A stretch of 64,000 nt of DNA from Clostridia bacterium (GTDB lineage Bacteria > Bacillota > Clostridia > Peptostreptococcales > Acidaminobacteraceae), in contig JAFGVN010000051.1 of assembly GCA_016937975.1 (NCBI GenBank), positions 1 to 64,000 on the forward strand. The letters run 5' to 3'. Of the stretch, positions 1-64,000 are shown one piece after another (within the stretch, counting starts at the first letter, position 1; the number at the start of each line of letters is the position of its first letter). The notes below the pieces were generated by a model. The model had not been told where the DNA came from and did no database searches. It saw only the letters and a list, made by a program, of their open reading frames with translations. Both the position numbers and the translations under genes were made by a program.

Positions 1-320
1 TATTCTAGATCTCCATAATTAATAAATTCCAAATGATATCCCAAATCATCCATTACTGATTGAGCTTCTTGAATAAATAAAAGACCCTCGTCACTTGGAT
101 TATATTCAAAAACCACCTGAATCACAATTGGCCATTGCTTCTTGGAAGGATATTCAACAAACAATTGATTTTCAATATATTGCTCATAAAACAAGATTTT
201 TTGTTGAATTTTATCGATATGATCTTCAGAATCAAACCAAGTCAGATTATCCATGATAATTAAATTGAGTGTTTGCTTTTTTTCATCAATTGCAACGATA
301 TCTATAATATTGATCTCCAT
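1..320 (-). CDS. DUF6572 family protein, 3' end cut by the window edge
   Basis: An open frame runs from an ATG at 320 to the window edge, giving 106 residues with no stop. A GGAAGG ribosome binding site lies just upstream of the ATG. The pattern of an N-terminal 'D-VAID' strand, 'NLIIMDNLTW', 'YPSKKQWPIVIQVVFEYNPSDEG' split by short gaps, and an acidic helix fits the small cytosolic DUF6572 family as I remember it. Members are about 110 residues, so only a few residues are probably missing. Function is unknown. It is too short for an experimental role to be inferred, and its operon partners lie outside the window. Confidence 0.7.
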   Translation of the reverse strand, partial: MEINIIDIVAIDEKKQTLNLIIMDNLTWFDSEDHIDKIQQKILFYEQYIENQLFVEYPSKKQWPIVIQVVFEYNPSDEGLLFIQEAQSVMDDLGYHLEFINYGDLE

Positions 321-420
321 AATAATACCTTCCTTCACCTTGATATTATAGCATAAAGGTCTCAAAATAAACAAATATTAGCTGAAAGTTCAATAAAAGG
401 AATTATTCCAATAAGTCAAA

Positions 421-452
421 ACATCAAGTAAAACAAAAGTTCTACTTGATGT
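421..452 (-). terminator. Hairpin after the 457-987 gene
   Basis: A perfect 10-bp inverted repeat (ACATCAAGTA / TACTTGATGT, 12-nt loop) lies directly after the stop of the minus-strand gene. The following T-run is weak (GTTTTGACTTATT), so termination efficiency is uncertain. Confidence 0.45.
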
Positions 453-456
453 GTCA

Positions 457-987
457 TTACTTAATGATTTCTTTTAATTTTTCCTCGATATACGTCTCAA
501 CCGGTAAATCTTCTATAGTGACAGAATCATCCACAAAACTTGTACGAATTCTAAAGAAGTTTACGAGCAGTTTATTATCAATTATTTGGTATACCTCTTC
601 TTGCAAAGGTGAGAAGTAGACTTCTAACATTTCATAGTTCTTGTTATTATACTCATTCAATAATGGCATCAGGTGTTCTAAGTTCAACTGTTTGATTGGC
701 GTAATCATTGAAGCCGTTAATTCTAAATCTTCCATTGCCCACATATTGAGATTCCAAAATTTACGTTCCTTCTTATTGCCTGAAAAGGGCTCTCTATTTT
801 TAATGGCCGACAACGCACGTCTTACTGATTCTTGATTAAATTCTTCATCATACATTAATTTTACAGCATTCATTTCACTTAAATCATGGAAAAACTTCTC
901 ATCCACATGATCTTTTTCACTTGCAGCAATCCAAAAGAAATGTAATGCTTCTATCGCTTCCAAATTCAACATGATACTTTTTAACAT
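457..987 (-). CDS. Uncharacterised 176-residue cytosolic protein divergent from a TetR regulator
   Basis: No family is recognised with certainty. The protein is soluble and acidic, with an N-terminal 'LNLEAIEALHFFWIAASEKDHVDEKFFHDL' helical region (given here only as a location, residues 5-35), 'MWAMEDLELTASMITPIKQLNLEHL' around residue 85 and a charged C-terminus. It vaguely recalls the TDE2712-type family, which also sits beside TetR genes, but this is from memory and weak. An upstream ATG at 1029 is possible, but GGGAGG sits 5 bases before the ATG at 987, so that start is preferred. A good promoter (TTGTCA-17-TATAAT) lies at 1028-1056. The shared, overlapping promoter region with tetR suggests that this gene is the TetR target. 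Confidence 0.6.
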   Translation of the reverse strand: MLKSIMLNLEAIEALHFFWIAASEKDHVDEKFFHDLSEMNAVKLMYDEEFNQESVRRALSAIKNREPFSGNKKERKFWNLNMWAMEDLELTASMITPIKQLNLEHLMPLLNEYNNKNYEMLEVYFSPLQEEVYQIIDNKLLVNFFRIRTSFVDDSVTIEDLPVETYIEEKLKEIIK

Positions 988-1027
988 CATAACCTCCCAT
1001 TCTACTTTCCTTGATCTACCCAAAAGC

Positions 1028-1056
1028 ATTATAACCTTTCTGGTTTACATTGACAA
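1028..1056 (-). promoter_or_regulatory. Promoter of the 457-987 gene
   Basis: TTGTCA and TATAAT are separated by 17 bases on the minus strand. Its -35 occupies the same bases (1051-1056) as the -35 of the divergent tetR promoter. Confidence 0.75.
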
Positions 1057-1078
1057 CCGATTATGGTCGGATTATGAT
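1050..1078 (+). promoter_or_regulatory. tetR promoter
   Basis: TTGACA at 1050-1055 and TATGAT at 1073-1078, spacer 17. The -35 boxes of the two divergent promoters coincide, so one repressor could close both. Confidence 0.75.
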
Positions 1079-1100
1079 GACTATAATACCGTTACAGTCA
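1078..1100 (+). promoter_or_regulatory. Candidate TetR operator
   Basis: Imperfect 23-bp palindrome TGACTxTAA-N5-TTAxAGTCA placed at the transcription start region of tetR, between the -10 and the ribosome binding site. A TetR dimer usually binds a palindrome of this size. A second short repeat, CCGA-N6-TCGG, lies at about 1057-1070. Assignment is by position and symmetry only. Confidence 0.5.
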
Positions 1101-1111
1101 TTGGAGGGAAT

Positions 1112-1717
1112 ATGCCAAAAAAATTTACCGAAGAAGAAAAAAAGATGATCCATATGCAACTTAAAGAAGTTGCTTCATCTCTCTTTTATGAAAAGGGCTA
1201 CAAAGATACCTCCATTGAAGAAATTTCCTACAATGTTGGCATTGGGAAAGGTTCATTTTATACTTTTTTTGCAAATAAGGCCTCTTTATTCTTTAATATT
1301 ATCAATGATTTAGAGCATCAATTGCATCGAGAAAGCATTCAACTGCTAGCTCTTGATCACCAAACCCCACCCGAGAATTTTAGAAATTATTTTCTTCATC
1401 AAGTCAACTTTATGAAACACAACAAGTTCTTCCTTGAATTGTCTGATTCAACTTTCATCCATAACTTATGGCCACAATTACCTGCTGAAGATCAACAAAT
1501 GAGTATCGATTTTGATATTGAAAAAATGACCTCCATCTCGGAAGTCATTAAAACTCAAAAATATCAATTTTCTCATGATATCCATACGTCATCAGATATC
1601 TTAAGAAATCTAGCCATCTTATATATCCATTTGGAATTATTCCATGATTCTCAAATCACTGCAGAATTCTATTTGGACGCTGTTATTTCTAAATTAATTG
1701 TGCCTATGGAACAATAA
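1112..1717 (+). CDS. TetR/AcrR family transcriptional regulator
   Basis: A 201-residue one-component repressor. The N-terminal TetR_N domain (about residues 8-55) shows the helix-turn-helix 'YKDTSIEEISYNVGIGKGSFYTFF' region. The C-terminal all-helical ligand-binding half is divergent, so the inducer cannot be guessed. The frame is open upstream, but GGAGGG lies 6 bases before the ATG at 1112, the usual TetR length is reached, and upstream translation would cross the promoter; this start is therefore chosen. The gene is divergent from the unknown 457-987 gene with coincident -35 boxes, so autoregulation and control of that neighbour are likely. Its 3' end overlaps the convergent downstream gene by 14 bases. 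Confidence 0.92.
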   Translation: MPKKFTEEEKKMIHMQLKEVASSLFYEKGYKDTSIEEISYNVGIGKGSFYTFFANKASLFFNIINDLEHQLHRESIQLLALDHQTPPENFRNYFLHQVNFMKHNKFFLELSDSTFIHNLWPQLPAEDQQMSIDFDIEKMTSISEVIKTQKYQFSHDIHTSSDILRNLAILYIHLELFHDSQITAEFYLDAVISKLIVPMEQ

Positions 1718-2783
1718 TGAAATGATTGGCTACAGGTCGTTCTTTGCCATCTGAGGGTTTATTCAAGATTTGTCCTTTAAAGTACATCGCTGTAGAACCA
1801 CCGCCATCGAGATTGTAGGCATCTTTCACACCCAGCTCAAGAAGTTTGTCTTGTAATCTTTCTAAAGTAATGCCAACACTCCAATCACCTTGCCGTCCAT
1901 CAACGACAATTAAAATGAGGTCATCATTGGCATATTGACCTATAATTGTTCTGGGATGTTTTGTGTTTTTCCATGCGCTCGGCAAAGTGATTTTTTCACC
2001 ATTCTGAATTAAAATTGGAATAAAGCTTGCACCTTGGTACGGTTTCATCGCCATGATATCCTCAGAAGTTTCAGGGATTCCACCTACAAGATTACCATAT
2101 TTATCAATCCCAACAAAAAATAAGTCTTCATTGATTTTTCTAATAAAATCATTGACTAATTCGCCATTTACTACAGTGCCACCAATCATAGTTGAAACCA
2201 TTTCATCACCAACAGGTCCTGAACCAAAGCCGCCCCCATTAATAGCAAGAACTGCCCCTGTTCTAATGGCAGCATCTGAAGTCGTTTCAAGTCCACCTAT
2301 TTTATTATCCGCCAAAGACATCTTAAAGACATAGGGGTCAAATAGTTTAACCTTGGCAATAAATCCTCTATAACCTAATTCTTTTAACTCAAATATTTTA
2401 ATTTCAGTTTTATTGCTTAAATAAAAATCAATGGGTTCACCAAGGGCATTGGTAATGCGCTGTTCATATATGTCGTCGGAAAGATGCTTTTGTCCCTTAC
2501 TGTCTTCAATTGAATCTCTTATCGCTTCAGAATACAAACTGAAAACATTTACATATTGATCCATGGAAATTTGCATATCAGATGCTTTAATGGACAGAGA
2601 TCTTAAATCCACTGTAATGTCATGAATAGATTCATCCAGTTGAACTACATCATGATAGGCAATTGGATACTCCCTTAATAAATTGTTATCATAAGGTACT
2701 TCTTCAGCTATTGATTGACTCAGTATCACCAGTGCTAGAACAGGCGCTAAGAGAAACAATAGAAAAACATAAACTTGCTTCAT
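1704..2783 (-). CDS. Phosphodiester glycosidase (NAGPA-domain) family membrane-anchored protein
   Basis: A 359-residue protein with an N-terminal membrane anchor or signal (about residues 4-24), a 110-residue spacer, then a phosphodiester glycosidase / NAGPA domain (PF09992-type) at about 125-358. Family marks are visible: 'AINGGGF' near residue 180, 'IGGTVVNGE', 'HPRTIIGQ', 'VVDGRQG' and 'LDGGGSTAMYFKGQ' near the C-terminus. Relatives act outside the membrane on glycan phosphodiesters or exopolysaccharide. The substrate here is unknown. The ATG overlaps the stop of the upstream coiled-coil gene by 4 bases, so the two are translationally coupled and may form a surface complex. Confidence 0.85.
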   Translation of the reverse strand: MKQVYVFLLFLLAPVLALVILSQSIAEEVPYDNNLLREYPIAYHDVVQLDESIHDITVDLRSLSIKASDMQISMDQYVNVFSLYSEAIRDSIEDSKGQKHLSDDIYEQRITNALGEPIDFYLSNKTEIKIFELKELGYRGFIAKVKLFDPYVFKMSLADNKIGGLETTSDAAIRTGAVLAINGGGFGSGPVGDEMVSTMIGGTVVNGELVNDFIRKINEDLFFVGIDKYGNLVGGIPETSEDIMAMKPYQGASFIPILIQNGEKITLPSAWKNTKHPRTIIGQYANDDLILIVVDGRQGDWSVGITLERLQDKLLELGVKDAYNLDGGGSTAMYFKGQILNKPSDGKERPVANHFIIVP

Positions 2784-3247
2784 TTTGGAGCCTCCAGAAG
2801 AATGTTCAAACTGTTTTTTAGTTCTTTTAAACGATTATCCAATTCCTGAATTTTGTTACCTATTTCACTTTGCATCACAATTGAATTCTCAAGACCAGTT
2901 TCAATAAATTCTATACTTGAAGCCAATGCATTCACATCCAGACTAAAAGTATTAATACTTTCATTTAAATCAACAACTTTATCAGACATCTCATTTAATT
3001 CTTCATTTAAACGGTCAATTTCTCGATTTAAAGCTTCATTTTCAGCTACGAGATTTTGATGATTTTCAATATTTTGCATCTCAATTTTTACAAGGGCATC
3101 ATCAATATAAGACTTTCCCTTAGTTATACCTACTTTTACAATCCATATCCAAGCAGCAATCAAAACGACAATGAGCAATCCATTTAGCCCGTATTTTATA
3201 ATTTTCTTTTGTTTTGGAGACCATTTTGTCTGTTCTTCTTTTTGCAT
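2780..3247 (-). CDS. Single-pass membrane protein with long coiled coil
   Basis: A 155-residue protein not matched to a named family. A basic cytosolic N-terminus is followed by one transmembrane helix at about residues 19-40 and an uninterrupted heptad-rich, acidic coiled coil at about 50-150 ('ENEALNREIDRLNEELNEM' region). The predicted topology puts the coiled coil outside the cell. It is 2 bases downstream of the GNAT gene and overlaps the NAGPA-domain gene by 4 bases, so a scaffold or partner role for that enzyme is a reasonable inference. Confidence 0.75.
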   Translation of the reverse strand: MQKEEQTKWSPKQKKIIKYGLNGLLIVVLIAAWIWIVKVGITKGKSYIDDALVKIEMQNIENHQNLVAENEALNREIDRLNEELNEMSDKVVDLNESINTFSLDVNALASSIEFIETGLENSIVMQSEIGNKIQELDNRLKELKNSLNILLEAPK

Positions 3248-3249
3248 GA

Positions 3250-3681
3250 TTACCTCTTACAATTGTAAGTACAAATGTATTCAACCAATCCTGTAATTGA
3301 ATCTTTCTCTTCTACATCAAAACCAAAGTTCTCAAAAAATTTCAATGATGCAGTATCTGGTCTTGCAATGATTTGCTCAACACGTTCCACATCCTCCATG
3401 TATTGGATAAGTGCTGTACCAATACCTTTATTTCTCAATTTTGAATCCACTACAAAATGCATAATTTCAACATAGGTATTGTCTACTCTTCTTACACCTA
3501 AAATACCAACAATTTCTTCTTGCTCAGCAATGTAAAAACGACCTTGCTCCTTAGCATATATGCCTTCTGCTGCGCTTTTAATTCTACCTTCTGTAGGATT
3601 AAACATACTTTGACTCATTAAAGCCATTAATCTTTCATCCAAATAAATTTTTTTGTGATCCTCTAATTTATAAATTTTCAT
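3250..3681 (-). CDS. GNAT family N-acetyltransferase
   Basis: A 143-residue cytosolic acetyl-CoA-dependent N-acyltransferase. The acetyl-CoA pyrophosphate-binding loop is visible as 'RNKGIGTALIQYM' (about residues 85-97), preceded by the beta-4 strand 'EIMHFVVD', and followed by 'ARPDTASLKFFENFGF', the typical C-terminal end of the fold. The substrate amine cannot be predicted. First gene of a probable three-gene unit with the coiled-coil membrane protein and the NAGPA-domain protein. Confidence 0.88.
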   Translation of the reverse strand: MKIYKLEDHKKIYLDERLMALMSQSMFNPTEGRIKSAAEGIYAKEQGRFYIAEQEEIVGILGVRRVDNTYVEIMHFVVDSKLRNKGIGTALIQYMEDVERVEQIIARPDTASLKFFENFGFDVEEKDSITGLVEYICTYNCKR

Positions 3682-3752
3682 ATTTTCACCTCAATCGTCC
3701 TCATTGTAACACACCATTTATAAAAAAATAGGGTTTTAATCAATCTGTAATA

Positions 3753-4580
3753 TTAAGAAATATTCTTAGGTTCAAACCTTCCATAGTAAAATAAATATTG
3801 TTGTGCAACACCACCATACTCATGAAAGTGATGTTCAATAAATTCACGCAATGCTTTTGGATTGGCATGGAGTTTTTCTACCAAAACCTTTTTAATCCAT
3901 GTATCAACAGGAAATTGATTAATTCTGTAATAGCCAAACAGCATAATACAATGAGCTACTTTTTCTCCAATACCTTTATGACGTAATAATGCACTCTTTA
4001 GTTCGCTATCGGTTAGCGAAACATAACTGGAAATATCATGTCCTTGATTGATCGTTTTTATGAGTTCATATAAATATTGGTCTCTATAGCCAACGCCACA
4101 AGCTCTATAATCCTCTATACTAACGTTTCTGAGTTGTTCTGGTGTTGGAAAATCATAATATTTAACCCCTTCATACTCACAGAGCAAACTCCCATAACGT
4201 TCAGATAATAGCAAAATGGATTGGGTTATTCTTTTGATATTATTATTTGCAGAAATAATAAAGGTCATCATCATTTCATAAGCTTCCTGTTTTAAAATCC
4301 TGATGCCACTTCCAAAGACCATCGCTTGGTCCAAATATGGAAACTGACCTTTTAACAAACTCATAATGCTATTGTAATCCTGATCTAAATCAAAATAAGA
4401 ATGCCAGATTTGATCATCACCTTTTATGATTTCTAGCGTTAATTTTTTAGCCTCCTGCTCCAGATATATGACTTGATGAAAAGCAACAACTACATAGCCC
4501 TTTTTTACTGGATACCATCTAAAACTTTGTCCTGATTCAGCAATTTGCTGAATATTAAATTCATTTACAATAAGTTCCAT
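3753..4580 (-). CDS. ogg: 8-oxoguanine DNA glycosylase (OGG1-like, HhH-GPD superfamily)
   Basis: A 275-residue base-excision repair enzyme that removes 8-oxoguanine and nicks by beta-elimination. An N-terminal OGG_N domain carries 'SGQSFRW' near residue 16. The HhH-GPD domain contains 'IISANNNIKRI' and the hairpin 'HKGIGEKVAHCI', followed by 'FPVDTWI'. The Lys and Asp in these two motifs correspond to the catalytic pair of human OGG1 (K249 and D268). GAGG at 4586-4589 places the start at the ATG at 4580 rather than the overlapping GTG at 4586. It sits beside the oxygen-defence cluster, but a strong terminator separates it from the flavodiiron gene. Confidence 0.88.
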   Translation of the reverse strand: MELIVNEFNIQQIAESGQSFRWYPVKKGYVVVAFHQVIYLEQEAKKLTLEIIKGDDQIWHSYFDLDQDYNSIMSLLKGQFPYLDQAMVFGSGIRILKQEAYEMMMTFIISANNNIKRITQSILLLSERYGSLLCEYEGVKYYDFPTPEQLRNVSIEDYRACGVGYRDQYLYELIKTINQGHDISSYVSLTDSELKSALLRHKGIGEKVAHCIMLFGYYRINQFPVDTWIKKVLVEKLHANPKALREFIEHHFHEYGGVAQQYLFYYGRFEPKNIS

Positions 4581-4588
4581 ATACACCT

Positions 4589-4615
4589 CAAAAATCCCCC
4601 TATAAACAGGGGGAT
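4589..4615 (-). terminator. Terminator of the flavodiiron fusion gene
   Basis: ATCCCCCT and AGGGGGAT form a perfect 8-bp stem with a 6-nt loop, followed on the minus strand by a T5 run, 5 bases after the gene's stop. Confidence 0.88.
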
Positions 4616-4619
4616 CTTT

Positions 4620-7190
4620 CTATCCGAAGAATTCTCTAACAAAATCTGAACGCAATGCTTTTCGTTTCATTCCATTCATAATTTTCACTGCGTTTTTCAT
4701 ATCTCCCAATAAGATGCCACCAACTAAAACATCTTCCTTAAAGTATAGACAGCTATACTTACCTTGATCCAAATGATCAACGACAACACTTAAAAGCTCT
4801 TCACCATAAATTTCACCAATTGAGAAAAATTCTATGTTAAAATTACTAAACTGAGCAGGTGTTAAATTACTTTCATAGAATTTTACATCTCCTACTACAT
4901 TGGCACCTGCTATTTTGCCTTGTTCAATAGCGGTCTGATACAAGCCCACTACAACCTGATTATACTCTGCAACATCACCTACTGCGTAAATATTGGAAGC
5001 TGAAGTTTCCATTTTTTCATTGACAATAATACCCCTGTTGCAATCTAACTGATCTTTTACAAACTGAATATTCGGTCTTACACCTGCAGAGACCAAAATC
5101 ATGTCCGCCTCATGGAAATCACCGTTTTCCAGTGCAATACCTTCCACGCTATCCCCAGCAACAATATGGCTAATTCTCGCATTATTAATAACTTTAACAC
5201 CTTGTTTTTCAATATGTTTCTTAACAAAATCCGAAGATTTTTCATCTAATTGTCGTGGCACCAAACGGTCTCCCACTTCAAATACGGTGACAGATTTGTG
5301 CATTTGGTTAAATACATCAGCTGCTTCTAAGCCCAGTAATCCCCCACCGATAATTGAAATCTTATCAACAAACTTCATCAAAGCAATAATTTGATGTGCA
5401 TCTTTAATATCCTTTAATACATGAACACCTTTGGCATTAATATCTGTAATCGGTGGAACAAATGCACAACTACCTTGTGCCAAAATCAATTTGTTATAAT
5501 AAAAATTACCTTTATTGGTTTCAACCACTTGTTTATCTTTGTTGATACTCAGTACTTTTGTATCGTACATCACATCGATATTTTGGTCTTCATACCACAT
5601 GGCATCTTCAATAATGAAATGATCTTGATCATACTCGCCACCTACATAATCAATAAGCATAGGTCTATTATAAGTAATGTGATTTTCTTCCGTAATCATT
5701 TCAATTTTTGCTTTTGCATTTCTTAATCTTGCTTCTTTCGCTGCTGATAAAGCACCAACACCATTACCAATAATTAAAATTGACAATTCCTCTTCTGAAG
5801 AATAGGTAATTTCTTCTTCCTCATACAACTCAAATTGTTCATGAGACGCACCACATGTTGGACAAATATCAGGTGGTTGTTCGCCTTCAAAAACATCACC
5901 ACATACCACGCAAACCCATTTTTTCACTTTACCATCACCCTTTGAAGCAACATCCTTTTCATGGGTTTCATTCATAAAATTCGTGTCTGGATCTTTTCCC
6001 AACAAGGTATTTCCAAAGTTCATACCATATAAATATGCATGTTCTAATTGGTCAATACTTGGCTTAAATCTAATTTTATAACCCGGAGCAAAGATTTTCA
6101 TCCTTAACATTTTCAAACGTTCTTCAATGTTTGGTACACCTTCACCACTCCATCCAAATGAGCCAAAAACAGCTGCTAATTTATTTTTATGAATAATTGG
6201 AGACATCTCCAAAACCAGTTCCCATATTGGCGGCAATGCATCACCATTAATCGTTGGTGTCCCAAACATGATACCATCCGCCCAACGGATTTCCTTTAAA
6301 ACCACTGCTTTCGAAGCATACACCATGTCATGCATGATCACATCAACACCAGTACTTTTCAAACCTTCAGAAATTTGCTCTGCCAGTTCCTTTGTATAAC
6401 CATAAGCTGATACATATGGTATAACAACGGTCTTTTTATTAAAGATTGAGGACTCTGTTGCCCATTTCTTGTAAGTTTCAACAATTGCCAATGGATTTTC
6501 ATCTAGCACAGGACCATGACCTGGACAAATCATGTCAATTTTTAGGTCCTTAATTTTTTGGATGGCTTGAAGAACATATTGCTTAAAAGGACCCATAATC
6601 ATATCGAAATAGTACTTCAAAGCATCATTATAACCGCTTTTATCTTCAATCTTACTGTATAAAATATCATCAAAGGCATAATGTGCACCAAAGCTATCAC
6701 AGGTGATGAGTAGTGCATCTTCTGGAATATAGGTATACATGGAATCTGGCCAATGCAAGAACGGCGCAGAAATAAATTCAAGGGTTTTGCCTCCCAAATC
6801 TATTTTGTCTCCCGTGTTGACTTTCATACACTCAAAGGGGTAATTTGTAATCTCTCTTAAAAAACCAAGTGCTGAAGTAGAACCAACTATGGTTATATTG
6901 GGATTGATTTTTAAAAGCATTTCTACAGAACCTGCATGATCTGGTTCTGTATGATCAACAATTATATAATCAATGTCTTTAATATCAACTAGGGTTTCCA
7001 ATCGCTCTTTAAAAGAATCGTAGCATTTTGCCTTTACAGTTTCAAACAGTGCTACTTTTTCTGTACCTTTTACTAAATAAGCATTATAAGATGTACCATA
7101 TTCAGTTTCCATGATAATATCGAAAACTCTTAATTCTGGATCCTGAGCACCAATCCATGTAATATCTTTCTTTAATTCTAAATGTCTCAT
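4620..7190 (-). CDS. Flavodiiron protein - rubredoxin - NADH:rubredoxin reductase fusion
   Basis: An 856-residue cytosolic oxygen (and possibly NO) reductase with its electron-transfer chain in one chain. Residues about 1-245 are the metallo-beta-lactamase diiron domain ('VDHTEPDHAGS', 'TCDSFGAHYAF', 'CPGHGPVLDE'). About 255-395 is the FMN flavodoxin domain. About 425-460 is a short-spaced rubredoxin, two CxxC pairs only 12 residues apart. About 475-856 is an FAD/NADH reductase with dinucleotide folds 'IIGNGVGALSAA' and 'IIGGGLLGLEAA'. This is the class described in Clostridioides difficile as FDP_F, an NADH:O2 reductase. The start at 7190 follows GGGAGG; an in-frame start at 7208 is poorer. 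It faces the rubredoxin-rubrerythrin-perR operon across 167 bases. Confidence 0.95.
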   Translation of the reverse strand: MRHLELKKDITWIGAQDPELRVFDIIMETEYGTSYNAYLVKGTEKVALFETVKAKCYDSFKERLETLVDIKDIDYIIVDHTEPDHAGSVEMLLKINPNITIVGSTSALGFLREITNYPFECMKVNTGDKIDLGGKTLEFISAPFLHWPDSMYTYIPEDALLITCDSFGAHYAFDDILYSKIEDKSGYNDALKYYFDMIMGPFKQYVLQAIQKIKDLKIDMICPGHGPVLDENPLAIVETYKKWATESSIFNKKTVVIPYVSAYGYTKELAEQISEGLKSTGVDVIMHDMVYASKAVVLKEIRWADGIMFGTPTINGDALPPIWELVLEMSPIIHKNKLAAVFGSFGWSGEGVPNIEERLKMLRMKIFAPGYKIRFKPSIDQLEHAYLYGMNFGNTLLGKDPDTNFMNETHEKDVASKGDGKVKKWVCVVCGDVFEGEQPPDICPTCGASHEQFELYEEEEITYSSEEELSILIIGNGVGALSAAKEARLRNAKAKIEMITEENHITYNRPMLIDYVGGEYDQDHFIIEDAMWYEDQNIDVMYDTKVLSINKDKQVVETNKGNFYYNKLILAQGSCAFVPPITDINAKGVHVLKDIKDAHQIIALMKFVDKISIIGGGLLGLEAADVFNQMHKSVTVFEVGDRLVPRQLDEKSSDFVKKHIEKQGVKVINNARISHIVAGDSVEGIALENGDFHEADMILVSAGVRPNIQFVKDQLDCNRGIIVNEKMETSASNIYAVGDVAEYNQVVVGLYQTAIEQGKIAGANVVGDVKFYESNLTPAQFSNFNIEFFSIGEIYGEELLSVVVDHLDQGKYSCLYFKEDVLVGGILLGDMKNAVKIMNGMKRKALRSDFVREFFG

Positions 7191-7279
7191 GTGACCTCCC
7201 TCAAACACTTAATACCTACCCTTATGGTACCACGTTATGCATAAAAAATGGTAAATCTTTTCTTTTTTCTGGAAAAGTG

Positions 7280-7308
7280 TTGACAAATATCAAAGATAAT
7301 ATTAGTAT
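7280..7308 (+). promoter_or_regulatory. Promoter of the rubredoxin-rubrerythrin-perR operon
   Basis: TTGACA at 7280-7285 and TAGTAT at 7303-7308, spacer 17, immediately upstream of the PerR-type box. Confidence 0.65.
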
Positions 7309-7309
7309 T

Positions 7310-7330
7310 AATTTGTAACAATTACAAATT
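7310..7330 (+). promoter_or_regulatory. PerR/Fur-type operator
   Basis: A perfect inverted repeat of two 9-base arms around CAA. Its core, TTGTAACAATTACAA (7313-7327), has the 7-1-7 layout of the PerR box TTATAATnATTATAA and agrees at 11 of 14 positions. It covers the expected transcription start, so binding would block the operon that includes the PerR-like gene at 8131. Confidence 0.72.
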
Positions 7331-7357
7331 TGAAACTAAATATATAGGAGGATTATT

Positions 7358-7519
7358 ATGAAAGATTATCAATGCGAACCATGCGGTTATATTTACGATC
7401 CAAAAGTAGGCGATCCTGATGGCGGTATTGCTCCAGGTACAGCTTTCGAAGATATTCCAGATGATTGGGTATGCCCAATTTGTGGTGTCGGTAAGGAATT
7501 TTTTACAGTAGTTGAATAA
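7358..7519 (+). CDS. Rubredoxin
   Basis: A 53-residue one-iron electron carrier. Both binding knuckles are complete: '[10 protein letters not shown]' at residues 6-15 and 'CPICG' at 39-43, with the usual '[17 protein letters not shown]' segment between them. AGGAGG lies 8 bases before the ATG. It is the first gene of the operon with reverse rubrerythrin and PerR, and probably delivers electrons from an NADH:rubredoxin reductase to rubrerythrin and the flavodiiron enzyme. The full-length spacing contrasts with the short-spaced rubredoxin domains in the two neighbours. Confidence 0.97.
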
Positions 7520-7560
7520 TCAGCTTCTGTGCAATATAATTTTAGGAGGAGAATTAAACA

Positions 7561-8100
7561 ATGAAATATGTATGTACTGTTTGTGGCTATATCCATGAAG
7601 GTGATTCAGCACCTGAAAAATGTCCAATTTGTAACGCACCAGCTGAAAAGTTTAACATTTTAAATGAAGAAGCAGATTTTGCTGATGCTCATGTTTTAGG
7701 CGTTGCTCAAGGCGTTGATGAAAGAATTATTGAAGGTTTAAGACAAAACTTCCAAGGCGAATGTATGGAAGTTGGTATGTATTTAGCAATGGCAAGAGTA
7801 GCTGACCGTGAAGGTTATCCTGAAGTTGCTGAAGCATTTAAACGTTATGCATTTGAGGAAGCAGATCACGCTTCAAGATTCGCTGAACTTCTTGGTGAAG
7901 TTTTAACAGACTCTACACAAAAGAACTTAGAGTTAAGAGCTCAAGCTGAGCATGGTGCTTGTGCAGGCAAAAAAGATTTAGCGACATTAGCTAAACAACT
8001 TAATCTTGATGCAATTCATGATACAGTTCATGAAATGGCTAAAGACGAAGCAAGACATGGTGCTGGTTTTAGAGGCCTTCTAAAAAGATATTTCGGCTAA
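7561..8100 (+). CDS. Reverse rubrerythrin (N-terminal rubredoxin domain)
   Basis: A 179-residue NAD(P)H-linked peroxide reductase of anaerobes. The rubredoxin-like domain is at the N-terminus (residues 1-34, '[10 protein letters not shown]' and 'CPICNAP'), followed by a ferritin-like four-helix diiron domain at about 45-178. The diiron ligands lie in '[12 protein letters not shown]', 'EEADHASRF', 'RAQAEHGA' and '[10 protein letters not shown]'. This inverted order matches the reverse rubrerythrins of Clostridium acetobutylicum, which are induced by oxygen and PerR-controlled. AGGAGG 8 bases before the ATG. Position between rubredoxin and PerR supports the same role. Confidence 0.95.
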
Positions 8101-8130
8101 TAGCTATTTATAGAAAGGAAAGGTGCTATC

Positions 8131-8556
8131 ATGACCAAAATGTCAGTCGACGAAATAAAGAAACATTTAGGGGATCATGGTGTTAAAGCGTCCTTACCAA
8201 GAGTAAAAATATACGAATACTTAAATACACATAGAACTCATCCAACTGTAGATGAGATCTTCAATGCCTTATCAGATGAACTAATTACTCTTTCTAAGAC
8301 TACTGTCTATAACACTCTTGATTTATTTGTCAAACATCATTTGGCAGTACAAGTCTTGATTGAAGATAATGAGGCTCGATATGATGCGGATACATCTCAT
8401 CATGGACATTTTAAGTGTACAAAGTGTCAAACTGTCTATGACTTTGATTTTGACTTATCATCTACAAGCATTCCTACATTAGAAGGACATCGTTTAGATG
8501 ATTATCACACTTATATTCGTGGTGTCTGTAAAAAATGTCTTGAAAATATTCATTAA
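8131..8556 (+). CDS. perR: Fur-family peroxide regulator, PerR-like
   Basis: A 141-residue metal-dependent repressor. The winged-helix domain covers about residues 5-80 ('HPTVDEIFNAL', 'SKTTVYNTLDLF'). The dimerisation domain has 'RYDAD', 'HHGHFKCTKC' and 'YDFDFD', then a C-terminal 'CKKC' that completes the structural zinc site. The Asp in 'RYD' and the Asp in 'YDFD' correspond to PerR D85 and D104, which favours PerR over Fur or Zur. It is in the operon that it probably represses (operator 7310-7330). RBS GAAAGGAAAGG precedes the ATG. Confidence 0.9.
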   Translation: MTKMSVDEIKKHLGDHGVKASLPRVKIYEYLNTHRTHPTVDEIFNALSDELITLSKTTVYNTLDLFVKHHLAVQVLIEDNEARYDADTSHHGHFKCTKCQTVYDFDFDLSSTSIPTLEGHRLDDYHTYIRGVCKKCLENIH

Positions 8557-8585
8557 ACTTGAAGCTTAGCTTCAAGTTTTTTTAT
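8555..8585 (+). terminator. Terminator of the rubredoxin-rubrerythrin-perR operon
   Basis: A perfect 11-bp stem (AAACTTGAAGC / GCTTCAAGTTT) with TTA loop, then a T-run. The stem starts inside the perR stop codon. Confidence 0.93.
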
Positions 8586-8760
8586 TTGAAAAGCTAAATT
8601 TTTAAAAGTTATGAATAAATACCTACTATTTGATGAAATGAATGTGAAACCATTGTGAATATAAAAAAGTTTTATAAAAAACTAAACTGTCGATTAATTT
8701 AATATAAAACTTAATAAAGTTTATTTTTGTCTTATGTTAAATTATTAATTAGAACAATTC

Positions 8761-8820
8761 CTTACACTTTTCTTAACTTTATGTTTATTATTCGAACATT
8801 CTCTTAACTCTTCCTTAACT
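8761..8820 (+). promoter_or_regulatory. Phased 11-bp direct repeats upstream of the M6 protease, PhoP-box-like
   Basis: This lies in the 369-base gap between perR and the protease. CTTACAC or CTTAACT begins at 8761, 8772, 8803 and 8814, so two pairs with an 11-base period lie 31 bases (about three helical turns) apart. Pairs of TTAACA-like hexamers spaced by 5 bases are the pattern bound by OmpR/PhoP-type response regulators. A probable -10 (TATAGT, 8858-8863) without a good -35 lies downstream, as expected for an activated promoter, and a 6-bp hairpin (8879-8896) follows in the leader. The rest of the gap is AT-rich with no further feature. Confidence 0.45.
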
Positions 8821-8925
8821 CTTGAAAAACAGTCCCAAAATTCTGAAAAATAGGTTGTATAGTGTTCGCTGTTTATGTGTAGTTATTTAAAACTACATAC
8901 ACTCATTTTCAATTGGGAGGAAATT

Positions 8926-11253
8926 ATGAAGAAATTTTTTGTGTTATTGTTGGCATTATGTTTAACAATACCATCATTCGGGGCTGTACAGATATCCGAA
9001 GAAACATTAGTCGCTAATAATAGCGATACATATGTAATTGAACATGAACTAGCACCTATGAATTTTGAAGCGTATATTGACATGTTTATTAAAGAAGGTA
9101 AATTGCCTGAAAATCCTACGCAACAACAAATTTCAGATGTGATGAAAGCAGAATTTGGCAATATGAAATTTGATGTCAAGCAATCAAAGGAAGATAAAAT
9201 TAGAATGGCAAATGCTGAAAAGGCAATTAAAGAAAAAATTAGCAATTCTACAAATTTAAACAATAGTAGTGGTAAGTCAAAAGATCTTCCGATTTTAGAA
9301 GAAAGCCAAACTCATGAAGTTATTAAAGAAGTTAAAGTTTTAGCTTTACTAATTGAATTTCCTGACTATCCACATAACTCTATAGTTCCAAACAGCCCTA
9401 AGTCTTATCATACAAATGATTTTAGTGTAGAACATTATCAAAATCTATTATTTGGTGAAGATTTATATACAACTCCTGAAGGAGTGACATCACAAACTAT
9501 GACTACATACTATGATGGTCAATCAAATGGTCACTTTAGAGTTACTGGTGATGTATTTGGTTGGTATACTGCAGAGAATCCTGCTGCGTATTACGGTTAT
9601 GATGTGAACAGCGTACGTGGTGATGACATCGCACCAAGAAATTTAGTAGTAGAAGCTTTAAATGCTGCTATAGCAGCAGGTGTTGATTTATCTGTATACG
9701 ACAATTATAATAACGCAACTTTTGAGCCAACTCCAGATGGTATTGTAGACCACTTAATGGTACTGCATGCTGGATTAGGTCAAGAAGAAGGTGGCGGCGC
9801 ATTAGGAACAGATGCTATATGGTCACATAGTTGGGATTTAAACGATGAATTAAAATCTAATATTGATGGAAATATAATCGCATCCAATTATACTATTGAG
9901 CCTGAAAATGGCGCAATTGGAGTTATGGTTCATGAATTTGCTCATGATTTAGGAATTCCAGACGATTACGATACACAATATACAGGTGATGGTGATATAG
10001 TAGAAGCTTGGTCATTGATGGCAAGCGGTTCATGGACAGGTGACGTTGGTGGCACAGAGCCGGTTGGTATTAATCCATGGGGCAGACTATATTTAGCATT
10101 TTTCCACACTGGACTAAATAATCCATGGCAAAATTACGCTTGGGTTGATTATGGTGTTACTGGAACATTAAATCTAGCTACAGCTTCATATAAAACAGAT
10201 GCTATGCAATCATTAATCATTGAGTTACCTCCACAGGAAACTAAATTACTTACACCAACAGAAGGCCAACAAACTTTCTGGGGTGGTAGTGACAGTGAAT
10301 TAGACTCTACGTTAGATTATAGTTTAACTTTAACAGAAGGTAATCAAGCAGTATTAAGTTATGATATCTGGTACGACATTGAAGAAGATTGGGATGCAGG
10401 ATTTATTCAAATCTCAGTTGATGGTAGTGAATTCCAATCCATTTCAACACCATTAACAAGAACTTTTGAGAATCCAGATGGCTATCCAACAATCATGAAT
10501 AGTTTACCTGGTTATACAGGTAGTAGCAATGGATGGCAAAAGGAAACAATTGATTTAAGCAGTTATTCTGGTGAAATTACATTAAGATTCAGATATGCAA
10601 CAGACTGGGGTACTGAAAATCCAGGTATGTTTGTTGACAACATCAACATTACAGATGGTGAAACAGTAATCTTAAATGATGGCGCTGAAGATGGATTCGC
10701 AAACTTTGTAAATAATGGTTGGGAACAAAATACAGGTTCTTCATATGCTAGCCATAGATATGTTGCAGAATGGCGTTCTCACTTAAATGCTGATGCTGGT
10801 TTACTATCAGTAGGTGGAGCAAACTTTGATTATAATCAAGGTATGTTATTATGGTATGTAAATGATGCATATGCAGAAAACTGGGTTGGTGTTCATCCTG
10901 GTTTTGGTAGAATTGGTGTTGTAGATGCTACACAATTCGTTTATATGAATCAAGGATTGGGTAATGGCAATGAATATGGTTCTACAGCTGGTTACATGCC
11001 ATTTATCCAGATGAAAGATGCAGCATTCTCAACTGACAAATCCGCTAATACTGACTTATCATATTATTCATGGGCACAAACTCCAAACTTACCTGGAAAA
11101 CATGGTAATTCACTGTTTGATGATAGTAAGTCGTATATTGATTTTAGAAATCCATTTGGTGGTTTGTTTGTTCCAAATTACGGATTACAAATTAAAGTTT
11201 TAGGTGAATCAGAAGATTACTCACAAGGTTTAATCCAAGTGAATATCAAATAG
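8926..11253 (+). CDS. Secreted M6-family (immune inhibitor A-like) metalloprotease
   Basis: A 775-residue exported zinc protease. Signal peptide at about residues 1-20 ('KKFFVLLLALCLTIPSFG'), a propeptide with a conserved 'EGKLPENP' patch to about 130, then the M6 catalytic domain. The zinc motif 'HEFAHDLGIPDD' (HExxHxxGxxD) is near residue 334, followed by 'WSLMASGSW', the Met-turn-like segment. The C-terminal 300 residues are beta-rich with two 'FVDNI / DGAED' carbohydrate-binding or MAM-like stretches. InhA-type enzymes degrade extracellular proteins. The ATG at 8926 follows GGGAGG at 8915-8920 and gives a clean signal peptide, whereas the upstream ATG at 8875 does not. It stands alone between two terminators. 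Confidence 0.93.
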   Translation: MKKFFVLLLALCLTIPSFGAVQISEETLVANNSDTYVIEHELAPMNFEAYIDMFIKEGKLPENPTQQQISDVMKAEFGNMKFDVKQSKEDKIRMANAEKAIKEKISNSTNLNNSSGKSKDLPILEESQTHEVIKEVKVLALLIEFPDYPHNSIVPNSPKSYHTNDFSVEHYQNLLFGEDLYTTPEGVTSQTMTTYYDGQSNGHFRVTGDVFGWYTAENPAAYYGYDVNSVRGDDIAPRNLVVEALNAAIAAGVDLSVYDNYNNATFEPTPDGIVDHLMVLHAGLGQEEGGGALGTDAIWSHSWDLNDELKSNIDGNIIASNYTIEPENGAIGVMVHEFAHDLGIPDDYDTQYTGDGDIVEAWSLMASGSWTGDVGGTEPVGINPWGRLYLAFFHTGLNNPWQNYAWVDYGVTGTLNLATASYKTDAMQSLIIELPPQETKLLTPTEGQQTFWGGSDSELDSTLDYSLTLTEGNQAVLSYDIWYDIEEDWDAGFIQISVDGSEFQSISTPLTRTFENPDGYPTIMNSLPGYTGSSNGWQKETIDLSSYSGEITLRFRYATDWGTENPGMFVDNINITDGETVILNDGAEDGFANFVNNGWEQNTGSSYASHRYVAEWRSHLNADAGLLSVGGANFDYNQGMLLWYVNDAYAENWVGVHPGFGRIGVVDATQFVYMNQGLGNGNEYGSTAGYMPFIQMKDAAFSTDKSANTDLSYYSWAQTPNLPGKHGNSLFDDSKSYIDFRNPFGGLFVPNYGLQIKVLGESEDYSQGLIQVNIK

Positions 11254-11287
11254 TCCTCGTTTTAGAACTCCCTTATAGTTCTAAATT

Positions 11288-11322
11288 AAAAATACCCGCA
11301 TATCTTAAATGCGGGTATTTTA
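11288..11322. terminator. Bidirectional terminator between the M6 protease and deoD
   Basis: AAAATACCCGCAT pairs with ATGCGGGTATTTT. A-run on one side and T-run on the other allow termination of both convergent genes. Confidence 0.9.
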
Positions 11323-11324
11323 TA

Positions 11325-12029
11325 TTATGCTAATTCTAAAGCAATTTCCATCATTTTAGTAAATGCAGTTTGTCTTTCTTCTGGTGTTGTCTCTTCATGT
11401 GTTAATAAGTGATCACTTACGGTTAAGATACATAATGCATTTGCACCTGCTTTTGCAGCATTCATATATAATGCAGCAGCTTCCATCTCAACTGCCAACA
11501 CACCCATATCCATCCATGGTTGCATTGCATTTTTATCAGCATTGTAGAAAATATCAGAAGATAAAATATTACCTACAGTTACATGAATATTTTTTTCATC
11601 AGCTACTTTTACAGCTTTACTTAACAAATCCCATGAAGCAATTGCTGAATATGTACCTTGGAAGTTATATTGACAGGCGTAGTTTGAGTTTGTTGATGCT
11701 CCCATACCAATAACTACATCATATAAGTCCAAATCCTTTTGCATTGCGCCACAAGAACCAATTCTAATTAAGTTTTTAACACCAAAAACGTTAATTAATT
11801 CCCATGAATAGATACCAATACTTGGCATCCCCATACCAGTTCCCATTACAGATATTTTTCTACCTTTGTATGTACCTGTGTAACCGAACATATTACGTAC
11901 TGTATTGAACTGAACAACATCCTCTAAAAATGTTTCTGCAATGAATTTTGCACGTAAAGGATCGCCAGGTAGTAATATCGTTTCCGCGATTTCTACGCCT
12001 TCTGGTTTAATATGAGCCGTACTTTTCAT
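11325..12029 (-). CDS. deoD: Purine-nucleoside phosphorylase, DeoD type
   Basis: A 234-residue enzyme that splits purine (deoxy)nucleosides with phosphate for salvage. It has the hexameric low-molecular-mass family signature throughout: 'LLPGDPLRAKFIAE' near residue 19, 'GTGMGMPSIGIYSWEL' for phosphate binding around residues 62-77, 'RIGSCGA', 'VEMEAAALYMNA' and 'TVSDHLLTHEETT' containing the catalytic Asp. Length equals that of E. coli DeoD. It is a single-gene unit with its own promoter (12066-12095) and a shared terminator. Confidence 0.97.
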   Translation of the reverse strand: MKSTAHIKPEGVEIAETILLPGDPLRAKFIAETFLEDVVQFNTVRNMFGYTGTYKGRKISVMGTGMGMPSIGIYSWELINVFGVKNLIRIGSCGAMQKDLDLYDVVIGMGASTNSNYACQYNFQGTYSAIASWDLLSKAVKVADEKNIHVTVGNILSSDIFYNADKNAMQPWMDMGVLAVEMEAAALYMNAAKAGANALCILTVSDHLLTHEETTPEERQTAFTKMMEIALELA

Positions 12030-12065
12030 TTTATTCTCTCCTTTTATACTTTAATAACTGATATG

Positions 12066-12095
12066 ATTGTATCATTAATCATTTTAACAGGACAA
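12066..12095 (-). promoter_or_regulatory. deoD promoter
   Basis: Minus-strand TTGTCC-18-TACAAT with a TG one base before the -10 (extended -10). Confidence 0.6.
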
Positions 12096-12179
12096 TAAAA
12101 CCCTTGATATTACAGGATTTTTGTGTAAAAATTACAACACATTTGATACATACCCTACATTCTGTTTCATAACCATTAT

Positions 12180-13784
12180 TTAAAGAAACATCTGATGAAC
12201 AATCACGGTTAGTGAAACAAAATAAATTAATATTGCACCATTGATTGTGTTAAAAGAAAAATCTATTGAAGCAATTTTTTCTTTTAATTCAGCCCACCTT
12301 TGAGTGAGATGGTAAACTATATAAGCAAAAAGATACATCATCCCATAAATAACTTGTTGTGATAGAACTTTTCCTATATTGTATTTCAAATTATCATGCC
12401 AGATGACGTTCATCAGAACTGGACTTAAAATTCCAATGGCAACTACAATCCCTGCCATAAAAGCAAGAGCAAACCTTTGCTCCCCTTTCAGTTTTAAGTC
12501 TATTGCCATTAATTTTTTTGAAAAAATCGCCTTAAGGATTGGAATCGTGTAAAGCATCGTCGTGAACATCAAAAAATAATAGATTGTACTTAAATTTCTC
12601 AGCATCAAATAGTCTTTCAAATTCTGTTTTAGTAAACCGGTTCCCATTATTGGGTTACCTGTTATACCTAACAAAATGATGATTATAATTATGGCAATGA
12701 ACTTTGACTGCTTATAAATTCCTTTGATGTTATGAACATTTCTTGTCTGATAGCCATCAATTAAAATTCCAATAGTAATAAAAAATAAAGCCTTCAAAAT
12801 ACCATGATTTAAAATATAGAAAATACTAATATTTTGAGAAAATTCACTTTGTGTCAAACCAAGCATAATGAGGCCGACTTGAGAAATTGTGGAATAAGAT
12901 AAAATCAGTTTAAGATCACTTTGGACAAAAGCAAATAGTCCCCCAATAATAACTGTAATGAGCCCAACTACGAAAAAAATGGATGACATGTTAATGATTG
13001 GTTCAAACATACTAGAAATTCTAATAAATAAATATACGCCTGTTTTGACAAATATGCCTGACAAAATTGCAGATACAACCGTTGGAGCACTTGCTGTACC
13101 ATGTGCCTTTGGTAACCAGCTGAAAAGCGGCATAAAAGCGGCTTTTAAACTTACACCTGTCATAAGAAAAGCAAAGGGTAATATGAGTTCTTTTGGGCTT
13201 TTATCAATGATCATGTGCTCTAGAGCTTCAAAGCTTAATACACCAAATACTTTATAGATGTAGGCTACACCCATTAAGAAGAACGCCATGCCAACCATAT
13301 TAATCATGAGATAGATCATACCATCATAAAATGATCTGCCGTCTTTTTTAAACATAATAAGAATACTAACAATAAGGGTTGCCAATTCAATAAGGAGATA
13401 AATATTAAAGAGATCTGTTGATAAAAAAACACCGTTAATAATCCCTTGCAAACTCAAGAATAAAAACACAAACAATGGATTAGAGTATTTTTTTCTCAAA
13501 CTAAAAATAAACATCATTATAAAGATTAAATTATTTAAAAGCATCAATACAAATGATAGTTGATCCATTTTTAATGTCATACCGACTGATGGCATAAAGT
13601 GAGATAAAGGCGTTAGAACATAACCACTTTGAGATATGGGCTTCCAGTAAAAAAAGATACTCATCAATAAAAGGGTTTCTAATCCAACTAATATAAATTT
13701 TATATATTTAGCTTTAAAAATATAAAAGAAGAGTCCCATTAAAATCGGTATGAAGACATAAATAAACAACGGGATGTTACTCAT
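12180..13784 (-). CDS. mrpD: Mrp antiporter subunit D, second copy
   Basis: A 534-residue, about 14-helix proton-conducting subunit related to complex I NuoM/NuoN (Proton_antipo_M). The functional Glu in 'YLLIELATL' and the Lys in 'GVSLKAAFMPLFSWLPKAH' are present, as is the 'VKTGVYLFIR' helix. It ends the second eight-gene module and overlaps mrpC by 8 bases. It is clearly homologous to, but only moderately similar to, the 546-residue copy at 16326-17966, so the duplication is not recent. No strong terminator is seen after the stop. Confidence 0.93.
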   Translation of the reverse strand: MSNIPLFIYVFIPILMGLFFYIFKAKYIKFILVGLETLLLMSIFFYWKPISQSGYVLTPLSHFMPSVGMTLKMDQLSFVLMLLNNLIFIMMFIFSLRKKYSNPLFVFLFLSLQGIINGVFLSTDLFNIYLLIELATLIVSILIMFKKDGRSFYDGMIYLMINMVGMAFFLMGVAYIYKVFGVLSFEALEHMIIDKSPKELILPFAFLMTGVSLKAAFMPLFSWLPKAHGTASAPTVVSAILSGIFVKTGVYLFIRISSMFEPIINMSSIFFVVGLITVIIGGLFAFVQSDLKLILSYSTISQVGLIMLGLTQSEFSQNISIFYILNHGILKALFFITIGILIDGYQTRNVHNIKGIYKQSKFIAIIIIIILLGITGNPIMGTGLLKQNLKDYLMLRNLSTIYYFLMFTTMLYTIPILKAIFSKKLMAIDLKLKGEQRFALAFMAGIVVAIGILSPVLMNVIWHDNLKYNIGKVLSQQVIYGMMYLFAYIVYHLTQRWAELKEKIASIDFSFNTINGAILIYFVSLTVIVHQMFL

Positions 13785-14127
13785 TCATCTCCTCCTTTGC
13801 TTGTTTCATTTTATTCCAATTTGTTGTTCCCAGTATATTATAAGCAGTAATAAACATAATTAAACTTACAGCAGTGACACTCATGCCAATTACTACTGCA
13901 GTGATCATTAAACCATGTGGAATAGGATCACTTGGAAATTCTTTAAAAGCGCCATAAATTGGAGGATTATAATCCTTATGATGAATACTAATGAAAAATA
14001 AAATAATACTTCCCTGAATAATGCCAAGACTTATAATGGACTTCAAAATATTTCTTCTTGCAATTAAGCCATACATACCAATAAAAAATAAGATTAAGGC
14101 TACATTTTCACCATTTATCCACTTCAT
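13777..14127 (-). CDS. mrpC: Mrp antiporter subunit C, second copy
   Basis: A 116-residue, three-helix membrane subunit homologous to NuoK. 'SLGIIQGSIILFFIS' and 'DPIPHGLMITAVVIGMSVTA' are the family's characteristic helices; the latter matches the other copy's 'DPLPQALMITAIVISASVTA'. The start at 14127 follows GAGG and overlaps the mrpB stop by 4 bases, so the longer frame from 14181 is rejected. Confidence 0.93.
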   Translation of the reverse strand: MKWINGENVALILFFIGMYGLIARRNILKSIISLGIIQGSIILFFISIHHKDYNPPIYGAFKEFPSDPIPHGLMITAVVIGMSVTAVSLIMFITAYNILGTTNWNKMKQAKEEMNE

Positions 14128-14516
14128 AAAGACCTCGTTTCGAAAAAAACAAATCTTAAAAAGATGATTGTTATCCCACAAGCGACTTTAATGCCTATAC
14201 TAATATTCATAAGCATTAAATAAAGAATGTTCCAATCTGGAAATTTGTTCATTGCGCCAAAGAAAATAAAGCTAAAAGGCATGAGTATAATAATTACTAA
14301 TAGTAATTTTTCCATTTTCTTAAATATATCCAATTGATAATCATAAATTGGCATCACTAAATACTTGCTAATATACACTGAAGCAAGGATAGCACCACCT
14401 TGAAATCCTCCTCCTGGAGATATATGGCCATTAATAATGATATAGCCACCAAAAACAATTAAAAATGGATAAATGATATCTAAGGATTTTGATAACAAGT
14501 CAGAATGATCATTCAT
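14124..14516 (-). CDS. mrpB: Mrp antiporter subunit B, second copy
   Basis: A 130-residue, four-helix MnhB-type subunit (MbhF in archaeal nomenclature) with the hallmark 'GHISPGGGFQGGAILAS' near residue 30. Start at the ATG at 14516 behind AGGAG; it overlaps the upstream small subunit by 8 bases. It is needed for assembly of the antiporter core. Confidence 0.93.
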   Translation of the reverse strand: MNDHSDLLSKSLDIIYPFLIVFGGYIIINGHISPGGGFQGGAILASVYISKYLVMPIYDYQLDIFKKMEKLLLVIIILMPFSFIFFGAMNKFPDWNILYLMLMNISIGIKVACGITIIFLRFVFFETRSL

Positions 14517-14775
14517 GGTAGTTCTCCTCATGGACCGATAAATAAATTACTGCAATAACACTTATAATCAGTAATAATGCTTCAAACAAAGTATCGTAAT
14601 AACGATAATTTAAATATATTGCGGTGACTAGATTTTTACTTTGAGTTTCCAAGAATCCATATTCAACAATATGGTCATACATTGGCCAGACTGTTGTAGT
14701 GGTTGCAAAGTGATTCAACCATAAAATATATCCAGTCACGGCAAATAAGACTAAGGCGATGATTTTTCTTCTCAT
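14509..14775 (-). CDS. MbhE-like small Mrp subunit, second copy
   Basis: An 88-residue, two-helix protein with the conserved segment 'SKNLVTAIYLNYRYYDTLFEALLLI'. This is equivalent to the end of long MrpA proteins (MbhE family), encoded here as a free subunit. It overlaps both neighbours (4 and 8 bases), showing tight translational coupling. Confidence 0.88.
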   Translation of the reverse strand: MRRKIIALVLFAVTGYILWLNHFATTTTVWPMYDHIVEYGFLETQSKNLVTAIYLNYRYYDTLFEALLLIISVIAVIYLSVHEENYHE

Positions 14776-15302
14776 AGAATCACGACCTTTCTTAATGTAT
14801 TCTCTGTCATATAAGCTTCAGATGAAGCATTAATAATAGCATTGGCTTTTATATTGGCTTTGTGTACATGTAGATGAATCTCCTCTTGAAAAGATTCGAT
14901 TATAACGCCAAAACGATGGTTCTCCTTTATATGATTAACCGTTGACACAGTATAAATAATCATTGGTTCTAGTCCGTTTTTTGCTGTATATTTCTCAATA
15001 TAATGAATAAAGGTTCCGTAATGATTATTCTTATAAATGGTGTCGTCAATATAGACTTCCGGTACATGAATATAGATAACAAACAAACGATACTTTTGAA
15101 ATGCGACGATATACAACACCGTTGCCATGGTACTGCCGATAACAGCTTCAGCTATGGCTACATCTGGTGCACCATAAAGTAAGTAAACAAATGCCAAAGT
15201 CATTGAAAACACACCTAAATAGATTATGGCATTTCTTAATTTCATTGTTTGTAATGAAATCAAAGCCAATAAGATTAAGATAAGGAGTGCTACCTCTTTC
15301 AT
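14772..15302 (-). CDS. MbhD-like (DUF4040) Mrp subunit with soluble C-terminal extension, second copy
   Basis: A 176-residue protein. The first about 85 residues form three helices of the MbhD/DUF4040 family with 'YGAPDVAIAEAVIGSTMATVLYI', equal to a C-terminal piece of MrpA. The last about 90 residues are a soluble domain of unknown role that is shared, in diverged form, with the other copy (both 176 residues). It is coupled by 4-base overlaps on both sides. Confidence 0.88.
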   Translation of the reverse strand: MKEVALLILILLALISLQTMKLRNAIIYLGVFSMTLAFVYLLYGAPDVAIAEAVIGSTMATVLYIVAFQKYRLFVIYIHVPEVYIDDTIYKNNHYGTFIHYIEKYTAKNGLEPMIIYTVSTVNHIKENHRFGVIIESFQEEIHLHVHKANIKANAIINASSEAYMTENTLRKVVIL

Positions 15303-15589
15303 ATAAGATCCTTTCTCACTTTGTAACCACTCTGATAAGCTGAGCGCACAATAATATGTGTCGTTAAGGGATTAATGATTAAAATGATGAAAAATATCAA
15401 GATTAATTTCATGGTAAAAAATGAAATTCCATGTTTAAACATCAAACCAATTAGAATAGTTATATCCCCAATAATATCTATTTTTGCAGAAATTAAAATT
15501 CTCGTATAAAAATTCTTATATTTATAGGTCCCATAAAGACCTACCGCCATAAAAATTAATCCCATTGAAATTAAAAGAACAGTCATCAT
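15299..15589 (-). CDS. mrpG: Mrp antiporter subunit G, second copy
   Basis: A 96-residue, three-helix PhaG_MnhG_YufB family protein ('MGLIFMAVGLYGTYKYKNFYTRI' start region and 'INPLTTHIIVRSAY'). Four-base overlaps join it to mrpF and the DUF4040 gene. It is part of the antiporter membrane complex. Confidence 0.92.
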   Translation of the reverse strand: MMTVLLISMGLIFMAVGLYGTYKYKNFYTRILISAKIDIIGDITILIGLMFKHGISFFTMKLILIFFIILIINPLTTHIIVRSAYQSGYKVRKDLI

Positions 15590-15837
15590 AATCGACCTCT
15601 TTTCTGAATGTAAGTTGCTATAAAAACTGTCCCAATAAATCCCAAAACAGCATATGTAATGGCAATATCGAGTATTAAACTCGATTGAAAATAAGATGCT
15701 AATAACACAATTAAAATCAATAACTTAGCACTTACTAAATTAAATCCAAGCAATCGATCCCAAATACTTGGACCTATAATCACTCTTAAAATGCTCAATG
15801 TGATAAAAAAAACAACTATAACTATAAAAAGACTCAT
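15586..15837 (-). CDS. mrpF: Mrp antiporter subunit F, second copy
   Basis: An 83-residue, three-helix MrpF/PhaF protein with the family segment 'GPSIWDRLLGFNLVSAK' and 'DIAITYAVLGFIGTVFIA'. Overlaps mrpE and mrpG by 4 bases each. Confidence 0.93.
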   Translation of the reverse strand: MSLFIVIVVFFITLSILRVIIGPSIWDRLLGFNLVSAKLLILIVLLASYFQSSLILDIAITYAVLGFIGTVFIATYIQKRGRL

Positions 15838-16316
15838 GTTACCAATTTCTCCTCTATTTTACTGGCAATCTGTGTTTTAGGATCCAAATCTTCATTGGGT
15901 TTAGCATCGATCCACAAAACTTTTATGGTTTTATAATCCATGTCTATTGTAATGGTCCCTGGTGTTAATGTAATTGAATTTGCTAAAATTGCTCTCTTAA
16001 ATGAATCCTCAAGATCTGTTTCAAATTCTACTATACCCATGTGAATGTCACCTTTTAAGGTCATCCATAAAGTTTTAAAGCCAGCAATATAAATCTCTTT
16101 TAAAAGAAATATGAGATATTTTCCTGATTTCAGAAATGAAAATTTGTACTTATGATGAAAAGGCATACCAATTAAGAACTTGTCTGTATAATATAGAGCT
16201 AATGCACTGAGACAAAGACTCATCATTATTTTATCAATTGCTACAGACTCAAATAAAATCACACCGATTAAGGTATATATCAATAACCATTTTATATATT
16301 GCTTATGTTTTTTCAC
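15834..16316 (-). CDS. mrpE: Mrp antiporter subunit E, second copy
   Basis: A 160-residue MNHE-family subunit with two N-terminal helices and a cytosolic ferredoxin-like C-terminal domain. The diagnostic 'ILANSITLTPGTITIDMD' is at about residues 108-125. It starts 9 bases after the stop of the first-copy mrpD, so the two modules are almost certainly one transcript. Confidence 0.93.
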   Translation of the reverse strand: MKKHKQYIKWLLIYTLIGVILFESVAIDKIMMSLCLSALALYYTDKFLIGMPFHHKYKFSFLKSGKYLIFLLKEIYIAGFKTLWMTLKGDIHMGIVEFETDLEDSFKRAILANSITLTPGTITIDMDYKTIKVLWIDAKPNEDLDPKTQIASKIEEKLVT

Positions 16317-16325
16317 TTAACACTC

Positions 16326-17966
16326 CTAAATATAATTCAATACAGCCGCTAAAAAGATGAGCAAGTAAATCACCGCATCTTGAAATTTCACTCTAAAATG
16401 TCTAATGGTATGATAGAACTTTGCTTCCGGTTTAATAATTAGTTTAAAAATGATATATGCCAGCATTGCCATAATGGAAAATTCAGCCACAGATGAGATT
16501 GTAAACATACTGTGTTGAATTTTATCATATCCTTTCGCTAGTCCGTAATCCCATGATATCCGGCCAATTTTTAACAATGTTTTTGACCACGACAGTTCAA
16601 AGAAGAAACTCATAACAGTAATTGAGGTTAAAAAACCGATTCCAATAATCCCGCCTATATCCAATGGATTTTTCTTTTGTTTTTTGCCAATAAATATGGT
16701 TGAAAACTTAATAAAAGAAATAACCGTACCTAAACCAATCAATTGAAATAAAATTTGATGGAAATAGTTTATCCCACTGTATTTCATCATGGATTTGCTT
16801 ATGAATCCAATGAAAAATGGAGCACCTGTTATAGATAGAATTGCAATGATCATCATGATTGATAAGAACGGATGGGTTTTAAAAATACCATGAATTTCTG
16901 TCACTCTTCTATAGCCATAATTGTTTATAATTAAACCAGCACCAAAGAATAAAATACTTTTAAAAAGAAAATGATTAAAGAGATGTAAATAAGCCCCAAT
17001 ATAGCCAATTTCAGATCCATAAGCCAAACTCATAATAATAAGACCAATTTGGGAAATGGTATGAAAAGCTAAAATCCCCTTTATATCCTTCTGTGATACA
17101 GCAAATATTATTCCTGATAATGCCGTGAAGAAACCTAAATAGAAAAGAAAATCACTGACATCAAACACATTAAAAATCGGTAGAATTCTGAGCAAACCAT
17201 AAATTCCTGTTTTCACCAATAAACCTGATAGCAATGCTGAAATATATGCTGGTGCTGCTGTATGTGCTCTTGGCAACCATTCATAAACTGGAAAAAGAGC
17301 AGCTTTAATGCACATTGCAATAAAAATAGTTGCAAAACTCACATGAAGAATTGAAAAGGAATGACTCGATATAAAAGATTGTTCAATGATGCTTTGGCTG
17401 ATTGTCATATTTAATGTGCCTGTCTTGAAGTACAGCAACATAATACCAAAGAAGTAAATTACCATACCTAGACTGTTGAAAAGCAAATAGTATAATCCCG
17501 CTTTAACAGAGATACCATCCTTTTTATATAATATTAAAATAGCAGATATAATTGTAATTAATTCAAGGAGAACGAAGAAAGTAAAGAAGTCATTCACTTG
17601 TAAAAAGGCCATGAAGCTACCTTCCAAGAACATGAGAAAAAATAAGAACTTAAAGTCTTTTCCCTTATGATTCCAAGCATAAATAATCACGCTCCACCAC
17701 ATTAAGACAGCCATCATCATAAATAATAGAGAGAGATGATCCATTTTTAGTTCTACTGCAATCCTCTGATTATAACCCCCTAATACATATGTAAAAGGTC
17801 CATGCTCTTCTAATAAGAACCATAACTTTATAACCATTGTTGTCAAAGCAAATTGGATTGGAAAAACTAAATAGTTGATGATTTTCTTATTAAACAAATA
17901 AATCAATATTGAGATCACAATAGGTGCAAATATTAGACCTTGAGAAATTATTATCATTGTATTCAT
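16326..17966 (-). CDS. mrpD: Mrp antiporter subunit D, first copy
   Basis: A 546-residue multi-helix proton-translocating subunit (Proton_antipo_M). The essential Glu in 'FFVLLELITIISAILILYKK' and the Lys in 'AMCIKAALFPVYEWLPRAH' are conserved. It is the last gene of the first module, overlaps mrpC by 4 bases and is followed 9 bases later by the second module's mrpE. Confidence 0.94.
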   Translation of the reverse strand: MNTMIIISQGLIFAPIVISILIYLFNKKIINYLVFPIQFALTTMVIKLWFLLEEHGPFTYVLGGYNQRIAVELKMDHLSLLFMMMAVLMWWSVIIYAWNHKGKDFKFLFFLMFLEGSFMAFLQVNDFFTFFVLLELITIISAILILYKKDGISVKAGLYYLLFNSLGMVIYFFGIMLLYFKTGTLNMTISQSIIEQSFISSHSFSILHVSFATIFIAMCIKAALFPVYEWLPRAHTAAPAYISALLSGLLVKTGIYGLLRILPIFNVFDVSDFLFYLGFFTALSGIIFAVSQKDIKGILAFHTISQIGLIIMSLAYGSEIGYIGAYLHLFNHFLFKSILFFGAGLIINNYGYRRVTEIHGIFKTHPFLSIMMIIAILSITGAPFFIGFISKSMMKYSGINYFHQILFQLIGLGTVISFIKFSTIFIGKKQKKNPLDIGGIIGIGFLTSITVMSFFFELSWSKTLLKIGRISWDYGLAKGYDKIQHSMFTISSVAEFSIMAMLAYIIFKLIIKPEAKFYHTIRHFRVKFQDAVIYLLIFLAAVLNYI

Positions 17967-18301
17967 TGACTTTCATCCTTACTTATCAAAGTTTCCCAAT
18001 TAGAAGTACCATAATAATGAAAAATTTTAACAAAAAACATTAACGAAAGTGCTGTAACAGACGCACTGATTACAATAGCCGTAATCATCAATGCTTGAGG
18101 TAACGGATCCACAGGAACTAAATTCTCCGAAGTTAAAATTGGAATATCATACCCCGTTGTCCCAGCAATAACGATAAATAATAGAATGACTGCTGCTTGT
18201 AAAATATTGAAGCAAATAATCGTCTTAATAATGTTCTTACTTGTGGCGATGCCATAAAGAGCTACTCCTATAACAGCAATTGCAATAATTACATCAATCA
18301 T
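17963..18301 (-). CDS. mrpC: Mrp antiporter subunit C, first copy
   Basis: A 112-residue NuoK-like three-helix subunit. 'CFNILQAAVILLFIVIAG' and 'DPLPQALMITAIVISASVTALSL' are the conserved helices. It starts on the last base of the mrpB stop (TAATG-type junction). Confidence 0.94.
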   Translation of the reverse strand: MIDVIIAIAVIGVALYGIATSKNIIKTIICFNILQAAVILLFIVIAGTTGYDIPILTSENLVPVDPLPQALMITAIVISASVTALSLMFFVKIFHYYGTSNWETLISKDESQ

Positions 18302-18708
18302 TAGCTATTTCCCTCCTCAATAAAGACCACAAATAAAGATACAAATCCAATGGCTACTTTTAGACCAATTACTAAATTTAAAAGTACTAAAAATAATCTT
18401 CTGATTTCATATGCATAAGTTAAATCAAACCAGTTTGTAAAGAAATATCCTCGTGTAAAGTAGGAGATTAAGACCATCACAGGTAAGAAAATAAACAAAT
18501 ACTTATCTATTTTCAACATTTTTGAAAGGGAAAAAGGATGCTGACCTTTTATAAAATAGTACAATAAATAACTCGTAGCAATAATGACACCACCTTGGAA
18601 GCCGCCGCCTACTGAAATATCTCCATTTAATATAATATATATCCCAAACATCAGCAAGAAAGGTAAAATGATTCTACTGATGGTTATCAATATCTTTGAA
18701 AAAATCAT
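18301..18708 (-). CDS. mrpB: Mrp antiporter subunit B, first copy
   Basis: A 135-residue MnhB-type subunit with 'GDISVGGGFQGGVIIAT' near residue 30 and four predicted helices. Part of the first antiporter module; 9 bases after the MbhE-like gene. Confidence 0.94.
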   Translation of the reverse strand: MIFSKILITISRIILPFLLMFGIYIILNGDISVGGGFQGGVIIATSYLLYYFIKGQHPFSLSKMLKIDKYLFIFLPVMVLISYFTRGYFFTNWFDLTYAYEIRRLFLVLLNLVIGLKVAIGFVSLFVVFIEEGNS

Positions 18709-18717
18709 ATGGCACCT

Positions 18718-18990
18718 CTATAGCATATCTTCATCTTTAATGGTCATAAAAGCAATTCCCGTTACAACAATCAACAAAAGAGAAGCCTCAAAAAACGAAT
18801 CAAATAATCTGTAATCTAAGTATATCGCTGTTACCAAATTCTTAGAACTGGTCTCCTCTAATCCATTTTCAACATAATAGCTTTGACTAGCCGTATTGTA
18901 TAAGGTTTCATCATAATCAAAATGCAGTAGAATCTGAATCATCAACAATGTAATAAATAAAGCAACTGCGATTTTCTTGAATCTTTTCAT
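18718..18990 (-). CDS. MbhE-like small Mrp subunit, first copy
   Basis: A 90-residue, two-helix protein. 'SSKNLVTAIYLDYRLFDSFFEA' matches the second copy's equivalent almost residue for residue and marks the MbhE family (the C-terminal tip of long MrpA). It is the most conserved small subunit between the two modules. Confidence 0.88.
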   Translation of the reverse strand: MKRFKKIAVALFITLLMIQILLHFDYDETLYNTASQSYYVENGLEETSSKNLVTAIYLDYRLFDSFFEASLLLIVVTGIAFMTIKDEDML

Positions 18991-18998
18991 AATTTCAC

Positions 18999-19529
18999 CT
19001 AATCCATTGTATCGATATCTTTTGTTCTCACAACTTTAATACTTGGGTATTTTAAAGACATCTCAAGTAATTTATTCGTCATGACATTTGACTGTTTACA
19101 GGTTAAAATATAATGTTGCATTTTGGGATGATAATTTAAAATTACATCAATGTCCTGTCTTCTAAAGACACCATAAATCCCTTTTGCTTCGTCATTAAAA
19201 ACATCCTCACTTTGAACAATTTTCAATTTCAAATTCTCAATTTGACAAAAATCATATAGAAAGTCCTTTACTTCCATATGAAAGTGCCCCTGTTGCATCA
19301 CCGTAAAGGTTGTTTGCTTAGATATCGCTATTAAAAAAATAAGTGGCATAAAAGCACTACCTACTGCAATCTCCGCCAATGCAACATCTGGTGCATGATT
19401 GAAAAAGTATAGACTCGCTGCAATCAAAGAAAAGCCTGAATACAAAACGACGAGAATCTTATTGTTTTTTTGAAGAACAATGCTTAATGTAATGAATAAA
19501 AGTAATACTAAAAAAAATGTTTTAATCAT
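18999..19529 (-). CDS. MbhD-like (DUF4040) Mrp subunit with soluble C-terminal extension, first copy
   Basis: A 176-residue protein: three helices with 'NHAPDVALAEIAVGSAFMPLIF' (DUF4040/MbhD), then a soluble domain from about residue 90. The GTG at 19544 is in frame, but GAGGGAG lies 6 bases before the ATG at 19529, and that start gives the same length as the second copy. Overlaps mrpG by 8 bases. Confidence 0.88.
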   Translation of the reverse strand: MIKTFFLVLLLFITLSIVLQKNNKILVVLYSGFSLIAASLYFFNHAPDVALAEIAVGSAFMPLIFLIAISKQTTFTVMQQGHFHMEVKDFLYDFCQIENLKLKIVQSEDVFNDEAKGIYGVFRRQDIDVILNYHPKMQHYILTCKQSNVMTNKLLEMSLKYPSIKVVRTKDIDTMD

Positions 19530-19803
19530 GTTTTTCTCCCTCACTAAAATGAGCAGCCTGAGTTAACATGTGGTTGATCACTGGTGTAGTTAATAGTAAA
19601 AACAACCAAATTACAATCAATCTTATGCCAATGCCATTAAAACCAGTCTTTAAGATGAGTCCAAAAATCAATAGCATCATCGCCATTGTGTCTATTAAAC
19701 TGCTTGTCAGTAATTTCAACATTAAAGATTTGAATCTCAAAATACCGATGAGACCTGCTACAATAAAAAATAAAGCTAAAGCAATAAGTATATTAGCGAC
19801 CAT
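19522..19803 (-). CDS. mrpG: Mrp antiporter subunit G, first copy
   Basis: A 93-residue three-helix MnhG family protein ('LFFIVAGLIGILRFKSLMLKLL', 'TTPVINHMLTQAAH'). Overlaps mrpF by 11 bases. Confidence 0.92.
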   Translation of the reverse strand: MVANILIALALFFIVAGLIGILRFKSLMLKLLTSSLIDTMAMMLLIFGLILKTGFNGIGIRLIVIWLFLLLTTPVINHMLTQAAHFSEGEKHD

Positions 19804-20050
19804 ACTTTCCTCCTAAAATAAACCTGATCATTAAAATCAATGACAGAAATCCAACAATGGAATATGTAATCGCAATATCCATCGCTAAAATTCTATTGGT
19901 CTCAACTGCATAAATGATGACAAGCATGATAATCAGTGCCGCCACCAAATTAAGCGACAGTAATCTTTCCCACAAGTTTTGACTTTTCACGAGTTTTAGC
20001 ATCATAACGAATAAACAGCATCCTATAATATACATTGCAAAATTAAGCAT
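19793..20050 (-). CDS. mrpF: Mrp antiporter subunit F, first copy
   Basis: An 85-residue MrpF family membrane protein with 'QNLWERLLSLNLVAALIIM' and 'DIAITYSIVGFLSLILM'. Overlaps mrpE by 8 bases. Confidence 0.93.
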   Translation of the reverse strand: MLNFAMYIIGCCLFVMMLKLVKSQNLWERLLSLNLVAALIIMLVIIYAVETNRILAMDIAITYSIVGFLSLILMIRFILGGKYGR

Positions 20051-20525
20051 TCAAACTCCTTGTAAATGGCATTTCATACTGGCTAATTTCTTTCCTTATG
20101 CTTTCCAAATCCTTTTTTTCTTCTATCATACAAGCCACAGTAATTAAATCTTCCTCTAAAGAAATTGTTACGGTTCCTGGTGTTAAAGTAATTGCATTGG
20201 CAATTAATGTATTAATCAAATCATCCTTTTGAGACAATTTATAAACTAAAACATCATAATAACTTTTGTTCTTTATAATTTTTAGAAGATGCAAAAAAGA
20301 TGCTTTGATGATTCCATGCACTACAACACCAAAAAACCAAATAAATCTTAACACTATTTTTATATCTGTAAATAAATGTGTTTGTTTAAATACGACTTTC
20401 TCTGTTAAAAATAAGATACTTAAACTGATCAACAACCCATAAATTAACAGTTTTAAAGACCATTCGCCATATAAGATAAACCAAAATACCAATAAGCTTA
20501 CCATCAATACAAAACGTTTAATCAT
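20043..20525 (-). CDS. mrpE: Mrp antiporter subunit E, first copy
   Basis: A 160-residue MNHE family protein with 'LIANAITLTPGTVTISLEED' near residue 108. It is the first gene of the 16-gene Mrp unit, with AGGAGAA before the ATG. The operon promoter must lie in the about 80 bases between 20526 and the UPF0251 terminator, but no clear -35/-10 pair is visible, which may mean that an activator is needed. Confidence 0.94.
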   Translation of the reverse strand: MIKRFVLMVSLLVFWFILYGEWSLKLLIYGLLISLSILFLTEKVVFKQTHLFTDIKIVLRFIWFFGVVVHGIIKASFLHLLKIIKNKSYYDVLVYKLSQKDDLINTLIANAITLTPGTVTISLEEDLITVACMIEEKKDLESIRKEISQYEMPFTRSLNA

Positions 20526-20602
20526 AAATATATTCTCCTCGTCATAAACATACCCAAATAATGGTAGTTCTAAAACAAGATTCCCCTTCTCGTAGAAGTT
20601 TC

Positions 20603-20636
20603 AAAAAAACAAAAACAGCAGGAAAATCCTACTGTT
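20603..20636 (-). terminator. Terminator of the UPF0251 gene
   Basis: Minus-strand ACAGTAGGA / TCCTGCTGT stem (one G-T pair) followed by TTTTGTTTTTTT. The stop codon is inside the stem. It insulates the Mrp operon from upstream transcription. Confidence 0.85.
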
Positions 20637-21078
20637 TCTTTTCACCAACTTGGCAACAATTCTTTTTACAAAACTCATCATCTTTTACACAGCGAACATT
20701 AGACGAACTACAACTTGGACAAATCCGATCGCCTTCATAATTCAGAGTAAACTTTTCTTTACAATCCAAACATTCATACTGACACAATTTAACGGTATAA
20801 TTGCCACCACCAATAATGATGCCCTTACCTTCTGTCAAAGCCAAAGCGACTTTTTTTCTTGCACTATCAATAATCAGCTGGAAGGTTTGTCTTGATACCG
20901 ACATTTTTTCAGCACATTCAGCCTGGTTCAAACCAATAATATCCTTTAAACGCATGGCTTCCAATTCTTCAACTTGCAATTGTATTGTATCTAAATCTTT
21001 TTTGGGAATACCTGCAGGTTTAAATACAGTGTGTTCCGGTAAAAATTCAATTTTTCTCCACTTCTTCGGTCTTGGCAT
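20629..21078 (-). CDS. UPF0251 (DUF134) DNA-binding protein with C-terminal zinc ribbon
   Basis: A 149-residue protein. The family motif 'MPRPKKWRKIEFLPE' opens it, followed by 'LEAMRLKDIIGLNQAECAEKMSVSRQTF', a sigma-70 region-4-like helix-turn-helix at about 38-85. The C-terminus adds two CxxC knuckles ('CLDCKEKF', 'CPSCSSS') and a Cys-rich tail ('CKKNCC'), suggesting zinc or another metal. UPF0251 genes often accompany NifX/B-like proteins and permeases; here the partner is the split permease. The ATG at 21078 follows GGGAGG; the ORF start at 21090 does not. Confidence 0.88.
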   Translation of the reverse strand: MPRPKKWRKIEFLPEHTVFKPAGIPKKDLDTIQLQVEELEAMRLKDIIGLNQAECAEKMSVSRQTFQLIIDSARKKVALALTEGKGIIIGGGNYTVKLCQYECLDCKEKFTLNYEGDRICPSCSSSNVRCVKDDEFCKKNCCQVGEKKQ

Positions 21079-21085
21079 AATTCCT

Positions 21086-21104
21086 CCCAATTCTACTAAT
21101 TGGG
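21086..21104 (-). promoter_or_regulatory. Leader hairpin or operator overlapping the UPF0251 ribosome binding site
   Basis: CCCAATT-N5-AATTGGG inverted repeat. Its downstream arm shares three G's with the GGGAGG ribosome binding site. It could hide the RBS in RNA, or serve as an operator for the gene's own HTH product. Confidence 0.45.
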
Positions 21105-21107
21105 TAT

Positions 21108-21135
21108 ATTATACCATAAATCAATTAAAAACCAA
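21108..21135 (-). promoter_or_regulatory. UPF0251 promoter
   Basis: Minus-strand TTGGTT-16-TATAAT with TGG directly before the -10 (extended -10). Confidence 0.6.
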
Positions 21136-21173
21136 TTAATTTCAACGGTTTTCTTATTTATCCTCAAAAAAGG

Positions 21174-21845
21174 TCATGTCGTAATTGCACCAACAGGACA
21201 AATACTCATTAACTGTTCATTGAAGTTATCCTCTTCATGTATTACAATTTTATCTTTTAAGACACCAAAAACATCTGGATATTTTCGAACACAAGCCTTG
21301 CACATAATACATCTCTTATAATCAATTTTTAAACCTTGATCTTGTGGTAATTCCACCATTTTTAGTATTTTCTCCATTAGAATTGCCATGACCAAAAATG
21401 CTGCTACAGTTAAAATCCATCGTATGACCATATAGCTCACGCCCATAAACTTAATCTCATTGATTAACATAGGAACCTTAACGACTGCCCAAGCACTTAA
21501 AATAATGACAACATTTCTAATGGATGCACCCTTTTTTAGTAAGGTTTTGCATACTGGAAATGCAGCGTATATCGGACCCGCAGATAACGAACCTATTAAA
21601 AAGGAAATTAGGTATCCTTTCACGCCTGATCCATCTCCAAAATACTTCATAATAGTAGTAGTAGGTACCCAAACTTGAAGAAGTGAGGTCAGAATAAACA
21701 CTGCTGGAAGAATTTGGAGCATTTCAATAAAATAATATTTGCTTGTTTTCAAAGCCAGACCTAGCATCTCAAAGTTATATAATCCTAAAATCATATAACC
21801 TAATAAAGCTAAACTTAAAATTTTATTTTTTGATAGCCATTTCAT
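21174..21845 (-). CDS. Permease second half with C-terminal ferredoxin-like domain
   Basis: A 223-residue protein: about four to five transmembrane helices at residues 8-165, including the family segment 'IGSLSAGPIYAAFPVCKTLLKKG', then a cytosolic single [4Fe-4S] ferredoxin-like domain ('CIMCKAC' and 'SICPVGAI'). The membrane part resembles one half of the ArsP/DUF318-type permeases. It overlaps the first-half gene by 4 bases. The substrate is unknown; the iron-sulfur tail suggests redox-controlled or metal(loid) export, which is inference. Confidence 0.72.
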   Translation of the reverse strand: MKWLSKNKILSLALLGYMILGLYNFEMLGLALKTSKYYFIEMLQILPAVFILTSLLQVWVPTTTIMKYFGDGSGVKGYLISFLIGSLSAGPIYAAFPVCKTLLKKGASIRNVVIILSAWAVVKVPMLINEIKFMGVSYMVIRWILTVAAFLVMAILMEKILKMVELPQDQGLKIDYKRCIMCKACVRKYPDVFGVLKDKIVIHEEDNFNEQLMSICPVGAITT

Positions 21846-22321
21846 CTCATCACCTGCCCTACTATAACTGCAATACCTATAGCAAATCCAAAGCTAAGAC
21901 TATTTCTAACAATGGCAAACTTCTTACCAAAAGTCTTTGCTTCCAAAGGAAATGTTACAAATCCAACCATGGTTAAAGTCGTTAAAAAAGCTGTAAGTGT
22001 CATAATTCCTGCACCACTGTCTCTCAGTGAACCGATTAAAGGAAATGCAACAAAGGCTGGAATTAAAGTAATTGTTCCTATTAAGGCTGAAATAATAACC
22101 GCAAATATGCCTGACTCTCCTCCAATTGTTTTTTCTATAATCTCAGGGGAAATTAGGGTTAAAACCAATCCAATAAGCAACAAAACACCTACTATATCCG
22201 ATAACATACTGCCCATCATTTTTTTTGCACCACCAAAAGCTTTTTTTGTTTTTAAAGAATCTTTCTTCAAAGAAACCAACGCCGCACCAACAGCCATCAA
22301 AATTAATATTATTGTACTCAT
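21842..22321 (-). CDS. Permease first half
   Basis: A 159-residue protein with four predicted helices. 'SALIGTITLIPAFVAFPLIGSLRDSGAG' is the counterpart of the 'AGPIYAAFP' repeat in the next gene, so the two proteins together make one ArsP-like permease, probably as a heterodimer of inverted or tandem halves. The start at 22321 follows AAAGGATG; the frame from 22345 is less likely. Four-base overlap couples the pair. Confidence 0.72.
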   Translation of the reverse strand: MSTIILILMAVGAALVSLKKDSLKTKKAFGGAKKMMGSMLSDIVGVLLLIGLVLTLISPEIIEKTIGGESGIFAVIISALIGTITLIPAFVAFPLIGSLRDSGAGIMTLTAFLTTLTMVGFVTFPLEAKTFGKKFAIVRNSLSFGFAIGIAVIVGQVMR

Positions 22322-22359
22322 ATAATCATCCTTTCTTATGTTCATAATAATGGATGATT

Positions 22360-22387
22360 AAAAAAAATAGTGTTACTTAAGTAACAC
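22360..22387 (-). terminator. Minus-strand terminator, transcript of origin unclear
   Basis: An 18-bp perfect palindrome (GTGTTACTT / AAGTAACAC) followed on the minus strand by TATTTTTTTT. The only gene upstream in this direction (EamA) already has its own terminator at 22628-22656. Confidence 0.75.
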
Positions 22388-22627
22388 TTATTATAAAAAC
22401 TTCCTTCTAATGGCTAAATATGTTTTTTTTTGGGCTAAATATACCTGAATCTTGAAAATTCGACAAAAATCGAGTATCATAAGAGTAAGAATAGATGATG
22501 TTGCACTACCAACAAAATCCTTCGGAAAACTGAATAACAACTGAATAGAAAACTGAATAGAAAATTGAATAATCAAAAGAATATTCAAGAATTGGTCCGC
22601 AACCCTTTTCTTGAGTATTTTTTTATA
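22388..22627. other. Non-coding or remnant stretch with 12-bp tandem repeats, flanked by two terminators
   Basis: Part of a 333-base gap. It holds about four tandem copies of ACTGAATAGAAA-like units near 22530-22575. A 79-codon minus frame covers it, but it is low-complexity, has no clear ribosome binding site and matches nothing I know. Being bracketed by two same-direction terminators, it could encode a small RNA or be a decayed gene. Confidence 0.35.
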
Positions 22628-22656
22628 CAAAAAAATACACTTATAAAAGTGTATTT
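22628..22656 (-). terminator. Terminator of the EamA transporter gene
   Basis: AAATACACTT-ATAA-AAGTGTATTT stem with a T7 run on the minus strand; it begins in the stop codon. Confidence 0.88.
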
Positions 22657-23512
22657 ACTCATCTTTCAAAATGGTTATTACTAAAGCAAGCAATAATAAT
22701 ACTGCTCCAATAACACCCTTAAATAATATTTTCTCGTGTAAAATAATTGCCGCCATTATAAGTGTAAATAATGGCTCTCCAAGAAGAATCAAACCTACAC
22801 TTTCTGGTGTCGCATGCTGTTGTGCTTTTATTTGTGCATAATTGGTAAGTGCTGTCCCCAAAACACCAATAACAAGAATTGGCAAAAATGCTGCTTTTAG
22901 ACCCTCGAGGTTTATACCTTCAAAGATGATCATAAAAACAGCCGAAATAATGGTAACAACAAGCATTTGCATCCATGCCAATTGTGATTCATCTATTTGC
23001 TTTGCAGATCGATCCAAAATTAAAATATAAACGGTATAACTAAAGGCGCACAAAAGTGCCAATGCATCTCCTCTGTTAAAACCGCCACCATTCATACCTG
23101 AAATTAAATATAATCCAACTAAAGATAACAAAACACCAAAGGTAATCCATTTATTGGGTAAGTGTCGATGAAGTATCGTTGTAACAATAGGTACAAACAG
23201 GACACTCATTGCAACAAAAAAACCAGACTTTGAAGCTGATGTAAAATATAATGACGCTATCGCAAGTGTAAATGCTAAAAAGGTTAAGATCCCAAGAATA
23301 CCACCATATTTCCAATCACTTTTACTGATTTTTTGTTTCTTGTTTCTCTGCATGAAAGTCAATACAATTAATGCAATGGCATATCTACCAAACATCAGAT
23401 GAAATACAGGTAATGTTTCAGTATATAGTTTAATAATAATGGTGCTCATGGCCCATCCTGACGCCGTTATGAATAATAACAGGTCAGCTTTTCTCTTTTG
23501 TGATATGTTCAT
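22655..23512 (-). CDS. EamA-family (DMT superfamily) transporter
   Basis: A 285-residue inner-membrane protein with ten predicted helices in two EamA repeats (about residues 8-140 and 150-283). 'FGRYAIALIVLTFMQR' in repeat one and 'EPLFTLIMAAIILHEKI' in repeat two are the family's signature positions. Members export amino acids or other metabolites; the substrate cannot be told. It lies 39 bases after the MTHFR-like gene with an extended -10 (TGGTATAAT, 23530-23538) between, so it may be transcribed both alone and as read-through under the SAM riboswitch. Confidence 0.92.
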   Translation of the reverse strand: MNISQKRKADLLLFITASGWAMSTIIIKLYTETLPVFHLMFGRYAIALIVLTFMQRNKKQKISKSDWKYGGILGILTFLAFTLAIASLYFTSASKSGFFVAMSVLFVPIVTTILHRHLPNKWITFGVLLSLVGLYLISGMNGGGFNRGDALALLCAFSYTVYILILDRSAKQIDESQLAWMQMLVVTIISAVFMIIFEGINLEGLKAAFLPILVIGVLGTALTNYAQIKAQQHATPESVGLILLGEPLFTLIMAAIILHEKILFKGVIGAVLLLLALVITILKDE

Positions 23513-23551
23513 TTTCCACCTCGCGACCTATTATACCACAAGGTGTCCAGC

Positions 23552-24472
23552 TTACGCCATCATGATTTTCTTAATGGATTTTGCCATTTCTACAGATGCA
23601 TCAATTTCCTTTTTACTAATAGAAATACTCTCAACATTACAACCAACTGGTATTTTTTTCTTTTGAGCAAATTCCCAAATGATTTTAAAGGATTCTGTTA
23701 AAACTTCTACGGATTTTTCAACAGGATTTTCATCATTAAGTATTTCATTTTCCAACCATTTGGAGACATTAATGCCTAACCATTTCATAAAATCAATAGT
23801 CTTTTTAGAGCCACATGGTGAAATCGAAAAGATAATCGGTACCATTTCAATTGCATTGGATTGACAGTAGTAATAATAATCCGATAGAAAATTAAGTGCT
23901 GTTTCTGTATTGTAAACCGCCTGAGAAACAAAGAATGAACAACCCTTATTCATCTTATCTATGACTCTTAAATGTTCATTTTCCTTATGAACATGTCTTT
24001 CTGGAATACATACGCCACCTAAGGTCAAATTATTATTATGCTTTTGATACAAATCATAAGCATCTGATAAACGCATTTGAATCTCTTGAGTTTTTGAAGC
24101 TGCACCGACAAATACGGTAAAGTCATCTTTTCTCTTTGACCCATCTATCCAAGTAATCATTTCCTCAAGGGTATATTTCCCAACACAACGATAAACAATT
24201 CTAGGCACTTCCAAATCACGTAGAAATGTCTCTGAATAAATCTTTGGATCAATGGTTTCTAAATAAGGAAAAGGTCTTTCTTCCTCTATTCTATCTTTTT
24301 CATCATGGATATCATAAAGGATTAATCCGTCAACACCTATGCTTCTAACAGCATTCAGCTGATTTTGTGAAACACGGATTACCTTTTCAATTTCTGTTTT
24401 CTTCTTTGGAGGTGTTAAACCATACAATAAAATACCTGACTTCTTTTGAATAATTTTTTCTTTTAAATTCAT
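23552..24472 (-). CDS. Methylenetetrahydrofolate reductase-family protein
   Basis: A 306-residue TIM-barrel protein related to MetF (PF02219). Recognisable positions are 'ILLYGLTPPKKK' near the N-terminus (where MetF has the FEFFPP strand), 'GVDGLILYDIHDE', 'LTLGGVCIPERH' and 'GCSFFVSQAVYN' (the MetF 'FITQ' strand). The first motif is divergent, so substrate and reductant are uncertain; it may act on a pterin or be a partial paralogue. A SAM-I riboswitch with its own terminator directly precedes it, which ties it to methionine or one-carbon supply. Confidence 0.75.
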   Translation of the reverse strand: MNLKEKIIQKKSGILLYGLTPPKKKTEIEKVIRVSQNQLNAVRSIGVDGLILYDIHDEKDRIEEERPFPYLETIDPKIYSETFLRDLEVPRIVYRCVGKYTLEEMITWIDGSKRKDDFTVFVGAASKTQEIQMRLSDAYDLYQKHNNNLTLGGVCIPERHVHKENEHLRVIDKMNKGCSFFVSQAVYNTETALNFLSDYYYYCQSNAIEMVPIIFSISPCGSKKTIDFMKWLGINVSKWLENEILNDENPVEKSVEVLTESFKIIWEFAQKKKIPVGCNVESISISKKEIDASVEMAKSIKKIMMA

Positions 24473-24534
24473 ACTTCCCTCTTCATCTTGATCTTGTTCT
24501 CTTATCTCATAATTTTTAGCATAAATATTAACTC

Positions 24535-24565
24535 GAAAAAAATAAAACTCTTCGATAGAAGAGTT
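24535..24565 (-). terminator. Riboswitch expression-platform terminator
   Basis: Minus-strand AACTCTTC-TATC-GAAGAGTT (8-bp stem) followed by TTATTTTTTT, directly after the SAM-I aptamer and 62 bases before the MTHFR-like start. Confidence 0.9.
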
Positions 24566-24675
24566 CAGTAAGTTTTCTTTCTCATCTACCGGTTAATACC
24601 GCTGGATTTAGCACCATACATTTAATGCTGGTTGCTGGATTTCATAGGGCCAGTCCCTCCATCACTCTGGATAAG
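24566..24675 (-). promoter_or_regulatory. SAM-I (S-box) riboswitch aptamer
   Basis: Minus-strand RNA has the S-box landmarks in order: CTTATCCAGAGTGATGGAGG, GGACTGGCCC, TGAAATCCAGCAACC, GGTGCTAAATCCAGC and GATGAGA closing the P1 stem. Binding of S-adenosylmethionine should stabilise the terminator at 24535-24565 and switch off the MTHFR-like gene. Confidence 0.95.
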
Positions 24676-24692
24676 ATTTATAAATTGTATTT

Positions 24693-24721
24693 AGTATAAC
24701 GAGAATCAAATCATCTGTCAA
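24693..24721 (-). promoter_or_regulatory. Promoter of the SAM riboswitch transcript
   Basis: Minus-strand TTGACA-17-TATACT, about 20 bases before the aptamer. Confidence 0.8.
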
Positions 24722-24744
24722 TAAATATTGATGAAAAAGCATAA

Positions 24745-25479
24745 TTATGAATTTCTTGGATCAAATTGCTCAAAAACTGCAGGAATACCTTGATTTCTTG
24801 CAAATAAAAACTCCTCTTTAGTCTTTGCAGTATAGGAGAACAAAGGTTTTTTTAACCACTTGAGCCATTTAATAATCGGACTGTCTAATGCATGAATATC
24901 ATAAATAACAAAATGGGGTTGTGTCATCCAATTCGTTAAAACATTTCTCATAATAAATTTCAATAATATGTTCATTTGCTGCTTTTCATGCCGACACGAA
25001 AGCTGCCCTCTAACAATATGACTCGCATTCCTTTTAAACCATAAAAGAGACATTGGATTGAATGATTGAATGATGTAATCCCCTTTGTAATTCTTTAGTA
25101 GCTCATAGCTCTTTTTTTCAACGAAGGTCTGATGACTTTCATTCTTAAATTCAACCATTAAGGGAACTTGACCCTTAATTAAATTTAAAACTTCTTCAAA
25201 TGTAGGAATTTTTTCAGAAGTTTCCATTAAAGTTAAATCCTTTATATCAGAATAATTTTGCTCTTTGACAAATCCGTCTTGCTTTGTCATTCGATTTAAA
25301 ACCTTATCATGAAATACAATTAAAGTACCATCCTTCAACATTTGAACATCTAGCTCAATGGCGAAATTGCAATCTATGGCTTGTTGGAAAGCTTTTAATG
25401 AATTCTCTGGTGCATCAGCATCAAAATAACCTCTATGGGCAATAGGATATTGATACATCCATTCTGGAACTTGTTTCAT
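24745..25479 (-). CDS. Glycerophosphodiester phosphodiesterase
   Basis: A 244-residue cytosolic GDPD-family enzyme that hydrolyses deacylated phospholipids to glycerol-3-phosphate and alcohol. 'IAHRGYFDADAPENS' at about residues 14-28 carries the general base His, and 'ELDVQMLKDGTLIVFHD' has the metal-binding Glu/Asp and second His; 'MVEFKNE' follows. No signal peptide. GAGGTG precedes the ATG at 25479; the in-frame GTG at 25485 is part of that site. Transcribed after veg, separated by a terminator. Confidence 0.92.
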   Translation of the reverse strand: MKQVPEWMYQYPIAHRGYFDADAPENSLKAFQQAIDCNFAIELDVQMLKDGTLIVFHDKVLNRMTKQDGFVKEQNYSDIKDLTLMETSEKIPTFEEVLNLIKGQVPLMVEFKNESHQTFVEKKSYELLKNYKGDYIIQSFNPMSLLWFKRNASHIVRGQLSCRHEKQQMNILLKFIMRNVLTNWMTQPHFVIYDIHALDSPIIKWLKWLKKPLFSYTAKTKEEFLFARNQGIPAVFEQFDPRNS

Positions 25480-25503
25480 TATCACCTCTTTAAACCCTAA
25501 ATG

Positions 25504-25526
25504 AAAAAGACTTTCGAATGAAAGTC
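25504..25526 (-). terminator. Terminator after veg
   Basis: GACTTTC-GAAT-GAAAGTC stem followed on the minus strand by T5. Confidence 0.85.
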
Positions 25527-25528
25527 AA

Positions 25529-25792
25529 TTAAGCGAGTAACCCTTGATTAGTATCTTCTATTGTAATTTCAACAGTAGAAGTTAACAAATCAGAATATGT
25601 ATAGGATACATGTCTCTCAGAGTTTGTACCACAATCAATATTAACTACAAAAATACTTGGATAAGTAGCGACCACTATCCCTGATTTTGTGTAATATTTC
25701 TTGCGCCCACTATGTGTTCTTAGTATGATTTCTCTACCAATATTTTCTTCCACACGCCTTCTAATACTACCTATAGTTGCCCTCGTTGCCAA
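25529..25792 (-). CDS. veg: Veg family protein
   Basis: An 87-residue small basic protein related to B. subtilis Veg, which is tied to biofilm matrix control and outgrowth. Conserved segments: 'IGREIILRTHSGRKK', 'KSGIVVATYPSIFVV', 'SERHVSYTYSDLLTSTVE'. The likely start is the TTG at 25792 preceded by AAAGGGG at 8 bases; the GTG at 25801 overlaps that ribosome binding site. veg genes commonly lie in the origin-proximal part of Firmicutes chromosomes, consistent with the rest of the window. Confidence 0.9.
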   Translation of the reverse strand: MATRATIGSIRRRVEENIGREIILRTHSGRKKYYTKSGIVVATYPSIFVVNIDCGTNSERHVSYTYSDLLTSTVEITIEDTNQGLLA

Positions 25793-25907
25793 TATAATCA
25801 CCCCTTTAATATATCTGAAGTAATTATACCATTAATTGTCTGAAAATTCAATAATTATACAATTTTAATTCTTTTTTGTCAATATACGAATTTACCAAAG
25901 CTTTTCT

Positions 25908-26591
25908 CTATTTTTCAACGTTTTTAAGGAACTCATCTACTCTTTTTTTCGATGCTTCTGCCTCTGAATATTGTAAATATACAAACCAGTTGGTTATGGA
26001 CAAATTAATTGCATCTTCTGGGATATATTCTTCCATTAGAAAATGAGTGTCCATTTGAAACAATCGATCAATTAAGTCATGTCTTTTCTCTGTTTTTAAT
26101 ACTTTCTCAGGAATAAAGTCTCTACAATATTCAATTTTGTGGTGTTTTACATCCTCTGGAATGTGAACATGATAAGTATCAAAAAAATATTGATCTACTT
26201 CCTCATTCATTTCTCTAATACCCTGATAGCTATGCTCATGTTCTTCATAGCTGCTATGACCAAACATTCGGCAAACTAATGGTCTCACAGGATAAATAGC
26301 ACAACTTTTGTCCTCTTTTAAAAATGGACAATCCTGCCTTTTATATAATTCTGAAAAATAGTGTGTCTCAACCTTTTTTTCATATGCTTCCAGTAAATTT
26401 TCCCTTTGCAAAAAATTGTGGATATTTAAAAATTCCACATAAAAAGCTTGAACTGCTTCAGTACAACATTTTGCACAGCCAGTACAACTTCCTCCAGGTA
26501 CTTGATTGTAAAGTTGATTCAACTGTTCTAACATCTTTTGCTCTTTATAATAGGCTTTACTATTTTTAAATTGTTTCTCACTTATTTCCAT
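25908..26591 (-). CDS. YkgJ-family cysteine cluster protein
   Basis: A 227-residue cytosolic protein of the CxxCxxCC zinc/iron-binding family (UPF0153). The cluster motif 'GSCTGCAKCCTEAV' is at about residues 33-46 and the second group 'CPFLKEDKSCAIYPVRPLVCRMFG' spans about residues 88-111, giving the full set of Cys ligands. The rest is helical. Function is not established in the family. No tight operon partner. Confidence 0.85.
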   Translation of the reverse strand: MEISEKQFKNSKAYYKEQKMLEQLNQLYNQVPGGSCTGCAKCCTEAVQAFYVEFLNIHNFLQRENLLEAYEKKVETHYFSELYKRQDCPFLKEDKSCAIYPVRPLVCRMFGHSSYEEHEHSYQGIREMNEEVDQYFFDTYHVHIPEDVKHHKIEYCRDFIPEKVLKTEKRHDLIDRLFQMDTHFLMEEYIPEDAINLSITNWFVYLQYSEAEASKKRVDEFLKNVEK

Positions 26592-26759
26592 AACTCACCT
26601 CAATTAACTTTATTATATACGCATATGACCAATTCTTTGTAAATTTTTTTCAAAAAAAAGATAAACTTTGTTTTTAATGAAAATACTTGGGTAATGAATA
26701 AGTATAGTTTTTAAAAATTCATTTTGAATTTCTCTTTTACTCCTAAAAATCTCATTAGA

Positions 26760-26790
26760 AAAACACCGCATCGGGCGGTGCTTTTTCGTT
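26760..26790. terminator. Strong GC-rich terminator
   Basis: CACCGC / GCGGTG stem with flanking A- and T-runs, 8 bases after the 26798-27067 gene. It can act in both directions. Confidence 0.85.
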
Positions 26791-26797
26791 TTTGTCT

Positions 26798-27067
26798 TCA
26801 TAATACACTTAATGTAATTAATGAAACGATCATCATCATCACGCCAAACAACATAAAAAAATAACTTAACATTTTTGATTTTTTTTCAAAGTGATATTGT
26901 AAACCTAAAAAGAAAACAAATAATCCAAATAAAATAATTAGGATTTGTTCTTGAGCTGGTAAAGTTATTGAAGGATCTATCCAATAATAAATGGGCAGTG
27001 TTATAGCCATAAAAACAGAGATAATTAATCTAATCCATTTTAATGTCGAAATTAATCTTAAATTCAT
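26798..27067 (-). CDS. Small three-helix membrane protein, DUF3953-like
   Basis: An 89-residue hydrophobic protein with predicted helices at about residues 10-28, 38-56 and 65-87, ending 'FFMLFGVMMMIVSLITL'. The helix-charged loop-helix arrangement is like the DUF3953 family, but the match is from memory. Monocistronic, with its own terminator; divergent from the amidohydrolase gene. Confidence 0.65.
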   Translation of the reverse strand: MNLRLISTLKWIRLIISVFMAITLPIYYWIDPSITLPAQEQILIILFGLFVFFLGLQYHFEKKSKMLSYFFMLFGVMMMIVSLITLSVL

Positions 27068-27142
27068 TTTTAACCCCTTGCAATTCTATGTATAATTTGG
27101 AATACTTGAATTATCTTATTATAACATATTTGGAGGTATGTG

Positions 27143-28726
27143 ATGGATCTCATATTATTTAACGGTTTAATTCATACTATGTTATCTGAATCAAATGTGG
27201 TATCAGCAGTTGCTATAAAGGATAAAAAAATTTTTTCTGTAGGCAACGATGATGCTATCTTGCAATTAAAAACTGAAAATACTCAACTCATTGATTTGAA
27301 AAAGCAACATGTTTTCCCTGGATTCAATGACAGTCACATGCATTTAATGGGCTATGGTGCTGCCTTAATGCAAATAGACTTATCTTCTGCAAAATCCATT
27401 AGCGATGTTATCGATTTATCTAAAGCCTTTATCGAAGAAAATAATATTCCTAAAAACAGTTGGGTACTGGGTCGAGGTTGGAATCAGGATTATTTCACTA
27501 ATCGTGAAATGCCAACATATGAAGCACTTGATCAAATTTCTACAGAACATTTTATTTTTCTAAGAAGAACTTGTGGCCATGTCGCAACCGTCAACAGCAA
27601 AGTCTTAAATACTTTTAATCTCAAAAAAGAGTTTACTTCCATAGACGGAGGAGAGTATTATGATGGCATCTTCAAGGAAAACGCCTTAGAACTTATATTA
27701 AGGGAAATCCCAGAACCAACCCTTGAAGACATTCAGGCCTGGATCATAAAAGGCATGCATACGCTCTTTTCTATGGGTATTACCTCTGTGCAAAGTGATG
27801 ATTTATGTGTATTCCCAGAAAATATGAATGAAATGGTTTTTGATGCCTTTAAGGATTTAGCGGAAAAAAATCTTCTTAAAATAAAAGTATACGAACAATC
27901 ACTTTTTAGAACAAAAGATAACTTGGAAAAGTTCATTCAATGGGGTTATAAACAAGACTACTCCATTGGTAATTTCAAATACGGTCCTTTAAAAATTCTT
28001 GGAGATGGGTCCCTTGGTGGAAGAACTGCATATTTAAGTCAGTCTTATGCGGATGCCAATACTAAAGGGATTTCCATGTATACTGAAGAAGAATTAACCA
28101 CATATATTACATTTGCTCAAAAACACAACATTGCCAGTGCCATACATTGTATTGGTGATGCCATGTTGGATATGGCTCTAAATGCCATTGAAAAGGCTCA
28201 GCAGTCTTATCCAAATCCTAATTTAAAACATGGTATTGTTCATTGTCAAATTACTAGACCCGAGCAAATTGAAAAACTAAAAGCTCTTAATATCATGACT
28301 TATGTTCAACCCATTTTTTTAGATTATGATATCCACATTGTCCATGATCGTGTCGGTGAGAAATTAGCTGAATCATCTTATGCTTGGAAAACAATGTCCA
28401 AACTAGGTATTCATATGTCATTTGGTTCTGATGCACCTGTAGAAACACCAAATCCATTAAAAGGTATACACTGTGCTGTTACAAGACAAGATCTAAAAAA
28501 CAGACCAAAGGAAAAATATTTGCCACATGAAGCTATTAGTATTTACGAAGGATTTTATCACTATACTGTAGAAGGTGCATATGCATCAAATAATCCAAAC
28601 AAAGGTATGATTTTAAAGAGTTACGAAGCGGATTTAGTCGTTGTCTCTGGAAATGTAATGGAAAATCCATTGGATGGACGAGTTGAAATAACTATCGTTA
28701 ACGGGGAAGTTGTATATGAAAGATAA
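27143..28726 (+). CDS. Amidohydrolase family protein, YtcJ-like
   Basis: A 527-residue cytosolic metal-dependent hydrolase of the Amidohydro_3 group. 'FPGFNDSHMHLMGYG' near residue 62 contains the HxH metal pair, 'GRGWNQDYF' follows, then 'LGDGSLGGRTAYL', 'AIHCIGDAMLDMALN' and 'FGSDAPVETPNPLKGI' with the late His and Asp ligands. The N- and C-terminal beta-sandwich edges ('LILFNGLIHTML', 'VNGEVVY') are present. Relatives deformylate N-substituted formamides; the true substrate is unknown. Start at the ATG at 27143, 6 bases after GGAGG. Confidence 0.9.
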   Translation: MDLILFNGLIHTMLSESNVVSAVAIKDKKIFSVGNDDAILQLKTENTQLIDLKKQHVFPGFNDSHMHLMGYGAALMQIDLSSAKSISDVIDLSKAFIEENNIPKNSWVLGRGWNQDYFTNREMPTYEALDQISTEHFIFLRRTCGHVATVNSKVLNTFNLKKEFTSIDGGEYYDGIFKENALELILREIPEPTLEDIQAWIIKGMHTLFSMGITSVQSDDLCVFPENMNEMVFDAFKDLAEKNLLKIKVYEQSLFRTKDNLEKFIQWGYKQDYSIGNFKYGPLKILGDGSLGGRTAYLSQSYADANTKGISMYTEEELTTYITFAQKHNIASAIHCIGDAMLDMALNAIEKAQQSYPNPNLKHGIVHCQITRPEQIEKLKALNIMTYVQPIFLDYDIHIVHDRVGEKLAESSYAWKTMSKLGIHMSFGSDAPVETPNPLKGIHCAVTRQDLKNRPKEKYLPHEAISIYEGFYHYTVEGAYASNNPNKGMILKSYEADLVVVSGNVMENPLDGRVEITIVNGEVVYER

Positions 28727-28727
28727 G

Positions 28728-28757
28728 AAAAACCTCCAAGATTTTGGAGGTTTTTTC
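28728..28757. terminator. Bidirectional terminator
   Basis: AAAACCTCCAA-GATT-TTGGAGGTTTT, between the convergent amidohydrolase and SPFH genes. Confidence 0.9.
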
Positions 28758-28759
28758 AA

Positions 28760-29692
28760 TTAGCTTTCTTTTGTTGTTTTAGAAACTTCTGTAATCGATG
28801 CTACTAAACCTGCAACATTTTGAATTTCAGATGGAATAATCAATTTAGTTGCTTGACCATTAGCCACTTGTGCTAAGGCTTCAAAACTCTTAAGTGCGAT
28901 AACAGCTTGTGTAGGAGCTGCTTTTTTAATGAACTCAATACCTTCAGCAGTTGCTAGTTGTACAGTTCTAATCGCTTCTGCATGACCTTCAGCTTCTCTG
29001 ATTTCAGATTCTTTTTTTGCTTCTGCATCTAAGATTCTTGCACGTTTCTTTGCTTCTGCATCAAGAATCGCTGCTTCTTTTCTACCTTCAGCTTCAAGAA
29101 TTTGAGCTTTCTTAGAACCTTCTGCTTCAAGGATTGCACGTCTTCTCTCACGCTCAGCTCTCATTTGTTTTTCCATTGCTTCTTGAATATCTTTAGGTGG
29201 TAAAATATTTTTAACTTCTACACGGTTTACTTTAATACCCCATGGATCTGTTGCTTCATCTAAAATAGCTCTCATTTGAGTGTTGATAATATCTCTCGAA
29301 GTTAATGTCTCATCTAAATCTAAAGTACCAATAATATTTCTCAAAGTTGTTGCTGTTAAGTTTTCAATAGCAACGATTGGTCTAGATACACCATAAGCAT
29401 ATAACTTAGGATCTGTAATTTGATAATATACAACAGTATCAATTTTCATTGTTACGTTATCTTTTGTAATAACAGGTTGTGGAGGGAAATCCACTACTCT
29501 TTCTTTCAAAATTACCTTTTGAGCCACTCTATCAATCAAAGGTATTTTAATGTGCAATCCTGTACTCCATGTAGCTGTATAAGCACCAAGTCTCTCAATA
29601 ACATAGGCATTTGCTTGTGGTACAACTCTTACGTTCGCTGCGATTAAAACAATAATAAATACAGCTATAACTCCAATAATAATATAACCCAT
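28760..29692 (-). CDS. qmcA: SPFH/Band 7 membrane protein (stomatin / QmcA type)
   Basis: A 310-residue protein with one N-terminal membrane helix (about residues 3-22), a Band 7 domain (about 25-180, 'VVPQANAYVIERLGAYTATW') and a long C-terminal coiled coil. The coil at about 185-240 is made of near-tandem 9-residue units of the form ILxAEGxxx. Stomatin-type proteins form large rings in membrane microdomains. NfeD is encoded 15 bases upstream; this pairing is standard for the family. Confidence 0.93.
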   Translation of the reverse strand: MGYIIIGVIAVFIIVLIAANVRVVPQANAYVIERLGAYTATWSTGLHIKIPLIDRVAQKVILKERVVDFPPQPVITKDNVTMKIDTVVYYQITDPKLYAYGVSRPIVAIENLTATTLRNIIGTLDLDETLTSRDIINTQMRAILDEATDPWGIKVNRVEVKNILPPKDIQEAMEKQMRAERERRRAILEAEGSKKAQILEAEGRKEAAILDAEAKKRARILDAEAKKESEIREAEGHAEAIRTVQLATAEGIEFIKKAAPTQAVIALKSFEALAQVANGQATKLIIPSEIQNVAGLVASITEVSKTTKES

Positions 29693-29707
29693 TTCTTTCC
29701 TCCCTTT

Positions 29708-30163
29708 CTATGACAATGTTTTTACAATAAGTTTTACACCGTCAATGCTCACCACTTCAACTCTTGTTCCTTCTGGAATAGTTATATCCAATTCAGGTTT
29801 AGCAGACCAAATCTGACCTTTAACATTTACTTGACCCATTGTAAAAGGTTGTAATTCTTTAATGACAATACCTTCCTTACCAATAAGACTGTCTACGTTA
29901 GTCTTTGTAGCACCAATTTTAAAAACCTTAATTGCTACAGGTCTTGTATATATTAACATCAAGGCAGATCCAGCAATAAATGCTAACACTTGAACAAAAA
30001 TTGGTAGTTTAATAAAACTTGCAATCATGGCTAGTAATGCACCACCAGAAAACCAAATAAATGTAAGACCCAAGGTGAATCCTTCAGCAATTGCAAATAG
30101 AATTGCAACAGCCATCCAAATTAATGCAATTGGTATGGTTAGTCCTAATAATTCAGTAACCAT
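29708..30163 (-). CDS. nfeD: NfeD-family membrane protein
   Basis: A 151-residue short NfeD: three to four helices at about residues 5-80 followed by an OB-fold domain (about 85-150, 'GKEGIVIKELQPFTMGQVNVKGQIWSA' region). It lacks the serine protease domain of long NfeD. It is a partner of the SPFH protein encoded just downstream. Confidence 0.92.
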   Translation of the reverse strand: MVTELLGLTIPIALIWMAVAILFAIAEGFTLGLTFIWFSGGALLAMIASFIKLPIFVQVLAFIAGSALMLIYTRPVAIKVFKIGATKTNVDSLIGKEGIVIKELQPFTMGQVNVKGQIWSAKPELDITIPEGTRVEVVSIDGVKLIVKTLS

Positions 30164-30263
30164 TTCATCAACCTCCTTCTAAGTTCAACTTCTAACTCTA
30201 TTATAATTGTTTTTTTTGATTTATAAAAAAAAATGTACCAAAAGGAAAAATCCTGTCATGAAA

Positions 30264-30293
30264 GTGACAAAACACAATGATTTCTGATACAAT
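30264..30293 (+). promoter_or_regulatory. Promoter of the MBL-hydrolase / GHKL kinase pair
   Basis: GTGACA-18-TACAAT with TGA before the -10. Confidence 0.5.
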
Positions 30294-30333
30294 TATAACA
30301 TGAAAATGTATAATAATGTAAACAGGAAGTGTT

Positions 30334-31194
30334 ATGACTAAAGTAATTCTAATTGGAACAGGAACGCCTAATCCAGATCCTTATCGTATGGGACCATGTG
30401 TCCTCATTCAGTATGAACATCAAGTACTCTTATTCGACGCTGGCGCAGGTTTAGTAAGAAGAATCAATGAAATTGCAAAATCTAATCATTTTTCTATGAA
30501 GGATCTGAAGCATTGCTTTATAACACATCTCCATTCAGACCATACCCTTGGATTAGCAGACTTAATGATTACACCTTGGATTTTAGGAAGAAATGAAGCG
30601 CTTAATTTTTATGGTCCTAAAGGTTTGGCTAATATGGTGGACCACATAAAAAAAGCATATCAAATAGACTTTCATGAAAGAATCCACGGATTGGAAAAAG
30701 CAAATGAAACGGGATGTACTTTTTTAGTCAACGAAATTCAACCCGGAATCATATATGATAACGTCGTTACCGTTGAAGCTTTCTTAGTCAATCATGGTAA
30801 TTTTGAAGCTTATGGCTATAAAATTACAACCCCCGATAAAACCATTGTGATTTCTGGTGATACTGCTCCTTGTAAAACATTAATCTCCAAGGCTAAAAAT
30901 TGTGATATATTAATACATGAAGTTTATTATCACGAAGGACTAAAAACGAGATCAGAGATCTGGCAAAAGTATCACCAATCTGTTCATACATCTGGAATTG
31001 AACTCAGTAAAATAGCTTCTGAAGTTCTACCAAAAAAACTGGTACTTTATCATCAATTGTTTATGCAAGAACATATTCTAGATGAGGATATGGCTAAGAA
31101 TGATTATATTTATAAAAGCAGAATTTTAAATGAAGTTTCATCATATTTCAATGGTGAAATCATTTACGGAAAAGACTTAATGATAATTGAGTAG
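30334..31194 (+). CDS. Metallo-beta-lactamase-fold hydrolase, RNase Z-like
   Basis: A 286-residue cytosolic protein. 'FITHLHSDHTLGL' (residues about 67-79) is the HxHxDH metal motif, 'GTGTPNPDP' at the N-terminus, 'VNHGNFEAYGYKI', 'VISGDTAP' and 'ILIHEVYYHEG' are the later ligand regions seen in the RNase Z/arylsulfatase-like branch. True tRNase Z exosite features are not evident, so it is more likely a small-molecule esterase or hydrolase. The next gene, a GHKL sensor kinase, starts 6 bases later. Confidence 0.85.
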   Translation: MTKVILIGTGTPNPDPYRMGPCVLIQYEHQVLLFDAGAGLVRRINEIAKSNHFSMKDLKHCFITHLHSDHTLGLADLMITPWILGRNEALNFYGPKGLANMVDHIKKAYQIDFHERIHGLEKANETGCTFLVNEIQPGIIYDNVVTVEAFLVNHGNFEAYGYKITTPDKTIVISGDTAPCKTLISKAKNCDILIHEVYYHEGLKTRSEIWQKYHQSVHTSGIELSKIASEVLPKKLVLYHQLFMQEHILDEDMAKNDYIYKSRILNEVSSYFNGEIIYGKDLMIIE

Positions 31195-31200
31195 GAGCCT

Positions 31201-32064
31201 ATGAAAAAGAAAAATACCTATCTATATCGATATTTTTTAATTTATTTTATTATTGTGAGCTCAGCAATTATGATGACGTATGCTTTAATGTTTAATACGT
31301 CAAATGATGTTCATGTAAGAAGATTATTAATGATTCCTTTGTTAATTGTTATCTTCTTTATTACCAACATATTTGCTTTGTATTTATTAAAAAGAATTTT
31401 CATTTTAAATCGAAGATATGAAAAATCAGAAATGGAATTATTAAAATATCAATATTTAGAAAGTGATCTAAAATTATATCGACAGCATCGCCATGACATG
31501 AAGAATCATCTGATTATCATTTATGAAATGGTCAAAGATAAGAAGTATGACGATCTGGAAGATTACACACAGCAGTATATTAAGAAAACATCTAATAAAC
31601 TCATGAATATCCATTCTGGTGTGGATGAACTAGATATCCTTTTTTACAACAAAATTGATCTCGCTAAACAATCTAATATTCCTTTGGATTTTAGATGCAA
31701 CAGTCAAATGTCTATTCATCATAGTGCGATTATTGATGTTGTTTCAATCCTATCTAATCTTTTGGATAATGCCATTGATGCCAATAGAGCTATCATGAAT
31801 CCAAAAGATCGAATGATTAGTATTAATATTGATGAAGATCAATTGGATTACATCTTTGTTATCACCAATGCTTTTACACCTTCAAGCGATGTCAGTTCTT
31901 TTGTAAAAGATGGTTTCACTACGAAACAGGATTATCGTAATCATGGTTTGGGATTAGGCATCATCCACAAACTTGTTGATCGATACAAAGGTAAAATTTA
32001 CATTGATGTCTTCAATAATAAATTCTATCAAGTAAAAATTGAATTACCTAAACATTTTTTATAA
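31201..32064 (+). CDS. GHKL-domain sensor histidine kinase, orphan
   Basis: A 287-residue membrane kinase. Two N-terminal helices (about residues 12-30 and 42-64) precede a cytosolic coil, the phosphoacceptor region 'RQHRHDMKNHLIIIYE' near residue 95, an N-box 'ILSNLLDNAIDANRA' and a G-box 'GLGLGIIHKLVD'. This is the AgrC/citrate-type HPK10 group, but with only two helices instead of six, so a peptide-sensing domain is absent. No response regulator is adjacent. Co-transcribed with the beta-lactamase-fold hydrolase. Confidence 0.88.
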   Translation: MKKKNTYLYRYFLIYFIIVSSAIMMTYALMFNTSNDVHVRRLLMIPLLIVIFFITNIFALYLLKRIFILNRRYEKSEMELLKYQYLESDLKLYRQHRHDMKNHLIIIYEMVKDKKYDDLEDYTQQYIKKTSNKLMNIHSGVDELDILFYNKIDLAKQSNIPLDFRCNSQMSIHHSAIIDVVSILSNLLDNAIDANRAIMNPKDRMISINIDEDQLDYIFVITNAFTPSSDVSSFVKDGFTTKQDYRNHGLGLGIIHKLVDRYKGKIYIDVFNNKFYQVKIELPKHFL

Positions 32065-32065
32065 A

Positions 32066-32097
32066 AAAGGGCTGCTTTTAAGCAACCCTTTTTTTGT
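32066..32097. terminator. Bidirectional terminator between the GHKL kinase and copZ
   Basis: AAAGGG-TGCTT ... AGCA-CCCTTT stem with one mismatch, A- and T-runs on both sides. Confidence 0.85.
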
Positions 32098-32303
32098 TAT
32101 TCTATTGAAACTACATCATATCCTGCATCTTCAACAGCTTCTATTAGCAATTCATCAGAAACATGCTCGACTTCAATGAAAGCAGATTTCTTTTCCAAAC
32201 TCATTTCTATTACTTTTACATTTTCTAAACTGTTTAATGCTTTTTCGACTCTACCAGTACAATGTCCACAAGACATGCCTTCAATAATAATTTGCTTTTT
32301 CAT
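32097..32303 (-). CDS. copZ: CopZ-like copper chaperone (HMA domain)
   Basis: A 68-residue single HMA-fold protein with 'IEGMSCGHCTGRVEKAL' (CxxC copper site at residues 11-14) and 'VEDAGYDVV'. It delivers Cu(I) to CopA and probably to the regulator. It starts 9 bases after copA and shares its transcript. Confidence 0.93.
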   Translation of the reverse strand: MKKQIIIEGMSCGHCTGRVEKALNSLENVKVIEMSLEKKSAFIEVEHVSDELLIEAVEDAGYDVVSIE

Positions 32304-32312
32304 ATGATCCTC

Positions 32313-34733
32313 CTAAATTTTCATTCTTTTTAATCTTAATGCATTGGATACTACCGAAACGGAACTCAAGGACATTGCTGCTGCAGCATACATGGGATTT
32401 AACAACGGTCCATCAAATAATGTTAAAATACCAGCTGCAACTGGAATACCTATAACATTGTAAAAAAACGCCCAAAATAGGTTTTGCTTTATATTTCTAA
32501 TGGTCATTCTACTTAACTTGATCGCAGTAACCACATCCATTAAGTTGTTTTTAATTAAGACGATATCTGCAGCCTCTATGGCTACATCGGTTCCTGAACC
32601 TATGGCAATACCAACATGTGCCTGAACCAAGGCAGGTGCATCATTAATACCATCGCCTACCATAGCTACAATGGAATCCTCCTGTAGACGTTTTACTTCA
32701 TTAGATTTGTCTTCAGGCATGACTTCAGAAAGTATATGATTTATTCCCACTTCTCTGCCTATTGCCTTTGCGGTTTTTTCATGATCTCCAGTGATCATGA
32801 CTACCTCTATTCCCATTCCTTTTAGGGTCTTAATAGCTTCATAGGATGTTGATTTAATGGTATCACCAATGGCAATAAAGCCAATCAGAATATTATTCTT
32901 AACAACAAAGACCGGTGTTTTACCTTCATCTGCAAAGTTCTCCCAATCTGTTGGTACATTTAAATTTAAAGAATCGATTAACTTTAAGTTTCCAATAATA
33001 ATTTTTGACCCATCAATTTCTGCTTCAAGTCCTAATCCCGGTAAAGCTTTAAAAGAAGCAGGTTCATAGATATCGATATGCCTTTCTTTTGATTTTTCTA
33101 ATATTGCAACTGCCAAAGGATGTTCTGAACCATATTCACCACAAGCTGCATAATGCAAAAGTTCTTCCTCGCTAACACCATATGGGATGATTGCTGTGAC
33201 TTTCATTTTTCCTTCTGTGATTGTACCGGTTTTATCTAATACAACTGTTTTCACTTGATGTGCTTGCTCAAGAGCCTCACCTGATTTAATTAAAACACCA
33301 TATTCTGCACTTCGACCGGTGCCCACCATAATTGCAGTTGGGGTTGCCAAACCTAATGCACAAGGACAAGCAATAACCAATATTGAGATAAAAATCTTTA
33401 ATGCAAATGTAAAGTCATCTTGTATAAACATCCAAGCAACAAAAGCAACTAAAGCAAGGGCAATGACAGTGGGTACAAAATACCCTGATATGATATCAGC
33501 AAGGCGTGCAATCGGTGCTTTCTTCCCTTGAGCATCCTCTACTAAATGTATAATCTTAGAAAGTACCGTTTGCTCATTTGTTGCAGTCACTTCAACCTTC
33601 ATACTACCATTTTTATTCATAGAAGCTGCTACGACCTTTGAGCCAATGTTTTTTTCAACAGGTAGACTTTCACCTGTTAACATACTTTCGTCCACACTAC
33701 TTTGACCATTGATTACAACGCCATCAACGGGAATACTGGTACCTGGCTTAATCAGTACCAAATCACCCACGGAAACTTCTTCTACGGGTAATTCTATCTC
33801 AGACGCTCCATGAAGTACCAAAGCCGTCTTGGGCTGCAGATCTATTAATTTTTCTATTGCAGCAGTTGTTCTGCCCTTTGAACGCAGCTCTAATGTTTTA
33901 CCTAATTTGATTAAGGTAATAATGGTTGCAGCAGTCTCAAAATACAATTGATGTGCATAATGTTGATCACCACCAAAAATCATAAAGAGACCAAAAAAGG
34001 AATAAAGAATCGCTGCAGATGTACCAACTGCAATTAATGAATCCATATTAGGAACTCGTTTTACCAATGCCTTAAATCCCTTAGTGTAAAACTGTCTCCC
34101 AATATAAAGAACTGGAACTGTTAAAAAGACTTGAACCACTGAGAATACCTTTGGATGGACCATCGGATCAAACCATGGAATAGTTGGCAGATTAATCATA
34201 GGACCCATTGCAATAAATAGTAACGGAACTGTAAAGGCAATGGCCAAATATAAATCTCTCCACATTTTTTTTTGTTCATCTTCAGATTTCGAAATACGAT
34301 TTTGTTTTTCCAAATTTAATGGTGTGTAACCTGCTTTAACTATAGCTTGCTTAATTTCTGAAATTCTCACTTTACTCGGTTGATAAACAATATTTGCCTT
34401 ATTGGTTGCAATGTTTACATCTACTGAAAGTACACCTTCCAAACGGTTAACCACTCGACTAACTGTCGAGGCACAAGCTGCTCAAGTCATACCATCTATG
34501 GGCATAACAATTTCTTTTGTTTCCAAATATTCAGATCCAGAATAACCAATTTTTTCAATCATTTCCAATATGCTTTCTTGTGACAACTTAGAATCATCAT
34601 ATTCCAAATCTAATTTTTTTGTTGTTAAATTTACACTTGCCTTTATGACATGTTCAGAGCGATTGAATACTCTTTCAACAGCACTTGAACAGGCCGCACA
34701 AGTCATGCCTTCAACAATATATGTTTTATGCAT
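32313..34733 (-). CDS. copA: Copper-exporting P1B-type ATPase with an in-frame TGA (probable selenocysteine) in the second metal-binding motif
   Basis: One frame of 807 codons interrupted only by TGA at 34482-34484 (codon 84). Before it: HMA domain 1, '[17 protein letters not shown]', then 'MPIDGMT'. After it: '[17 protein letters not shown]', which completes HMA domain 2, so TGA replaces the first Cys of GMTCAAC. Then come six core helices with '[12 protein letters not shown]' (CPC), phosphorylation site '[11 protein letters not shown]', 'HPLAVAI', '[10 protein letters not shown]' and '[12 protein letters not shown]'. Read through, it gives a normal two-HMA CopA of 806 residues. It is followed by copZ and preceded (8-base overlap) by its regulator. 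The alternative, a nonsense mutation, would leave a 713-residue ATPase from the GTG at 34454. The SECIS-like hairpin at 34454-34470 favours selenocysteine. Confidence 0.82.
34454..34484 (-). promoter_or_regulatory. Candidate bacterial SECIS element behind the copA TGA
   Basis: After the TGA (34482-34484) come 11 bases, then CTCGAC-AGTTA-GTCGAG: a perfect 6-bp stem with a 5-nt loop. The loop begins 17 bases after the TGA and has G then T at positions 2-3. The published bacterial SECIS model, as I recall it, asks for a loop 16-37 bases from UGA with a G in its first two positions. Both conditions are met. Confidence 0.6.
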
Positions 34734-35214
34734 TCACTTCATCTCCTTCAAAAGCTTGTAACAACATAGATGCCTTTGTCATAAAAGTTGGATTCCCCCA
34801 TAAAACAAATCTTGCACGCTTCAGAGGCTCATCATAAACATAATTATATTGAGCTTTTCCACCATTAAGACCATCTTCTGTCACGACACGTGAAAGAACT
34901 TGAGACATTTTCACAATTGACTCTGTATCTTCCACATAGTAGTCAACAATTGTACACAACTGCAGTTTGTCATCTGATGTAAAATAATCTGTATCCATGA
35001 AAATACAAAAATCATCTTCATGAATGGTATTTGTACTACAACAGGTTTTTGAAGCACTTTGGTTCAAATAGTTTTCTACTTGTTCCTGTGTTATCCGCCA
35101 TTGACCACCTATTTTATTTGCACTGATTTTTCCAGCATATATGTAGCGTCTTATGGTCTTCACAGAGACATCCAATAATTTTGCCACATCATCAACAGTA
35201 TAAATTTGATTCAT
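34726..35214 (-). CDS. Excisionase/MerR-type HTH regulator of the copper operon, with Cys-containing C-terminal domain
   Basis: A 162-residue protein. Residues 1-55 form a helix-turn-helix of the excisionase/MerR type ('YTVDDVAKLLDVSVKTIRRYIYAGKI', 'WRITQEQVENYL'). The C-terminal 100 residues, unlike known CopY or CsoR, contain 'SKTCCSTN', further Cys residues and an acidic core, and could sense copper. Start at 35214 behind AAGGAG; the longer frame from 35241 runs through the operator. It overlaps copA by 8 bases, so it is the first gene of a regulator-copA-copZ operon and probably autoregulated. Confidence 0.8.
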   Translation of the reverse strand: MNQIYTVDDVAKLLDVSVKTIRRYIYAGKISANKIGGQWRITQEQVENYLNQSASKTCCSTNTIHEDDFCIFMDTDYFTSDDKLQLCTIVDYYVEDTESIVKMSQVLSRVVTEDGLNGGKAQYNYVYDEPLKRARFVLWGNPTFMTKASMLLQAFEGDEVNA

Positions 35215-35224
35215 ATAAACTCCT

Positions 35225-35286
35225 TGTACATAATTGTACAAAAGTGGACACTTTTGTACTTGTCAAATTCATTGTACACCTGTACA
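35225..35286 (-). promoter_or_regulatory. Cluster of TGTACA palindromes (copper operator)
   Basis: TGTACA-TAAT-TGTACA at 35225-35240, GTACAAAAGTG-GA-CACTTTTGTAC at 35236-35259 (11-bp perfect arms), and TGTACA-CC-TGTACA at 35273-35286. The last contains TACACCTGTA, an exact match to the CopY 'cop box' TACAnnTGTA, and overlaps the -10 and spacer of the promoter. Confidence 0.7.
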
Positions 35287-35300
35287 GTACACTTTGTCAA
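35271..35300 (-). promoter_or_regulatory. Copper operon promoter
   Basis: Minus-strand TTGACA (35295-35300)-18-TACAAT (35271-35276), with the TGTACA-CC-TGTACA operator in the spacer and -10. Confidence 0.7.
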
Positions 35301-35306
35301 GTAGAA

Positions 35307-35332
35307 GAACTACAGTGTTTTCACTGTAGTTC
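35307..35332 (-). terminator. Hairpin after the 395-residue membrane protein gene
   Basis: GAACTACAGTG-N4-CACTGTAGTTC, perfect 11-bp stem overlapping the stop codon. The T-run after it is poor (TTCTAC). It sits directly before the copper promoter -35 and probably insulates it. Confidence 0.6.
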
Positions 35333-36508
35333 CAATCTTTTAAACATATTTAATTTGAAACGATTGATAAAATCATCAAAGTTTTTAATCTTATATTTTG
35401 ATTGATAGTCGCCATAAAACCCCGAGGCTTTAAAAGTCTCCATAAATCTTGGTGCGTTTATGGTATTACTTTTAAAATCATCAATAGCACCACTGAGAAA
35501 AAGCTTTTTCTCTTCACTTGTAAAATCTAAGTAATTATTAGCAGCCATGGTCTTGTATGAATCCGCATAGAATCCCTCATTCAGCTTAAGTGATAAAAAC
35601 CATCTATAATGATTGATCATCAAATCCATCTCTATTGCGCTGAGTTTTAAACCATCAAATTGAAAATATAACTCAGGTTCTTCAAAAGAAAGAAAAAGTA
35701 AAGCGTATCTTAAATCTTTCACGAAATGATATAAATCCATTATTTTTTCTTCATATTGATCATCCCACTGATTATCCATATATGTCAAAGCTTGCTTCCA
35801 ATCACTTTGATTAAAATTCAAAAAAGTATAATCATCCTCTAACATAGCTTCTAAAATATCAGTCAATGATTTTTTCAAATCCTTTTTTAACTTCAGATCC
35901 TCTTTAGCCAGTAGTAAAACTTCAGAAGCACTATTTAGTAAATCATGCAAATCCAGGTGAACTGCTATTTGATCCTTGGATTCAGTTATATTTTCTGACA
36001 TTTCTTCAGTAATCTTTTCCATGTACTTTTTCCAATAAAAACCTTTTAAATCCATATACTGAAAATAATGATGGCTTTCAAAAATATAATTTAAAATATT
36101 TAAATATGGACTTCCATCTAGAAAAATAACTTCATGATGATCATTTATATACAATTTTTTGTCTTCAACAGCCATTGAAGTATCTTTAAGAACATGTCCA
36201 TCTGATGTGGCTAATCCATGAATACCAAATACCTGATCCTTAATACCACTTGAAAATTTAAAATCAACATTTTTCAGAAACTCATATCCTTCTTCAGTTT
36301 CAACTGCATTGGCGCGAAGTGTCATTCGTGGAGATTCTTCCTTTAAAGCATCGTATAGACCATAAAATATCCGCATTGTTGGATCATCAAATCCAATGAC
36401 TACATCTCTTATAAAAAAATACAAAGGAAATAATAACAAAGCAACTAAAATTAAAATCCATAGAACTTTAAAGCGCTGAACATTTTTATTTTTAAATAAA
36501 TGATTCAT
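35321..36508 (-). CDS. Uncharacterised membrane-anchored 395-residue protein
   Basis: No family is recognised with confidence. One N-terminal transmembrane helix (about residues 14-34) with a basic cytosolic tail, then a 360-residue extracellular domain rich in Asp, Glu, Lys and aromatic residues. It has alternating beta ('VHLDLHD', 'LSAIEMDLMIN') and helical stretches and no cysteine motif. The layout resembles DUF6583-type lipoprotein-like proteins of Firmicutes, which is a weak guess. It is unlinked to the btu genes upstream and the cop genes downstream. Confidence 0.6.
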   Translation of the reverse strand: MNHLFKNKNVQRFKVLWILILVALLLFPLYFFIRDVVIGFDDPTMRIFYGLYDALKEESPRMTLRANAVETEEGYEFLKNVDFKFSSGIKDQVFGIHGLATSDGHVLKDTSMAVEDKKLYINDHHEVIFLDGSPYLNILNYIFESHHYFQYMDLKGFYWKKYMEKITEEMSENITESKDQIAVHLDLHDLLNSASEVLLLAKEDLKLKKDLKKSLTDILEAMLEDDYTFLNFNQSDWKQALTYMDNQWDDQYEEKIMDLYHFVKDLRYALLFLSFEEPELYFQFDGLKLSAIEMDLMINHYRWFLSLKLNEGFYADSYKTMAANNYLDFTSEEKKLFLSGAIDDFKSNTINAPRFMETFKASGFYGDYQSKYKIKNFDDFINRFKLNMFKRLELQ

Positions 36509-36578
36509 TTTTACCTCCTTGTTATCCTTATTCTACCAAATAAAAGAACTTTGGCCTATGTCCAAAGTTCCATAATTG

Positions 36579-37349
36579 TTAAAATACGACTAATGGCAAT
36601 TGTGTCACAGGATGTTCCAGAATACTAACATCTAAATCATATACATGTAAAATATTCTCTTTCGTTACCACTTCAGTAGGTTCTCCATATTTAAAAACTT
36701 TCCCATCGTGTAACATCATGACTTGATCACAGTACTTCAATGCATAGTTTAAATCATGTAAGATCGTAACAATCGTCATGTTTCTCGTTTCAGACAGTTG
36801 TTTAATCAATGTCATCACTTGAATTTGATGATGCACATCCAAATAGGTCACTGGTTCATCTAAAATTAAGACTTCAGGCTCTTGAGCCAAGGCTCTAGCA
36901 ATAATCACACGCTGTCTTTCACCACCACTTAATTGATGAATCAAACGATCTTTATATTGCCAAGTATCCGTTTCTTCCATAACTGCTTTCACAATTTCAT
37001 AGTCTTTATGAGATTCCTGTTGAAACCTTTTTAAATGTGGCGTTCTGCCAAGTAACACAACTTCATATGCAGTTAAATCGTAAGTAATATTAGTCGTTTG
37101 AGGGACCATGGCCATTGATTTTGCCAATTGTGCGATTTTAATCTCACTTAAATCTTCATTATTTATGAATATAGTTTTCTTAGACGTCTTTAAAAGTTTC
37201 GAAAGCAATTTAGCCATAGTTGTTTTTCCAGAACCATTGGGACCAATTATGCCTGTAAATAAACCACCTTTGATTTTTAAAGAAATATCTTTTAAGATTT
37301 CCTTCTGATCATAAGACCAATTTAAGTTTTCTATAGTAATAGAATGCAT
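36579..37349 (-). CDS. btuD: Cobalamin/Fe-siderophore-type ABC transporter ATPase
   Basis: A 256-residue ATP-binding subunit. Walker A 'GPNGSGKTTMAKLL' at about residues 37-50, Q-loop 'MVPQTTN', signature 'QLSGGERQRVIIARAL', Walker B 'VLILDEPVTYLD' and switch 'TILHDL' are all intact. The vitamin B12 assignment comes from the cobalamin riboswitch upstream; sequence alone would not separate it from FecE/FhuC. Four bases after the permease gene. Confidence 0.9.
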   Translation of the reverse strand: MHSITIENLNWSYDQKEILKDISLKIKGGLFTGIIGPNGSGKTTMAKLLSKLLKTSKKTIFINNEDLSEIKIAQLAKSMAMVPQTTNITYDLTAYEVVLLGRTPHLKRFQQESHKDYEIVKAVMEETDTWQYKDRLIHQLSGGERQRVIIARALAQEPEVLILDEPVTYLDVHHQIQVMTLIKQLSETRNMTIVTILHDLNYALKYCDQVMMLHDGKVFKYGEPTEVVTKENILHVYDLDVSILEHPVTQLPLVVF

Positions 37350-37353
37350 CTCA

Positions 37354-38409
37354 TCACCTCTTCACTTGATTGCTACGATACAATAAGAATATAAAGTATG
37401 GGGCACCAATAATAGCTGTTACAACACCTAAAGGCAGTTGGGACGGTGCGATGATCGTCCTAGCTATTGTATCAGAAATTATTAAGAAAATCCCGCCTGA
37501 CAATATCGTTGCCGGTATTAAATATTTGTGATTTGGTCCAACAACTAACCGCATTGCATGGGGAACAATTAACCCAACAAATCCAATAATACCACTTACA
37601 GATACACTAAAAGCTGTTGCAACAGATGCTGTAAATAATAATATCTTTCTCAGTAAGTTTACATCAATTCCCATTGATGTTGCTGATTCTTCTCCAAGGA
37701 GTAGAACATTAAGATCTCTTGCAAAGAAAATAAAAACGGCAACAGAGAGTAGAATTGGAATATATATCACTTCAATTTGATTCATTTTTATTGCAGACAA
37801 TGATCCCATAGTCCAAAATACTATTTTCTCCACTTGCTCCCTATTGAGTGCAATCATTAATGACACCATGGATGATAATAGAAAACTAACCGCAATACCA
37901 GATAGTAAGAGGGTTGTAACCGATGCCTTCATACCTACTTTTGCAATATTATAAACCAAATACATCGTTATGATAGCACCTAGAAACGCCCCAATTGATA
38001 CAGAAGTCATATTTAAAATTTTGAAAGAAACACCTGTTACAATCATCAAGGTACCACCAAATGCAGCACCAGAACTTATACCGAGGACATAAGGTTCTGC
38101 CAAAGGATTTCTTAGAACGCCTTGAAAAATTACACCTGCACCTGCAAGTGCCATACCTATCAACGCTGCACCAATAATCCTTGGGATTCTAACAACATAT
38201 AGGATTTGAACATGTGTATTTTTAATATCTGTCACGTCTATAAACGATTTGATTCCTGGTAATTTAGCCAACATAAGTTTTACAGTATCACCAAAAGGAA
38301 TTGTTTCCGGACCAATGGTACATGAAACAATCATCGATAGCAAAAGCAGTACAAATAACGTTATTATTATGATTTTTTTTGAGAGATTATTTAACATTTT
38401 AACATCCAA
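37354..38409 (-). CDS. btuC: Cobalamin ABC transporter permease (FecCD family)
   Basis: A 351-residue inner-membrane protein with nine to ten helices. Family features: 'VRIPRIIGAALIGMALAGAGVIFQGVLRNPLAEPYVLGISSGAAFG' region at about residues 72-117, and 'GIIGFVGLIVPHAMRLVVG' near 275, the coupling helix. Second gene of btuF-btuC-btuD. The ATG at 38409 gives an N-terminal helix at about 11-31. Confidence 0.92.
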   Translation of the reverse strand: MDVKMLNNLSKKIIIITLFVLLLLSMIVSCTIGPETIPFGDTVKLMLAKLPGIKSFIDVTDIKNTHVQILYVVRIPRIIGAALIGMALAGAGVIFQGVLRNPLAEPYVLGISSGAAFGGTLMIVTGVSFKILNMTSVSIGAFLGAIITMYLVYNIAKVGMKASVTTLLLSGIAVSFLLSSMVSLMIALNREQVEKIVFWTMGSLSAIKMNQIEVIYIPILLSVAVFIFFARDLNVLLLGEESATSMGIDVNLLRKILLFTASVATAFSVSVSGIIGFVGLIVPHAMRLVVGPNHKYLIPATILSGGIFLIISDTIARTIIAPSQLPLGVVTAIIGAPYFIFLLYRSNQVKR

Positions 38410-38463
38410 TCCATTGTATAATTTGGTATATAGTGCAAAATATGTAATATGACATTAAAGCGT

Positions 38464-38486
38464 AAAAGGCTAGGTTTCCCTAGCCT
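38464..38486 (-). terminator. Intercistronic hairpin between btuF and btuC
   Basis: AGGCTAGG-GAAA-CCTAGCCT on the minus strand followed by TTTA. A short T-run and the downstream btuC gene suggest a partial terminator or RNA-stabilising hairpin that favours btuF. Confidence 0.55.
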
Positions 38487-38491
38487 AATAT

Positions 38492-39490
38492 TTATTTAAG
38501 TACTTCAGGATGTAGAATTTCTACAATCGCTTTTAAACCTGATGCTAAACGAGGTCCCTGTCTAGATAACAAATCTTGGTTGATTGTATATAAATGACCT
38601 TCTTTAACAGCTCTTAAATCCTTATAGCCTTCAGTCGTTTCAAATGATTCTTTCGTGCCTACTAATTCACTAACAATAATATAATCAGGATCTTTTTCAA
38701 TTAAAGTCTCTAAGTTATATGACCATCCAGTAGCATCACCAGCGACATTAGCACCACCAGCCATTTCTAACATTTCATGAATGAAAGTATCACCGGTTGC
38801 TGTCCAGTCGCCACCCTCGCCAAAACCTACAACATAATAAACAGATTTCTTCTCTACATCCTTTAAAGCATCCACTACACTTTGAACATCTGACTGCATG
38901 GATGTAATGATCTCATTTGCTTCATCTTCTACTGCAAAAATTTGACCAAGTTGGGTCAGAATAGAGTATACACCATCAAAGTTTTCCTGAGCTGTTAATA
39001 CTGCATATGGAATTCCTGCTTCATCAAACATTGCAGCAGCTTCTTCACTTGCATGTGTAGACATTAAGATTAAATCAGGATTCAAAGCAATTATACCTTC
39101 AATATTTGGTGTTCTTAATGAACCAATGGATTCAATTGATGCTACTTCTTCAGGATAATTGCAATAATCCGTTCTGCCCACTAAATGATCACCTAGACCT
39201 AATGCAAAGATCATTTCAGTCATACTTGGTGCTAAAGATACAACAGTTTGAGGTACATTGTCTAAAACAATCTCTCTACCCATTCCATCAGTAATTGTTA
39301 CAACCATGCTTTCTTTTCCATTTTCATCAGTTGCTTTTGCATCTTCATTTTCATTCATTACCGATTCGTTGTTGTTAACTGTTACATTTTTGTTTACTAC
39401 ATTGTTTGCTTCATTTGTTGTGTTGTTGTTACATGCTACCAATGAGAATACTAGCACTAATACCAATAACATTTGGATAATTTTTTTCAC
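38492..39490 (-). CDS. btuF: Cobalamin-binding lipoprotein of ABC transporter
   Basis: A 332-residue substrate-binding lipoprotein. Signal with lipobox 'VFSLVACNN' (Cys at about residue 20), a low-complexity Asn/Glu-rich linker to about 60, then a two-lobed class III binding fold (Peripla_BP_2): 'VVSLAPSMTEMIFALGLGDHLVGRTDYCNYP', 'NPDLILMS' and 'KDPDYIIVS'. B12 specificity is inferred from the riboswitch and BtuF-like 'YCNYPEE'. First gene of the transport operon. Confidence 0.9.
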   Translation of the reverse strand: MKKIIQMLLVLVLVFSLVACNNNTTNEANNVVNKNVTVNNNESVMNENEDAKATDENGKESMVVTITDGMGREIVLDNVPQTVVSLAPSMTEMIFALGLGDHLVGRTDYCNYPEEVASIESIGSLRTPNIEGIIALNPDLILMSTHASEEAAAMFDEAGIPYAVLTAQENFDGVYSILTQLGQIFAVEDEANEIITSMQSDVQSVVDALKDVEKKSVYYVVGFGEGGDWTATGDTFIHEMLEMAGGANVAGDATGWSYNLETLIEKDPDYIIVSELVGTKESFETTEGYKDLRAVKEGHLYTINQDLLSRQGPRLASGLKAIVEILHPEVLK

Positions 39491-39534
39491 TTTCTCTTAC
39501 CTCCATTAGTTATTCGGTTGAATCAAATGGGAAC

Positions 39535-39564
39535 TAAAAAAGCTGATTCAAAAAAGAATCAGCT
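39535..39564 (-). terminator. Expression-platform terminator of the cobalamin riboswitch
   Basis: AGCTGATTC-N6-GAATCAGCT followed by T6 on the minus strand, 40 bases before the btuF start. Confidence 0.9.
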
Positions 39565-39574
39565 TGAAGTATTT

Positions 39575-39775
39575 AGCATACCAACCTTGACTTCCTCCCG
39601 AAGCTGATTTTTCCAATAAGGCAGGTTTCCTGGCTCATAGTTCATCTTACTCTCATACCTTCCCAGAATAACTTCCAGTGGCTTATTTGATTTCATCACT
39701 ATTTACAGTAGCGGGGGCTGCTGAGGCTTGTCCTCATTCCCTATTATCTTTCTAAAAGAAAGCACCTTATTTGTT
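39575..39775 (-). promoter_or_regulatory. Cobalamin riboswitch
   Basis: Minus-strand RNA contains the conserved elements in order: AAGGTGC start, GCAGCCCCCGCTACTGT, AGTGATGAAATC, AAGCCACTGG, GGGAAGGT, and the B12 box GAGCCAGGAAACCTGCC. Adenosylcobalamin binding should favour the terminator at 39535-39564 and shut off btuFCD. Confidence 0.96.
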
Positions 39776-39793
39776 TATTTAATTGACACATGC

Positions 39794-39822
39794 ATTATAT
39801 CACAATAATTTCCAAACAACAA
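39794..39822 (-). promoter_or_regulatory. btu operon promoter
   Basis: Minus-strand TTGTTG-17-TATAAT, about 20 bases before the riboswitch. Confidence 0.7.
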
Positions 39823-39840
39823 CACATAGGATATAATAAG

Positions 39841-40007
39841 TTATCCCCACCTCATCCATATTTATAAGGAATAACTCACATAATATACAAATTATTCATA
39901 GGTTGTACACAGAAATTTGAAATTTATACACACATTTTGTGGATAACTATGGAGAACATGACCGAACAAACGTTTTGTTATCCACACTATACACAGACTT
40001 ATACACA
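39841..40007. other. DnaA-box cluster
   Basis: Four exact TTATnCACA boxes (39924-39932, 39938-39946 on minus, 39978-39986, 39999-40007) plus three one-mismatch boxes (39841-39849, 39903-39911, 39987-39995) in 167 bases. The following 40008-40218 holds no gene and is extremely AT-rich with a T9 run, like a DNA-unwinding element. No dnaA or dnaN is nearby and gene orientation does not flip here. It may be a secondary DnaA-titration or timing site rather than the main oriC. Confidence 0.7.
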
Positions 40008-40218
40008 TATTCTTGGGATTATTTTATTTTTTTTTGGTAACAAATTATAAATAATTTATGAATATAGCCAAGTTTTAGTGCGAGTTGATGGATTTAAATT
40101 ATATAATTTCTACAATTCTTTTTTTCTTAGATTTTTATTCTTGATAATATAAATTTTTTATGATTAGTTTTTGTTATGCTTTTTACAATAAAACCTTTAG
40201 AACAAATAATAATTCATC

Positions 40219-40245
40219 ACAAAAAAAACAGAGAAATCTCTGTTT
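40219..40245 (-). terminator. Terminator of pheA-mgsA
   Basis: AAACAGAGA / TCTCTGTTT stem followed by T8 on the minus strand, right at the mgsA stop. Confidence 0.9.
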
Positions 40246-40642
40246 AATAAGCATCACGGATGGTCTTCCATTCTTCTTTATGAAGGGTTCCATAAAGTAG
40301 AATTTCCGCAGAAGTAACGTTTGTCGCCAATGGTACTTGGTGAACATCACAGACTCTAAGAAGTGCTAGAACATCTGGTTCATGGGGTTGTGCTGTCAAA
40401 GGATCTCTTAGAAAGATTACCAAATCGATCATATCTTGAGCAACTTGTGCACCGATTTGTTGATCGCCACCAATTGGTCCTGATAGAAATCTTTCCACAT
40501 CTAAACCCGTTTCTTCCATGATGCGAAGCCCTGTTGTCCCTGTTGCACACAATTGGCACTCTGCTAAAACATCTTTATGATTCTTAACAAACTGAATCAT
40601 CTTTTCTTTTTTATTATCATGAGCAATTAATGCTATTTTCAT
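40244..40642 (-). CDS. mgsA: Methylglyoxal synthase
   Basis: A 132-residue enzyme converting dihydroxyacetone phosphate to methylglyoxal and phosphate, a bypass of lower glycolysis. Conserved stretches: '[10 protein letters not shown]' at the N-terminus, 'ATGTTG', '[16 protein letters not shown]' (phosphate and catalytic region), '[24 protein letters not shown]' with the catalytic Asp and His, and 'LATNVTSAE'. It is slightly shorter than E. coli MgsA (152) but complete. It overlaps pheA by 4 bases, an uncommon metabolic pairing. Confidence 0.96.
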
Positions 40643-41766
40643 TGTTCTACTCCATTTCTACTATAATAATTACCTAATATAATCATATCATGACTTACTT
40701 TTTTAATATCCTCCAACACTTTTTTCATGGTTGGTTCATTCACATCCCCATCAATATCAATATAAAAGAGATATGCCCATGGTTTATCAACAATTGGTCG
40801 AGATTCCAACTTATGCATATTTACATTATGCTTTGCAATAACATCTAAAACTTTATACAAAGCTTTTGGTTCATGGGACAATCTTAGTATTAAACTAATT
40901 TTATTTGCTGATTTTTGTGCTTCCTTTTTCATGGCAACAATAACAAATCGAGTCGAATTAAAATCCTGATCTTGAATATCTGATTTGAGAATCGTCATAT
41001 TATAAGCATTTGCAGCCTCAACTGACCCAATTGCAGCATTATGTATATCTGAAAGTTCCATCACATGTTTAACACTTTGAGCCGTGTTAAAGTAAGTTGT
41101 TAATTGCCATTTTTTATCTGATAAGAATCTTCTGGATTGTTTAAAGCCCTGTTCATGTGAAAAAACTTGAGTAATATCTTCTAGTGTAGCACCTTTTAAA
41201 GCAATGAGATGATGTTTAATAGGTAAATAATAATCTCCCACAATTTGAACTTCATATTGTTTCATCAAATCATACACTTCATTAATTGCACCAGTTGAAC
41301 TGTTTTCTATTGGTAAAATTCCATAATCAATTTCCTGATGCAATAATGCATCAAAAACATTCTCAAATCGCTTAAAGGCCTTTTTTTCCTTTACACTTTT
41401 AAAATAATGCGTCAAAGCAATCGAACTAAATGAACCCTCTATGCCTTGAAATCCCACAACAGATTCAGAATAGTCTTTTTCAGTACTCTTTTGTTCACTT
41501 TGAATTAATTCTCGTTGATAACTTCTTGAATACTCCATCATATCTTTAAAAAAAGCTTTAATAAATCGACTATACTTTTTATTCTTCAAGTGCTTAACAT
41601 TTTTTTCAATTAAAGCAACTTCTCTTTCTTCGTCTTTTAACGGCGTACCACTTTTCATTTTGAAGGCAGCGACTTTTTCAACTACTGCCATACGTTCTTC
41701 AAATAATGCCACTAATTTTTCATCAATTTCATCGATTGTACGTCTTAAACTTTCTATATTTCCCAT
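40639..41766 (-). CDS. pheA: Bifunctional chorismate mutase / prephenate dehydratase
   Basis: A 375-residue P-protein of phenylalanine synthesis. Residues 1-85: AroQ-type mutase ('[20 protein letters not shown]'). About 100-280: prephenate dehydratase ('[19 protein letters not shown]', '[21 protein letters not shown]', 'NSTRFVIVA' with the TRF motif). About 288-365: regulatory ACT domain ('[34 protein letters not shown]', the ESRP phenylalanine-binding motif). All three modules are complete. Own promoter at 41801-41829; the short leader has no T-box. Confidence 0.95.
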
Positions 41767-41800
41767 AACGCCCTCTAATTCTATCCAATATATTATCAGT

Positions 41801-41829
41801 AGTGTATTGGCTTTTTGAACTTATGTCAA
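41801..41829 (-). promoter_or_regulatory. pheA-mgsA promoter
   Basis: Minus-strand TTGACA-17-TACACT immediately behind the stop of the M1 peptidase gene. Confidence 0.75.
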
Positions 41830-41830
41830 G

Positions 41831-43288
41831 TTATTTCAAGTATCTATCTACAATCTCCATGACTTCCTCACCATAGACAGTTTTCAAAGTTTCAATCAAA
41901 TCTTCATATCTTAAAATCCCATATACATAGTTGCTATATAAACTTTGAACAAAGGTCTTTAACTTCTCATCACCATAAGTCTTATAGATTTCATCATACA
42001 TCAATGCTGGTGTGACATATGCAGCTACACCATATTCTGACCAATCTGCATAATCTTTTGCAGATTTTAATACGGTAATATTCTCTATACCATATTTATT
42101 TCTACGGTCTCGATAATACTTAAGTGTTCGATCATAATAGGCCTTCTTATAAACTGCCTGATCAAAATACATGGTAAAATAAGTTGTTAATCCTTCATCA
42201 ATCCAACCTTCATCAATTTCATCATCGCCTATTAAACTGTAAAACCATTGATGTACAGATTCATGTACTATGGTTTGACGCAGATTCGTAATGTCAAAAT
42301 CATAGAAATACTGATCTGAAATCATAACGAGTCCTGGATATTCCATTCCTGATGGGAATGTCGTAATAACAACACTGTAACTCTTATAGGGATAATCTCC
42401 AATGAAATCTTCATATAAGAGTAAGGTTTCTTCTGCAAAGGTCAATGCATGATCTGTCCAGTAATGATTGCTCAAGGAAGACGGATAATATAAATAAACC
42501 AAAGTGTCGTTGACAAGTTTTTCTTTGATTAAAAACTTGTCACTGAGCACAAAAGCAAAATCTCTCATCCTATCCGCTCTAAAATGATAAGTCTTATCTT
42601 CTTTTTGATACAGATAGCCTGAAGCAGATGGTATATAACCTTCCGGCAAAGTTAAAGTGACATCATAATTGGCAACCTCACTATAAAAAGGATCACCCAC
42701 ATCATAATATGGGTCCAAATTCCAACCCTCATCATCATAAACTGCAAGAATAGGATACCAGTTACCCAAGTTATAGATGCCTTGGATACTTCCAAATCTT
42801 TCGGTAGTAGATGAGACTTGGATTACAAAATCCATTTCAATCATATAATCTTCACCAGGAATCAAATCAAAGGGAAGTTTCAACACCGTATCTATGGGTT
42901 CATAAGAATACTCTATTGTTTTCCCATTAATAAGAACGTTCTTAATCTCAATAGAACCTTCTTGCGTCATTGCTTTTGTAACCTCTTGATCAAATAGTGA
43001 AGGATGACTGCTGCTTTTAAAAGCGTTTGGATAAACATGAAGATACAACGCCTCCAGTGCTTCTGTTTCATCATAATGATATGTAATGGTTTCTTTACCA
43101 ATTAATTGATCTTTCTCATCATCAAGGGTTACTTCAATATCGTAATAATTTAAAGTGTTATCTGTAAAATCACTGAGTTCTTGAACTGTTAATGTCACAT
43201 TCTCAATAGGTTCACTTGTATAGACGTCCTCATTGTTAGAGCATCCCACTAAAAAGAAGACCATCACGAGTATCCATATTCTTTTCAT
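41831..43288 (-). CDS. M1-family metallopeptidase lipoprotein
   Basis: A 485-residue surface lipoprotein. Signal with lipobox 'VFFLVGCSNNED' (Cys near residue 16). The N-terminal beta-domain resembles M1 aminopeptidases and a gluzincin catalytic domain follows: 'GMEYPGLVMIS' (the GxMEN-like exopeptidase strand, here altered to GMEYPG), 'VHESVHQWFYSLIGDDEIDEGWIDEGLTTYF' with HExxH-18-E. It lacks the C-terminal domains of full M1 enzymes. Start at the ATG at 43288, giving a clean signal. Likely role is peptide scavenging or cell-surface processing. Confidence 0.9.
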   Translation of the reverse strand: MKRIWILVMVFFLVGCSNNEDVYTSEPIENVTLTVQELSDFTDNTLNYYDIEVTLDDEKDQLIGKETITYHYDETEALEALYLHVYPNAFKSSSHPSLFDQEVTKAMTQEGSIEIKNVLINGKTIEYSYEPIDTVLKLPFDLIPGEDYMIEMDFVIQVSSTTERFGSIQGIYNLGNWYPILAVYDDEGWNLDPYYDVGDPFYSEVANYDVTLTLPEGYIPSASGYLYQKEDKTYHFRADRMRDFAFVLSDKFLIKEKLVNDTLVYLYYPSSLSNHYWTDHALTFAEETLLLYEDFIGDYPYKSYSVVITTFPSGMEYPGLVMISDQYFYDFDITNLRQTIVHESVHQWFYSLIGDDEIDEGWIDEGLTTYFTMYFDQAVYKKAYYDRTLKYYRDRRNKYGIENITVLKSAKDYADWSEYGVAAYVTPALMYDEIYKTYGDEKLKTFVQSLYSNYVYGILRYEDLIETLKTVYGEEVMEIVDRYLK

Positions 43289-43312
43289 CTCTATCAACCT
43301 CATTTCATATGC

Positions 43313-43335
43313 AAAAGATGAAGCTATGCTTCATC
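43313..43335 (-). terminator. Terminator of the Lrp-family gene
   Basis: GATGAAGC-N3-GCTTCATC stem then TTTT on the minus strand, overlapping the stop. Confidence 0.75.
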
Positions 43336-43782
43336 AATTAAATCTTCATCTATAACGATTCTGTGACTATCCTTAGCCGTTGATAAGACAAGATAGGTAT
43401 ATGTATTTTTAGCAAAATGATTGATTTCGTCAATCAAGTGTTCCAAATGTGAAGAATTTTGAGCTCTTACCTTGACTAAAAAACATGTATTACCAGTAAC
43501 CTTATGTACTTCCACAACCTCATTCATCTCAGCCAAACGATCAGCCATCTCTTTAATTTCCAAATTACCAACAGGGACTGTAATAAAGGCAGTCATATCC
43601 ATGCCTACTTTTGAAGCATCAATTATTGCTGTATAGCCTTTGATAATGCCTTCATTTTCAAGTTTTTTTACCCGTTCTTTTGTAGCAGTTGTTGATAATC
43701 CTATCATTCTACCTAACTCTGCAATACTTAACTTACCATTTATCTGAAGTTCTGTGAGTATTTCATAATCATACTTATCCAT
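43324..43782 (-). CDS. Lrp/AsnC family transcriptional regulator
   Basis: A 152-residue regulator. N-terminal winged HTH (residues 3-60: 'DYEILTELQINGKLSIAELGRMIGLSTTATKERVKKLENEGII' region) and a C-terminal RAM/ligand domain at about 65-145 ('VEVHKVTGNTCFLVKVRAQNSSHLEHLI'). Lrp proteins sense amino acids as octamers; the ligand here is unknown. GAAAGG precedes the ATG at 43782, so the longer frame to 43824 is rejected. Control of the adjacent peptidase or of pheA is possible but not shown. Confidence 0.9.
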   Translation of the reverse strand: MDKYDYEILTELQINGKLSIAELGRMIGLSTTATKERVKKLENEGIIKGYTAIIDASKVGMDMTAFITVPVGNLEIKEMADRLAEMNEVVEVHKVTGNTCFLVKVRAQNSSHLEHLIDEINHFAKNTYTYLVLSTAKDSHRIVIDEDLIDEA

Positions 43783-43910
43783 GTAAAATCCTTTCTTTCC
43801 AATTAATTCACCCAGATTTATCATAACATAATTTCAATTTGAAAACCATTAAGGCTACATTATTCCTAGTTTCCAATTCCTGTGTTATACTGATTGACAA
43901 GGAGATTAAT

Positions 43911-44453
43911 ATGAAAACAATCTATGTATATACTGATGGAGCTTGCTCAGGCAATCAATATGATAATAATATAGGTGGCTATGGTGCTATATTGCAATAT
44001 GGTCCACATAAAAAAGAAATCTATGGTGGCGAAAAAAATACCACCAACAATAGAATGGAGCTTCTAGCCATTATAGAAGCATTGAAGCTTATCAAAGAAG
44101 AAGATATCTATTTAGAAATCTATTCGGACAGTTCATATGTAGTAGAATGTTTTGTCCAAGGCTGGTTCTTGAACTGGGAAAAAAACGGTTGGAAAACATC
44201 AAAGAAAACCCCCGTTGAAAATCAAGAGTTATGGATGACTTTAATTCAGTTAGTCAGGTCTTTTCATGAAGTTAAGTTTTACAGAGTTAAGGGTCATTTG
44301 GATTTGAATAAGCAGGCAGAAGTTAAAAAGTGGTATGAAAAATTCACTGCTCAGAAAAACATTTCTTATGAAGATTATACCTATTTGGTAACTATGAACA
44401 ATCGAGCAGACGAATTGGCAAATATTGCCATGGATGAAATCAAGACAAAATAA
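43911..44453 (+). CDS. rnhA: Ribonuclease H (type 1)
   Basis: A 180-residue enzyme cleaving the RNA of RNA-DNA hybrids. All four catalytic acids are visible: Asp in 'YTDGACSGN', Glu in 'NRMELLAIIEAL', Asp in 'YSDSSYVV' and Asp in 'NNRADELAN'. 'GWKTSKKTPVENQELW' is the handle region. An insertion of about 30 residues ('LNKQAEVKKWYEKF' onward) before the last motif is typical of clostridial RnhA. AAGGAG lies 7 bases before the ATG at 43911. Confidence 0.93.
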   Translation: MKTIYVYTDGACSGNQYDNNIGGYGAILQYGPHKKEIYGGEKNTTNNRMELLAIIEALKLIKEEDIYLEIYSDSSYVVECFVQGWFLNWEKNGWKTSKKTPVENQELWMTLIQLVRSFHEVKFYRVKGHLDLNKQAEVKKWYEKFTAQKNISYEDYTYLVTMNNRADELANIAMDEIKTK

Positions 44454-44480
44454 TAAAGTACCCAATTGGGTACTTATTTT
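44454..44480. terminator. Bidirectional terminator
   Basis: AAGTACCC-AATT-GGGTACTT with A-rich and T-rich flanks between convergent rnhA and the 44481-44915 gene. Confidence 0.88.
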
Positions 44481-44915
44481 TTATAATCTTGCTTTATAGA
44501 TGACTTCAGCTCTTTCTGTAATGAAATCTTCTCTTTTTTCCATCATTTTTTGTACATATTCTCCCATTTCCGGATTTATTGGCTCTAAGAATTCAGTCAT
44601 ATTTTCAAAGGTTTCAAACATATCCATGCCTGCTAATAAATAGCTCTTTGCCATATCTACTTGACACCACTCATAAAGACCATCTTCTTCTTCATAATTA
44701 TTGATGATTTCTTGATACAAGTCATTTGCTCTAAGATAATCTCTTCCATAAAGAAAGCCAATAAGATCTGCAAAGTGTTTCATTGCCCAATAATATACTT
44801 TGGGTTCATCTTCAGAGCCTTCCAATATGAGTTTATATTGTTCTATAGCCAGCTCAAAGTTTCTTTCTTGTGTTAATTTCTGTCCTTTTTCTATTTCCAA
44901 TTTCCAATCCATCAT
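44481..44915 (-). CDS. Uncharacterised TPR-like helical protein
   Basis: A 144-residue acidic, all-helical cytosolic protein. Residues about 7-40 ('GQKLTQERNFELAIEQYKLIL') and about 75-110 read like tetratricopeptide helices pairing by A-x-x-Q/Y positions. No catalytic motif. GGAG precedes two adjacent ATGs (44915, 44912) and either may start. Possibly a protein-protein adaptor; partner unknown. Confidence 0.7.
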   Translation of the reverse strand: MMDWKLEIEKGQKLTQERNFELAIEQYKLILEGSEDEPKVYYWAMKHFADLIGFLYGRDYLRANDLYQEIINNYEEEDGLYEWCQVDMAKSYLLAGMDMFETFENMTEFLEPINPEMGEYVQKMMEKREDFITERAEVIYKARL

Positions 44916-44975
44916 ATATCTCCTTCCATAGTCTATTATATTATATCATTGAATTTAATTTTGAAGAAGAAAACC

Positions 44976-45002
44976 AAAAAAGAACAGGTAAAACCTGTTC
45001 TT
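44976..45002 (-). terminator. Terminator of the marR-ABC exporter operon
   Basis: AAGAACAGGT-AAA-ACCTGTTCTT stem with T6 on the minus strand. Confidence 0.9.
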
Positions 45003-47049
45003 AAGCTGTATGTTCAAATTGTGAATAGTATAGGCTTGCATAAAAACCATTTTGCTTTAATAGATTTTCATGATTACCTTGTTCAATAATATCACCATCT
45101 TTCATAACGAAGATGATATCTGCATCTCTAATGGTTGAAAGTCTGTGAGCAATGATGAAACTCGTTCTACCTTCCATCAATCGATCCATCGCTCTTTGAA
45201 TTTGAACTTCAGTTCTTGTATCGACAGAACTTGTCGCTTCGTCGAGGATTAATATTTTTGGATCTTTCAGTATTGTTCTCGCTATGGTTAACAGCTGCTT
45301 TTGACCTTCTGAAATATTGTTTATATCTTCATTGATAATCATATTATAGCCGTCTGGCAGCATATGAATAAAGGTATCCGCATGGGCTGCTTTTGCCGCT
45401 TGTATGACTTCTTCATCTGTAGCATCTAAACGACCATAGCGGATGTTTTCCATAATAGATGTATTGTAAAGCCAAGTATCTTGTAATACCATACCTAATT
45501 GACTTCTTAGATCATATCTTGTCATATCATTGATATTTTCACCATCTATTTTAATTTGACCAGATTGTAAATCATAGAAACGCATTAGTAATTTTACTAT
45601 CGTTGTTTTACCTGCACCCGTTGGTCCTACAATGGCAACTTTTTGACCTGATTTAACTTCAGCATTAAAGTTATTGATAATGATTTGCTCATCATTATAG
45701 CCAAAGCGAACATTTTCAAAGGAAACTTTACCATCTAAGTGATCAACACTCTCTAAATTCGATTCATCAGCAAGTTCTTCATCTTCCTCGAGGAATTCAA
45801 AGATTCTTTCAGCAGCAGCAACTGTTTGTTGCAATACATTGGAAATGTTCGCCAACTGTGACAGTGGCTGCGTAAAGTTTCTTGTATACTGAATAAAGGC
45901 TTGAATATCACCTACTTGGATAGTACCTTTGATTACCAATGTACCTCCTAAGATTGATACCAAAACATATCCGATGTTACCAATAATATTCATCATAGGC
46001 ATCATCATACCTGATAAAAACTGAGATTTCCAAGCACTCGTGTGTAACTCATCATTTAATCTTGAGAATGTTTCGATACTCTTTTCTTCACCATTAAAAG
46101 CTTTAACAACTAAGTGTGACCCATACATTTCTTCAATATGTCCATTGACATGACCCAAATACTCTTGTTGACGTTTAAAATATTTCTGTGAACGCTTCAC
46201 AATAAACATCACGCTGAACATCGTTAATGGCAATATCAACAGTGCTACAAGAGTCATCACAACTGAAATAGATAACATCATTACCAAAATACCTACAACG
46301 GTTGTGAGTGATGTAATGAGTTGAGATAAACTTTGATTCAAAGTCTGATTAAAGGTTTCAACGTCATTTGTCATTCTCGAAAGAACTTCACCATGACTGG
46401 TTTGATCAAAATACTTAAGTGGTAATTTATTGATTTTCTCAGCAATATTTTTTCTTAAATTATAACTAATTCTCATCGAAACGCCTGACATCATATATCT
46501 CTGAATATAACTGAATATAGAGCTTAAAATATATAATCCCAATAGCGTTAAAAGTACCATTTCAATATAATCAAAATTAATACCTACGCCACCTTTTAAA
46601 GATGAAATAAAACCTGTAAAAATTTCTGTAGTTACTTTACCCATGAGCTTTGGACCAACAATTCCAAAAATTGCACTTGCCATAGCAAAGATAATTACAG
46701 TAATAATGATTGTACGGTATGCTTTTAAATAGCTCAGAAGCTTTTTCATGGTACCTTTAAAGTCTTTTGCTTTCTTAACTGGGCCCATCATACCATGTGC
46801 TCCCGGACCACCTCTTCCTGGACCTCTTTGTGCACCGATTTTCTTTAAATCTTCTTGTATCAATCCTTTTTCTTTTAATTCCCTCTGCAACTCCTCAGGA
46901 CTTAATTCTTTTGTTAAATGTTGGTTTAAAACTTCTGTTTCAAAACCTTTTTTTGATAGATATTCTCTAATTTGCTCATCTGACATACCCATAGAACGCA
47001 TACGTTCTATTTTCTTTAAAGGAGATGATTTATCTTTTTTTCTACTCAT
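45001..47049 (-). CDS. Heterodimeric ABC exporter half with canonical ATPase residues and a long N-terminal extension
   Basis: A 682-residue half-transporter: about 110 charged residues first ('MSRKKDKSSPLKKIERM' onward, with a Gly/Pro/Arg-rich patch), then six helices (about 112-390) and a nucleotide-binding domain (about 430-680). Walker A 'VGPTGAGKTTIVKLL', Walker B 'ILILDEATSSVD' and H-loop 'IIAHRLST' are canonical, but the signature reads 'ISEGQKQ' instead of LSGGQ. With its partner this builds one active and one degenerate ATP site. Four-base overlap with the partner gene. Drug or lipid export under MarR control is inferred. Confidence 0.93.
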   Translation of the reverse strand: MSRKKDKSSPLKKIERMRSMGMSDEQIREYLSKKGFETEVLNQHLTKELSPEELQRELKEKGLIQEDLKKIGAQRGPGRGGPGAHGMMGPVKKAKDFKGTMKKLLSYLKAYRTIIITVIIFAMASAIFGIVGPKLMGKVTTEIFTGFISSLKGGVGINFDYIEMVLLTLLGLYILSSIFSYIQRYMMSGVSMRISYNLRKNIAEKINKLPLKYFDQTSHGEVLSRMTNDVETFNQTLNQSLSQLITSLTTVVGILVMMLSISVVMTLVALLILPLTMFSVMFIVKRSQKYFKRQQEYLGHVNGHIEEMYGSHLVVKAFNGEEKSIETFSRLNDELHTSAWKSQFLSGMMMPMMNIIGNIGYVLVSILGGTLVIKGTIQVGDIQAFIQYTRNFTQPLSQLANISNVLQQTVAAAERIFEFLEEDEELADESNLESVDHLDGKVSFENVRFGYNDEQIIINNFNAEVKSGQKVAIVGPTGAGKTTIVKLLMRFYDLQSGQIKIDGENINDMTRYDLRSQLGMVLQDTWLYNTSIMENIRYGRLDATDEEVIQAAKAAHADTFIHMLPDGYNMIINEDINNISEGQKQLLTIARTILKDPKILILDEATSSVDTRTEVQIQRAMDRLMEGRTSFIIAHRLSTIRDADIIFVMKDGDIIEQGNHENLLKQNGFYASLYYSQFEHTA

Positions 47050-49229
47050 GACAACTCCTCCTTTGTTAATTGAGTACTTGCAATTTCATAGTAAGTATCA
47101 CATGACTTCAACAGTTCCTCATGTGTACCTATGCCTACCATTTTGCCATCTTCCAACACAATGATTTGATCTGCATTCATAATGGTTGAAACTCTTTGAG
47201 CAATGACAATCATGGTTTTATCTGAAGCATATTCGTGTAATGCTTTTCTTAACTGTGCATCTGTCTTAAAGTCAAGGGCTGAAAAACTATCATCAAAGAT
47301 AAAAATTTCTGGTTTTTTTACTAATGCTCTTGCAATAGACAATCTCTGTTTTTGTCCACCTGAGTAGTTTTGTCCACCTTGTGCAACCAATTTGTTTAAG
47401 CCTTCCTCACCTTGAATAATCTCTGAACCTTGTGCAATTTCCATGGCTTGAGTTAGTTCTTCTACAGTTGCATTTTCTTTACCATACTTTAAATTTGAAG
47501 TAATTGAGCCACTAAACAAGTATGATTTTTGAGGTACATATCCTATTTGTGCTCTTAAATCTTCTTGAGTAAGTTCTTTTACATTGACACCTGAAACTTC
47601 AATTGAACCTTCCGTAGCATCATAAAATCTATTAATCAGATTAACGAGTGTTGTCTTACCTGCACCAGTTGATCCAATAATTGCAGTCATTTGACCTGGT
47701 TTAGCTTCAAAACTGATATCCTTTAGCATACAAGTATCAGCACCTGGATATTTAAATTTAACATTCTTAAATTGTACTAAACCTTTTTTATTCACTTCTG
47801 GTTTAGATGGTTGCTGAGGATCAAGAATTGTAATATCAGTTTCCAAAACATCTGCAATTCTCGCTGCTGATACAGAAGCTCTAGGCACCATAATAAACAT
47901 CATAGATAACATTAAGAAGGACATAATAATTTGCATTGCATATTGCATATATGCCATCATGTCACCAACTTGCATATTTGCATCCGCAATTTCTTTTGCA
48001 CCAAGCCATATAATCATAACCATAACACCATTCATGACAAACATCATTACTGGGAACAAAAGTGCCATTAAACGATTGACAAACAAGTTGATTTTTGTTA
48101 ATTCTTCGTTAGTTTCATCAAAACGACTTTCTTCAAATTTCTGAGTATTAAAGGCTCTAATAACCAACATACCGGATAAATGCTCTCTGATAATTAGATT
48201 AACCTTATCTACCATCTTTTGAATCATTTTAAATTTAGGTAGAGCAATTGTAAAGAGTATTCCTATTACCATCATTAAAATAATAACAGCCAATGCAATG
48301 ATCCAAGACATTGAAACATTTTTATCAAGGGCTCTAATAACACCACCGATTCCCATTAATGGGGCATAGAACACCATACGAATCATAAGAACCAAAATGT
48401 TCTGTACTTGTGTAATGTCATTTGTACTTCTTGTTATTAAGGACGCCGTAGAGAATTTATCAAATTCTGTATTTGAAAAACTCAATACCCGTTTGAAAAC
48501 ATCATTCCTTAGGTTTCTTGCAACGCCTGCACCAATTCTTGCAGCAAAGAAACCAACTGCAATTGAACTCAATGCACCAATTAATGTTATAACCAGCATC
48601 AATGCACCAGTTTTTATAATAAATTTACTTTGCATATTGCCAATATCAACGCCAATTTCTTCATAATATGTCTTTACCATGTTGATATTCATTTGACTTG
48701 CCAATTCATCACTCATGCCAGACATGTTATTAGACATACCACTTAAAATCTCACCACGAGCTTCAGCAGGCATATTAAGTAATATTGAAATAACATCCGA
48801 TCCAGCAGGAATCTTCTGGTCATTAAAGATCATATCCTCTCCGCTGTTCATTTGAATACGAATAGAGATAATCATATTAAATGCTGGTGTAATTGAAGTT
48901 TTATATGCTTTTTCTTCATCAGCATTTAAGTCTTTTAAAACATATAGGGGTTGATCGAGTTTGAAATCGTGATTTTCAGAATAGCTATAATAGGTCTCTA
49001 ACAACTCTATTGATCCATCATCTAAAAATTCTTTCAAGATTTCATAATCATTTACAGTTAATATTTCAGGAATTTCCTCTTCAACACCGCTTTGTTGAAT
49101 ACCAATATTAACGATTTTTGATAAGTAATCTGGCAATGCCAAATCCATTTGCGCTTGAACATATAATAATCCAATTGCGATTAAAAGTAACAAGATAAAT
49201 GGCTTGATATACGATTTAAGCCTTAACAT
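47046..49229 (-). CDS. Heterodimeric ABC exporter half with degenerate ATPase residues
   Basis: A 727-residue half-transporter. Helix 1 at about 11-27 is followed by a large extracellular insertion (about 35-185) before the remaining five helices, then the nucleotide-binding domain (about 475-720). Walker A 'IGSTGAGKTTLVNLI' and signature 'YSGGQKQRLSIA' are intact, but Walker B is 'IFIFDDSFSALD', with Asp for the catalytic Glu, and the H-loop is 'IAQRVST', with Gln for His. These defects fall in the same composite site as the partner's altered signature, as in TM287/288-type exporters. Second gene of the operon. Confidence 0.93.
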   Translation of the reverse strand: MLRLKSYIKPFILLLLIAIGLLYVQAQMDLALPDYLSKIVNIGIQQSGVEEEIPEILTVNDYEILKEFLDDGSIELLETYYSYSENHDFKLDQPLYVLKDLNADEEKAYKTSITPAFNMIISIRIQMNSGEDMIFNDQKIPAGSDVISILLNMPAEARGEILSGMSNNMSGMSDELASQMNINMVKTYYEEIGVDIGNMQSKFIIKTGALMLVITLIGALSSIAVGFFAARIGAGVARNLRNDVFKRVLSFSNTEFDKFSTASLITRSTNDITQVQNILVLMIRMVFYAPLMGIGGVIRALDKNVSMSWIIALAVIILMMVIGILFTIALPKFKMIQKMVDKVNLIIREHLSGMLVIRAFNTQKFEESRFDETNEELTKINLFVNRLMALLFPVMMFVMNGVMVMIIWLGAKEIADANMQVGDMMAYMQYAMQIIMSFLMLSMMFIMVPRASVSAARIADVLETDITILDPQQPSKPEVNKKGLVQFKNVKFKYPGADTCMLKDISFEAKPGQMTAIIGSTGAGKTTLVNLINRFYDATEGSIEVSGVNVKELTQEDLRAQIGYVPQKSYLFSGSITSNLKYGKENATVEELTQAMEIAQGSEIIQGEEGLNKLVAQGGQNYSGGQKQRLSIARALVKKPEIFIFDDSFSALDFKTDAQLRKALHEYASDKTMIVIAQRVSTIMNADQIIVLEDGKMVGIGTHEELLKSCDTYYEIASTQLTKEELS

Positions 49230-49237
49230 TCATTCAC

Positions 49238-49654
49238 CTACTCTTCCAGTTTGTTCAAAATTTCCATTATGCCTATAAAATGTTCTTTTAAAGCTTGTTG
49301 ATCTTCATTTGTTAAAGGTGCCAATCTCTCTCTAATGGTCTCCAACATGGCTTTTTTATGGTTTTTAACCTCAATCATTCCTTTCTCGGTGATATAAAGG
49401 TTAATTTGTCGCCTATCATTCTCATCTCTTTCTCGTTTCAAATAGTTTTCTTCAATCAAACCATTTACAGCAGTGGTCATGTTCGGTTTGGAAATATGCA
49501 ATTTGTCACAATAGTATTTCATAGGTTTACCATTATGATCTGCAATCACAAATAGAATTCGATTTGTTTGACCATGCAGTTTCTTATTTTTAAAAATCTT
49601 TTTGTGTACGAGAGGAAATAACCCGATAAAATATTCTTCAATTGACTTGTCCAT
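49238..49654 (-). CDS. MarR-family transcriptional regulator
   Basis: A 138-residue winged-helix dimer. HTH 'KYYCDKLHISKPNMTTAVNGLIEENYLKRERDENDRRQINLYIT' region at about residues 42-85, with the wing 'RDENDRRQ' intact. It is the first gene of the ABC exporter operon and a long palindrome covers its promoter, so it most likely represses itself and the exporter until a toxic ligand binds. Confidence 0.93.
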   Translation of the reverse strand: MDKSIEEYFIGLFPLVHKKIFKNKKLHGQTNRILFVIADHNGKPMKYYCDKLHISKPNMTTAVNGLIEENYLKRERDENDRRQINLYITEKGMIEVKNHKKAMLETIRERLAPLTNEDQQALKEHFIGIMEILNKLEE

Positions 49655-49671
49655 GATTATCCTCCTAATTT

Positions 49672-49704
49672 AGTTATAAAATATAACAGTTATATTTTAT
49701 AACT
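49672..49704 (-). promoter_or_regulatory. MarR operator, 15-3-15 perfect palindrome
   Basis: Two 15-base perfect arms (AGTTATAAAATATAA and its complement) around CAG. It overlaps a probable -10 of the operon (TAGACA-17-TAAAAT on minus) and ends 17 bases before the marR start. Confidence 0.75.
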
Positions 49705-49821
49705 ATTATTATGCTTTGTCTACCTTTTTATATTTTCTTTATATTTCAAAAAAAATATCCCGAAAATGAAGGTATTATTTAGCAATTACCTTACATCAAG
49801 GAATAAAAGTATTTTTTATAC

Positions 49822-49854
49822 TAAAAAACCAGCTTAAATGCATTAAGCTGGTTT
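49822..49854 (-). terminator. Terminator of rpsF-ssb-rpsR
   Basis: AAACCAGCTTAA-N5-TTAAGCTGGTTT, 12-bp perfect stem with T-run on the minus strand. The 205-base gap to marR holds this and the MarR operator only. Confidence 0.92.
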
Positions 49855-49859
49855 ATAAA

Positions 49860-50087
49860 TTATTTTGTAAATGGAATTAAAGCCATAATACGAGCTCTTT
49901 TAACTTCAATAGTTAACGCTCTTTGATGCTTAGCACAAGTACCTGTTACTCTTCTAGGTAAAATTTTACCTCTTTCAGATAAGTATCTTTGTAATTTCTT
50001 AACATCTTTATAATCGATTTTAGAATCTTTGTTTTGGCAGAATGCACAAACTTTTTTTCTTCTGCTCATTGGTTTCTTTAAACTCAT
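49860..50087 (-). CDS. rpsR: 30S ribosomal protein S18
   Basis: A 75-residue small-subunit protein. '[38 protein letters not shown]' carries the family's central signature, followed by '[23 protein letters not shown]'. Three Cys residues (two in CxxC, one in the TGTCAKHQR segment) suggest the zinc-binding form. Standard rpsF-ssb-rpsR order. Confidence 0.97.
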
Positions 50088-50101
50088 TGTTCTCCTCCTT
50101 C

Positions 50102-50572
50102 TTAGAATGGAATGTCATCATCTCCATCAATCGCTTGGAAATTACCATAATCATCTTCATATGGAGATCTATTTTGCGACTGTGGTTGATTATAGTTTTG
50201 TTGATTACTTTGTCTTTGTTGTTGTTGTCCTTGGTAAGAAGGTTGATCAGATTTTTCGCCCCACTCTAAGAACTCAACTCGATTTGCAAGTACCTCTACA
50301 CTATAATGCTTAACGCCATTTTTGTCTTCGTAATTATTATTTCTTAAATTTCCGTTAATTGCTACTAAACGACCTTTCTTTAGGTAGTTCGCACAATTTT
50401 CAGCTTGTTTACCCCAAACAACAACATTAAAGAAATCTGCATCAGGCTGACCTTCGCGCTTGAATTCTCTATTTACAGCTAATGCAAATCTTGCAACAGC
50501 TGTACCACTGTTAGGAATAAATCTTAATTCAGGGTCTCTTGTCAATCTACCAATTAAAATGACTTGATTCAT
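50102..50572 (-). CDS. ssb: Single-stranded DNA-binding protein
   Basis: A 156-residue SSB. The OB-fold spans residues 1-107 ('[18 protein letters not shown]', '[19 protein letters not shown]'), a Gln/Asn-rich flexible linker at about 110-145 follows, and the C-terminal tip 'DGDDDIPF' is the partner-binding peptide. Located between rpsF and rpsR as in most Firmicutes. Confidence 0.97.
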
Positions 50573-50581
50573 AATACCACC

Positions 50582-50869
50582 CTATTTCTCTTCTTTGTTA
50601 ATAACCACGTATCTAATGACATCGTCAGAGATTTTGAAATTTCTTTCCAACTCTTTAGGAAGTTCTGGGTTTGCTTTGAAATCAACTAAAACGTAGTAAC
50701 CTTCGTTAAGTTTTTCAATTTCATAAGCTAATTTTCTCGTACCCCACTCGTCAACATTAGTAACTTCACCATCGTTATTAATGATACCAGTGAATTTCTC
50801 GATTAATTCGATACGAGCTGCTTCCTCGATATTTGCTTTCAATACAAATAAAGTTTCATACTTTCTCAT
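50582..50869 (-). CDS. rpsF: 30S ribosomal protein S6
   Basis: A 95-residue protein with the S6 ferredoxin-like fold ('MRKYETLFVLKANIEE', 'DEWGTRKLAYEIEKLNEGYYVLVDF', 'ISDDVIRYVVI'). First gene of the rpsF-ssb-rpsR operon. The roughly 70-base leader contains a perfect hairpin (GTAATAG-N6-CTATTAC) and a second C/G-rich stem near the ribosome binding site, where S6:S18 autoregulation could act. Confidence 0.97.
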   Translation of the reverse strand: MRKYETLFVLKANIEEAARIELIEKFTGIINNDGEVTNVDEWGTRKLAYEIEKLNEGYYVLVDFKANPELPKELERNFKISDDVIRYVVINKEEK

Positions 50870-50942
50870 CTTTACACCTCCCTATGGTCTAATTGGCCCC
50901 TATTGGAGCAGAGAGTAATAGTACTTTCTATTACGTCATAAC

Positions 50943-50971
50943 ATTATATCATCAAACCCATTTGGGTTCAA
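50943..50971 (-). promoter_or_regulatory. rpsF operon promoter
   Basis: Minus-strand TTGAAC-17-TATAAT. The -35 overlaps the stop of the DUF951 gene, and a short hairpin (AACCC-AAAT-GGGTT) lies in the spacer. Confidence 0.75.
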
Positions 50972-51207
50972 CCATTATTTTCAGTCTTTACAGGATTGAT
51001 TTCTTGCTTGTCAACAAACTCGCCATTGCGCTTTATTTTTTTGATTCTTTTCTCGAAATTTCTTCGTTCAATCCAAATCTGTTTATCACAGCCTAAACAA
51101 CGAATTCTAAAGTCAATCCCTACACGCATGATTTCAAAATCAAAACTGCCACAAGGATGGTTTTTTTTCGTTGTTACAATATCACCTAGTCTTAAATCTA
51201 AAGGCAT
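50968..51207 (-). CDS. DUF951 family protein
   Basis: A 79-residue small protein with the typical opening 'LDLRLGDIVTTKKNHPCGSFDFEIMRVGIDFRIRCLGC' (first about 40 residues), an SH3-like fold with two Cys residues. It is nearly always near rpsF/ssb/rpsR and chromosome-partition genes close to the origin in Firmicutes; function is unknown, and nucleic-acid binding is guessed. It starts 9 bases after the Se_S_carrier gene. Confidence 0.9.
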   Translation of the reverse strand: MPLDLRLGDIVTTKKNHPCGSFDFEIMRVGIDFRIRCLGCDKQIWIERRNFEKRIKKIKRNGEFVDKQEINPVKTENNG

Positions 51208-51216
51208 AATTTTCTC

Positions 51217-51468
51217 CTAAACTTTTTTAAAAGTTAATATACCATCTTTTTTACTCACCTTATAACATTGACACATATCTGGATGATGTCGAGTTACAAT
51301 CTCTAATACATCCTCTAATATTTCAGTTGACCCTTTTAATGACAAACCACAATTAGAACTTAATTGTCTCGGTGTAGGGATCATTTCAACTTCATAGTTA
51401 CTGAGCAGTCTTTCTGTATCAATCGCCACATGTGTTGAATCAAAGGTAATGACAATGTATTCTTCCAT
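51217..51468 (-). CDS. DUF3343 / Se_S_carrier-like protein
   Basis: An 83-residue protein of the DUF3343 family (Pfam name Se_S_carrier): 'YIVITFDSTHVAIDTERLL' then 'PTPRQLSSNCGLSLKGS' with the conserved Cys, and a second Cys in 'DMCQCYKV'. The family is proposed to carry selenium or sulfur and often adjoins yedF, as here (2 bases downstream of it). This links the region to selenium use. Confidence 0.88.
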   Translation of the reverse strand: MEEYIVITFDSTHVAIDTERLLSNYEVEMIPTPRQLSSNCGLSLKGSTEILEDVLEIVTRHHPDMCQCYKVSKKDGILTFKKV

Positions 51469-51470
51469 TT

Positions 51471-52058
51471 TTATAACCTAATTACCTTTTTAGCATTATT
51501 AAGATGTTCTGCAATTGTAAACATATTTGAAATGCCTCCAACGGCTAAGGATGAGGTCAATTGATAAAAATCCAAACAAGTCCCACATGAAATAATCTCA
51601 ACACCTTTTGTTTCCAAGGCTTTTAAATCCTTTAAAATCTTTGAACCTTCAACAGCCAATTTTACGCCAGAATTCAAAAATATAATTGTTTTAGGTACAA
51701 TATCCATTTCACTTAAAGTATAAAAATAGCCTTTAACTAAAATGTCTCCCAAATCAGGATCACCTTCACCAAATTTATCAGAGGCTGCCAATACTACTGA
51801 ATCAAATAAATCTCCAGATGATTGAACTGTTATTTCAGCTTCAGCATTCTTATTAATATCGATATAATATTCGCCACCATCTTCTACAACATGGCATTCA
51901 AGATTCATACTTCTAACAAGCTTTGTAACATTTTCCTTTGCGACTTCATTATCTACAATTGTTAAAACATTTCCTGAAGCAATATTGTCCAATGCTTTTT
52001 TTGTTTTTATAACAGGGACAGGACACCCTAAACCTCTTGCATCAACTGTTGTTTGCAT
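51471..52058 (-). CDS. yedF: Selenium metabolism protein YedF (TusA-DsrE fusion type)
   Basis: A 195-residue protein. Residues 1-72 form a TusA/SirA-like domain with the sulfur/selenium-carrying Cys in 'DARGLGCPVPVIKTKKAL'; about 85-195 is a DsrE/F-like domain with 'CGTCLDFYQL'. This two-domain YedF (TIGR03527 type) is found by phylogenetic profile in organisms that use selenium. Its presence here supports selenocysteine decoding of the copA TGA. It lies between CvpA and the Se_S_carrier gene, all minus strand and closely spaced. Confidence 0.9.
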   Translation of the reverse strand: MQTTVDARGLGCPVPVIKTKKALDNIASGNVLTIVDNEVAKENVTKLVRSMNLECHVVEDGGEYYIDINKNAEAEITVQSSGDLFDSVVLAASDKFGEGDPDLGDILVKGYFYTLSEMDIVPKTIIFLNSGVKLAVEGSKILKDLKALETKGVEIISCGTCLDFYQLTSSLAVGGISNMFTIAEHLNNAKKVIRL

Positions 52059-52067
52059 GTAATCCTC

Positions 52068-52772
52068 CTATAACATACTTTCAAATATCATCATCACTAT
52101 ATTATATTTATAAAAATAAATGCCTATTTGAGATTGCTCCAAGGTTTCAATCAACGTACCTTGATCAAAAAATGGACCAATAATTACAATTACCAATACA
52201 AATAGCATAGCTATGAAAACGCCTTTACCCAATCCGAATAAAAACCCAGATAATTTATTCACACCATTTAGAAGTGGTAATTTGAAAATACCAGACAAAG
52301 CATATCCTAATATTCTTACTCCTATAAATACAATAGTAAAAACAAGAACCATACTGAGGATTGTCAGTAAATTATCTGCCAACCATGATGAAAATCCATT
52401 ACTGAAGTTCTGTACATTGTTGTCCAACATGGTTTTAAATTGGTCGCTTTCAAAAAACTTTTCAGTAATTTTTTGCAAGTATTCCGTTTGACCTACTGTC
52501 TCTGATAATTCCTTTGGAGAAACTGACATTAATGTCTGCGTATCCGGAAATTCGATATTTGTGAAACTGGTTCCTATGCGTACTCTAATCTTCTCCAACA
52601 AATCAAATTTCTCATTTAAAAAACTATACATTTGAGGATGATAAAATTTCGCCATTAAAAAGCCAAGTACAACACTAATTAAATTTGTAACAGATCTTAT
52701 AAAACCTCTAGACCATCCAATAAAAACATTGACTAAAAGTATTACAATTATTGCGATATCTATCCAATTCAT
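52068..52772 (-). CDS. CvpA-family membrane protein
   Basis: A 234-residue protein with four helices. The family start 'WIDIAIIVILLVNVFIGWSRGFIRSV' and the late 'GVNKLSGFLFGLGKGVFIAMLFVLV' segment are clear; a hydrophilic insertion lies at about 55-125. CvpA proteins are linked to colicin V export and envelope homeostasis; exact role unknown. Nine bases after the DUF5711 gene. Confidence 0.9.
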   Translation of the reverse strand: MNWIDIAIIVILLVNVFIGWSRGFIRSVTNLISVVLGFLMAKFYHPQMYSFLNEKFDLLEKIRVRIGTSFTNIEFPDTQTLMSVSPKELSETVGQTEYLQKITEKFFESDQFKTMLDNNVQNFSNGFSSWLADNLLTILSMVLVFTIVFIGVRILGYALSGIFKLPLLNGVNKLSGFLFGLGKGVFIAMLFVLVIVIIGPFFDQGTLIETLEQSQIGIYFYKYNIVMMIFESML

Positions 52773-52780
52773 AATAACCC

Positions 52781-53923
52781 CTAATATTTCAATTCCATGA
52801 TTTCAAGATAATCATTGTAAACAATCACAATTCGATCATTGGTTAACCACTCTGCGCTATATATTTTTTTGTGGTTATCATATGATGCAATTAATTCTCC
52901 TGTATAATTATATACAGATAATTTTTTATCGCTTTTCAATAATATCTTGCCATTTAATATATCTATCGTATCATATGGTTCATCTAGTTTGACATTAAAA
53001 ATTTCATGTCCATCTTTGTTAATTGAAGTTAAATGATATTCTGATTGTCCAATTAACTCTTCAACTTCTTTCAACTGTGTAATTTCAAAGACATTTCCAT
53101 TTGCATCAATTTCAAATTCGTTTAACTGACCTTCTCTTGTATAAGTCCAGTTAAGGTGTTCTGGATCGCCTTTTGTGTAAGCATGTGCACCACTTAAATC
53201 TACAATTACAACGTCTTGATGTACTAATTTTGCACCATAAACCACAGTATTTACATTATCATTACCACCAACTAAATTGTTTTGAATGATATCATAAGTC
53301 AACAATCTTGAGTTGAATTTATTTTCTGATGAAACCAGAAGAGTCAGTAACAAATAATCTTTATCATTTGAAACATCCAAACCCATCAACTCACCTTTCG
53401 GTAATGCATAATCAAAAAATAAAACGCCATCATAATTGTAAACATAAAAATAATTATTCTCTGTTAATACGATATAGGTATTTGCTGAGGCACCGATCGC
53501 TTCCTTAATTGGACCAATAGGACCATATTCAGCTATATCATTCCCTTCATAATCAATTACACCCATGTTACCTTGTTGCTTGTCGATGATAATTACATAA
53601 TCTTCTAGACCTAAAACTTGACTGTTTACACTTTGAATAGCTTTTTTCCCTAAAGATTCTCCATCACAATTATATAATGAAATTTCATCATTGAAAGAAA
53701 CTAAAATATTTTCATTGAAACGCATCACATCAGGACGACTACCTAAGATTTCATCCGTTTGAATATCTATGGCTTCAATGACCGTCCAATTCAAATCCGC
53801 TAGGCCTAAGGCGATTGTTGCATCTTTGACTAATCCATTAAAATTAAAAACAATATAAGTAATTACAAGAAAAAGTCCTAATGACAGTAATCGAAATAAT
53901 AGCGGCTTTTTCCTTCTTGCCAT
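52781..53923 (-). CDS. DUF5711 family membrane-anchored beta-propeller-like protein
   Basis: A 380-residue protein: basic N-terminus 'MARRKKPLLFRLLSLGLFL', one transmembrane helix (about residues 12-30), then an extracellular domain of repeating beta strands with 'YNYDGV', 'DYEGNDIAEY' and 'VYNYTGELIAS' repeats, like a WD40/PQQ-type propeller. DUF5711 proteins usually precede CvpA genes as here. The start at 53923 follows AGAAGGA and comes one base after the methyltransferase stop. Confidence 0.85.
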   Translation of the reverse strand: MARRKKPLLFRLLSLGLFLVITYIVFNFNGLVKDATIALGLADLNWTVIEAIDIQTDEILGSRPDVMRFNENILVSFNDEISLYNCDGESLGKKAIQSVNSQVLGLEDYVIIIDKQQGNMGVIDYEGNDIAEYGPIGPIKEAIGASANTYIVLTENNYFYVYNYDGVLFFDYALPKGELMGLDVSNDKDYLLLTLLVSSENKFNSRLLTYDIIQNNLVGGNDNVNTVVYGAKLVHQDVVIVDLSGAHAYTKGDPEHLNWTYTREGQLNEFEIDANGNVFEITQLKEVEELIGQSEYHLTSINKDGHEIFNVKLDEPYDTIDILNGKILLKSDKKLSVYNYTGELIASYDNHKKIYSAEWLTNDRIVIVYNDYLEIMELKY

Positions 53924-53924
53924 T

Positions 53925-55064
53925 TTAATCCTTCTTTCTAGGTGGTTTTGGTCCATAATACTGATAGAAATAACATTTTATACGTCCATTATACAACTTT
54001 CTGTTTTTAGTCGCCTTACTTCCTAAGAATTTTTCAAAGTCTTCAAATGCAGTGAAAATATATTTTGACCAAGTATCCAATTGAGTAAATCTTTGTGACA
54101 TGATTCTCGTTAAATCTTGAACCTCTTCTATTTCATTTAAACGTTCACCATATGGTGGATTTGTAATAATATATCCATATTTTTTGGATGAACTCAATTC
54201 TTTTACATCTCTAACTTGGAAATGAATATCTTCTTCAACACCTGCTAATTCAGCATTTTCTCTTGCAACTTTTATTGCTTTAGGATCAATATCAAAAGCT
54301 TCTATTTGCAATTCTTTTTCATAGTCAATTGCTTCATAGGCTGCCTTTTTAACTTCTTTAAAAACATCGCTTGGAATTAATGGCCATTCTTCAAAATCAA
54401 ATTTTCTTGATAAACCCGGTGCGATATTTCTACCAATCATAGCAGCTTCAATTGCAATAGTACCACTACCGCACATTGGATCAATCAAAGGAATCTTAGG
54501 TTGCCAATTTGACAGTTGTATGAGTGCTGCTGCAAGGGTTTCTTTTAAAGGTGCCATATGTCCTTTTACACGATATCCTCGTTTATGAAGACCCACACCA
54601 CTTGTATCAATACTTACCGTAACTTCATCTTTTAAAAGTCCTACATGAATAGAATACTTAGGACCATCTTCTGGCAACCAAGTTTTATTGTATAATTGAC
54701 CTAAACGCTTTACGATAGCTTTTTTTGATATTTTTTGAATATCTGAGAGAGAAAACAATGTTGATTTTACAGATTTTGCATTCACCGGGAAATTTGCATT
54801 CATTGGCAAGTAAACTTCCCAAGGTAGCTTATTGATTTTCTCAAATAAATCTTCAAAAGTAGTAGATTTAAAAGTTCCCACTTGAATATAAATACGATCT
54901 GCTGTTCTTACCCACATATTCGCTCTGCATAATTCTTTCTCATCGCCAGTGAATAAGACTCTACCATTTTCTATAACGACATCTTCAAAACCCAATGTCT
55001 TTAATTCATTACCTACAACAGATTCCAAACCAAATGTAGCTGTTGCGATTAATTTAAATTTCAT
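53925..55064 (-). CDS. THUMP-domain rRNA guanine-N2 methyltransferase, RlmL/YpsC-like
   Basis: A 379-residue SAM-dependent methyltransferase. The N-terminal ferredoxin-like and THUMP domains occupy about 1-160 ('TFGLESVVGNELKTLGFEDV'). The Rossmann domain follows with 'DPMCGSGTIAIEAA' for SAM and 'IITNPPYGERL', the NPPY catalytic motif of N2-guanine methyltransferases. It corresponds to the RlmL half of RlmKL (23S rRNA), B. subtilis YpsC. First gene of the run into DUF5711, CvpA and yedF. Confidence 0.92.
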   Translation of the reverse strand: MKFKLIATATFGLESVVGNELKTLGFEDVVIENGRVLFTGDEKELCRANMWVRTADRIYIQVGTFKSTTFEDLFEKINKLPWEVYLPMNANFPVNAKSVKSTLFSLSDIQKISKKAIVKRLGQLYNKTWLPEDGPKYSIHVGLLKDEVTVSIDTSGVGLHKRGYRVKGHMAPLKETLAAALIQLSNWQPKIPLIDPMCGSGTIAIEAAMIGRNIAPGLSRKFDFEEWPLIPSDVFKEVKKAAYEAIDYEKELQIEAFDIDPKAIKVARENAELAGVEEDIHFQVRDVKELSSSKKYGYIITNPPYGERLNEIEEVQDLTRIMSQRFTQLDTWSKYIFTAFEDFEKFLGSKATKNRKLYNGRIKCYFYQYYGPKPPRKKD

Positions 55065-55208
55065 AATAACTTCCTTTCAATGTTCTCCTTATTATAGACA
55101 CATTTTCTTTCAAAATAAAGCATTAATTCGTACTTGTATATTTGGAAGCTTTGTATTTATTATACCTTGAAGAAGATTCAACTTCAAAGTATCCATTAAA
55201 ATTTTCAA

Positions 55209-55236
55209 CAAAAAAGAATTGGCATGTCCAATTCTT
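55209..55236 (-). terminator. Terminator of the PAS/receiver gene
   Basis: AAGAATTGG-N5-CCAATTCTT stem followed by T6 on the minus strand. Confidence 0.88.
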
Positions 55237-55250
55237 CCTTTTGCTTCTGT

Positions 55251-56768
55251 TTAAGTATTTAAATGCCTACTTAAAACAGTTCTCAATGCTTTTATACTCA
55301 CTGGTTTAGCTAAGTAATCATCAAAGCCATAACTCTTTAAGTATTCTTTTTCTGAGTTAATTACTTTTGCGGTACATGCAATAATTGGAACTCGTTTGAT
55401 ACAGTTTCTGTCAATTTGATCAAAGGCATCAAAGCCATTCATTACAGGCATCATAATATCCATAATAACCAAATCTGGATTTTCTTCGAAATATTTTTCA
55501 ACAGCCACTTTACCATTCTTAGCTAAAATAATATCAAATTCATGTTTTAGCATTTGCTCAATGGTAATACGTCCTATAGGTTCATCTTCAGCTATTAGAA
55601 TTTTCTTTCTTACGGGTTCGTCATTGATTATTACTCGTTCTATTATTTTTTGATCATCTTTAACCTTATTGAAGAAAGGTAATTTCGAAGTCGTAAACGG
55701 TTTTTTAAATGCCATTAAAACTTCCATATCAATGCCATATCCTGATTTAGGTATTAAATAAAACTGACCTTCCAATGACAAGGTTAAATTTTTTATAACA
55801 CTTAATGCTAAATTATTCCTTATAAAGAAATCTGCATCTTTTTTTATGGCATCATGAATCGCTATGGTACCAACATTTTGTATTTTTAGACTCAGCTTTA
55901 TAGTATCACTTAATTCCTCAACTATAGACGTTGTAAGTTGAATATAACGATTTGCAGTGTTTGTAACACAATAATCTATTAAATTGGAGACAATCAACTC
56001 TAATTTTCTTTTATCAGCAATTAACTTACTTGGAATTTCTGAATCATATTTATAATCCAAGCTGTTACCATTTACAACGGCTTTATTTTGATAATCTGTA
56101 AATTTACTGGTCACAAGATCTTTAAAAACAACTTTTTTTCGACTTTGCTTCATAATGCCATTATTAATATTTCTCATAATGGTTATATTATTAAGTACAT
56201 TTTGACTTTTCATTAAAGCAATTCTTAATCCAGACAAATGCATCTTTTGCTCTTGGCTCAATTTTTTGACATTCATGTGGCCATGGAGTTCCACTGCTCG
56301 GTCTACATATTCTCTTAATTCTGTTGCAACAATATCCAATAAGTGATTGGATGAAAAAACTTCTTCTTTATTTTTCTTAGTATTTGTCTTCTCTTGAACC
56401 TTTTTCTCTTGTATTAAATCTGTAGTCACATCTTTACGGATCTCATAGACATTTGTTACAATGCCCTCTTCATTTAAAACAGGAACAGCAGTTATTTCAT
56501 AAAGTCGATCTTCTGTTTCACTTTTCGAAGCAACTTCAATAATAGATACTTCAGTAGATTTGGAACTTAAGGCTCTTACAACTGGGCAAAAGGTACATTG
56601 CTCTTCATCCATATTGAAGACATTGTAACATTTCAATCCAATTGAATCTTCATTTGCATCTGAAGCATACTTGTTCATCCATACAATATTCAAATCTGTA
56701 TCTAATAGACTTGCATACAAAGGCGTATGGTCAATTAATTTCTGCAAATCATGTTCTTTTGAAAGCAT
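55251..56768 (-). CDS. PAS / degenerate histidine-kinase-like / receiver-domain protein
   Basis: A 505-residue cytosolic hybrid. About 8-110: PAS-like sensor with Cys pair 'CTFCP' and 'CYNVF'. About 130-375: a histidine-kinase-like core in which the expected phosphoacceptor His is absent ('DIVATELREYVDRAV') and the ATP-lid boxes are poor. About 385-505: a complete receiver domain with acidic 'AEDEP', phosphoacceptor 'VIMDIMMPVMNG' and 'AKPVS' Lys. It probably does not autophosphorylate but is phosphorylated by, or allosterically reports to, another kinase. It is 62 bases after cpaB on the same strand, so it may control the Tad pilus. Start at the ATG at 56768 after GGGGG. Confidence 0.85.
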   Translation of the reverse strand: MLSKEHDLQKLIDHTPLYASLLDTDLNIVWMNKYASDANEDSIGLKCYNVFNMDEEQCTFCPVVRALSSKSTEVSIIEVASKSETEDRLYEITAVPVLNEEGIVTNVYEIRKDVTTDLIQEKKVQEKTNTKKNKEEVFSSNHLLDIVATELREYVDRAVELHGHMNVKKLSQEQKMHLSGLRIALMKSQNVLNNITIMRNINNGIMKQSRKKVVFKDLVTSKFTDYQNKAVVNGNSLDYKYDSEIPSKLIADKRKLELIVSNLIDYCVTNTANRYIQLTTSIVEELSDTIKLSLKIQNVGTIAIHDAIKKDADFFIRNNLALSVIKNLTLSLEGQFYLIPKSGYGIDMEVLMAFKKPFTTSKLPFFNKVKDDQKIIERVIINDEPVRKKILIAEDEPIGRITIEQMLKHEFDIILAKNGKVAVEKYFEENPDLVIMDIMMPVMNGFDAFDQIDRNCIKRVPIIACTAKVINSEKEYLKSYGFDDYLAKPVSIKALRTVLSRHLNT

Positions 56769-56820
56769 AAAAACCCCCATTTCTAAGACAATTGTATCGT
56801 AAAAAAAATATCAATACAAC

Positions 56821-56842
56821 CAAAAGAGGATCAGCTCTTTTG
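56821..56842 (-). terminator. Hairpin at the end of the tad operon
   Basis: CAAAAGAG-N6-CTCTTTTG over the cpaB stop codon. The T-rich run after it is delayed, so it may be a weak terminator that lets some transcripts reach the PAS/receiver gene. Confidence 0.45.
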
Positions 56843-57412
56843 TTTGATTGATATATAATTTGTACAATTTTTTAGATTCTTATAATAAAGATATGCCTGT
56901 TTTTCATCTACTTTCAGAGTGTAATATGAAAATGATTCTTGTTGATCCAGAGTTTCTGAAAACCTGTAGACGATCATAACATCTTCTAAGGTAATGATTT
57001 CATCGGGTAGTACTAAAATTAAATCTACATAATCCATAGGTTCTGCTAGCCAAGCGTTGCTTTCTACGATAGAGCATTTTACTGTTATAAGTCTTTCAGT
57101 GGCTTTTAAACGCTGTTCGTCTTCTTTTTGAATCATTGTACTCAGCAATAACGTTTCTTTCGGTAGGCTTTGTTTTAAGTAATAACCATTGCATGTGTTG
57201 GCTAAAGTACTTTCATTGAATAAGGTTTCAGGCATATAGACAATTTCATAATCCTTGGAAGTAATCATAGCACCTTCTTTCATATCACTTAACAGTTTGG
57301 GAACTGGCAAAAGTGTTTCTTCATGATTAATTTTCAAATGATATTCCAAAAAAACAAAAAATAATAAAATGATTACCAAAACCAAAATTTTAATTAATCT
57401 ACTCTTAAACAA
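56831..57412 (-). CDS. cpaB: CpaB-like Flp pilus assembly protein (SAF domain)
   Basis: A 193-residue protein: one N-terminal helix (about residues 8-24), then an SAF/CpaB domain ('LLSDMKEGAMITSKDYEIVYMP' and 'LKQSLPKETLLLSTM' at about 40-92) and a C-terminal RcpC-like strand region. In diderms CpaB works with the secretin; in this Gram-positive it probably contacts peptidoglycan or the pilus base. Last gene of the tad locus. Confidence 0.82.
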   Translation of the reverse strand: MFKSRLIKILVLVIILLFFVFLEYHLKINHEETLLPVPKLLSDMKEGAMITSKDYEIVYMPETLFNESTLANTCNGYYLKQSLPKETLLLSTMIQKEDEQRLKATERLITVKCSIVESNAWLAEPMDYVDLILVLPDEIITLEDVMIVYRFSETLDQQESFSYYTLKVDEKQAYLYYKNLKNCTNYISIKQKS

Positions 57413-57428
57413 TTGTTACTCCTTCTAT

Positions 57429-57881
57429 TTAGCTGTCAATCGGAATCATAAAACCATATTCAAAGACATAGGATGTTTGAATATGTAGAACATCACGATA
57501 CAGTGTTGGTGTTAAAATAATACTAAATTTTAACGTCATTAGATTCTCTTTGATAAAAAAATCTTCTAATGCTATTGTTTTTAATTGGGGATGATTTAGA
57601 TCTTTTAAATGCTTGTTGAAATCATCAATAAAAGAAGTTCTAATTTCTAGCATTTGATGACTAAGGGCATTTAAATCCATGTTTTGAATTACATTGAAAG
57701 CATACAATTCTATGTTGTCTTCAATTTCTTGATATAAAATTTCTAAAATTAGTTTTTCAAAAAGATAAGCAGAAATCGGTAAAAGTAGAAATACAATAAC
57801 CATTATGGTTATAAGAAGAGTCATTATACCGATTTCACCTTTTTTAGTTGCTAATTTTTCTAATAAGCAATGTCTTTTCAT
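57429..57881 (-). CDS. TadF-like pseudopilin
   Basis: A 150-residue protein. 'KKGEIGIMTLLITIMVIVFLLLP' (about residues 13-36) matches a pseudopilin: a charged leader ending in Gly-Glu and then a hydrophobic helix, followed by a 110-residue extracellular domain. It overlaps the preceding TadE-like gene by 38 bases and has only a distant ribosome binding site (AAAGGA), so it is probably translated by coupling. Confidence 0.72.
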   Translation of the reverse strand: MKRHCLLEKLATKKGEIGIMTLLITIMVIVFLLLPISAYLFEKLILEILYQEIEDNIELYAFNVIQNMDLNALSHQMLEIRTSFIDDFNKHLKDLNHPQLKTIALEDFFIKENLMTLKFSIILTPTLYRDVLHIQTSYVFEYGFMIPIDS

Positions 57882-58227
57882 AATTGATTATTAAAGGTTC
57901 CTTTGACCTTTTAAACAGCTGAACTAGTTTGTTTTGATAATAATTACCTTGAATTTTGATATGGATTGCATCTCCAAAATGATGTCCGTCATAGCTTAAA
58001 TCAATGATTATTTCGGATAGTCCCCTATGACCAAGCTTTTCTTTCAATTCATTTTGGTAAGTTTCATTCAAGGATCCTTCCTCTTCTAACAAAAACATAT
58101 AGGGTTTTATAATTTGAAAGGTGTCTAGTTTTATGAATAACGGTATATACATTTCCATGATAAATGCAACAAGACATATTAAGAGGACAAGAGAAATCCC
58201 AAGTATTAAAACATTAGAAATACTCAT
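57844..58227 (-). CDS. TadE-like pseudopilin
   Basis: A 127-residue protein with an N-terminal hydrophobic helix (about residues 5-28, 'SNVLILGISLVLLICLVAFIME') followed by a soluble domain. The start is taken at the ATG at 58227, which overlaps the flp stop as TAATG; the frame extends further to 58272 but without a ribosome binding site. No classic prepilin cleavage Gly-Glu is present, so TadE identity rests on position. Confidence 0.65.
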   Translation of the reverse strand: MSISNVLILGISLVLLICLVAFIMEMYIPLFIKLDTFQIIKPYMFLLEEEGSLNETYQNELKEKLGHRGLSEIIIDLSYDGHHFGDAIHIKIQGNYYQNKLVQLFKRSKEPLIINYEKTLLIRKISN

Positions 58228-58433
58228 TACGCCGAAGGAAATATTCCAGTTTTTATAGTATTGTTCCACCAATCGATCATACTTTGCATCACAGATTCAG
58301 CAAATCCTCTCAACCCAGGAATCAATACAAAACCTGCAACAATAATTGCCAAAGCAATACTTACAATTGTGCCAATACCCAGTTCTCCTCTCGTGTTGTC
58401 TAAAAGCTCCCTTAATTTAAAATAAATTTTCAT
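58227..58433 (-). CDS. flp: Flp-type major pilin
   Basis: A 68-residue small pilin. A 17-residue basic leader ('MKIYFKLRELLDNTRG') ends at Gly before 'ELGIGTIVSIALAIIVAGFVLIPG', giving the prepilin cleavage Gly|Glu-Leu followed by the hydrophobic helix. A short Trp/Asn-containing tail follows. Strong AAAGGAGG 6 bases before the ATG at 58433, the best ribosome binding site in the operon, fits an abundant major subunit. The prepilin peptidase gene is not in the window. Confidence 0.85.
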   Translation of the reverse strand: MKIYFKLRELLDNTRGELGIGTIVSIALAIIVAGFVLIPGLRGFAESVMQSMIDWWNNTIKTGIFPSA

Positions 58434-58443
58434 CTTTCCTCCT

Positions 58444-59130
58444 TTAATAAAATATTTGATTGAAAGCATTGAACATATCAATACTTACTGGTACTACAAT
58501 CATTAAGACAATAATCGCTGCCAAAAACATGACTGCAATTACGCCTCTTTTTCTTTTTAGTTTTGTATCACTTTTAATTTGAAACATATACCGCTTAAAT
58601 AACAAGTTTTCCATTTTATGCAAAGTATCTTCATTTGAGCCCGTTTGAATCCCCTGCTCAATGGCTAGACAAAGTGTATCAACTTCCAATCCCTTGAATT
58701 TCTTTTTTAAATGATCTAAAGCGCTCTTCAGATCAGAAGTCTGACTATAATGTGCTGCCACATCAATCAAGGCATTTCTTAAAGGCGAGGGATGAACAAC
58801 TTTATACATATTGAGTATGGCATCACTTACACGTATACCAGATGAAATCTGATTTATAATAAACTTAAATATTTTATATCCATAAAATCTAATGCTTTTT
58901 GCCCTTTTCTTTTGAGTGTTTTGATTATATAAATCCAAATTATAAAGGAGAATTACTGCTAAACCGGTCCATTTCATAATCATTACTATTACAATTCCCA
59001 AAGTGAGTTTATATAAAATTATCAATTGTTTTCTGGACAGGGATTTTTCCTCGGTACACATTAACAGCTCCAAAAAAATTTGAACTTCTTTAAGAATAAA
59101 AAATAGAATAATAGTTCTAATAAAAATCAT
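58444..59130 (-). CDS. tadC: TadC-like pilus assembly membrane protein
   Basis: A 228-residue T2SSF-family protein (platform of type II/IV machines): N-terminal helices at about 5-20 and 40-70, the cytosolic four-helix T2SF domain (about 90-190, 'ISSGIRVSDAILNMYKV', 'LCLAIEQGIQTGSNEDTLHKM') and a C-terminal helix. It pairs with TadB, encoded 15 bases upstream. Followed by the pilin gene after 10 bases. Confidence 0.85.
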   Translation of the reverse strand: MIFIRTIILFFILKEVQIFLELLMCTEEKSLSRKQLIILYKLTLGIVIVMIMKWTGLAVILLYNLDLYNQNTQKKRAKSIRFYGYKIFKFIINQISSGIRVSDAILNMYKVVHPSPLRNALIDVAAHYSQTSDLKSALDHLKKKFKGLEVDTLCLAIEQGIQTGSNEDTLHKMENLLFKRYMFQIKSDTKLKRKRGVIAVMFLAAIIVLMIVVPVSIDMFNAFNQIFY

Positions 59131-59145
59131 TTTTTCCTCATTACT

Positions 59146-60030
59146 TTAATAATTAAATTCATTTATTCGTGTTGTAGAAATAAAACCAGCTACAAATAAA
59201 ACTGCAAAAAATGATAGCATTCTGTTTCCTAATATCGTATTCAAATAAAAATTATGCATGGAATCATTGAGGAGTAAAACCAAAATGGAGATCAAAATAA
59301 CCAACAACATGGTAAAATGTATCACCAAGCGATCAAAAAATGTTTCAGATGCCCTTCTTAGCTGTTCTCCCTCTAATAAATAGGCTTCTTCTTCTAACTT
59401 AATTAAAAGTTGATGAAGGTCTCCTTTTGAATAATCAGCCTGCTTAATGTTTAATATAAAATTTTGATACATTGCATTATTGGATTGCACCAATAGAAAA
59501 TCAAATGCCTGATCCAAATGTCCAGAATATTGCACCTGAACCAGAAATCTTTGAATAAAAGTCTTTACAGGATCATTTACGCTCCAAGATGCCTTTTCAA
59601 AACAGTAGTAAATATCATCATTGATAAAAGACCATCTTGCCATCGTTGAAATAAAATGTGTCATTTCTTTTGAAATTTTAAGGTCTTTATTTTGAGTCAT
59701 AAATTCAAGTAATAATGTAGGCATAAATCCACCTAAAGTTCCAAAAATCAAAGCGACATCCATCAGATTCATCCATTGATAAAAAATAAAACAAATCAAG
59801 CCAAAGCATAATACTGAGATCAACATAAAATTATAAAGATTCATATATGGTATTCGATCATGAATCCCTGAAGTATATTCAAATTTCAGAAACATCCTAT
59901 CAAAGAAATTCATCTCTATATCCGTTGAATTAATTCGAGATAGAATTTTTCTTTTGTAGTCATCATATTCAAATGAACCTAACCATCTGTACAGTTGATA
60001 AAAAATCGTGCATAACAAGAGAAGTTTCAT
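59146..60030 (-). CDS. tadB: TadB-like pilus assembly membrane protein
   Basis: A 294-residue T2SSF-family protein with helices near residues 65-85, 88-110, 240-260 and 275-290 and a cytosolic T2SF domain (about 125-225, 'QADYSKGDLHQLLIKLEEEAYLLEGEQLRRASE'). It forms the inner-membrane platform with TadC. The start overlaps the tadA stop by one base. Confidence 0.85.
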   Translation of the reverse strand: MKLLLLCTIFYQLYRWLGSFEYDDYKRKILSRINSTDIEMNFFDRMFLKFEYTSGIHDRIPYMNLYNFMLISVLCFGLICFIFYQWMNLMDVALIFGTLGGFMPTLLLEFMTQNKDLKISKEMTHFISTMARWSFINDDIYYCFEKASWSVNDPVKTFIQRFLVQVQYSGHLDQAFDFLLVQSNNAMYQNFILNIKQADYSKGDLHQLLIKLEEEAYLLEGEQLRRASETFFDRLVIHFTMLLVILISILVLLLNDSMHNFYLNTILGNRMLSFFAVLFVAGFISTTRINEFNY

Positions 60031-61265
60031 TAAAACCTCCTTTGTATTTCTTGCTTAAGCTGATAGGTTAAATCGTTTTTTGCTTCCCATTGACCTTCTA
60101 ATGATGTTGGAAATTCTCTATGAATATTGAACTGAATTAAAGGATTTAATTTTATCTGATGACCCTCACTGCCAACCTCAGTAATTGAAACAATCTTAAA
60201 TTTCTTCATATAGATAATGATATCTAACGCACCTGCAATGACTTCAAGTTCTAAACTCTTTTGATAGTGCTTTAACATCATTTGAATTCTGGGAAATGTG
60301 GATTCAACACTTTGTGCATGTAATGTCCCAATAATTCGATGATCCGTATAACCGGCTTTGAGAAACTCATATATTTCCTCCCCTATGAGTTCCCCAATAC
60401 AGTATCCATCTAGAGACATGGTCAAACCATCTTTGATTAAGGTATTTAAGGCTTCTGATTTTTGTTTTTTATCAACTTTCTGAACAATAAAATTACCATG
60501 ACTTAGGTAAAGTTCGCTTTCTGATTCACACACAAGAAATCTCTCTGTATAGGGCAATTCATTTAAAATAGCCCTAAGTAAGGTTGTTTTACCAGCAGCA
60601 CCTTTACCTACAATTAAAATTCGTGCTGAGGTTTTTATAAGTTGTCTTATAAGCTCATACACTTTTTTATCCATCATTTTTGCATGAACCAGATCATTTA
60701 AATCATAGGAATTCATTCGATGTTTTCGAATTGTCATGGATGCACCAGAAGTGTTTCTAGGTTCTATTGTTACATTTATTCTTAATCTGTAATTCAAGTC
60801 AGCTACCCTAGCATGTGCATCACTTTCATTTAGAACACCCCCTAATCGAATGACAATTAATTTACAATAGGCTGCTAAGCTCGCCTCGTTTTGAAAAACA
60901 ATTTCAGAAATGAACTTCTGTCCATTTTTCTTATACATAATGTAGTTGTAGCGACATACATCAATATCGGTTATATCATCATCTTCAATTAAAGGCTGCA
61001 ATATGCCATAACCAAACATAAAGTCCATCACTTGGGTCACAATATTATGCCTATTAAAACTAAAATGATGGTGCTTATCTAAATAGGATAGAATTTCTTT
61101 TTCTAGTAATTCTTGATCTACCTGTCCTGATTTAACATCCACAATTAACGGACCTTGATGCAAAATAATATACTGTGTAATTTCCTGTATGAGTTCTTGA
61201 GTTAATAAATCTGTTTTGCTATTATCATTGTTTAACTTAATATGATGACTACTTACAAGACTCAT
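60030..61265 (-). CDS. tadA: Tad pilus assembly ATPase TadA/CpaF
   Basis: A 411-residue secretion/traffic ATPase. N-terminal domain ('DFMFGYGILQPLIEDDDITDIDV' region at about 85-110), then the hexamer motor with Walker A 'VGKGAAGKTTLLRAI' (about residue 215), an Asp-box-like 'CESESELYL', Walker B 'GYCIGELIGEEIYEFLKAG' and the His-box 'GTLHAQSVESTFPRIQMML'. The Walker A and catalytic Glu are intact. AAGGAGG 7 bases before the ATG; overlaps tadZ-like gene by 17 bases. Confidence 0.93.
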   Translation of the reverse strand: MSLVSSHHIKLNNDNSKTDLLTQELIQEITQYIILHQGPLIVDVKSGQVDQELLEKEILSYLDKHHHFSFNRHNIVTQVMDFMFGYGILQPLIEDDDITDIDVCRYNYIMYKKNGQKFISEIVFQNEASLAAYCKLIVIRLGGVLNESDAHARVADLNYRLRINVTIEPRNTSGASMTIRKHRMNSYDLNDLVHAKMMDKKVYELIRQLIKTSARILIVGKGAAGKTTLLRAILNELPYTERFLVCESESELYLSHGNFIVQKVDKKQKSEALNTLIKDGLTMSLDGYCIGELIGEEIYEFLKAGYTDHRIIGTLHAQSVESTFPRIQMMLKHYQKSLELEVIAGALDIIIYMKKFKIVSITEVGSEGHQIKLNPLIQFNIHREFPTSLEGQWEAKNDLTYQLKQEIQRRF

Positions 61266-62214
61266 TTCTATTCACCTCCTTCATCATTTTATAGATTAAC
61301 TTCTCCCATTGTTTTTTTGTATTTGAATTACCAATTTTCGTTAATGGATAGTGATGAATTAATGCGCTATCTCTTATTTTGTTATATGAAATATTTCCCA
61401 GGTAATACCCTTGGACCATTTCTTTAAAGAGCTTATTGTTCATCTGATTTTTTTGATGATTAAATAAGACATACCATGTTTTATGCTCAGTAAGATCTTG
61501 TTTTACTGATAAGAAATCCATTTGTCTTTTCATACACTTTAATTCTGGCAAGCGACCTTTTAATGGAATAATGTTAAGATCTGATTCCATAAGACCTACA
61601 CAGGTAAAGGCATCATAAATAAAAGCATTTGTATTTAAAATTACAAGATCATAATGTAGTCTTAATACTTTGATGACTTCATTAAATGCATCCAGTCTAA
61701 AGTATTCATAATCATCTAAACGATAACTTCCTGAAAAGAAAAATAAATTTCTGATTTTATGACTTTTTATTGCTACATGATCGAGATATTTCCTAGACAG
61801 TAATTGCTTGTAATGTCCATCAATTAGAAGATTAATGCCTGTAGACTGTGATAAAGATAATTGACTATATACAGATTTAACATATGTATTCACATTGAGG
61901 TAAACTTCAAGTGAAGGCATTAATCTATCTGTATCCAATAAGGCAATTCTATGATTGGGATATTTTCTGGAAAGTTGTACTGCCAACTCTGCTGTAAATT
62001 GTGGCTCATCAAAAATGGTAATTATCTTATTTTGAATAGGTGAATCATAGACAACTTCTTGCACTTTTTTTGGTCTCTTCTTTTGTATATATTCTTCAAG
62101 TAATTTTTGATGAGATTCATTTAACAAACCAAATAGATAAGCACGTTTCTTCTTATTTAATTTCTCTTGATTAATAATTTCACCTAATCTTTGAATTTTT
62201 GCATGATGATGCAT
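61249..62214 (-). CDS. Degenerate TadZ/CpaE-like protein without a Walker A motif
   Basis: A 321-residue protein. A helical N-terminus (about 1-70) is followed by a ParA/MinD-like Rossmann fold: 'NKIITIFDEPQFTAELAVQLSRK' sits where CpaE has the P-loop 'GGVGKTT', but no Gly-Lys remains; 'IALLDTDRLMPSLEVYLN' equals the CpaE 'DLDLQFGDVALYLN' strand and 'DLVILNTNAF' equals the switch II 'VIDTP'. It therefore probably positions the pilus machine without ATP hydrolysis. First gene of the tad operon; AGGAGG before the ATG at 62214. Confidence 0.75.
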   Translation of the reverse strand: MHHHAKIQRLGEIINQEKLNKKKRAYLFGLLNESHQKLLEEYIQKKRPKKVQEVVYDSPIQNKIITIFDEPQFTAELAVQLSRKYPNHRIALLDTDRLMPSLEVYLNVNTYVKSVYSQLSLSQSTGINLLIDGHYKQLLSRKYLDHVAIKSHKIRNLFFFSGSYRLDDYEYFRLDAFNEVIKVLRLHYDLVILNTNAFIYDAFTCVGLMESDLNIIPLKGRLPELKCMKRQMDFLSVKQDLTEHKTWYVLFNHQKNQMNNKLFKEMVQGYYLGNISYNKIRDSALIHHYPLTKIGNSNTKKQWEKLIYKMMKEVNRNESCK

Positions 62215-62243
62215 GATTACCTCCTGGAAAATATTGTAAATTA

Positions 62244-62272
62244 ATTGTGCCACAAGTTTTTTAATATGTCAA
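62244..62272 (-). promoter_or_regulatory. tad operon promoter
   Basis: Minus-strand TTGACA-17-CACAAT, 30 bases before the first gene. Confidence 0.7.
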
Positions 62273-62322
62273 ATTTTTCCATATATTTTCTAAAAAAAAT
62301 ACACTTGCTTTTTTCTTACAGT

Positions 62323-62331
62323 TGATATAAT
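62323..62331 (+). promoter_or_regulatory. Extended -10 promoter of the 62367-62738 gene
   Basis: TGATATAAT (TG-n-TATAAT), with a weak TTGCTT about 15 bases upstream. Confidence 0.6.
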
Positions 62332-62366
62332 ATGTTATGGAACTCTTGAAAGGAAAGGAGATCATC

Positions 62367-62738
62367 ATGAATAGCAACTTAATGCCAATTTTATCAAGCA
62401 TTTCAAAATTGCCAATTGATACATTTCAAATAGATACTAAGAATGATGTCATCAAATTAAATTTTATTTCAGATGATAAACAAGGTAAAATTAAAGAAAT
62501 TATTTTTAATGAAGTAACTTCTTTTTATTATTTAGATCATGACAAAAAATCTGATGAAACAATCAAGCAAAGTTTAAATAATATTATGTATGTAGGCTAT
62601 CAGGCTTCTGATTATATTAATGCACCAGAAGATGAAAGTAACATCTCAATTCCAAATTTTATCATTGAGCTTAATGACTCCAATATGTTCATTGAAGCAA
62701 ATTCAATTGTGATTGACTCTGAAACGTATATGGTATAA
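62367..62738 (+). CDS. Uncharacterised 123-residue cytosolic protein
   Basis: No family recognised. The protein is acidic and mostly beta ('DTFQIDTKNDVIKLNFISD', 'IKEIIFNEVTSFYYLDH', 'IIELNDSNMFIEANSIVIDSETYMV'), with spacing like a small sandwich domain. AAAGGAG lies 6 bases before the ATG at 62367; the in-frame ATG at 62337 has none. It is divergent from the tad operon with its own promoter and terminator, so it is an independent unit. Confidence 0.72.
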   Translation: MNSNLMPILSSISKLPIDTFQIDTKNDVIKLNFISDDKQGKIKEIIFNEVTSFYYLDHDKKSDETIKQSLNNIMYVGYQASDYINAPEDESNISIPNFIIELNDSNMFIEANSIVIDSETYMV

Positions 62739-62746
62739 GGAAATGC

Positions 62747-62772
62747 AAAAAGACAGTAAACACTGTCTTTTT
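62747..62772. terminator. Bidirectional terminator
   Basis: AAAAAGACAGT-AAAC-ACTGTCTTTTT, between convergent genes. Confidence 0.92.
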
Positions 62773-64000
62773 ATATTTCTAGGCAAACATATTTAGTTTC
62801 TAAGAATTCCTCTATACCAAAGTGACCACCTTCTCTACCTAAGCCGCTTTCTTTAAAGCCTCCAAAAGGAGCCTGTGCCGTAGATGGGGAACCTGTATTA
62901 AAACCTACTATACCATAGTCCAATTTTTCTGAAACCCTAAATCCTCTTGAAACGGATTCAGTAAAAAAGTATGCAGCCAGACCATATGGTGTGTTATTGG
63001 CAATATTTATAGCTTCTTCATCGGATTTAAAAGTTATGATTGGAATTACAGGACCAAAGGTTTCTTCTTGAAGCATCTTCATTTCTTCAGTAACTCGATC
63101 AATAATTGTTGGTTCTATAAAATACGAAGAAGGATTAGAATCAATTCTTCTTCCACCAACAACAATATTTCCACCTTTCGCTTTTGCGTCCTCAATGTGA
63201 TCCATTATTTTTTCAAATCCTTTATGATTTATAATAGGTCCAAGCTTAACCTGATCTTCAAAACCATCTCCAATTTTAAGTTTTAAAACAGCTTCTGTTA
63301 ATTTCCTCAAATATATATCTTTAACTTTCTCATGGACTAAAACCCGATTGGTTGCTATGCAAACCTGTCCACAGTTTCTGAATTTCGATGCAATAGTACC
63401 TTCTACAGCTTTATCGATGTCAGCATCTTCAAAAACAATAAACGGTGCATGTCCACCAAGTTCTAGAGAAATTTGCTTTACAGTATCTGCAGCCTGTTTC
63501 ATTAAAAGCTTTCCAACTTGGGTTGAACCCGTAAATGTAATTTTTCTTACTTTTGAACTGTTCATCACAACTTCAGTAATTTTTTTTGCATCAGCAGTGA
63601 CGCAATTGACTACACCTGGTGGAAAACCAACGCGATGAACCAATTCAAAGAATTTTATAGCTGTTAATGGTGTTTCTTCTGAAGGCTTAACGATAAAAGA
63701 ACAACCTGCCGCTAAAGCTGGAGCTAATTTTCTTGTAATCATAGCAAAGGGAAAATTCCAAGGTGTAATACCATAAACAATACCTACAGGTTGTTTCCTC
63801 ACTAATATTCTTTTATTTACTTGAGAAGCCGGTATAATTTCTCCATTAATTCTTTTACCTTCTTCACTATACCATTTTAAAAAACTGGCACCATAATAGA
63901 TTTCTCCCAAAGCTTCTGGGTAAGGCTTTCCATTTTCTTTTGTCAAAATTCTTGCTAAATCCTCTTTTTCTGCCATTACCAAATCATATAACCGTTCAAG
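62771..64000 (-). CDS. gabD: NAD(P)-dependent succinate-semialdehyde dehydrogenase family protein, 5' end outside the window
   Basis: A partial aldehyde dehydrogenase; 409 residues are visible and the frame is still open at 64000, so about 70-80 N-terminal residues are missing. Conserved sites: 'TPWNFPFAMITRKLAPALAAG' (the catalytic Asn and NAD region), 'FTGSTQVGKLLM', 'LELGGHAPFIVFEDADIDKA' with the base Glu, and the nucleophile in 'NCGQVCIATNR'. 'APFGGFKESGLGREGG' near the end is typical of GabD-type enzymes. Succinate semialdehyde is the likely, not proven, substrate. Confidence 0.9.
   Translation of the reverse strand, partial: LERLYDLVMAEKEDLARILTKENGKPYPEALGEIYYGASFLKWYSEEGKRINGEIIPASQVNKRILVRKQPVGIVYGITPWNFPFAMITRKLAPALAAGCSFIVKPSEETPLTAIKFFELVHRVGFPPGVVNCVTADAKKITEVVMNSSKVRKITFTGSTQVGKLLMKQAADTVKQISLELGGHAPFIVFEDADIDKAVEGTIASKFRNCGQVCIATNRVLVHEKVKDIYLRKLTEAVLKLKIGDGFEDQVKLGPIINHKGFEKIMDHIEDAKAKGGNIVVGGRRIDSNPSSYFIEPTIIDRVTEEMKMLQEETFGPVIPIITFKSDEEAINIANNTPYGLAAYFFTESVSRGFRVSEKLDYGIVGFNTGSPSTAQAPFGGFKESGLGREGGHFGIEEFLETKYVCLEI

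Follow-up and report, generated by a model that had tools for sequence, protein, structure and literature searches.

Two predicted MrpA-less Mrp-type antiporter modules of different ancient clades joined in one probable transcription unit

The window analyzed here, meaning the whole 64,000-nucleotide stretch of DNA, comes from a bacterium related to Fusibacter. Positions 12180–20525 of its minus strand hold two complete eight-gene modules, module 1 (12180–16316) and module 2 (16326–20525), each with the gene order E-F-G-MbhD-MbhE-B-C-D. This is also the order of the genes for the Mbh membrane arm. A preliminary description of this DNA had claimed two Mrp/Mbh-type modules in an Mbh-like order. 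We confirmed this, as all 16 ORFs are intact at the place and strand claimed and Pfam recognizes E, F, G, MbhD, B, C and D above cut-off in both modules.

Read along the minus strand, module 2 (assigned to clade B below) begins with an MrpE/MbhA-like protein of 160 aa (20043–20525; PF01899, 71.2 bits) whose best solved match is MbhA of MBH. It is followed by an MrpF/MbhB-like protein of 85 aa (19793–20050; PF04066, 33.2 bits), an MrpG/MbhC-like protein of 93 aa (19522–19803; PF03334, 60.5 bits) with a weak best solved match to MrpG of A. flavithermus, and a long MbhD, corresponding to the C-terminal part of MrpA, of 176 aa from its ATG (18999–19529; PF13244, 50.6 bits for the 181-aa form). The remaining genes encode MbhE (90 aa; 18718–18990), an MrpB/MbhF-like protein (135 aa; 18301–18708; PF04039, 72.8 bits), an MrpC/MbhG-like protein (112 aa; 17963–18301; PF00420, 70.6 bits) and an MrpD/MbhH-like protein (546 aa; 16326–17966; PF00361, 171.7 bits). 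Module 1 (clade A) has the corresponding set: MrpE/MbhA-like with a GTG start (160 aa; 15834–16316; PF01899, 79.6 bits), MrpF/MbhB-like (83 aa; 15586–15837; PF04066, 52.5 bits), MrpG/MbhC-like (96 aa; 15299–15589; PF03334, 63 bits), long MbhD (176 aa; 14772–15302; PF13244, 56.6 bits), MbhE (88 aa; 14509–14775), MrpB/MbhF-like (135 aa; 14124–14531; PF04039, 64.6 bits), MrpC/MbhG-like (116 aa from its ATG; 13777–14127; PF00420, 68.8 bits when scanned from 14136) and MrpD/MbhH-like (534 aa; 12180–13784; PF00361, 159.4 bits). The equal E lengths reported earlier are correct, and the equal MbhD lengths of 176 aa hold if module-2 MbhD starts at ATG 19529 but not if it starts at GTG 19544 (181 aa).

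Pfam matched MbhE of module 2 only weakly (PF20501, 24.2 bits against a cut-off of 27) and left that of module 1 unmatched, while NCBIfam returned for both weak matches to MrpA or MrpB models, all under the curated cut-offs. The two MbhE proteins align with 43% identity, and a profile built from 14 MbhE family members matches, among solved structures, both the MBH MbhE and the C-terminal end of MrpA.

Within the modules, neighboring genes overlap by 1–23 nt or are separated by 8–9 nt, and the junction between the modules measures 9 nt (16317–16325), exactly as first described. This tight spacing suggests one transcript, in line with the single 16-gene unit originally proposed, and both modules probably form one transcription unit. 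By eye, a ribosome-binding-like stretch precedes the GTG start of module 1 and shares bases with the stop codon of module-2 D. A terminator-like hairpin of the upstream DUF134 gene (20629–21090, minus strand) lies at 20639–20611 and is the likely 5' limit of the unit; a hairpin-like sequence is also visible by eye in loci L036 and L037 of two same-genus genomes. No terminator-like hairpin was found at the module junction. Promoter-like matches occur along the whole unit at about chance density (73 found against 64 expected), and with one weak match at 16316–16289 there may be an internal promoter at the junction.

Both modules lack the large N-terminal part of MrpA, as had been claimed. A full mrpA elsewhere was looked for with PF00361 across the draft genome (98.66% complete) and not found: the four genes detected are the two module D genes and two on contig C95, and their frames span 467–613 aa, none being MrpA-like in length. 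The two large antiporter-type subunits on C95 belong to an Mbx/Mbs-like complex. The earlier statement that no hydrogenase or other peripheral arm lies nearby holds for the locus, where no redox-arm subunit was recognized among the ORFs of 9000–24000 (eight flanking proteins and deoD were assigned to families and the rest listed), but a redox-arm set with its own membrane arm is present on C95. With no redox-arm genes recognized beside them in that range, neither module counts as an Mbh, Mbs or Mbx respiratory complex. Judged by gene content, each module taken singly falls into Group 3 (MrpA-less) of the Mrp antiporters, with mrpD, E, F, G, B and C and a split MrpA C-terminal part; the absence of full-length MrpA rules out Groups 1 and 2.

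The matching order and lengths had been taken to imply duplication of the module within the lineage, which our comparisons do not bear out. Module 1 and module 2 subunit pairs are 23–43% identical, each far above shuffled sequence (z 9–43), and for every one of the eight subunits module 1 is on average nearer to clade A and module 2 nearer to clade B. The subunit phylogeny suggested for dating a duplication shows instead that the modules are not each other's closest relatives: trees of D, of the seven other subunits and of all eight place them in two clades apart, each made up of modules that normally occur singly. Additionally, the AU test rejects their sisterhood (lnL difference 651, p 7e-79). 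Per-subunit identity, trees and AU test together rule out recent tandem duplication, and at the DNA level only short weak matches were seen among the best 20 of 56 repeat families, the best direct repeats between modules being 38 nt at 84% and 76%. Thus, as far as sequence comparison can tell, the modules are two anciently different versions that have been joined, and their pairing is not a simple duplication. The same gene order and lengths in adjacent modules need not mean duplication.

Module 1 does not stand out by composition. GC is 0.307 in module 1 and 0.311 in module 2, and codon distances to the other window genes (0.143 and 0.149) both exceed the average for random gene sets (0.106, sd 0.018) without reaching the maximum (0.174), which might be a membrane-protein effect. 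Composition gives no sign of a foreign origin of module 1 alone, since it does not differ from module 2.

Synteny in the two same-genus genomes G001 and G002 (L036 and L037) bears on how the pair arose. Both carry the clade-B module between the same upstream genes, the DUF134 gene among them, and deoD without a clade-A module, while here the clade-A module stands between the clade-B module and deoD (11325–12029, minus strand; 87% and 91% identity over the parts present in the two genomes). By PF13244, G001 has one Mbx-type copy and the clade-B module only, and G002 the clade-B module only. The presence of the clade-B module at the same locus in two congeners makes it the resident module and the clade-A module the extra one. 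Either transfer or rearrangement brought the latter to the locus, or it was retained here while the congeners lost it. An assembly or binning artefact joining two genomes might be suspected, because the genome is in 153 contigs with 4.62% contamination and the combination was seen nowhere else. However, syntenic sequence on both sides of the clade-A module (the clade-B module and upstream genes on one, deoD on the other) argues against a misjoined contig, and GC and codon use are alike in both modules, so we regard an artefact as highly improbable.

When relatives were compared for single versus double modules, as had been suggested, 26 of the 27 typed genomes were single-type (11 with A only, 15 with B only) and the present genome was double. 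Typing covered relatives with fetched long-MbhD loci, leaving untyped G008 (L039), a piece without a detected D gene, and G058 (L065), which has three distant D-type genes; further long-MbhD genomes, e.g. G154, G167, G178, G181 and G212, lie outside it. No other long-MbhD module pair was found among the matches listed for overlapping samples of 393, 391 and 398 genomes and 79 named loci; the order-wide PF13244 matches reach about E 3e-15, with weaker second matches (e.g. G072, G080) lying beyond, and in the class and phylum searches up to 8 candidates were scored for each genome. Tandems split by contig ends would escape these searches. A candidate second tandem in L116, a 3,967-base contig with D followed by E-F-G-MbhD, was rejected: it reads as a D gene preceding one module, no C gene was detected before that D on the contig, and both parts score higher with clade-A than with clade-B profiles, although the contig is too short to settle this. 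The A and B pairing looks rare, while either version by itself is ordinary. In the available parts of the literature searched (PMC8415708, PMC7419157, PMC5703873, PMC4287179, PMC10386464, PMC9568556), which mostly excluded subscription papers, no description of a joined pair of complete MrpA-less modules was seen. As a separate observation, a histidine kinase gene lies beside the clade-B module in G001; no orthologue was established among 35 matches in the present genome, the best being 41% identical over residues 260–566 of 570.

Both modules keep most key residues of the canonical A. flavithermus-type ion path, the exceptions being the MrpF and MrpC positions considered below. D retains the glutamate and four lysines that align with MrpD E137, K219, K250, K337 and K392. 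We take K219 to be the TMH7 lysine. Both modules also keep the MbhD Glu aligning with E69 of MBH MbhD, the homologue of MrpA E706, the MbhE Asp and Glu aligning with MrpA D792 and E796, the MrpG Pro aligning with P86 and the MrpE Pro aligning with P114. Roles for MrpD E137, K250, K337 and K392 are described in the available sections of PMC7419157. The MrpF Asp35 position is Asn in both modules, and N33 of module 1 is invariant across the 14 family members aligned. When the modules are aligned to solved MrpF chains, D35 falls not on the Asp of the MrpF WDR motif but on the Asn that comes next. The same sections call D35 invariably conserved and its change to Leu inactivating, while in B. subtilis its replacement by Asn or Glu had a mild effect (PMC7419157). 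Additionally, MrpC His37 and His40 are Gly/Ala and Ile in these modules. The Asn of the aligned family members, set against the Asp of other Mrp complexes, makes the cation path directly testable.

We lean, a little beyond even chances, towards reading the locus as two complete Group 3 Mrp-type cation/proton antiporters from anciently separate clades, probably co-transcribed and differing in properties. Each module would assemble its own membrane complex, with protons passing through the D subunit, Na+ (or K+) through the E/F/G/MbhD/MbhE part, and the two paths coupling at the D-C-MbhD junction. With neither an MrpA half nor a redox arm, each would run as a plain exchanger whose direction is set by the H+ and Na+ gradients, as the available text of PMC8415708 already proposes for the stand-alone Mrp of P. 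furiosus, which affects pH response and Na+ use. With co-transcription the cell would have both exchangers at the same time, and these probably differ in the ion transported, in ion affinity or in pH range. That neither module has lost any of its eight genes fits two full complexes; the changes at MrpF Asp35 and MrpC His37/His40 count against two antiporters, and the loss of many clade-conserved positions from module 1 means that its function may be altered or impaired.

Module 1 departs from its clade at 97 of 451 conserved positions (92 of 446 without the five departures that are gaps from start trimming or an end effect), while 11 other clade members, picked by the D tree, depart at 11–46 of 418–441. 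Module-1 E entered these alignments from an internal Met onwards (130 of its 160 aa), and upstream frame was still present in some G rows. Module 1 has an end branch of 1.1 against a median of 0.32. The idea of a specialised paralogue thus survives in changed form, in that module 1 is the diverged one, but neither module is the second copy of a duplicate. Such divergence could mean that module 1 is heading for loss or has been repurposed without transport. We find this quite unlikely, as its eight frames are open and tightly packed, the key charged residues are kept, MrpB is hardly changed, and over a wider set of 87 conserved D columns the 14 departures of module 1 are not extreme beside the 11 of module 2. 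No close orthologue of module 1 was found for dN/dS analysis.

Mrp of A. flavithermus is a tightly intertwined dimer held via MrpE and MrpB, according to the sections available (PMC7419157), and an obligate or frequent dimer with one protomer from each module would receive both from one transcript. The departure of module 1 from its clade, exceeding that of any of the 11 single modules compared, also favors such a pairing. Against it, MrpE and MrpB are only 24% and 39% identical between modules, MBH is said to be a monomer, and module-1 MrpB differs at 2 of 44 clade-conserved positions, a count inside the 0–6 of other members, with no special interface change; for MrpE the count is 9 of 32 (others 0–6). 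We consider the mixed dimer unlikely, and quite unlikely the version in which the hetero-complex is obligate, pumping is done by the resident module, and the added module, diverging fast and altered around LysTMH12 of D, regulates the resident one or couples it to a second ion.

The preliminary description also offered a single elongated complex in which D of one module docks on D of the other in place of the MrpA N-terminal half. Operons without MrpA but with two or three D genes do recur (15 of 79 named loci, and also G001 and G002), and D copies at the same operon position are orthologous among Alkalibacterium species. Moreover, the strongest departures of module-1 D cluster around LysTMH12 (TMH12-13), the end coupling to MrpA in Mrp, where K248a/E167a/K392d are implicated in the available part of PMC7419157. 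However, divergence of equal size occurs in the single-D clade-B modules L047 and L054 (7 of 14 positions each) and is thus not specific. Multi-D operons add D alone, whereas here a whole module was added with no small subunit lost; eight genes per module fit two complexes or two dimer halves better than one two-D complex. We judge this proposal very unlikely.

Returning to two separate antiporters, the stand-alone Group 3 Mrp of P. furiosus (mrpEFGBB'CD) likewise has no MrpA, no redox arm, E-F-G first, C-D last and an MrpB-like middle, in the available account (PMC8415708). It is one module in a hyperthermophilic archaeon, while here two modules of different clades lie side by side and MbhD has about 100 extra C-terminal residues. 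These form a predicted domain of beta-alpha layout in both modules (model pLDDT 78.9 in module 2, 76.7 in module 1), for which Foldseek gave no match at E < 0.05; a periplasmic-binding-like identity (FutA1, E 0.12) is too weak to count as evidence. According to the same account, the half thought to supply the driving force is absent from MrpA-less Mrp, making H+/Na+ coupling puzzling (PMC8415708).

The Mbh and Mbs membrane arms have homologous subunits, MbhH being the best solved match of module-2 D and an MBS subunit that of module-1 D, but the present modules differ in their long MbhD, the lack of adjacent redox-arm genes, and Asn where MBH has Asp at MrpF/MbhB position 35. Group 3 multi-D operons such as the cyanobacterial mrpCDCDEFGBB are also MrpA-less with more than one D, yet repeat only C and D (and have two mrpB) rather than a whole second module, as far as PMC5703873 is available. 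In Clostridia, Carnobacteriaceae and other groups (among L036–L147), single MrpA-less modules with a long MbhD have the same eight genes in the same order; modules 1 and 2 each nest among them, but these have one module per locus, sometimes with extra D genes. Together with the congeners, in which a single module has a doubled D, the two-ancestry operon lends itself to comparisons bearing on how many D subunits a complex needs and on possible mixed Mrp dimers. A different neighborhood is seen in the relative G005 (L038), where a clade-B module lies beside an Mbx-like complex on one strand with MbhD genes 4.8 kb apart; the second unit there resembles Mbx-type complexes in having a short MbhD, MbhE fused to B, and two large D-type subunits.

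Sixteen ORFs on the minus strand, running from 20525 down to 12180, form two back-to-back modules (module 2, 16326–20525; module 1, 12180–16316), each with the subunit order E-F-G-MbhD-MbhE-B-C-D. The two-module arrangement is real, and the preliminary description had read this anatomy well. Above-cut-off Pfam matches were obtained for seven of the eight subunits in either module. By Pfam, MbhE fell under the cut-off in module 2 and was not matched in module 1, while weak NCBIfam matches were found for both; against solved structures, the MbhE family profile hits MbhE itself and the C-terminal end of MrpA. Genes throughout the unit are separated, or overlap, by a few bases, including 9 bases at the module junction, where no terminator-like site was found. 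Such a site is present immediately upstream of the 16-gene unit, and this layout suggests that the whole unit is likely carried on a single transcript. Both MbhD subunits (14775–15302 and 19002–19529), as well as those of relatives in both clades described below, have ∼100 additional C-terminal residues, which are predicted to form a small alpha/beta domain.

To place the modules, long-MbhD loci were fetched from relatives and annotated with profiles made from the window subunits. In the D tree, the D of module 1 falls in clade A (SH-aLRT 100) alongside 11 relatives; clade B, which holds the D of module 2, includes the modules of two same-genus genomes, among others. The other seven subunits combined gave an identical A/B split, and for every one of the eight subunits mean closeness favors A for module 1 and B for module 2. 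Module 1 has a long branch, and many sequences of either clade underlie the split. Forcing the modules to be sisters cost 651 log-likelihood units (p-AU 7e-79). The modules had been treated as diverged copies of one another; the D tree, the seven-subunit tree and the AU test rule out this duplication origin and point instead to a history in which two old module types were joined.

Module B occupies the same site in the two congeners, G001 and G002. There the order is module B, a second D, a repeat protein, a two-component pair and then deoD, while in the window module A sits between module B and deoD. The two D genes of module B in these genomes (L036, 4255–7717; L037, 4410–7726) cluster by genome in the D tree with supports of 98 and 88. 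Identity between the window and the congeners is 48–82% for the upstream genes from DUF134 outward, and 87% and 91% for the parts of deoD compared. The synteny on either side of module A makes a misjoined contig unlikely. A PF13244 search of both congener genomes found no further long-MbhD module. The D of three same-family genomes is identical to that of Fusibacter paucivorans, Fusibacter sp. 3D3 and F. ferrireducens, which by sequence marks the window organism as a relative of Fusibacter.

The pair is apparently rare. Among typed relatives, 11 genomes have A only, 15 have B only, and both types occur in the window genome; two fetched loci stayed untyped. Across the order, 149 of 393 genomes have an MbhD match, and among the matches listed, two MbhD genes lie within 5 kb only in the window genome and in G005, where the second MbhD is part of an Mbx-like complex. 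For the class, the long-MbhD profile matched 55 of 391 sampled genomes, and for the phylum 117 of 398, many via the short MbhD part only, and none of these genomes was a second case with two matches within 10 kb on one contig. Additionally, the clade-A D profile collected 79 named loci; a single MbhD is present in 75 of them, and four have none in the piece of the locus examined. No other pair of long-MbhD modules, and no other addition of a whole second module, was seen in the genomes and loci surveyed.

The preliminary description noted that both modules lack the large N-terminal part of MrpA, and no MrpA gene was found in the 4.03 Mb draft genome (98.66% complete). Only four Proton_antipo_M matches occur genome-wide: the two window D genes and two genes on contig C95 that belong to a separate complex. 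This locus (L005, C95:33000–51000, 1705–12214) encodes two large antiporter subunits and an E-F-G-MbhD-(MbhE-B)-C set of its own, together with 49-kDa, 30-kDa, 20-kDa and NADH-dehydrogenase-1-type subunits and a pyridine-nucleotide oxidoreductase that carries Fe-S motifs. Since no CxxC pairs were visible by eye in the 49-kDa-type subunit, the complex appears to be of the Mbx/Mbs type rather than a hydrogenase. It does not complete the window modules.

Key residues, taken from the A. flavithermus Mrp study (PMC7419157), were mapped by alignment to solved relatives. Both modules retain the D-subunit Glu and four Lys, the MbhD Glu (MBH E69, MrpA E706), the MbhE Asp and Glu (MrpA D792, E796), and the MrpG and MrpE prolines. 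MrpF Asp35 is described in that study as invariable in other Mrp complexes, but the position is Asn in both modules (15586–15837 and 19793–20050) and in all 14 aligned members, 12 of them relatives, so the proposed entry site for cations is altered throughout the family. The MrpF Asp at the MBH D59 position is present in 14 of 14, and the MrpC histidines are absent from both modules in the alignment. On this pattern, both modules are probably cation/proton exchangers whose cation path differs somewhat from the one in Bacillus-type Mrp. The stand-alone MrpA-less Mrp of P. furiosus affects pH response and uses Na+, according to PMC8415708. Two co-expressed antiporters is the most economical reading of the unit, and a mixed dimer is the boldest still standing.

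Of 451 positions that the 11 other clade-A modules conserve, module 1 differs at 97 (92 of 446 when gaps are left out), compared with 11–46 of 418–441 for those modules themselves. Within D, residues 365–420 are changed at 16 of 22 conserved positions versus 25 of 144 in the rest of the subunit (odds ratio 12.7, p 4e-7, descriptive only, as the region was picked after viewing the list and sites are non-independent). Every other clade-A member has at most two departures there. Two comparisons caution against giving this pattern much weight. Among 121 D sequences, two clade-B members equal module 1 in that region. At 87 widely conserved D columns, module 1 departs at 14, below several clade-B members (up to 19), and the lysine in the diverged region is retained. 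An altered partner or proton path at this end of D would fit these changes; relaxed constraint would also fit.

Extra D genes occur in other MrpA-less operons. Two or three consecutive D genes were found in 15 of the 79 named loci, one of which (L106) comes from a truncated contig that lacks the other subunits. In Alkalibacterium (L099, L104, L112, L118, L121, L125 and L128), MrpA-less Mrp operons have three D genes, and the three copies are orthologous by position across species, which argues that several D genes per operon are an old, kept arrangement. These operons would suit studies of the role of additional D subunits. In Fusibacter-type genomes (L049, L053, L056, L070, L073, L076 and L079), a trio of distant complex-I-like antiporter subunits adjoins the clade-A module on the opposite strand; in L065, G-MbhD-MbhE-B-C is directly followed by a trio grouping with those of L049, L053 and L056.

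Elsewhere in the window, a cobalamin riboswitch lies at 39603–39784 (minus), and a SAM riboswitch at 24579–24677 (minus) precedes a weakly MTHFR-like gene (23552–24472). Two neighboring half-permease-like genes (21174–22345; ArsP_1, the second under cut-off) adjoin the DUF134 gene, and the first has a ferredoxin-like C-terminal domain.
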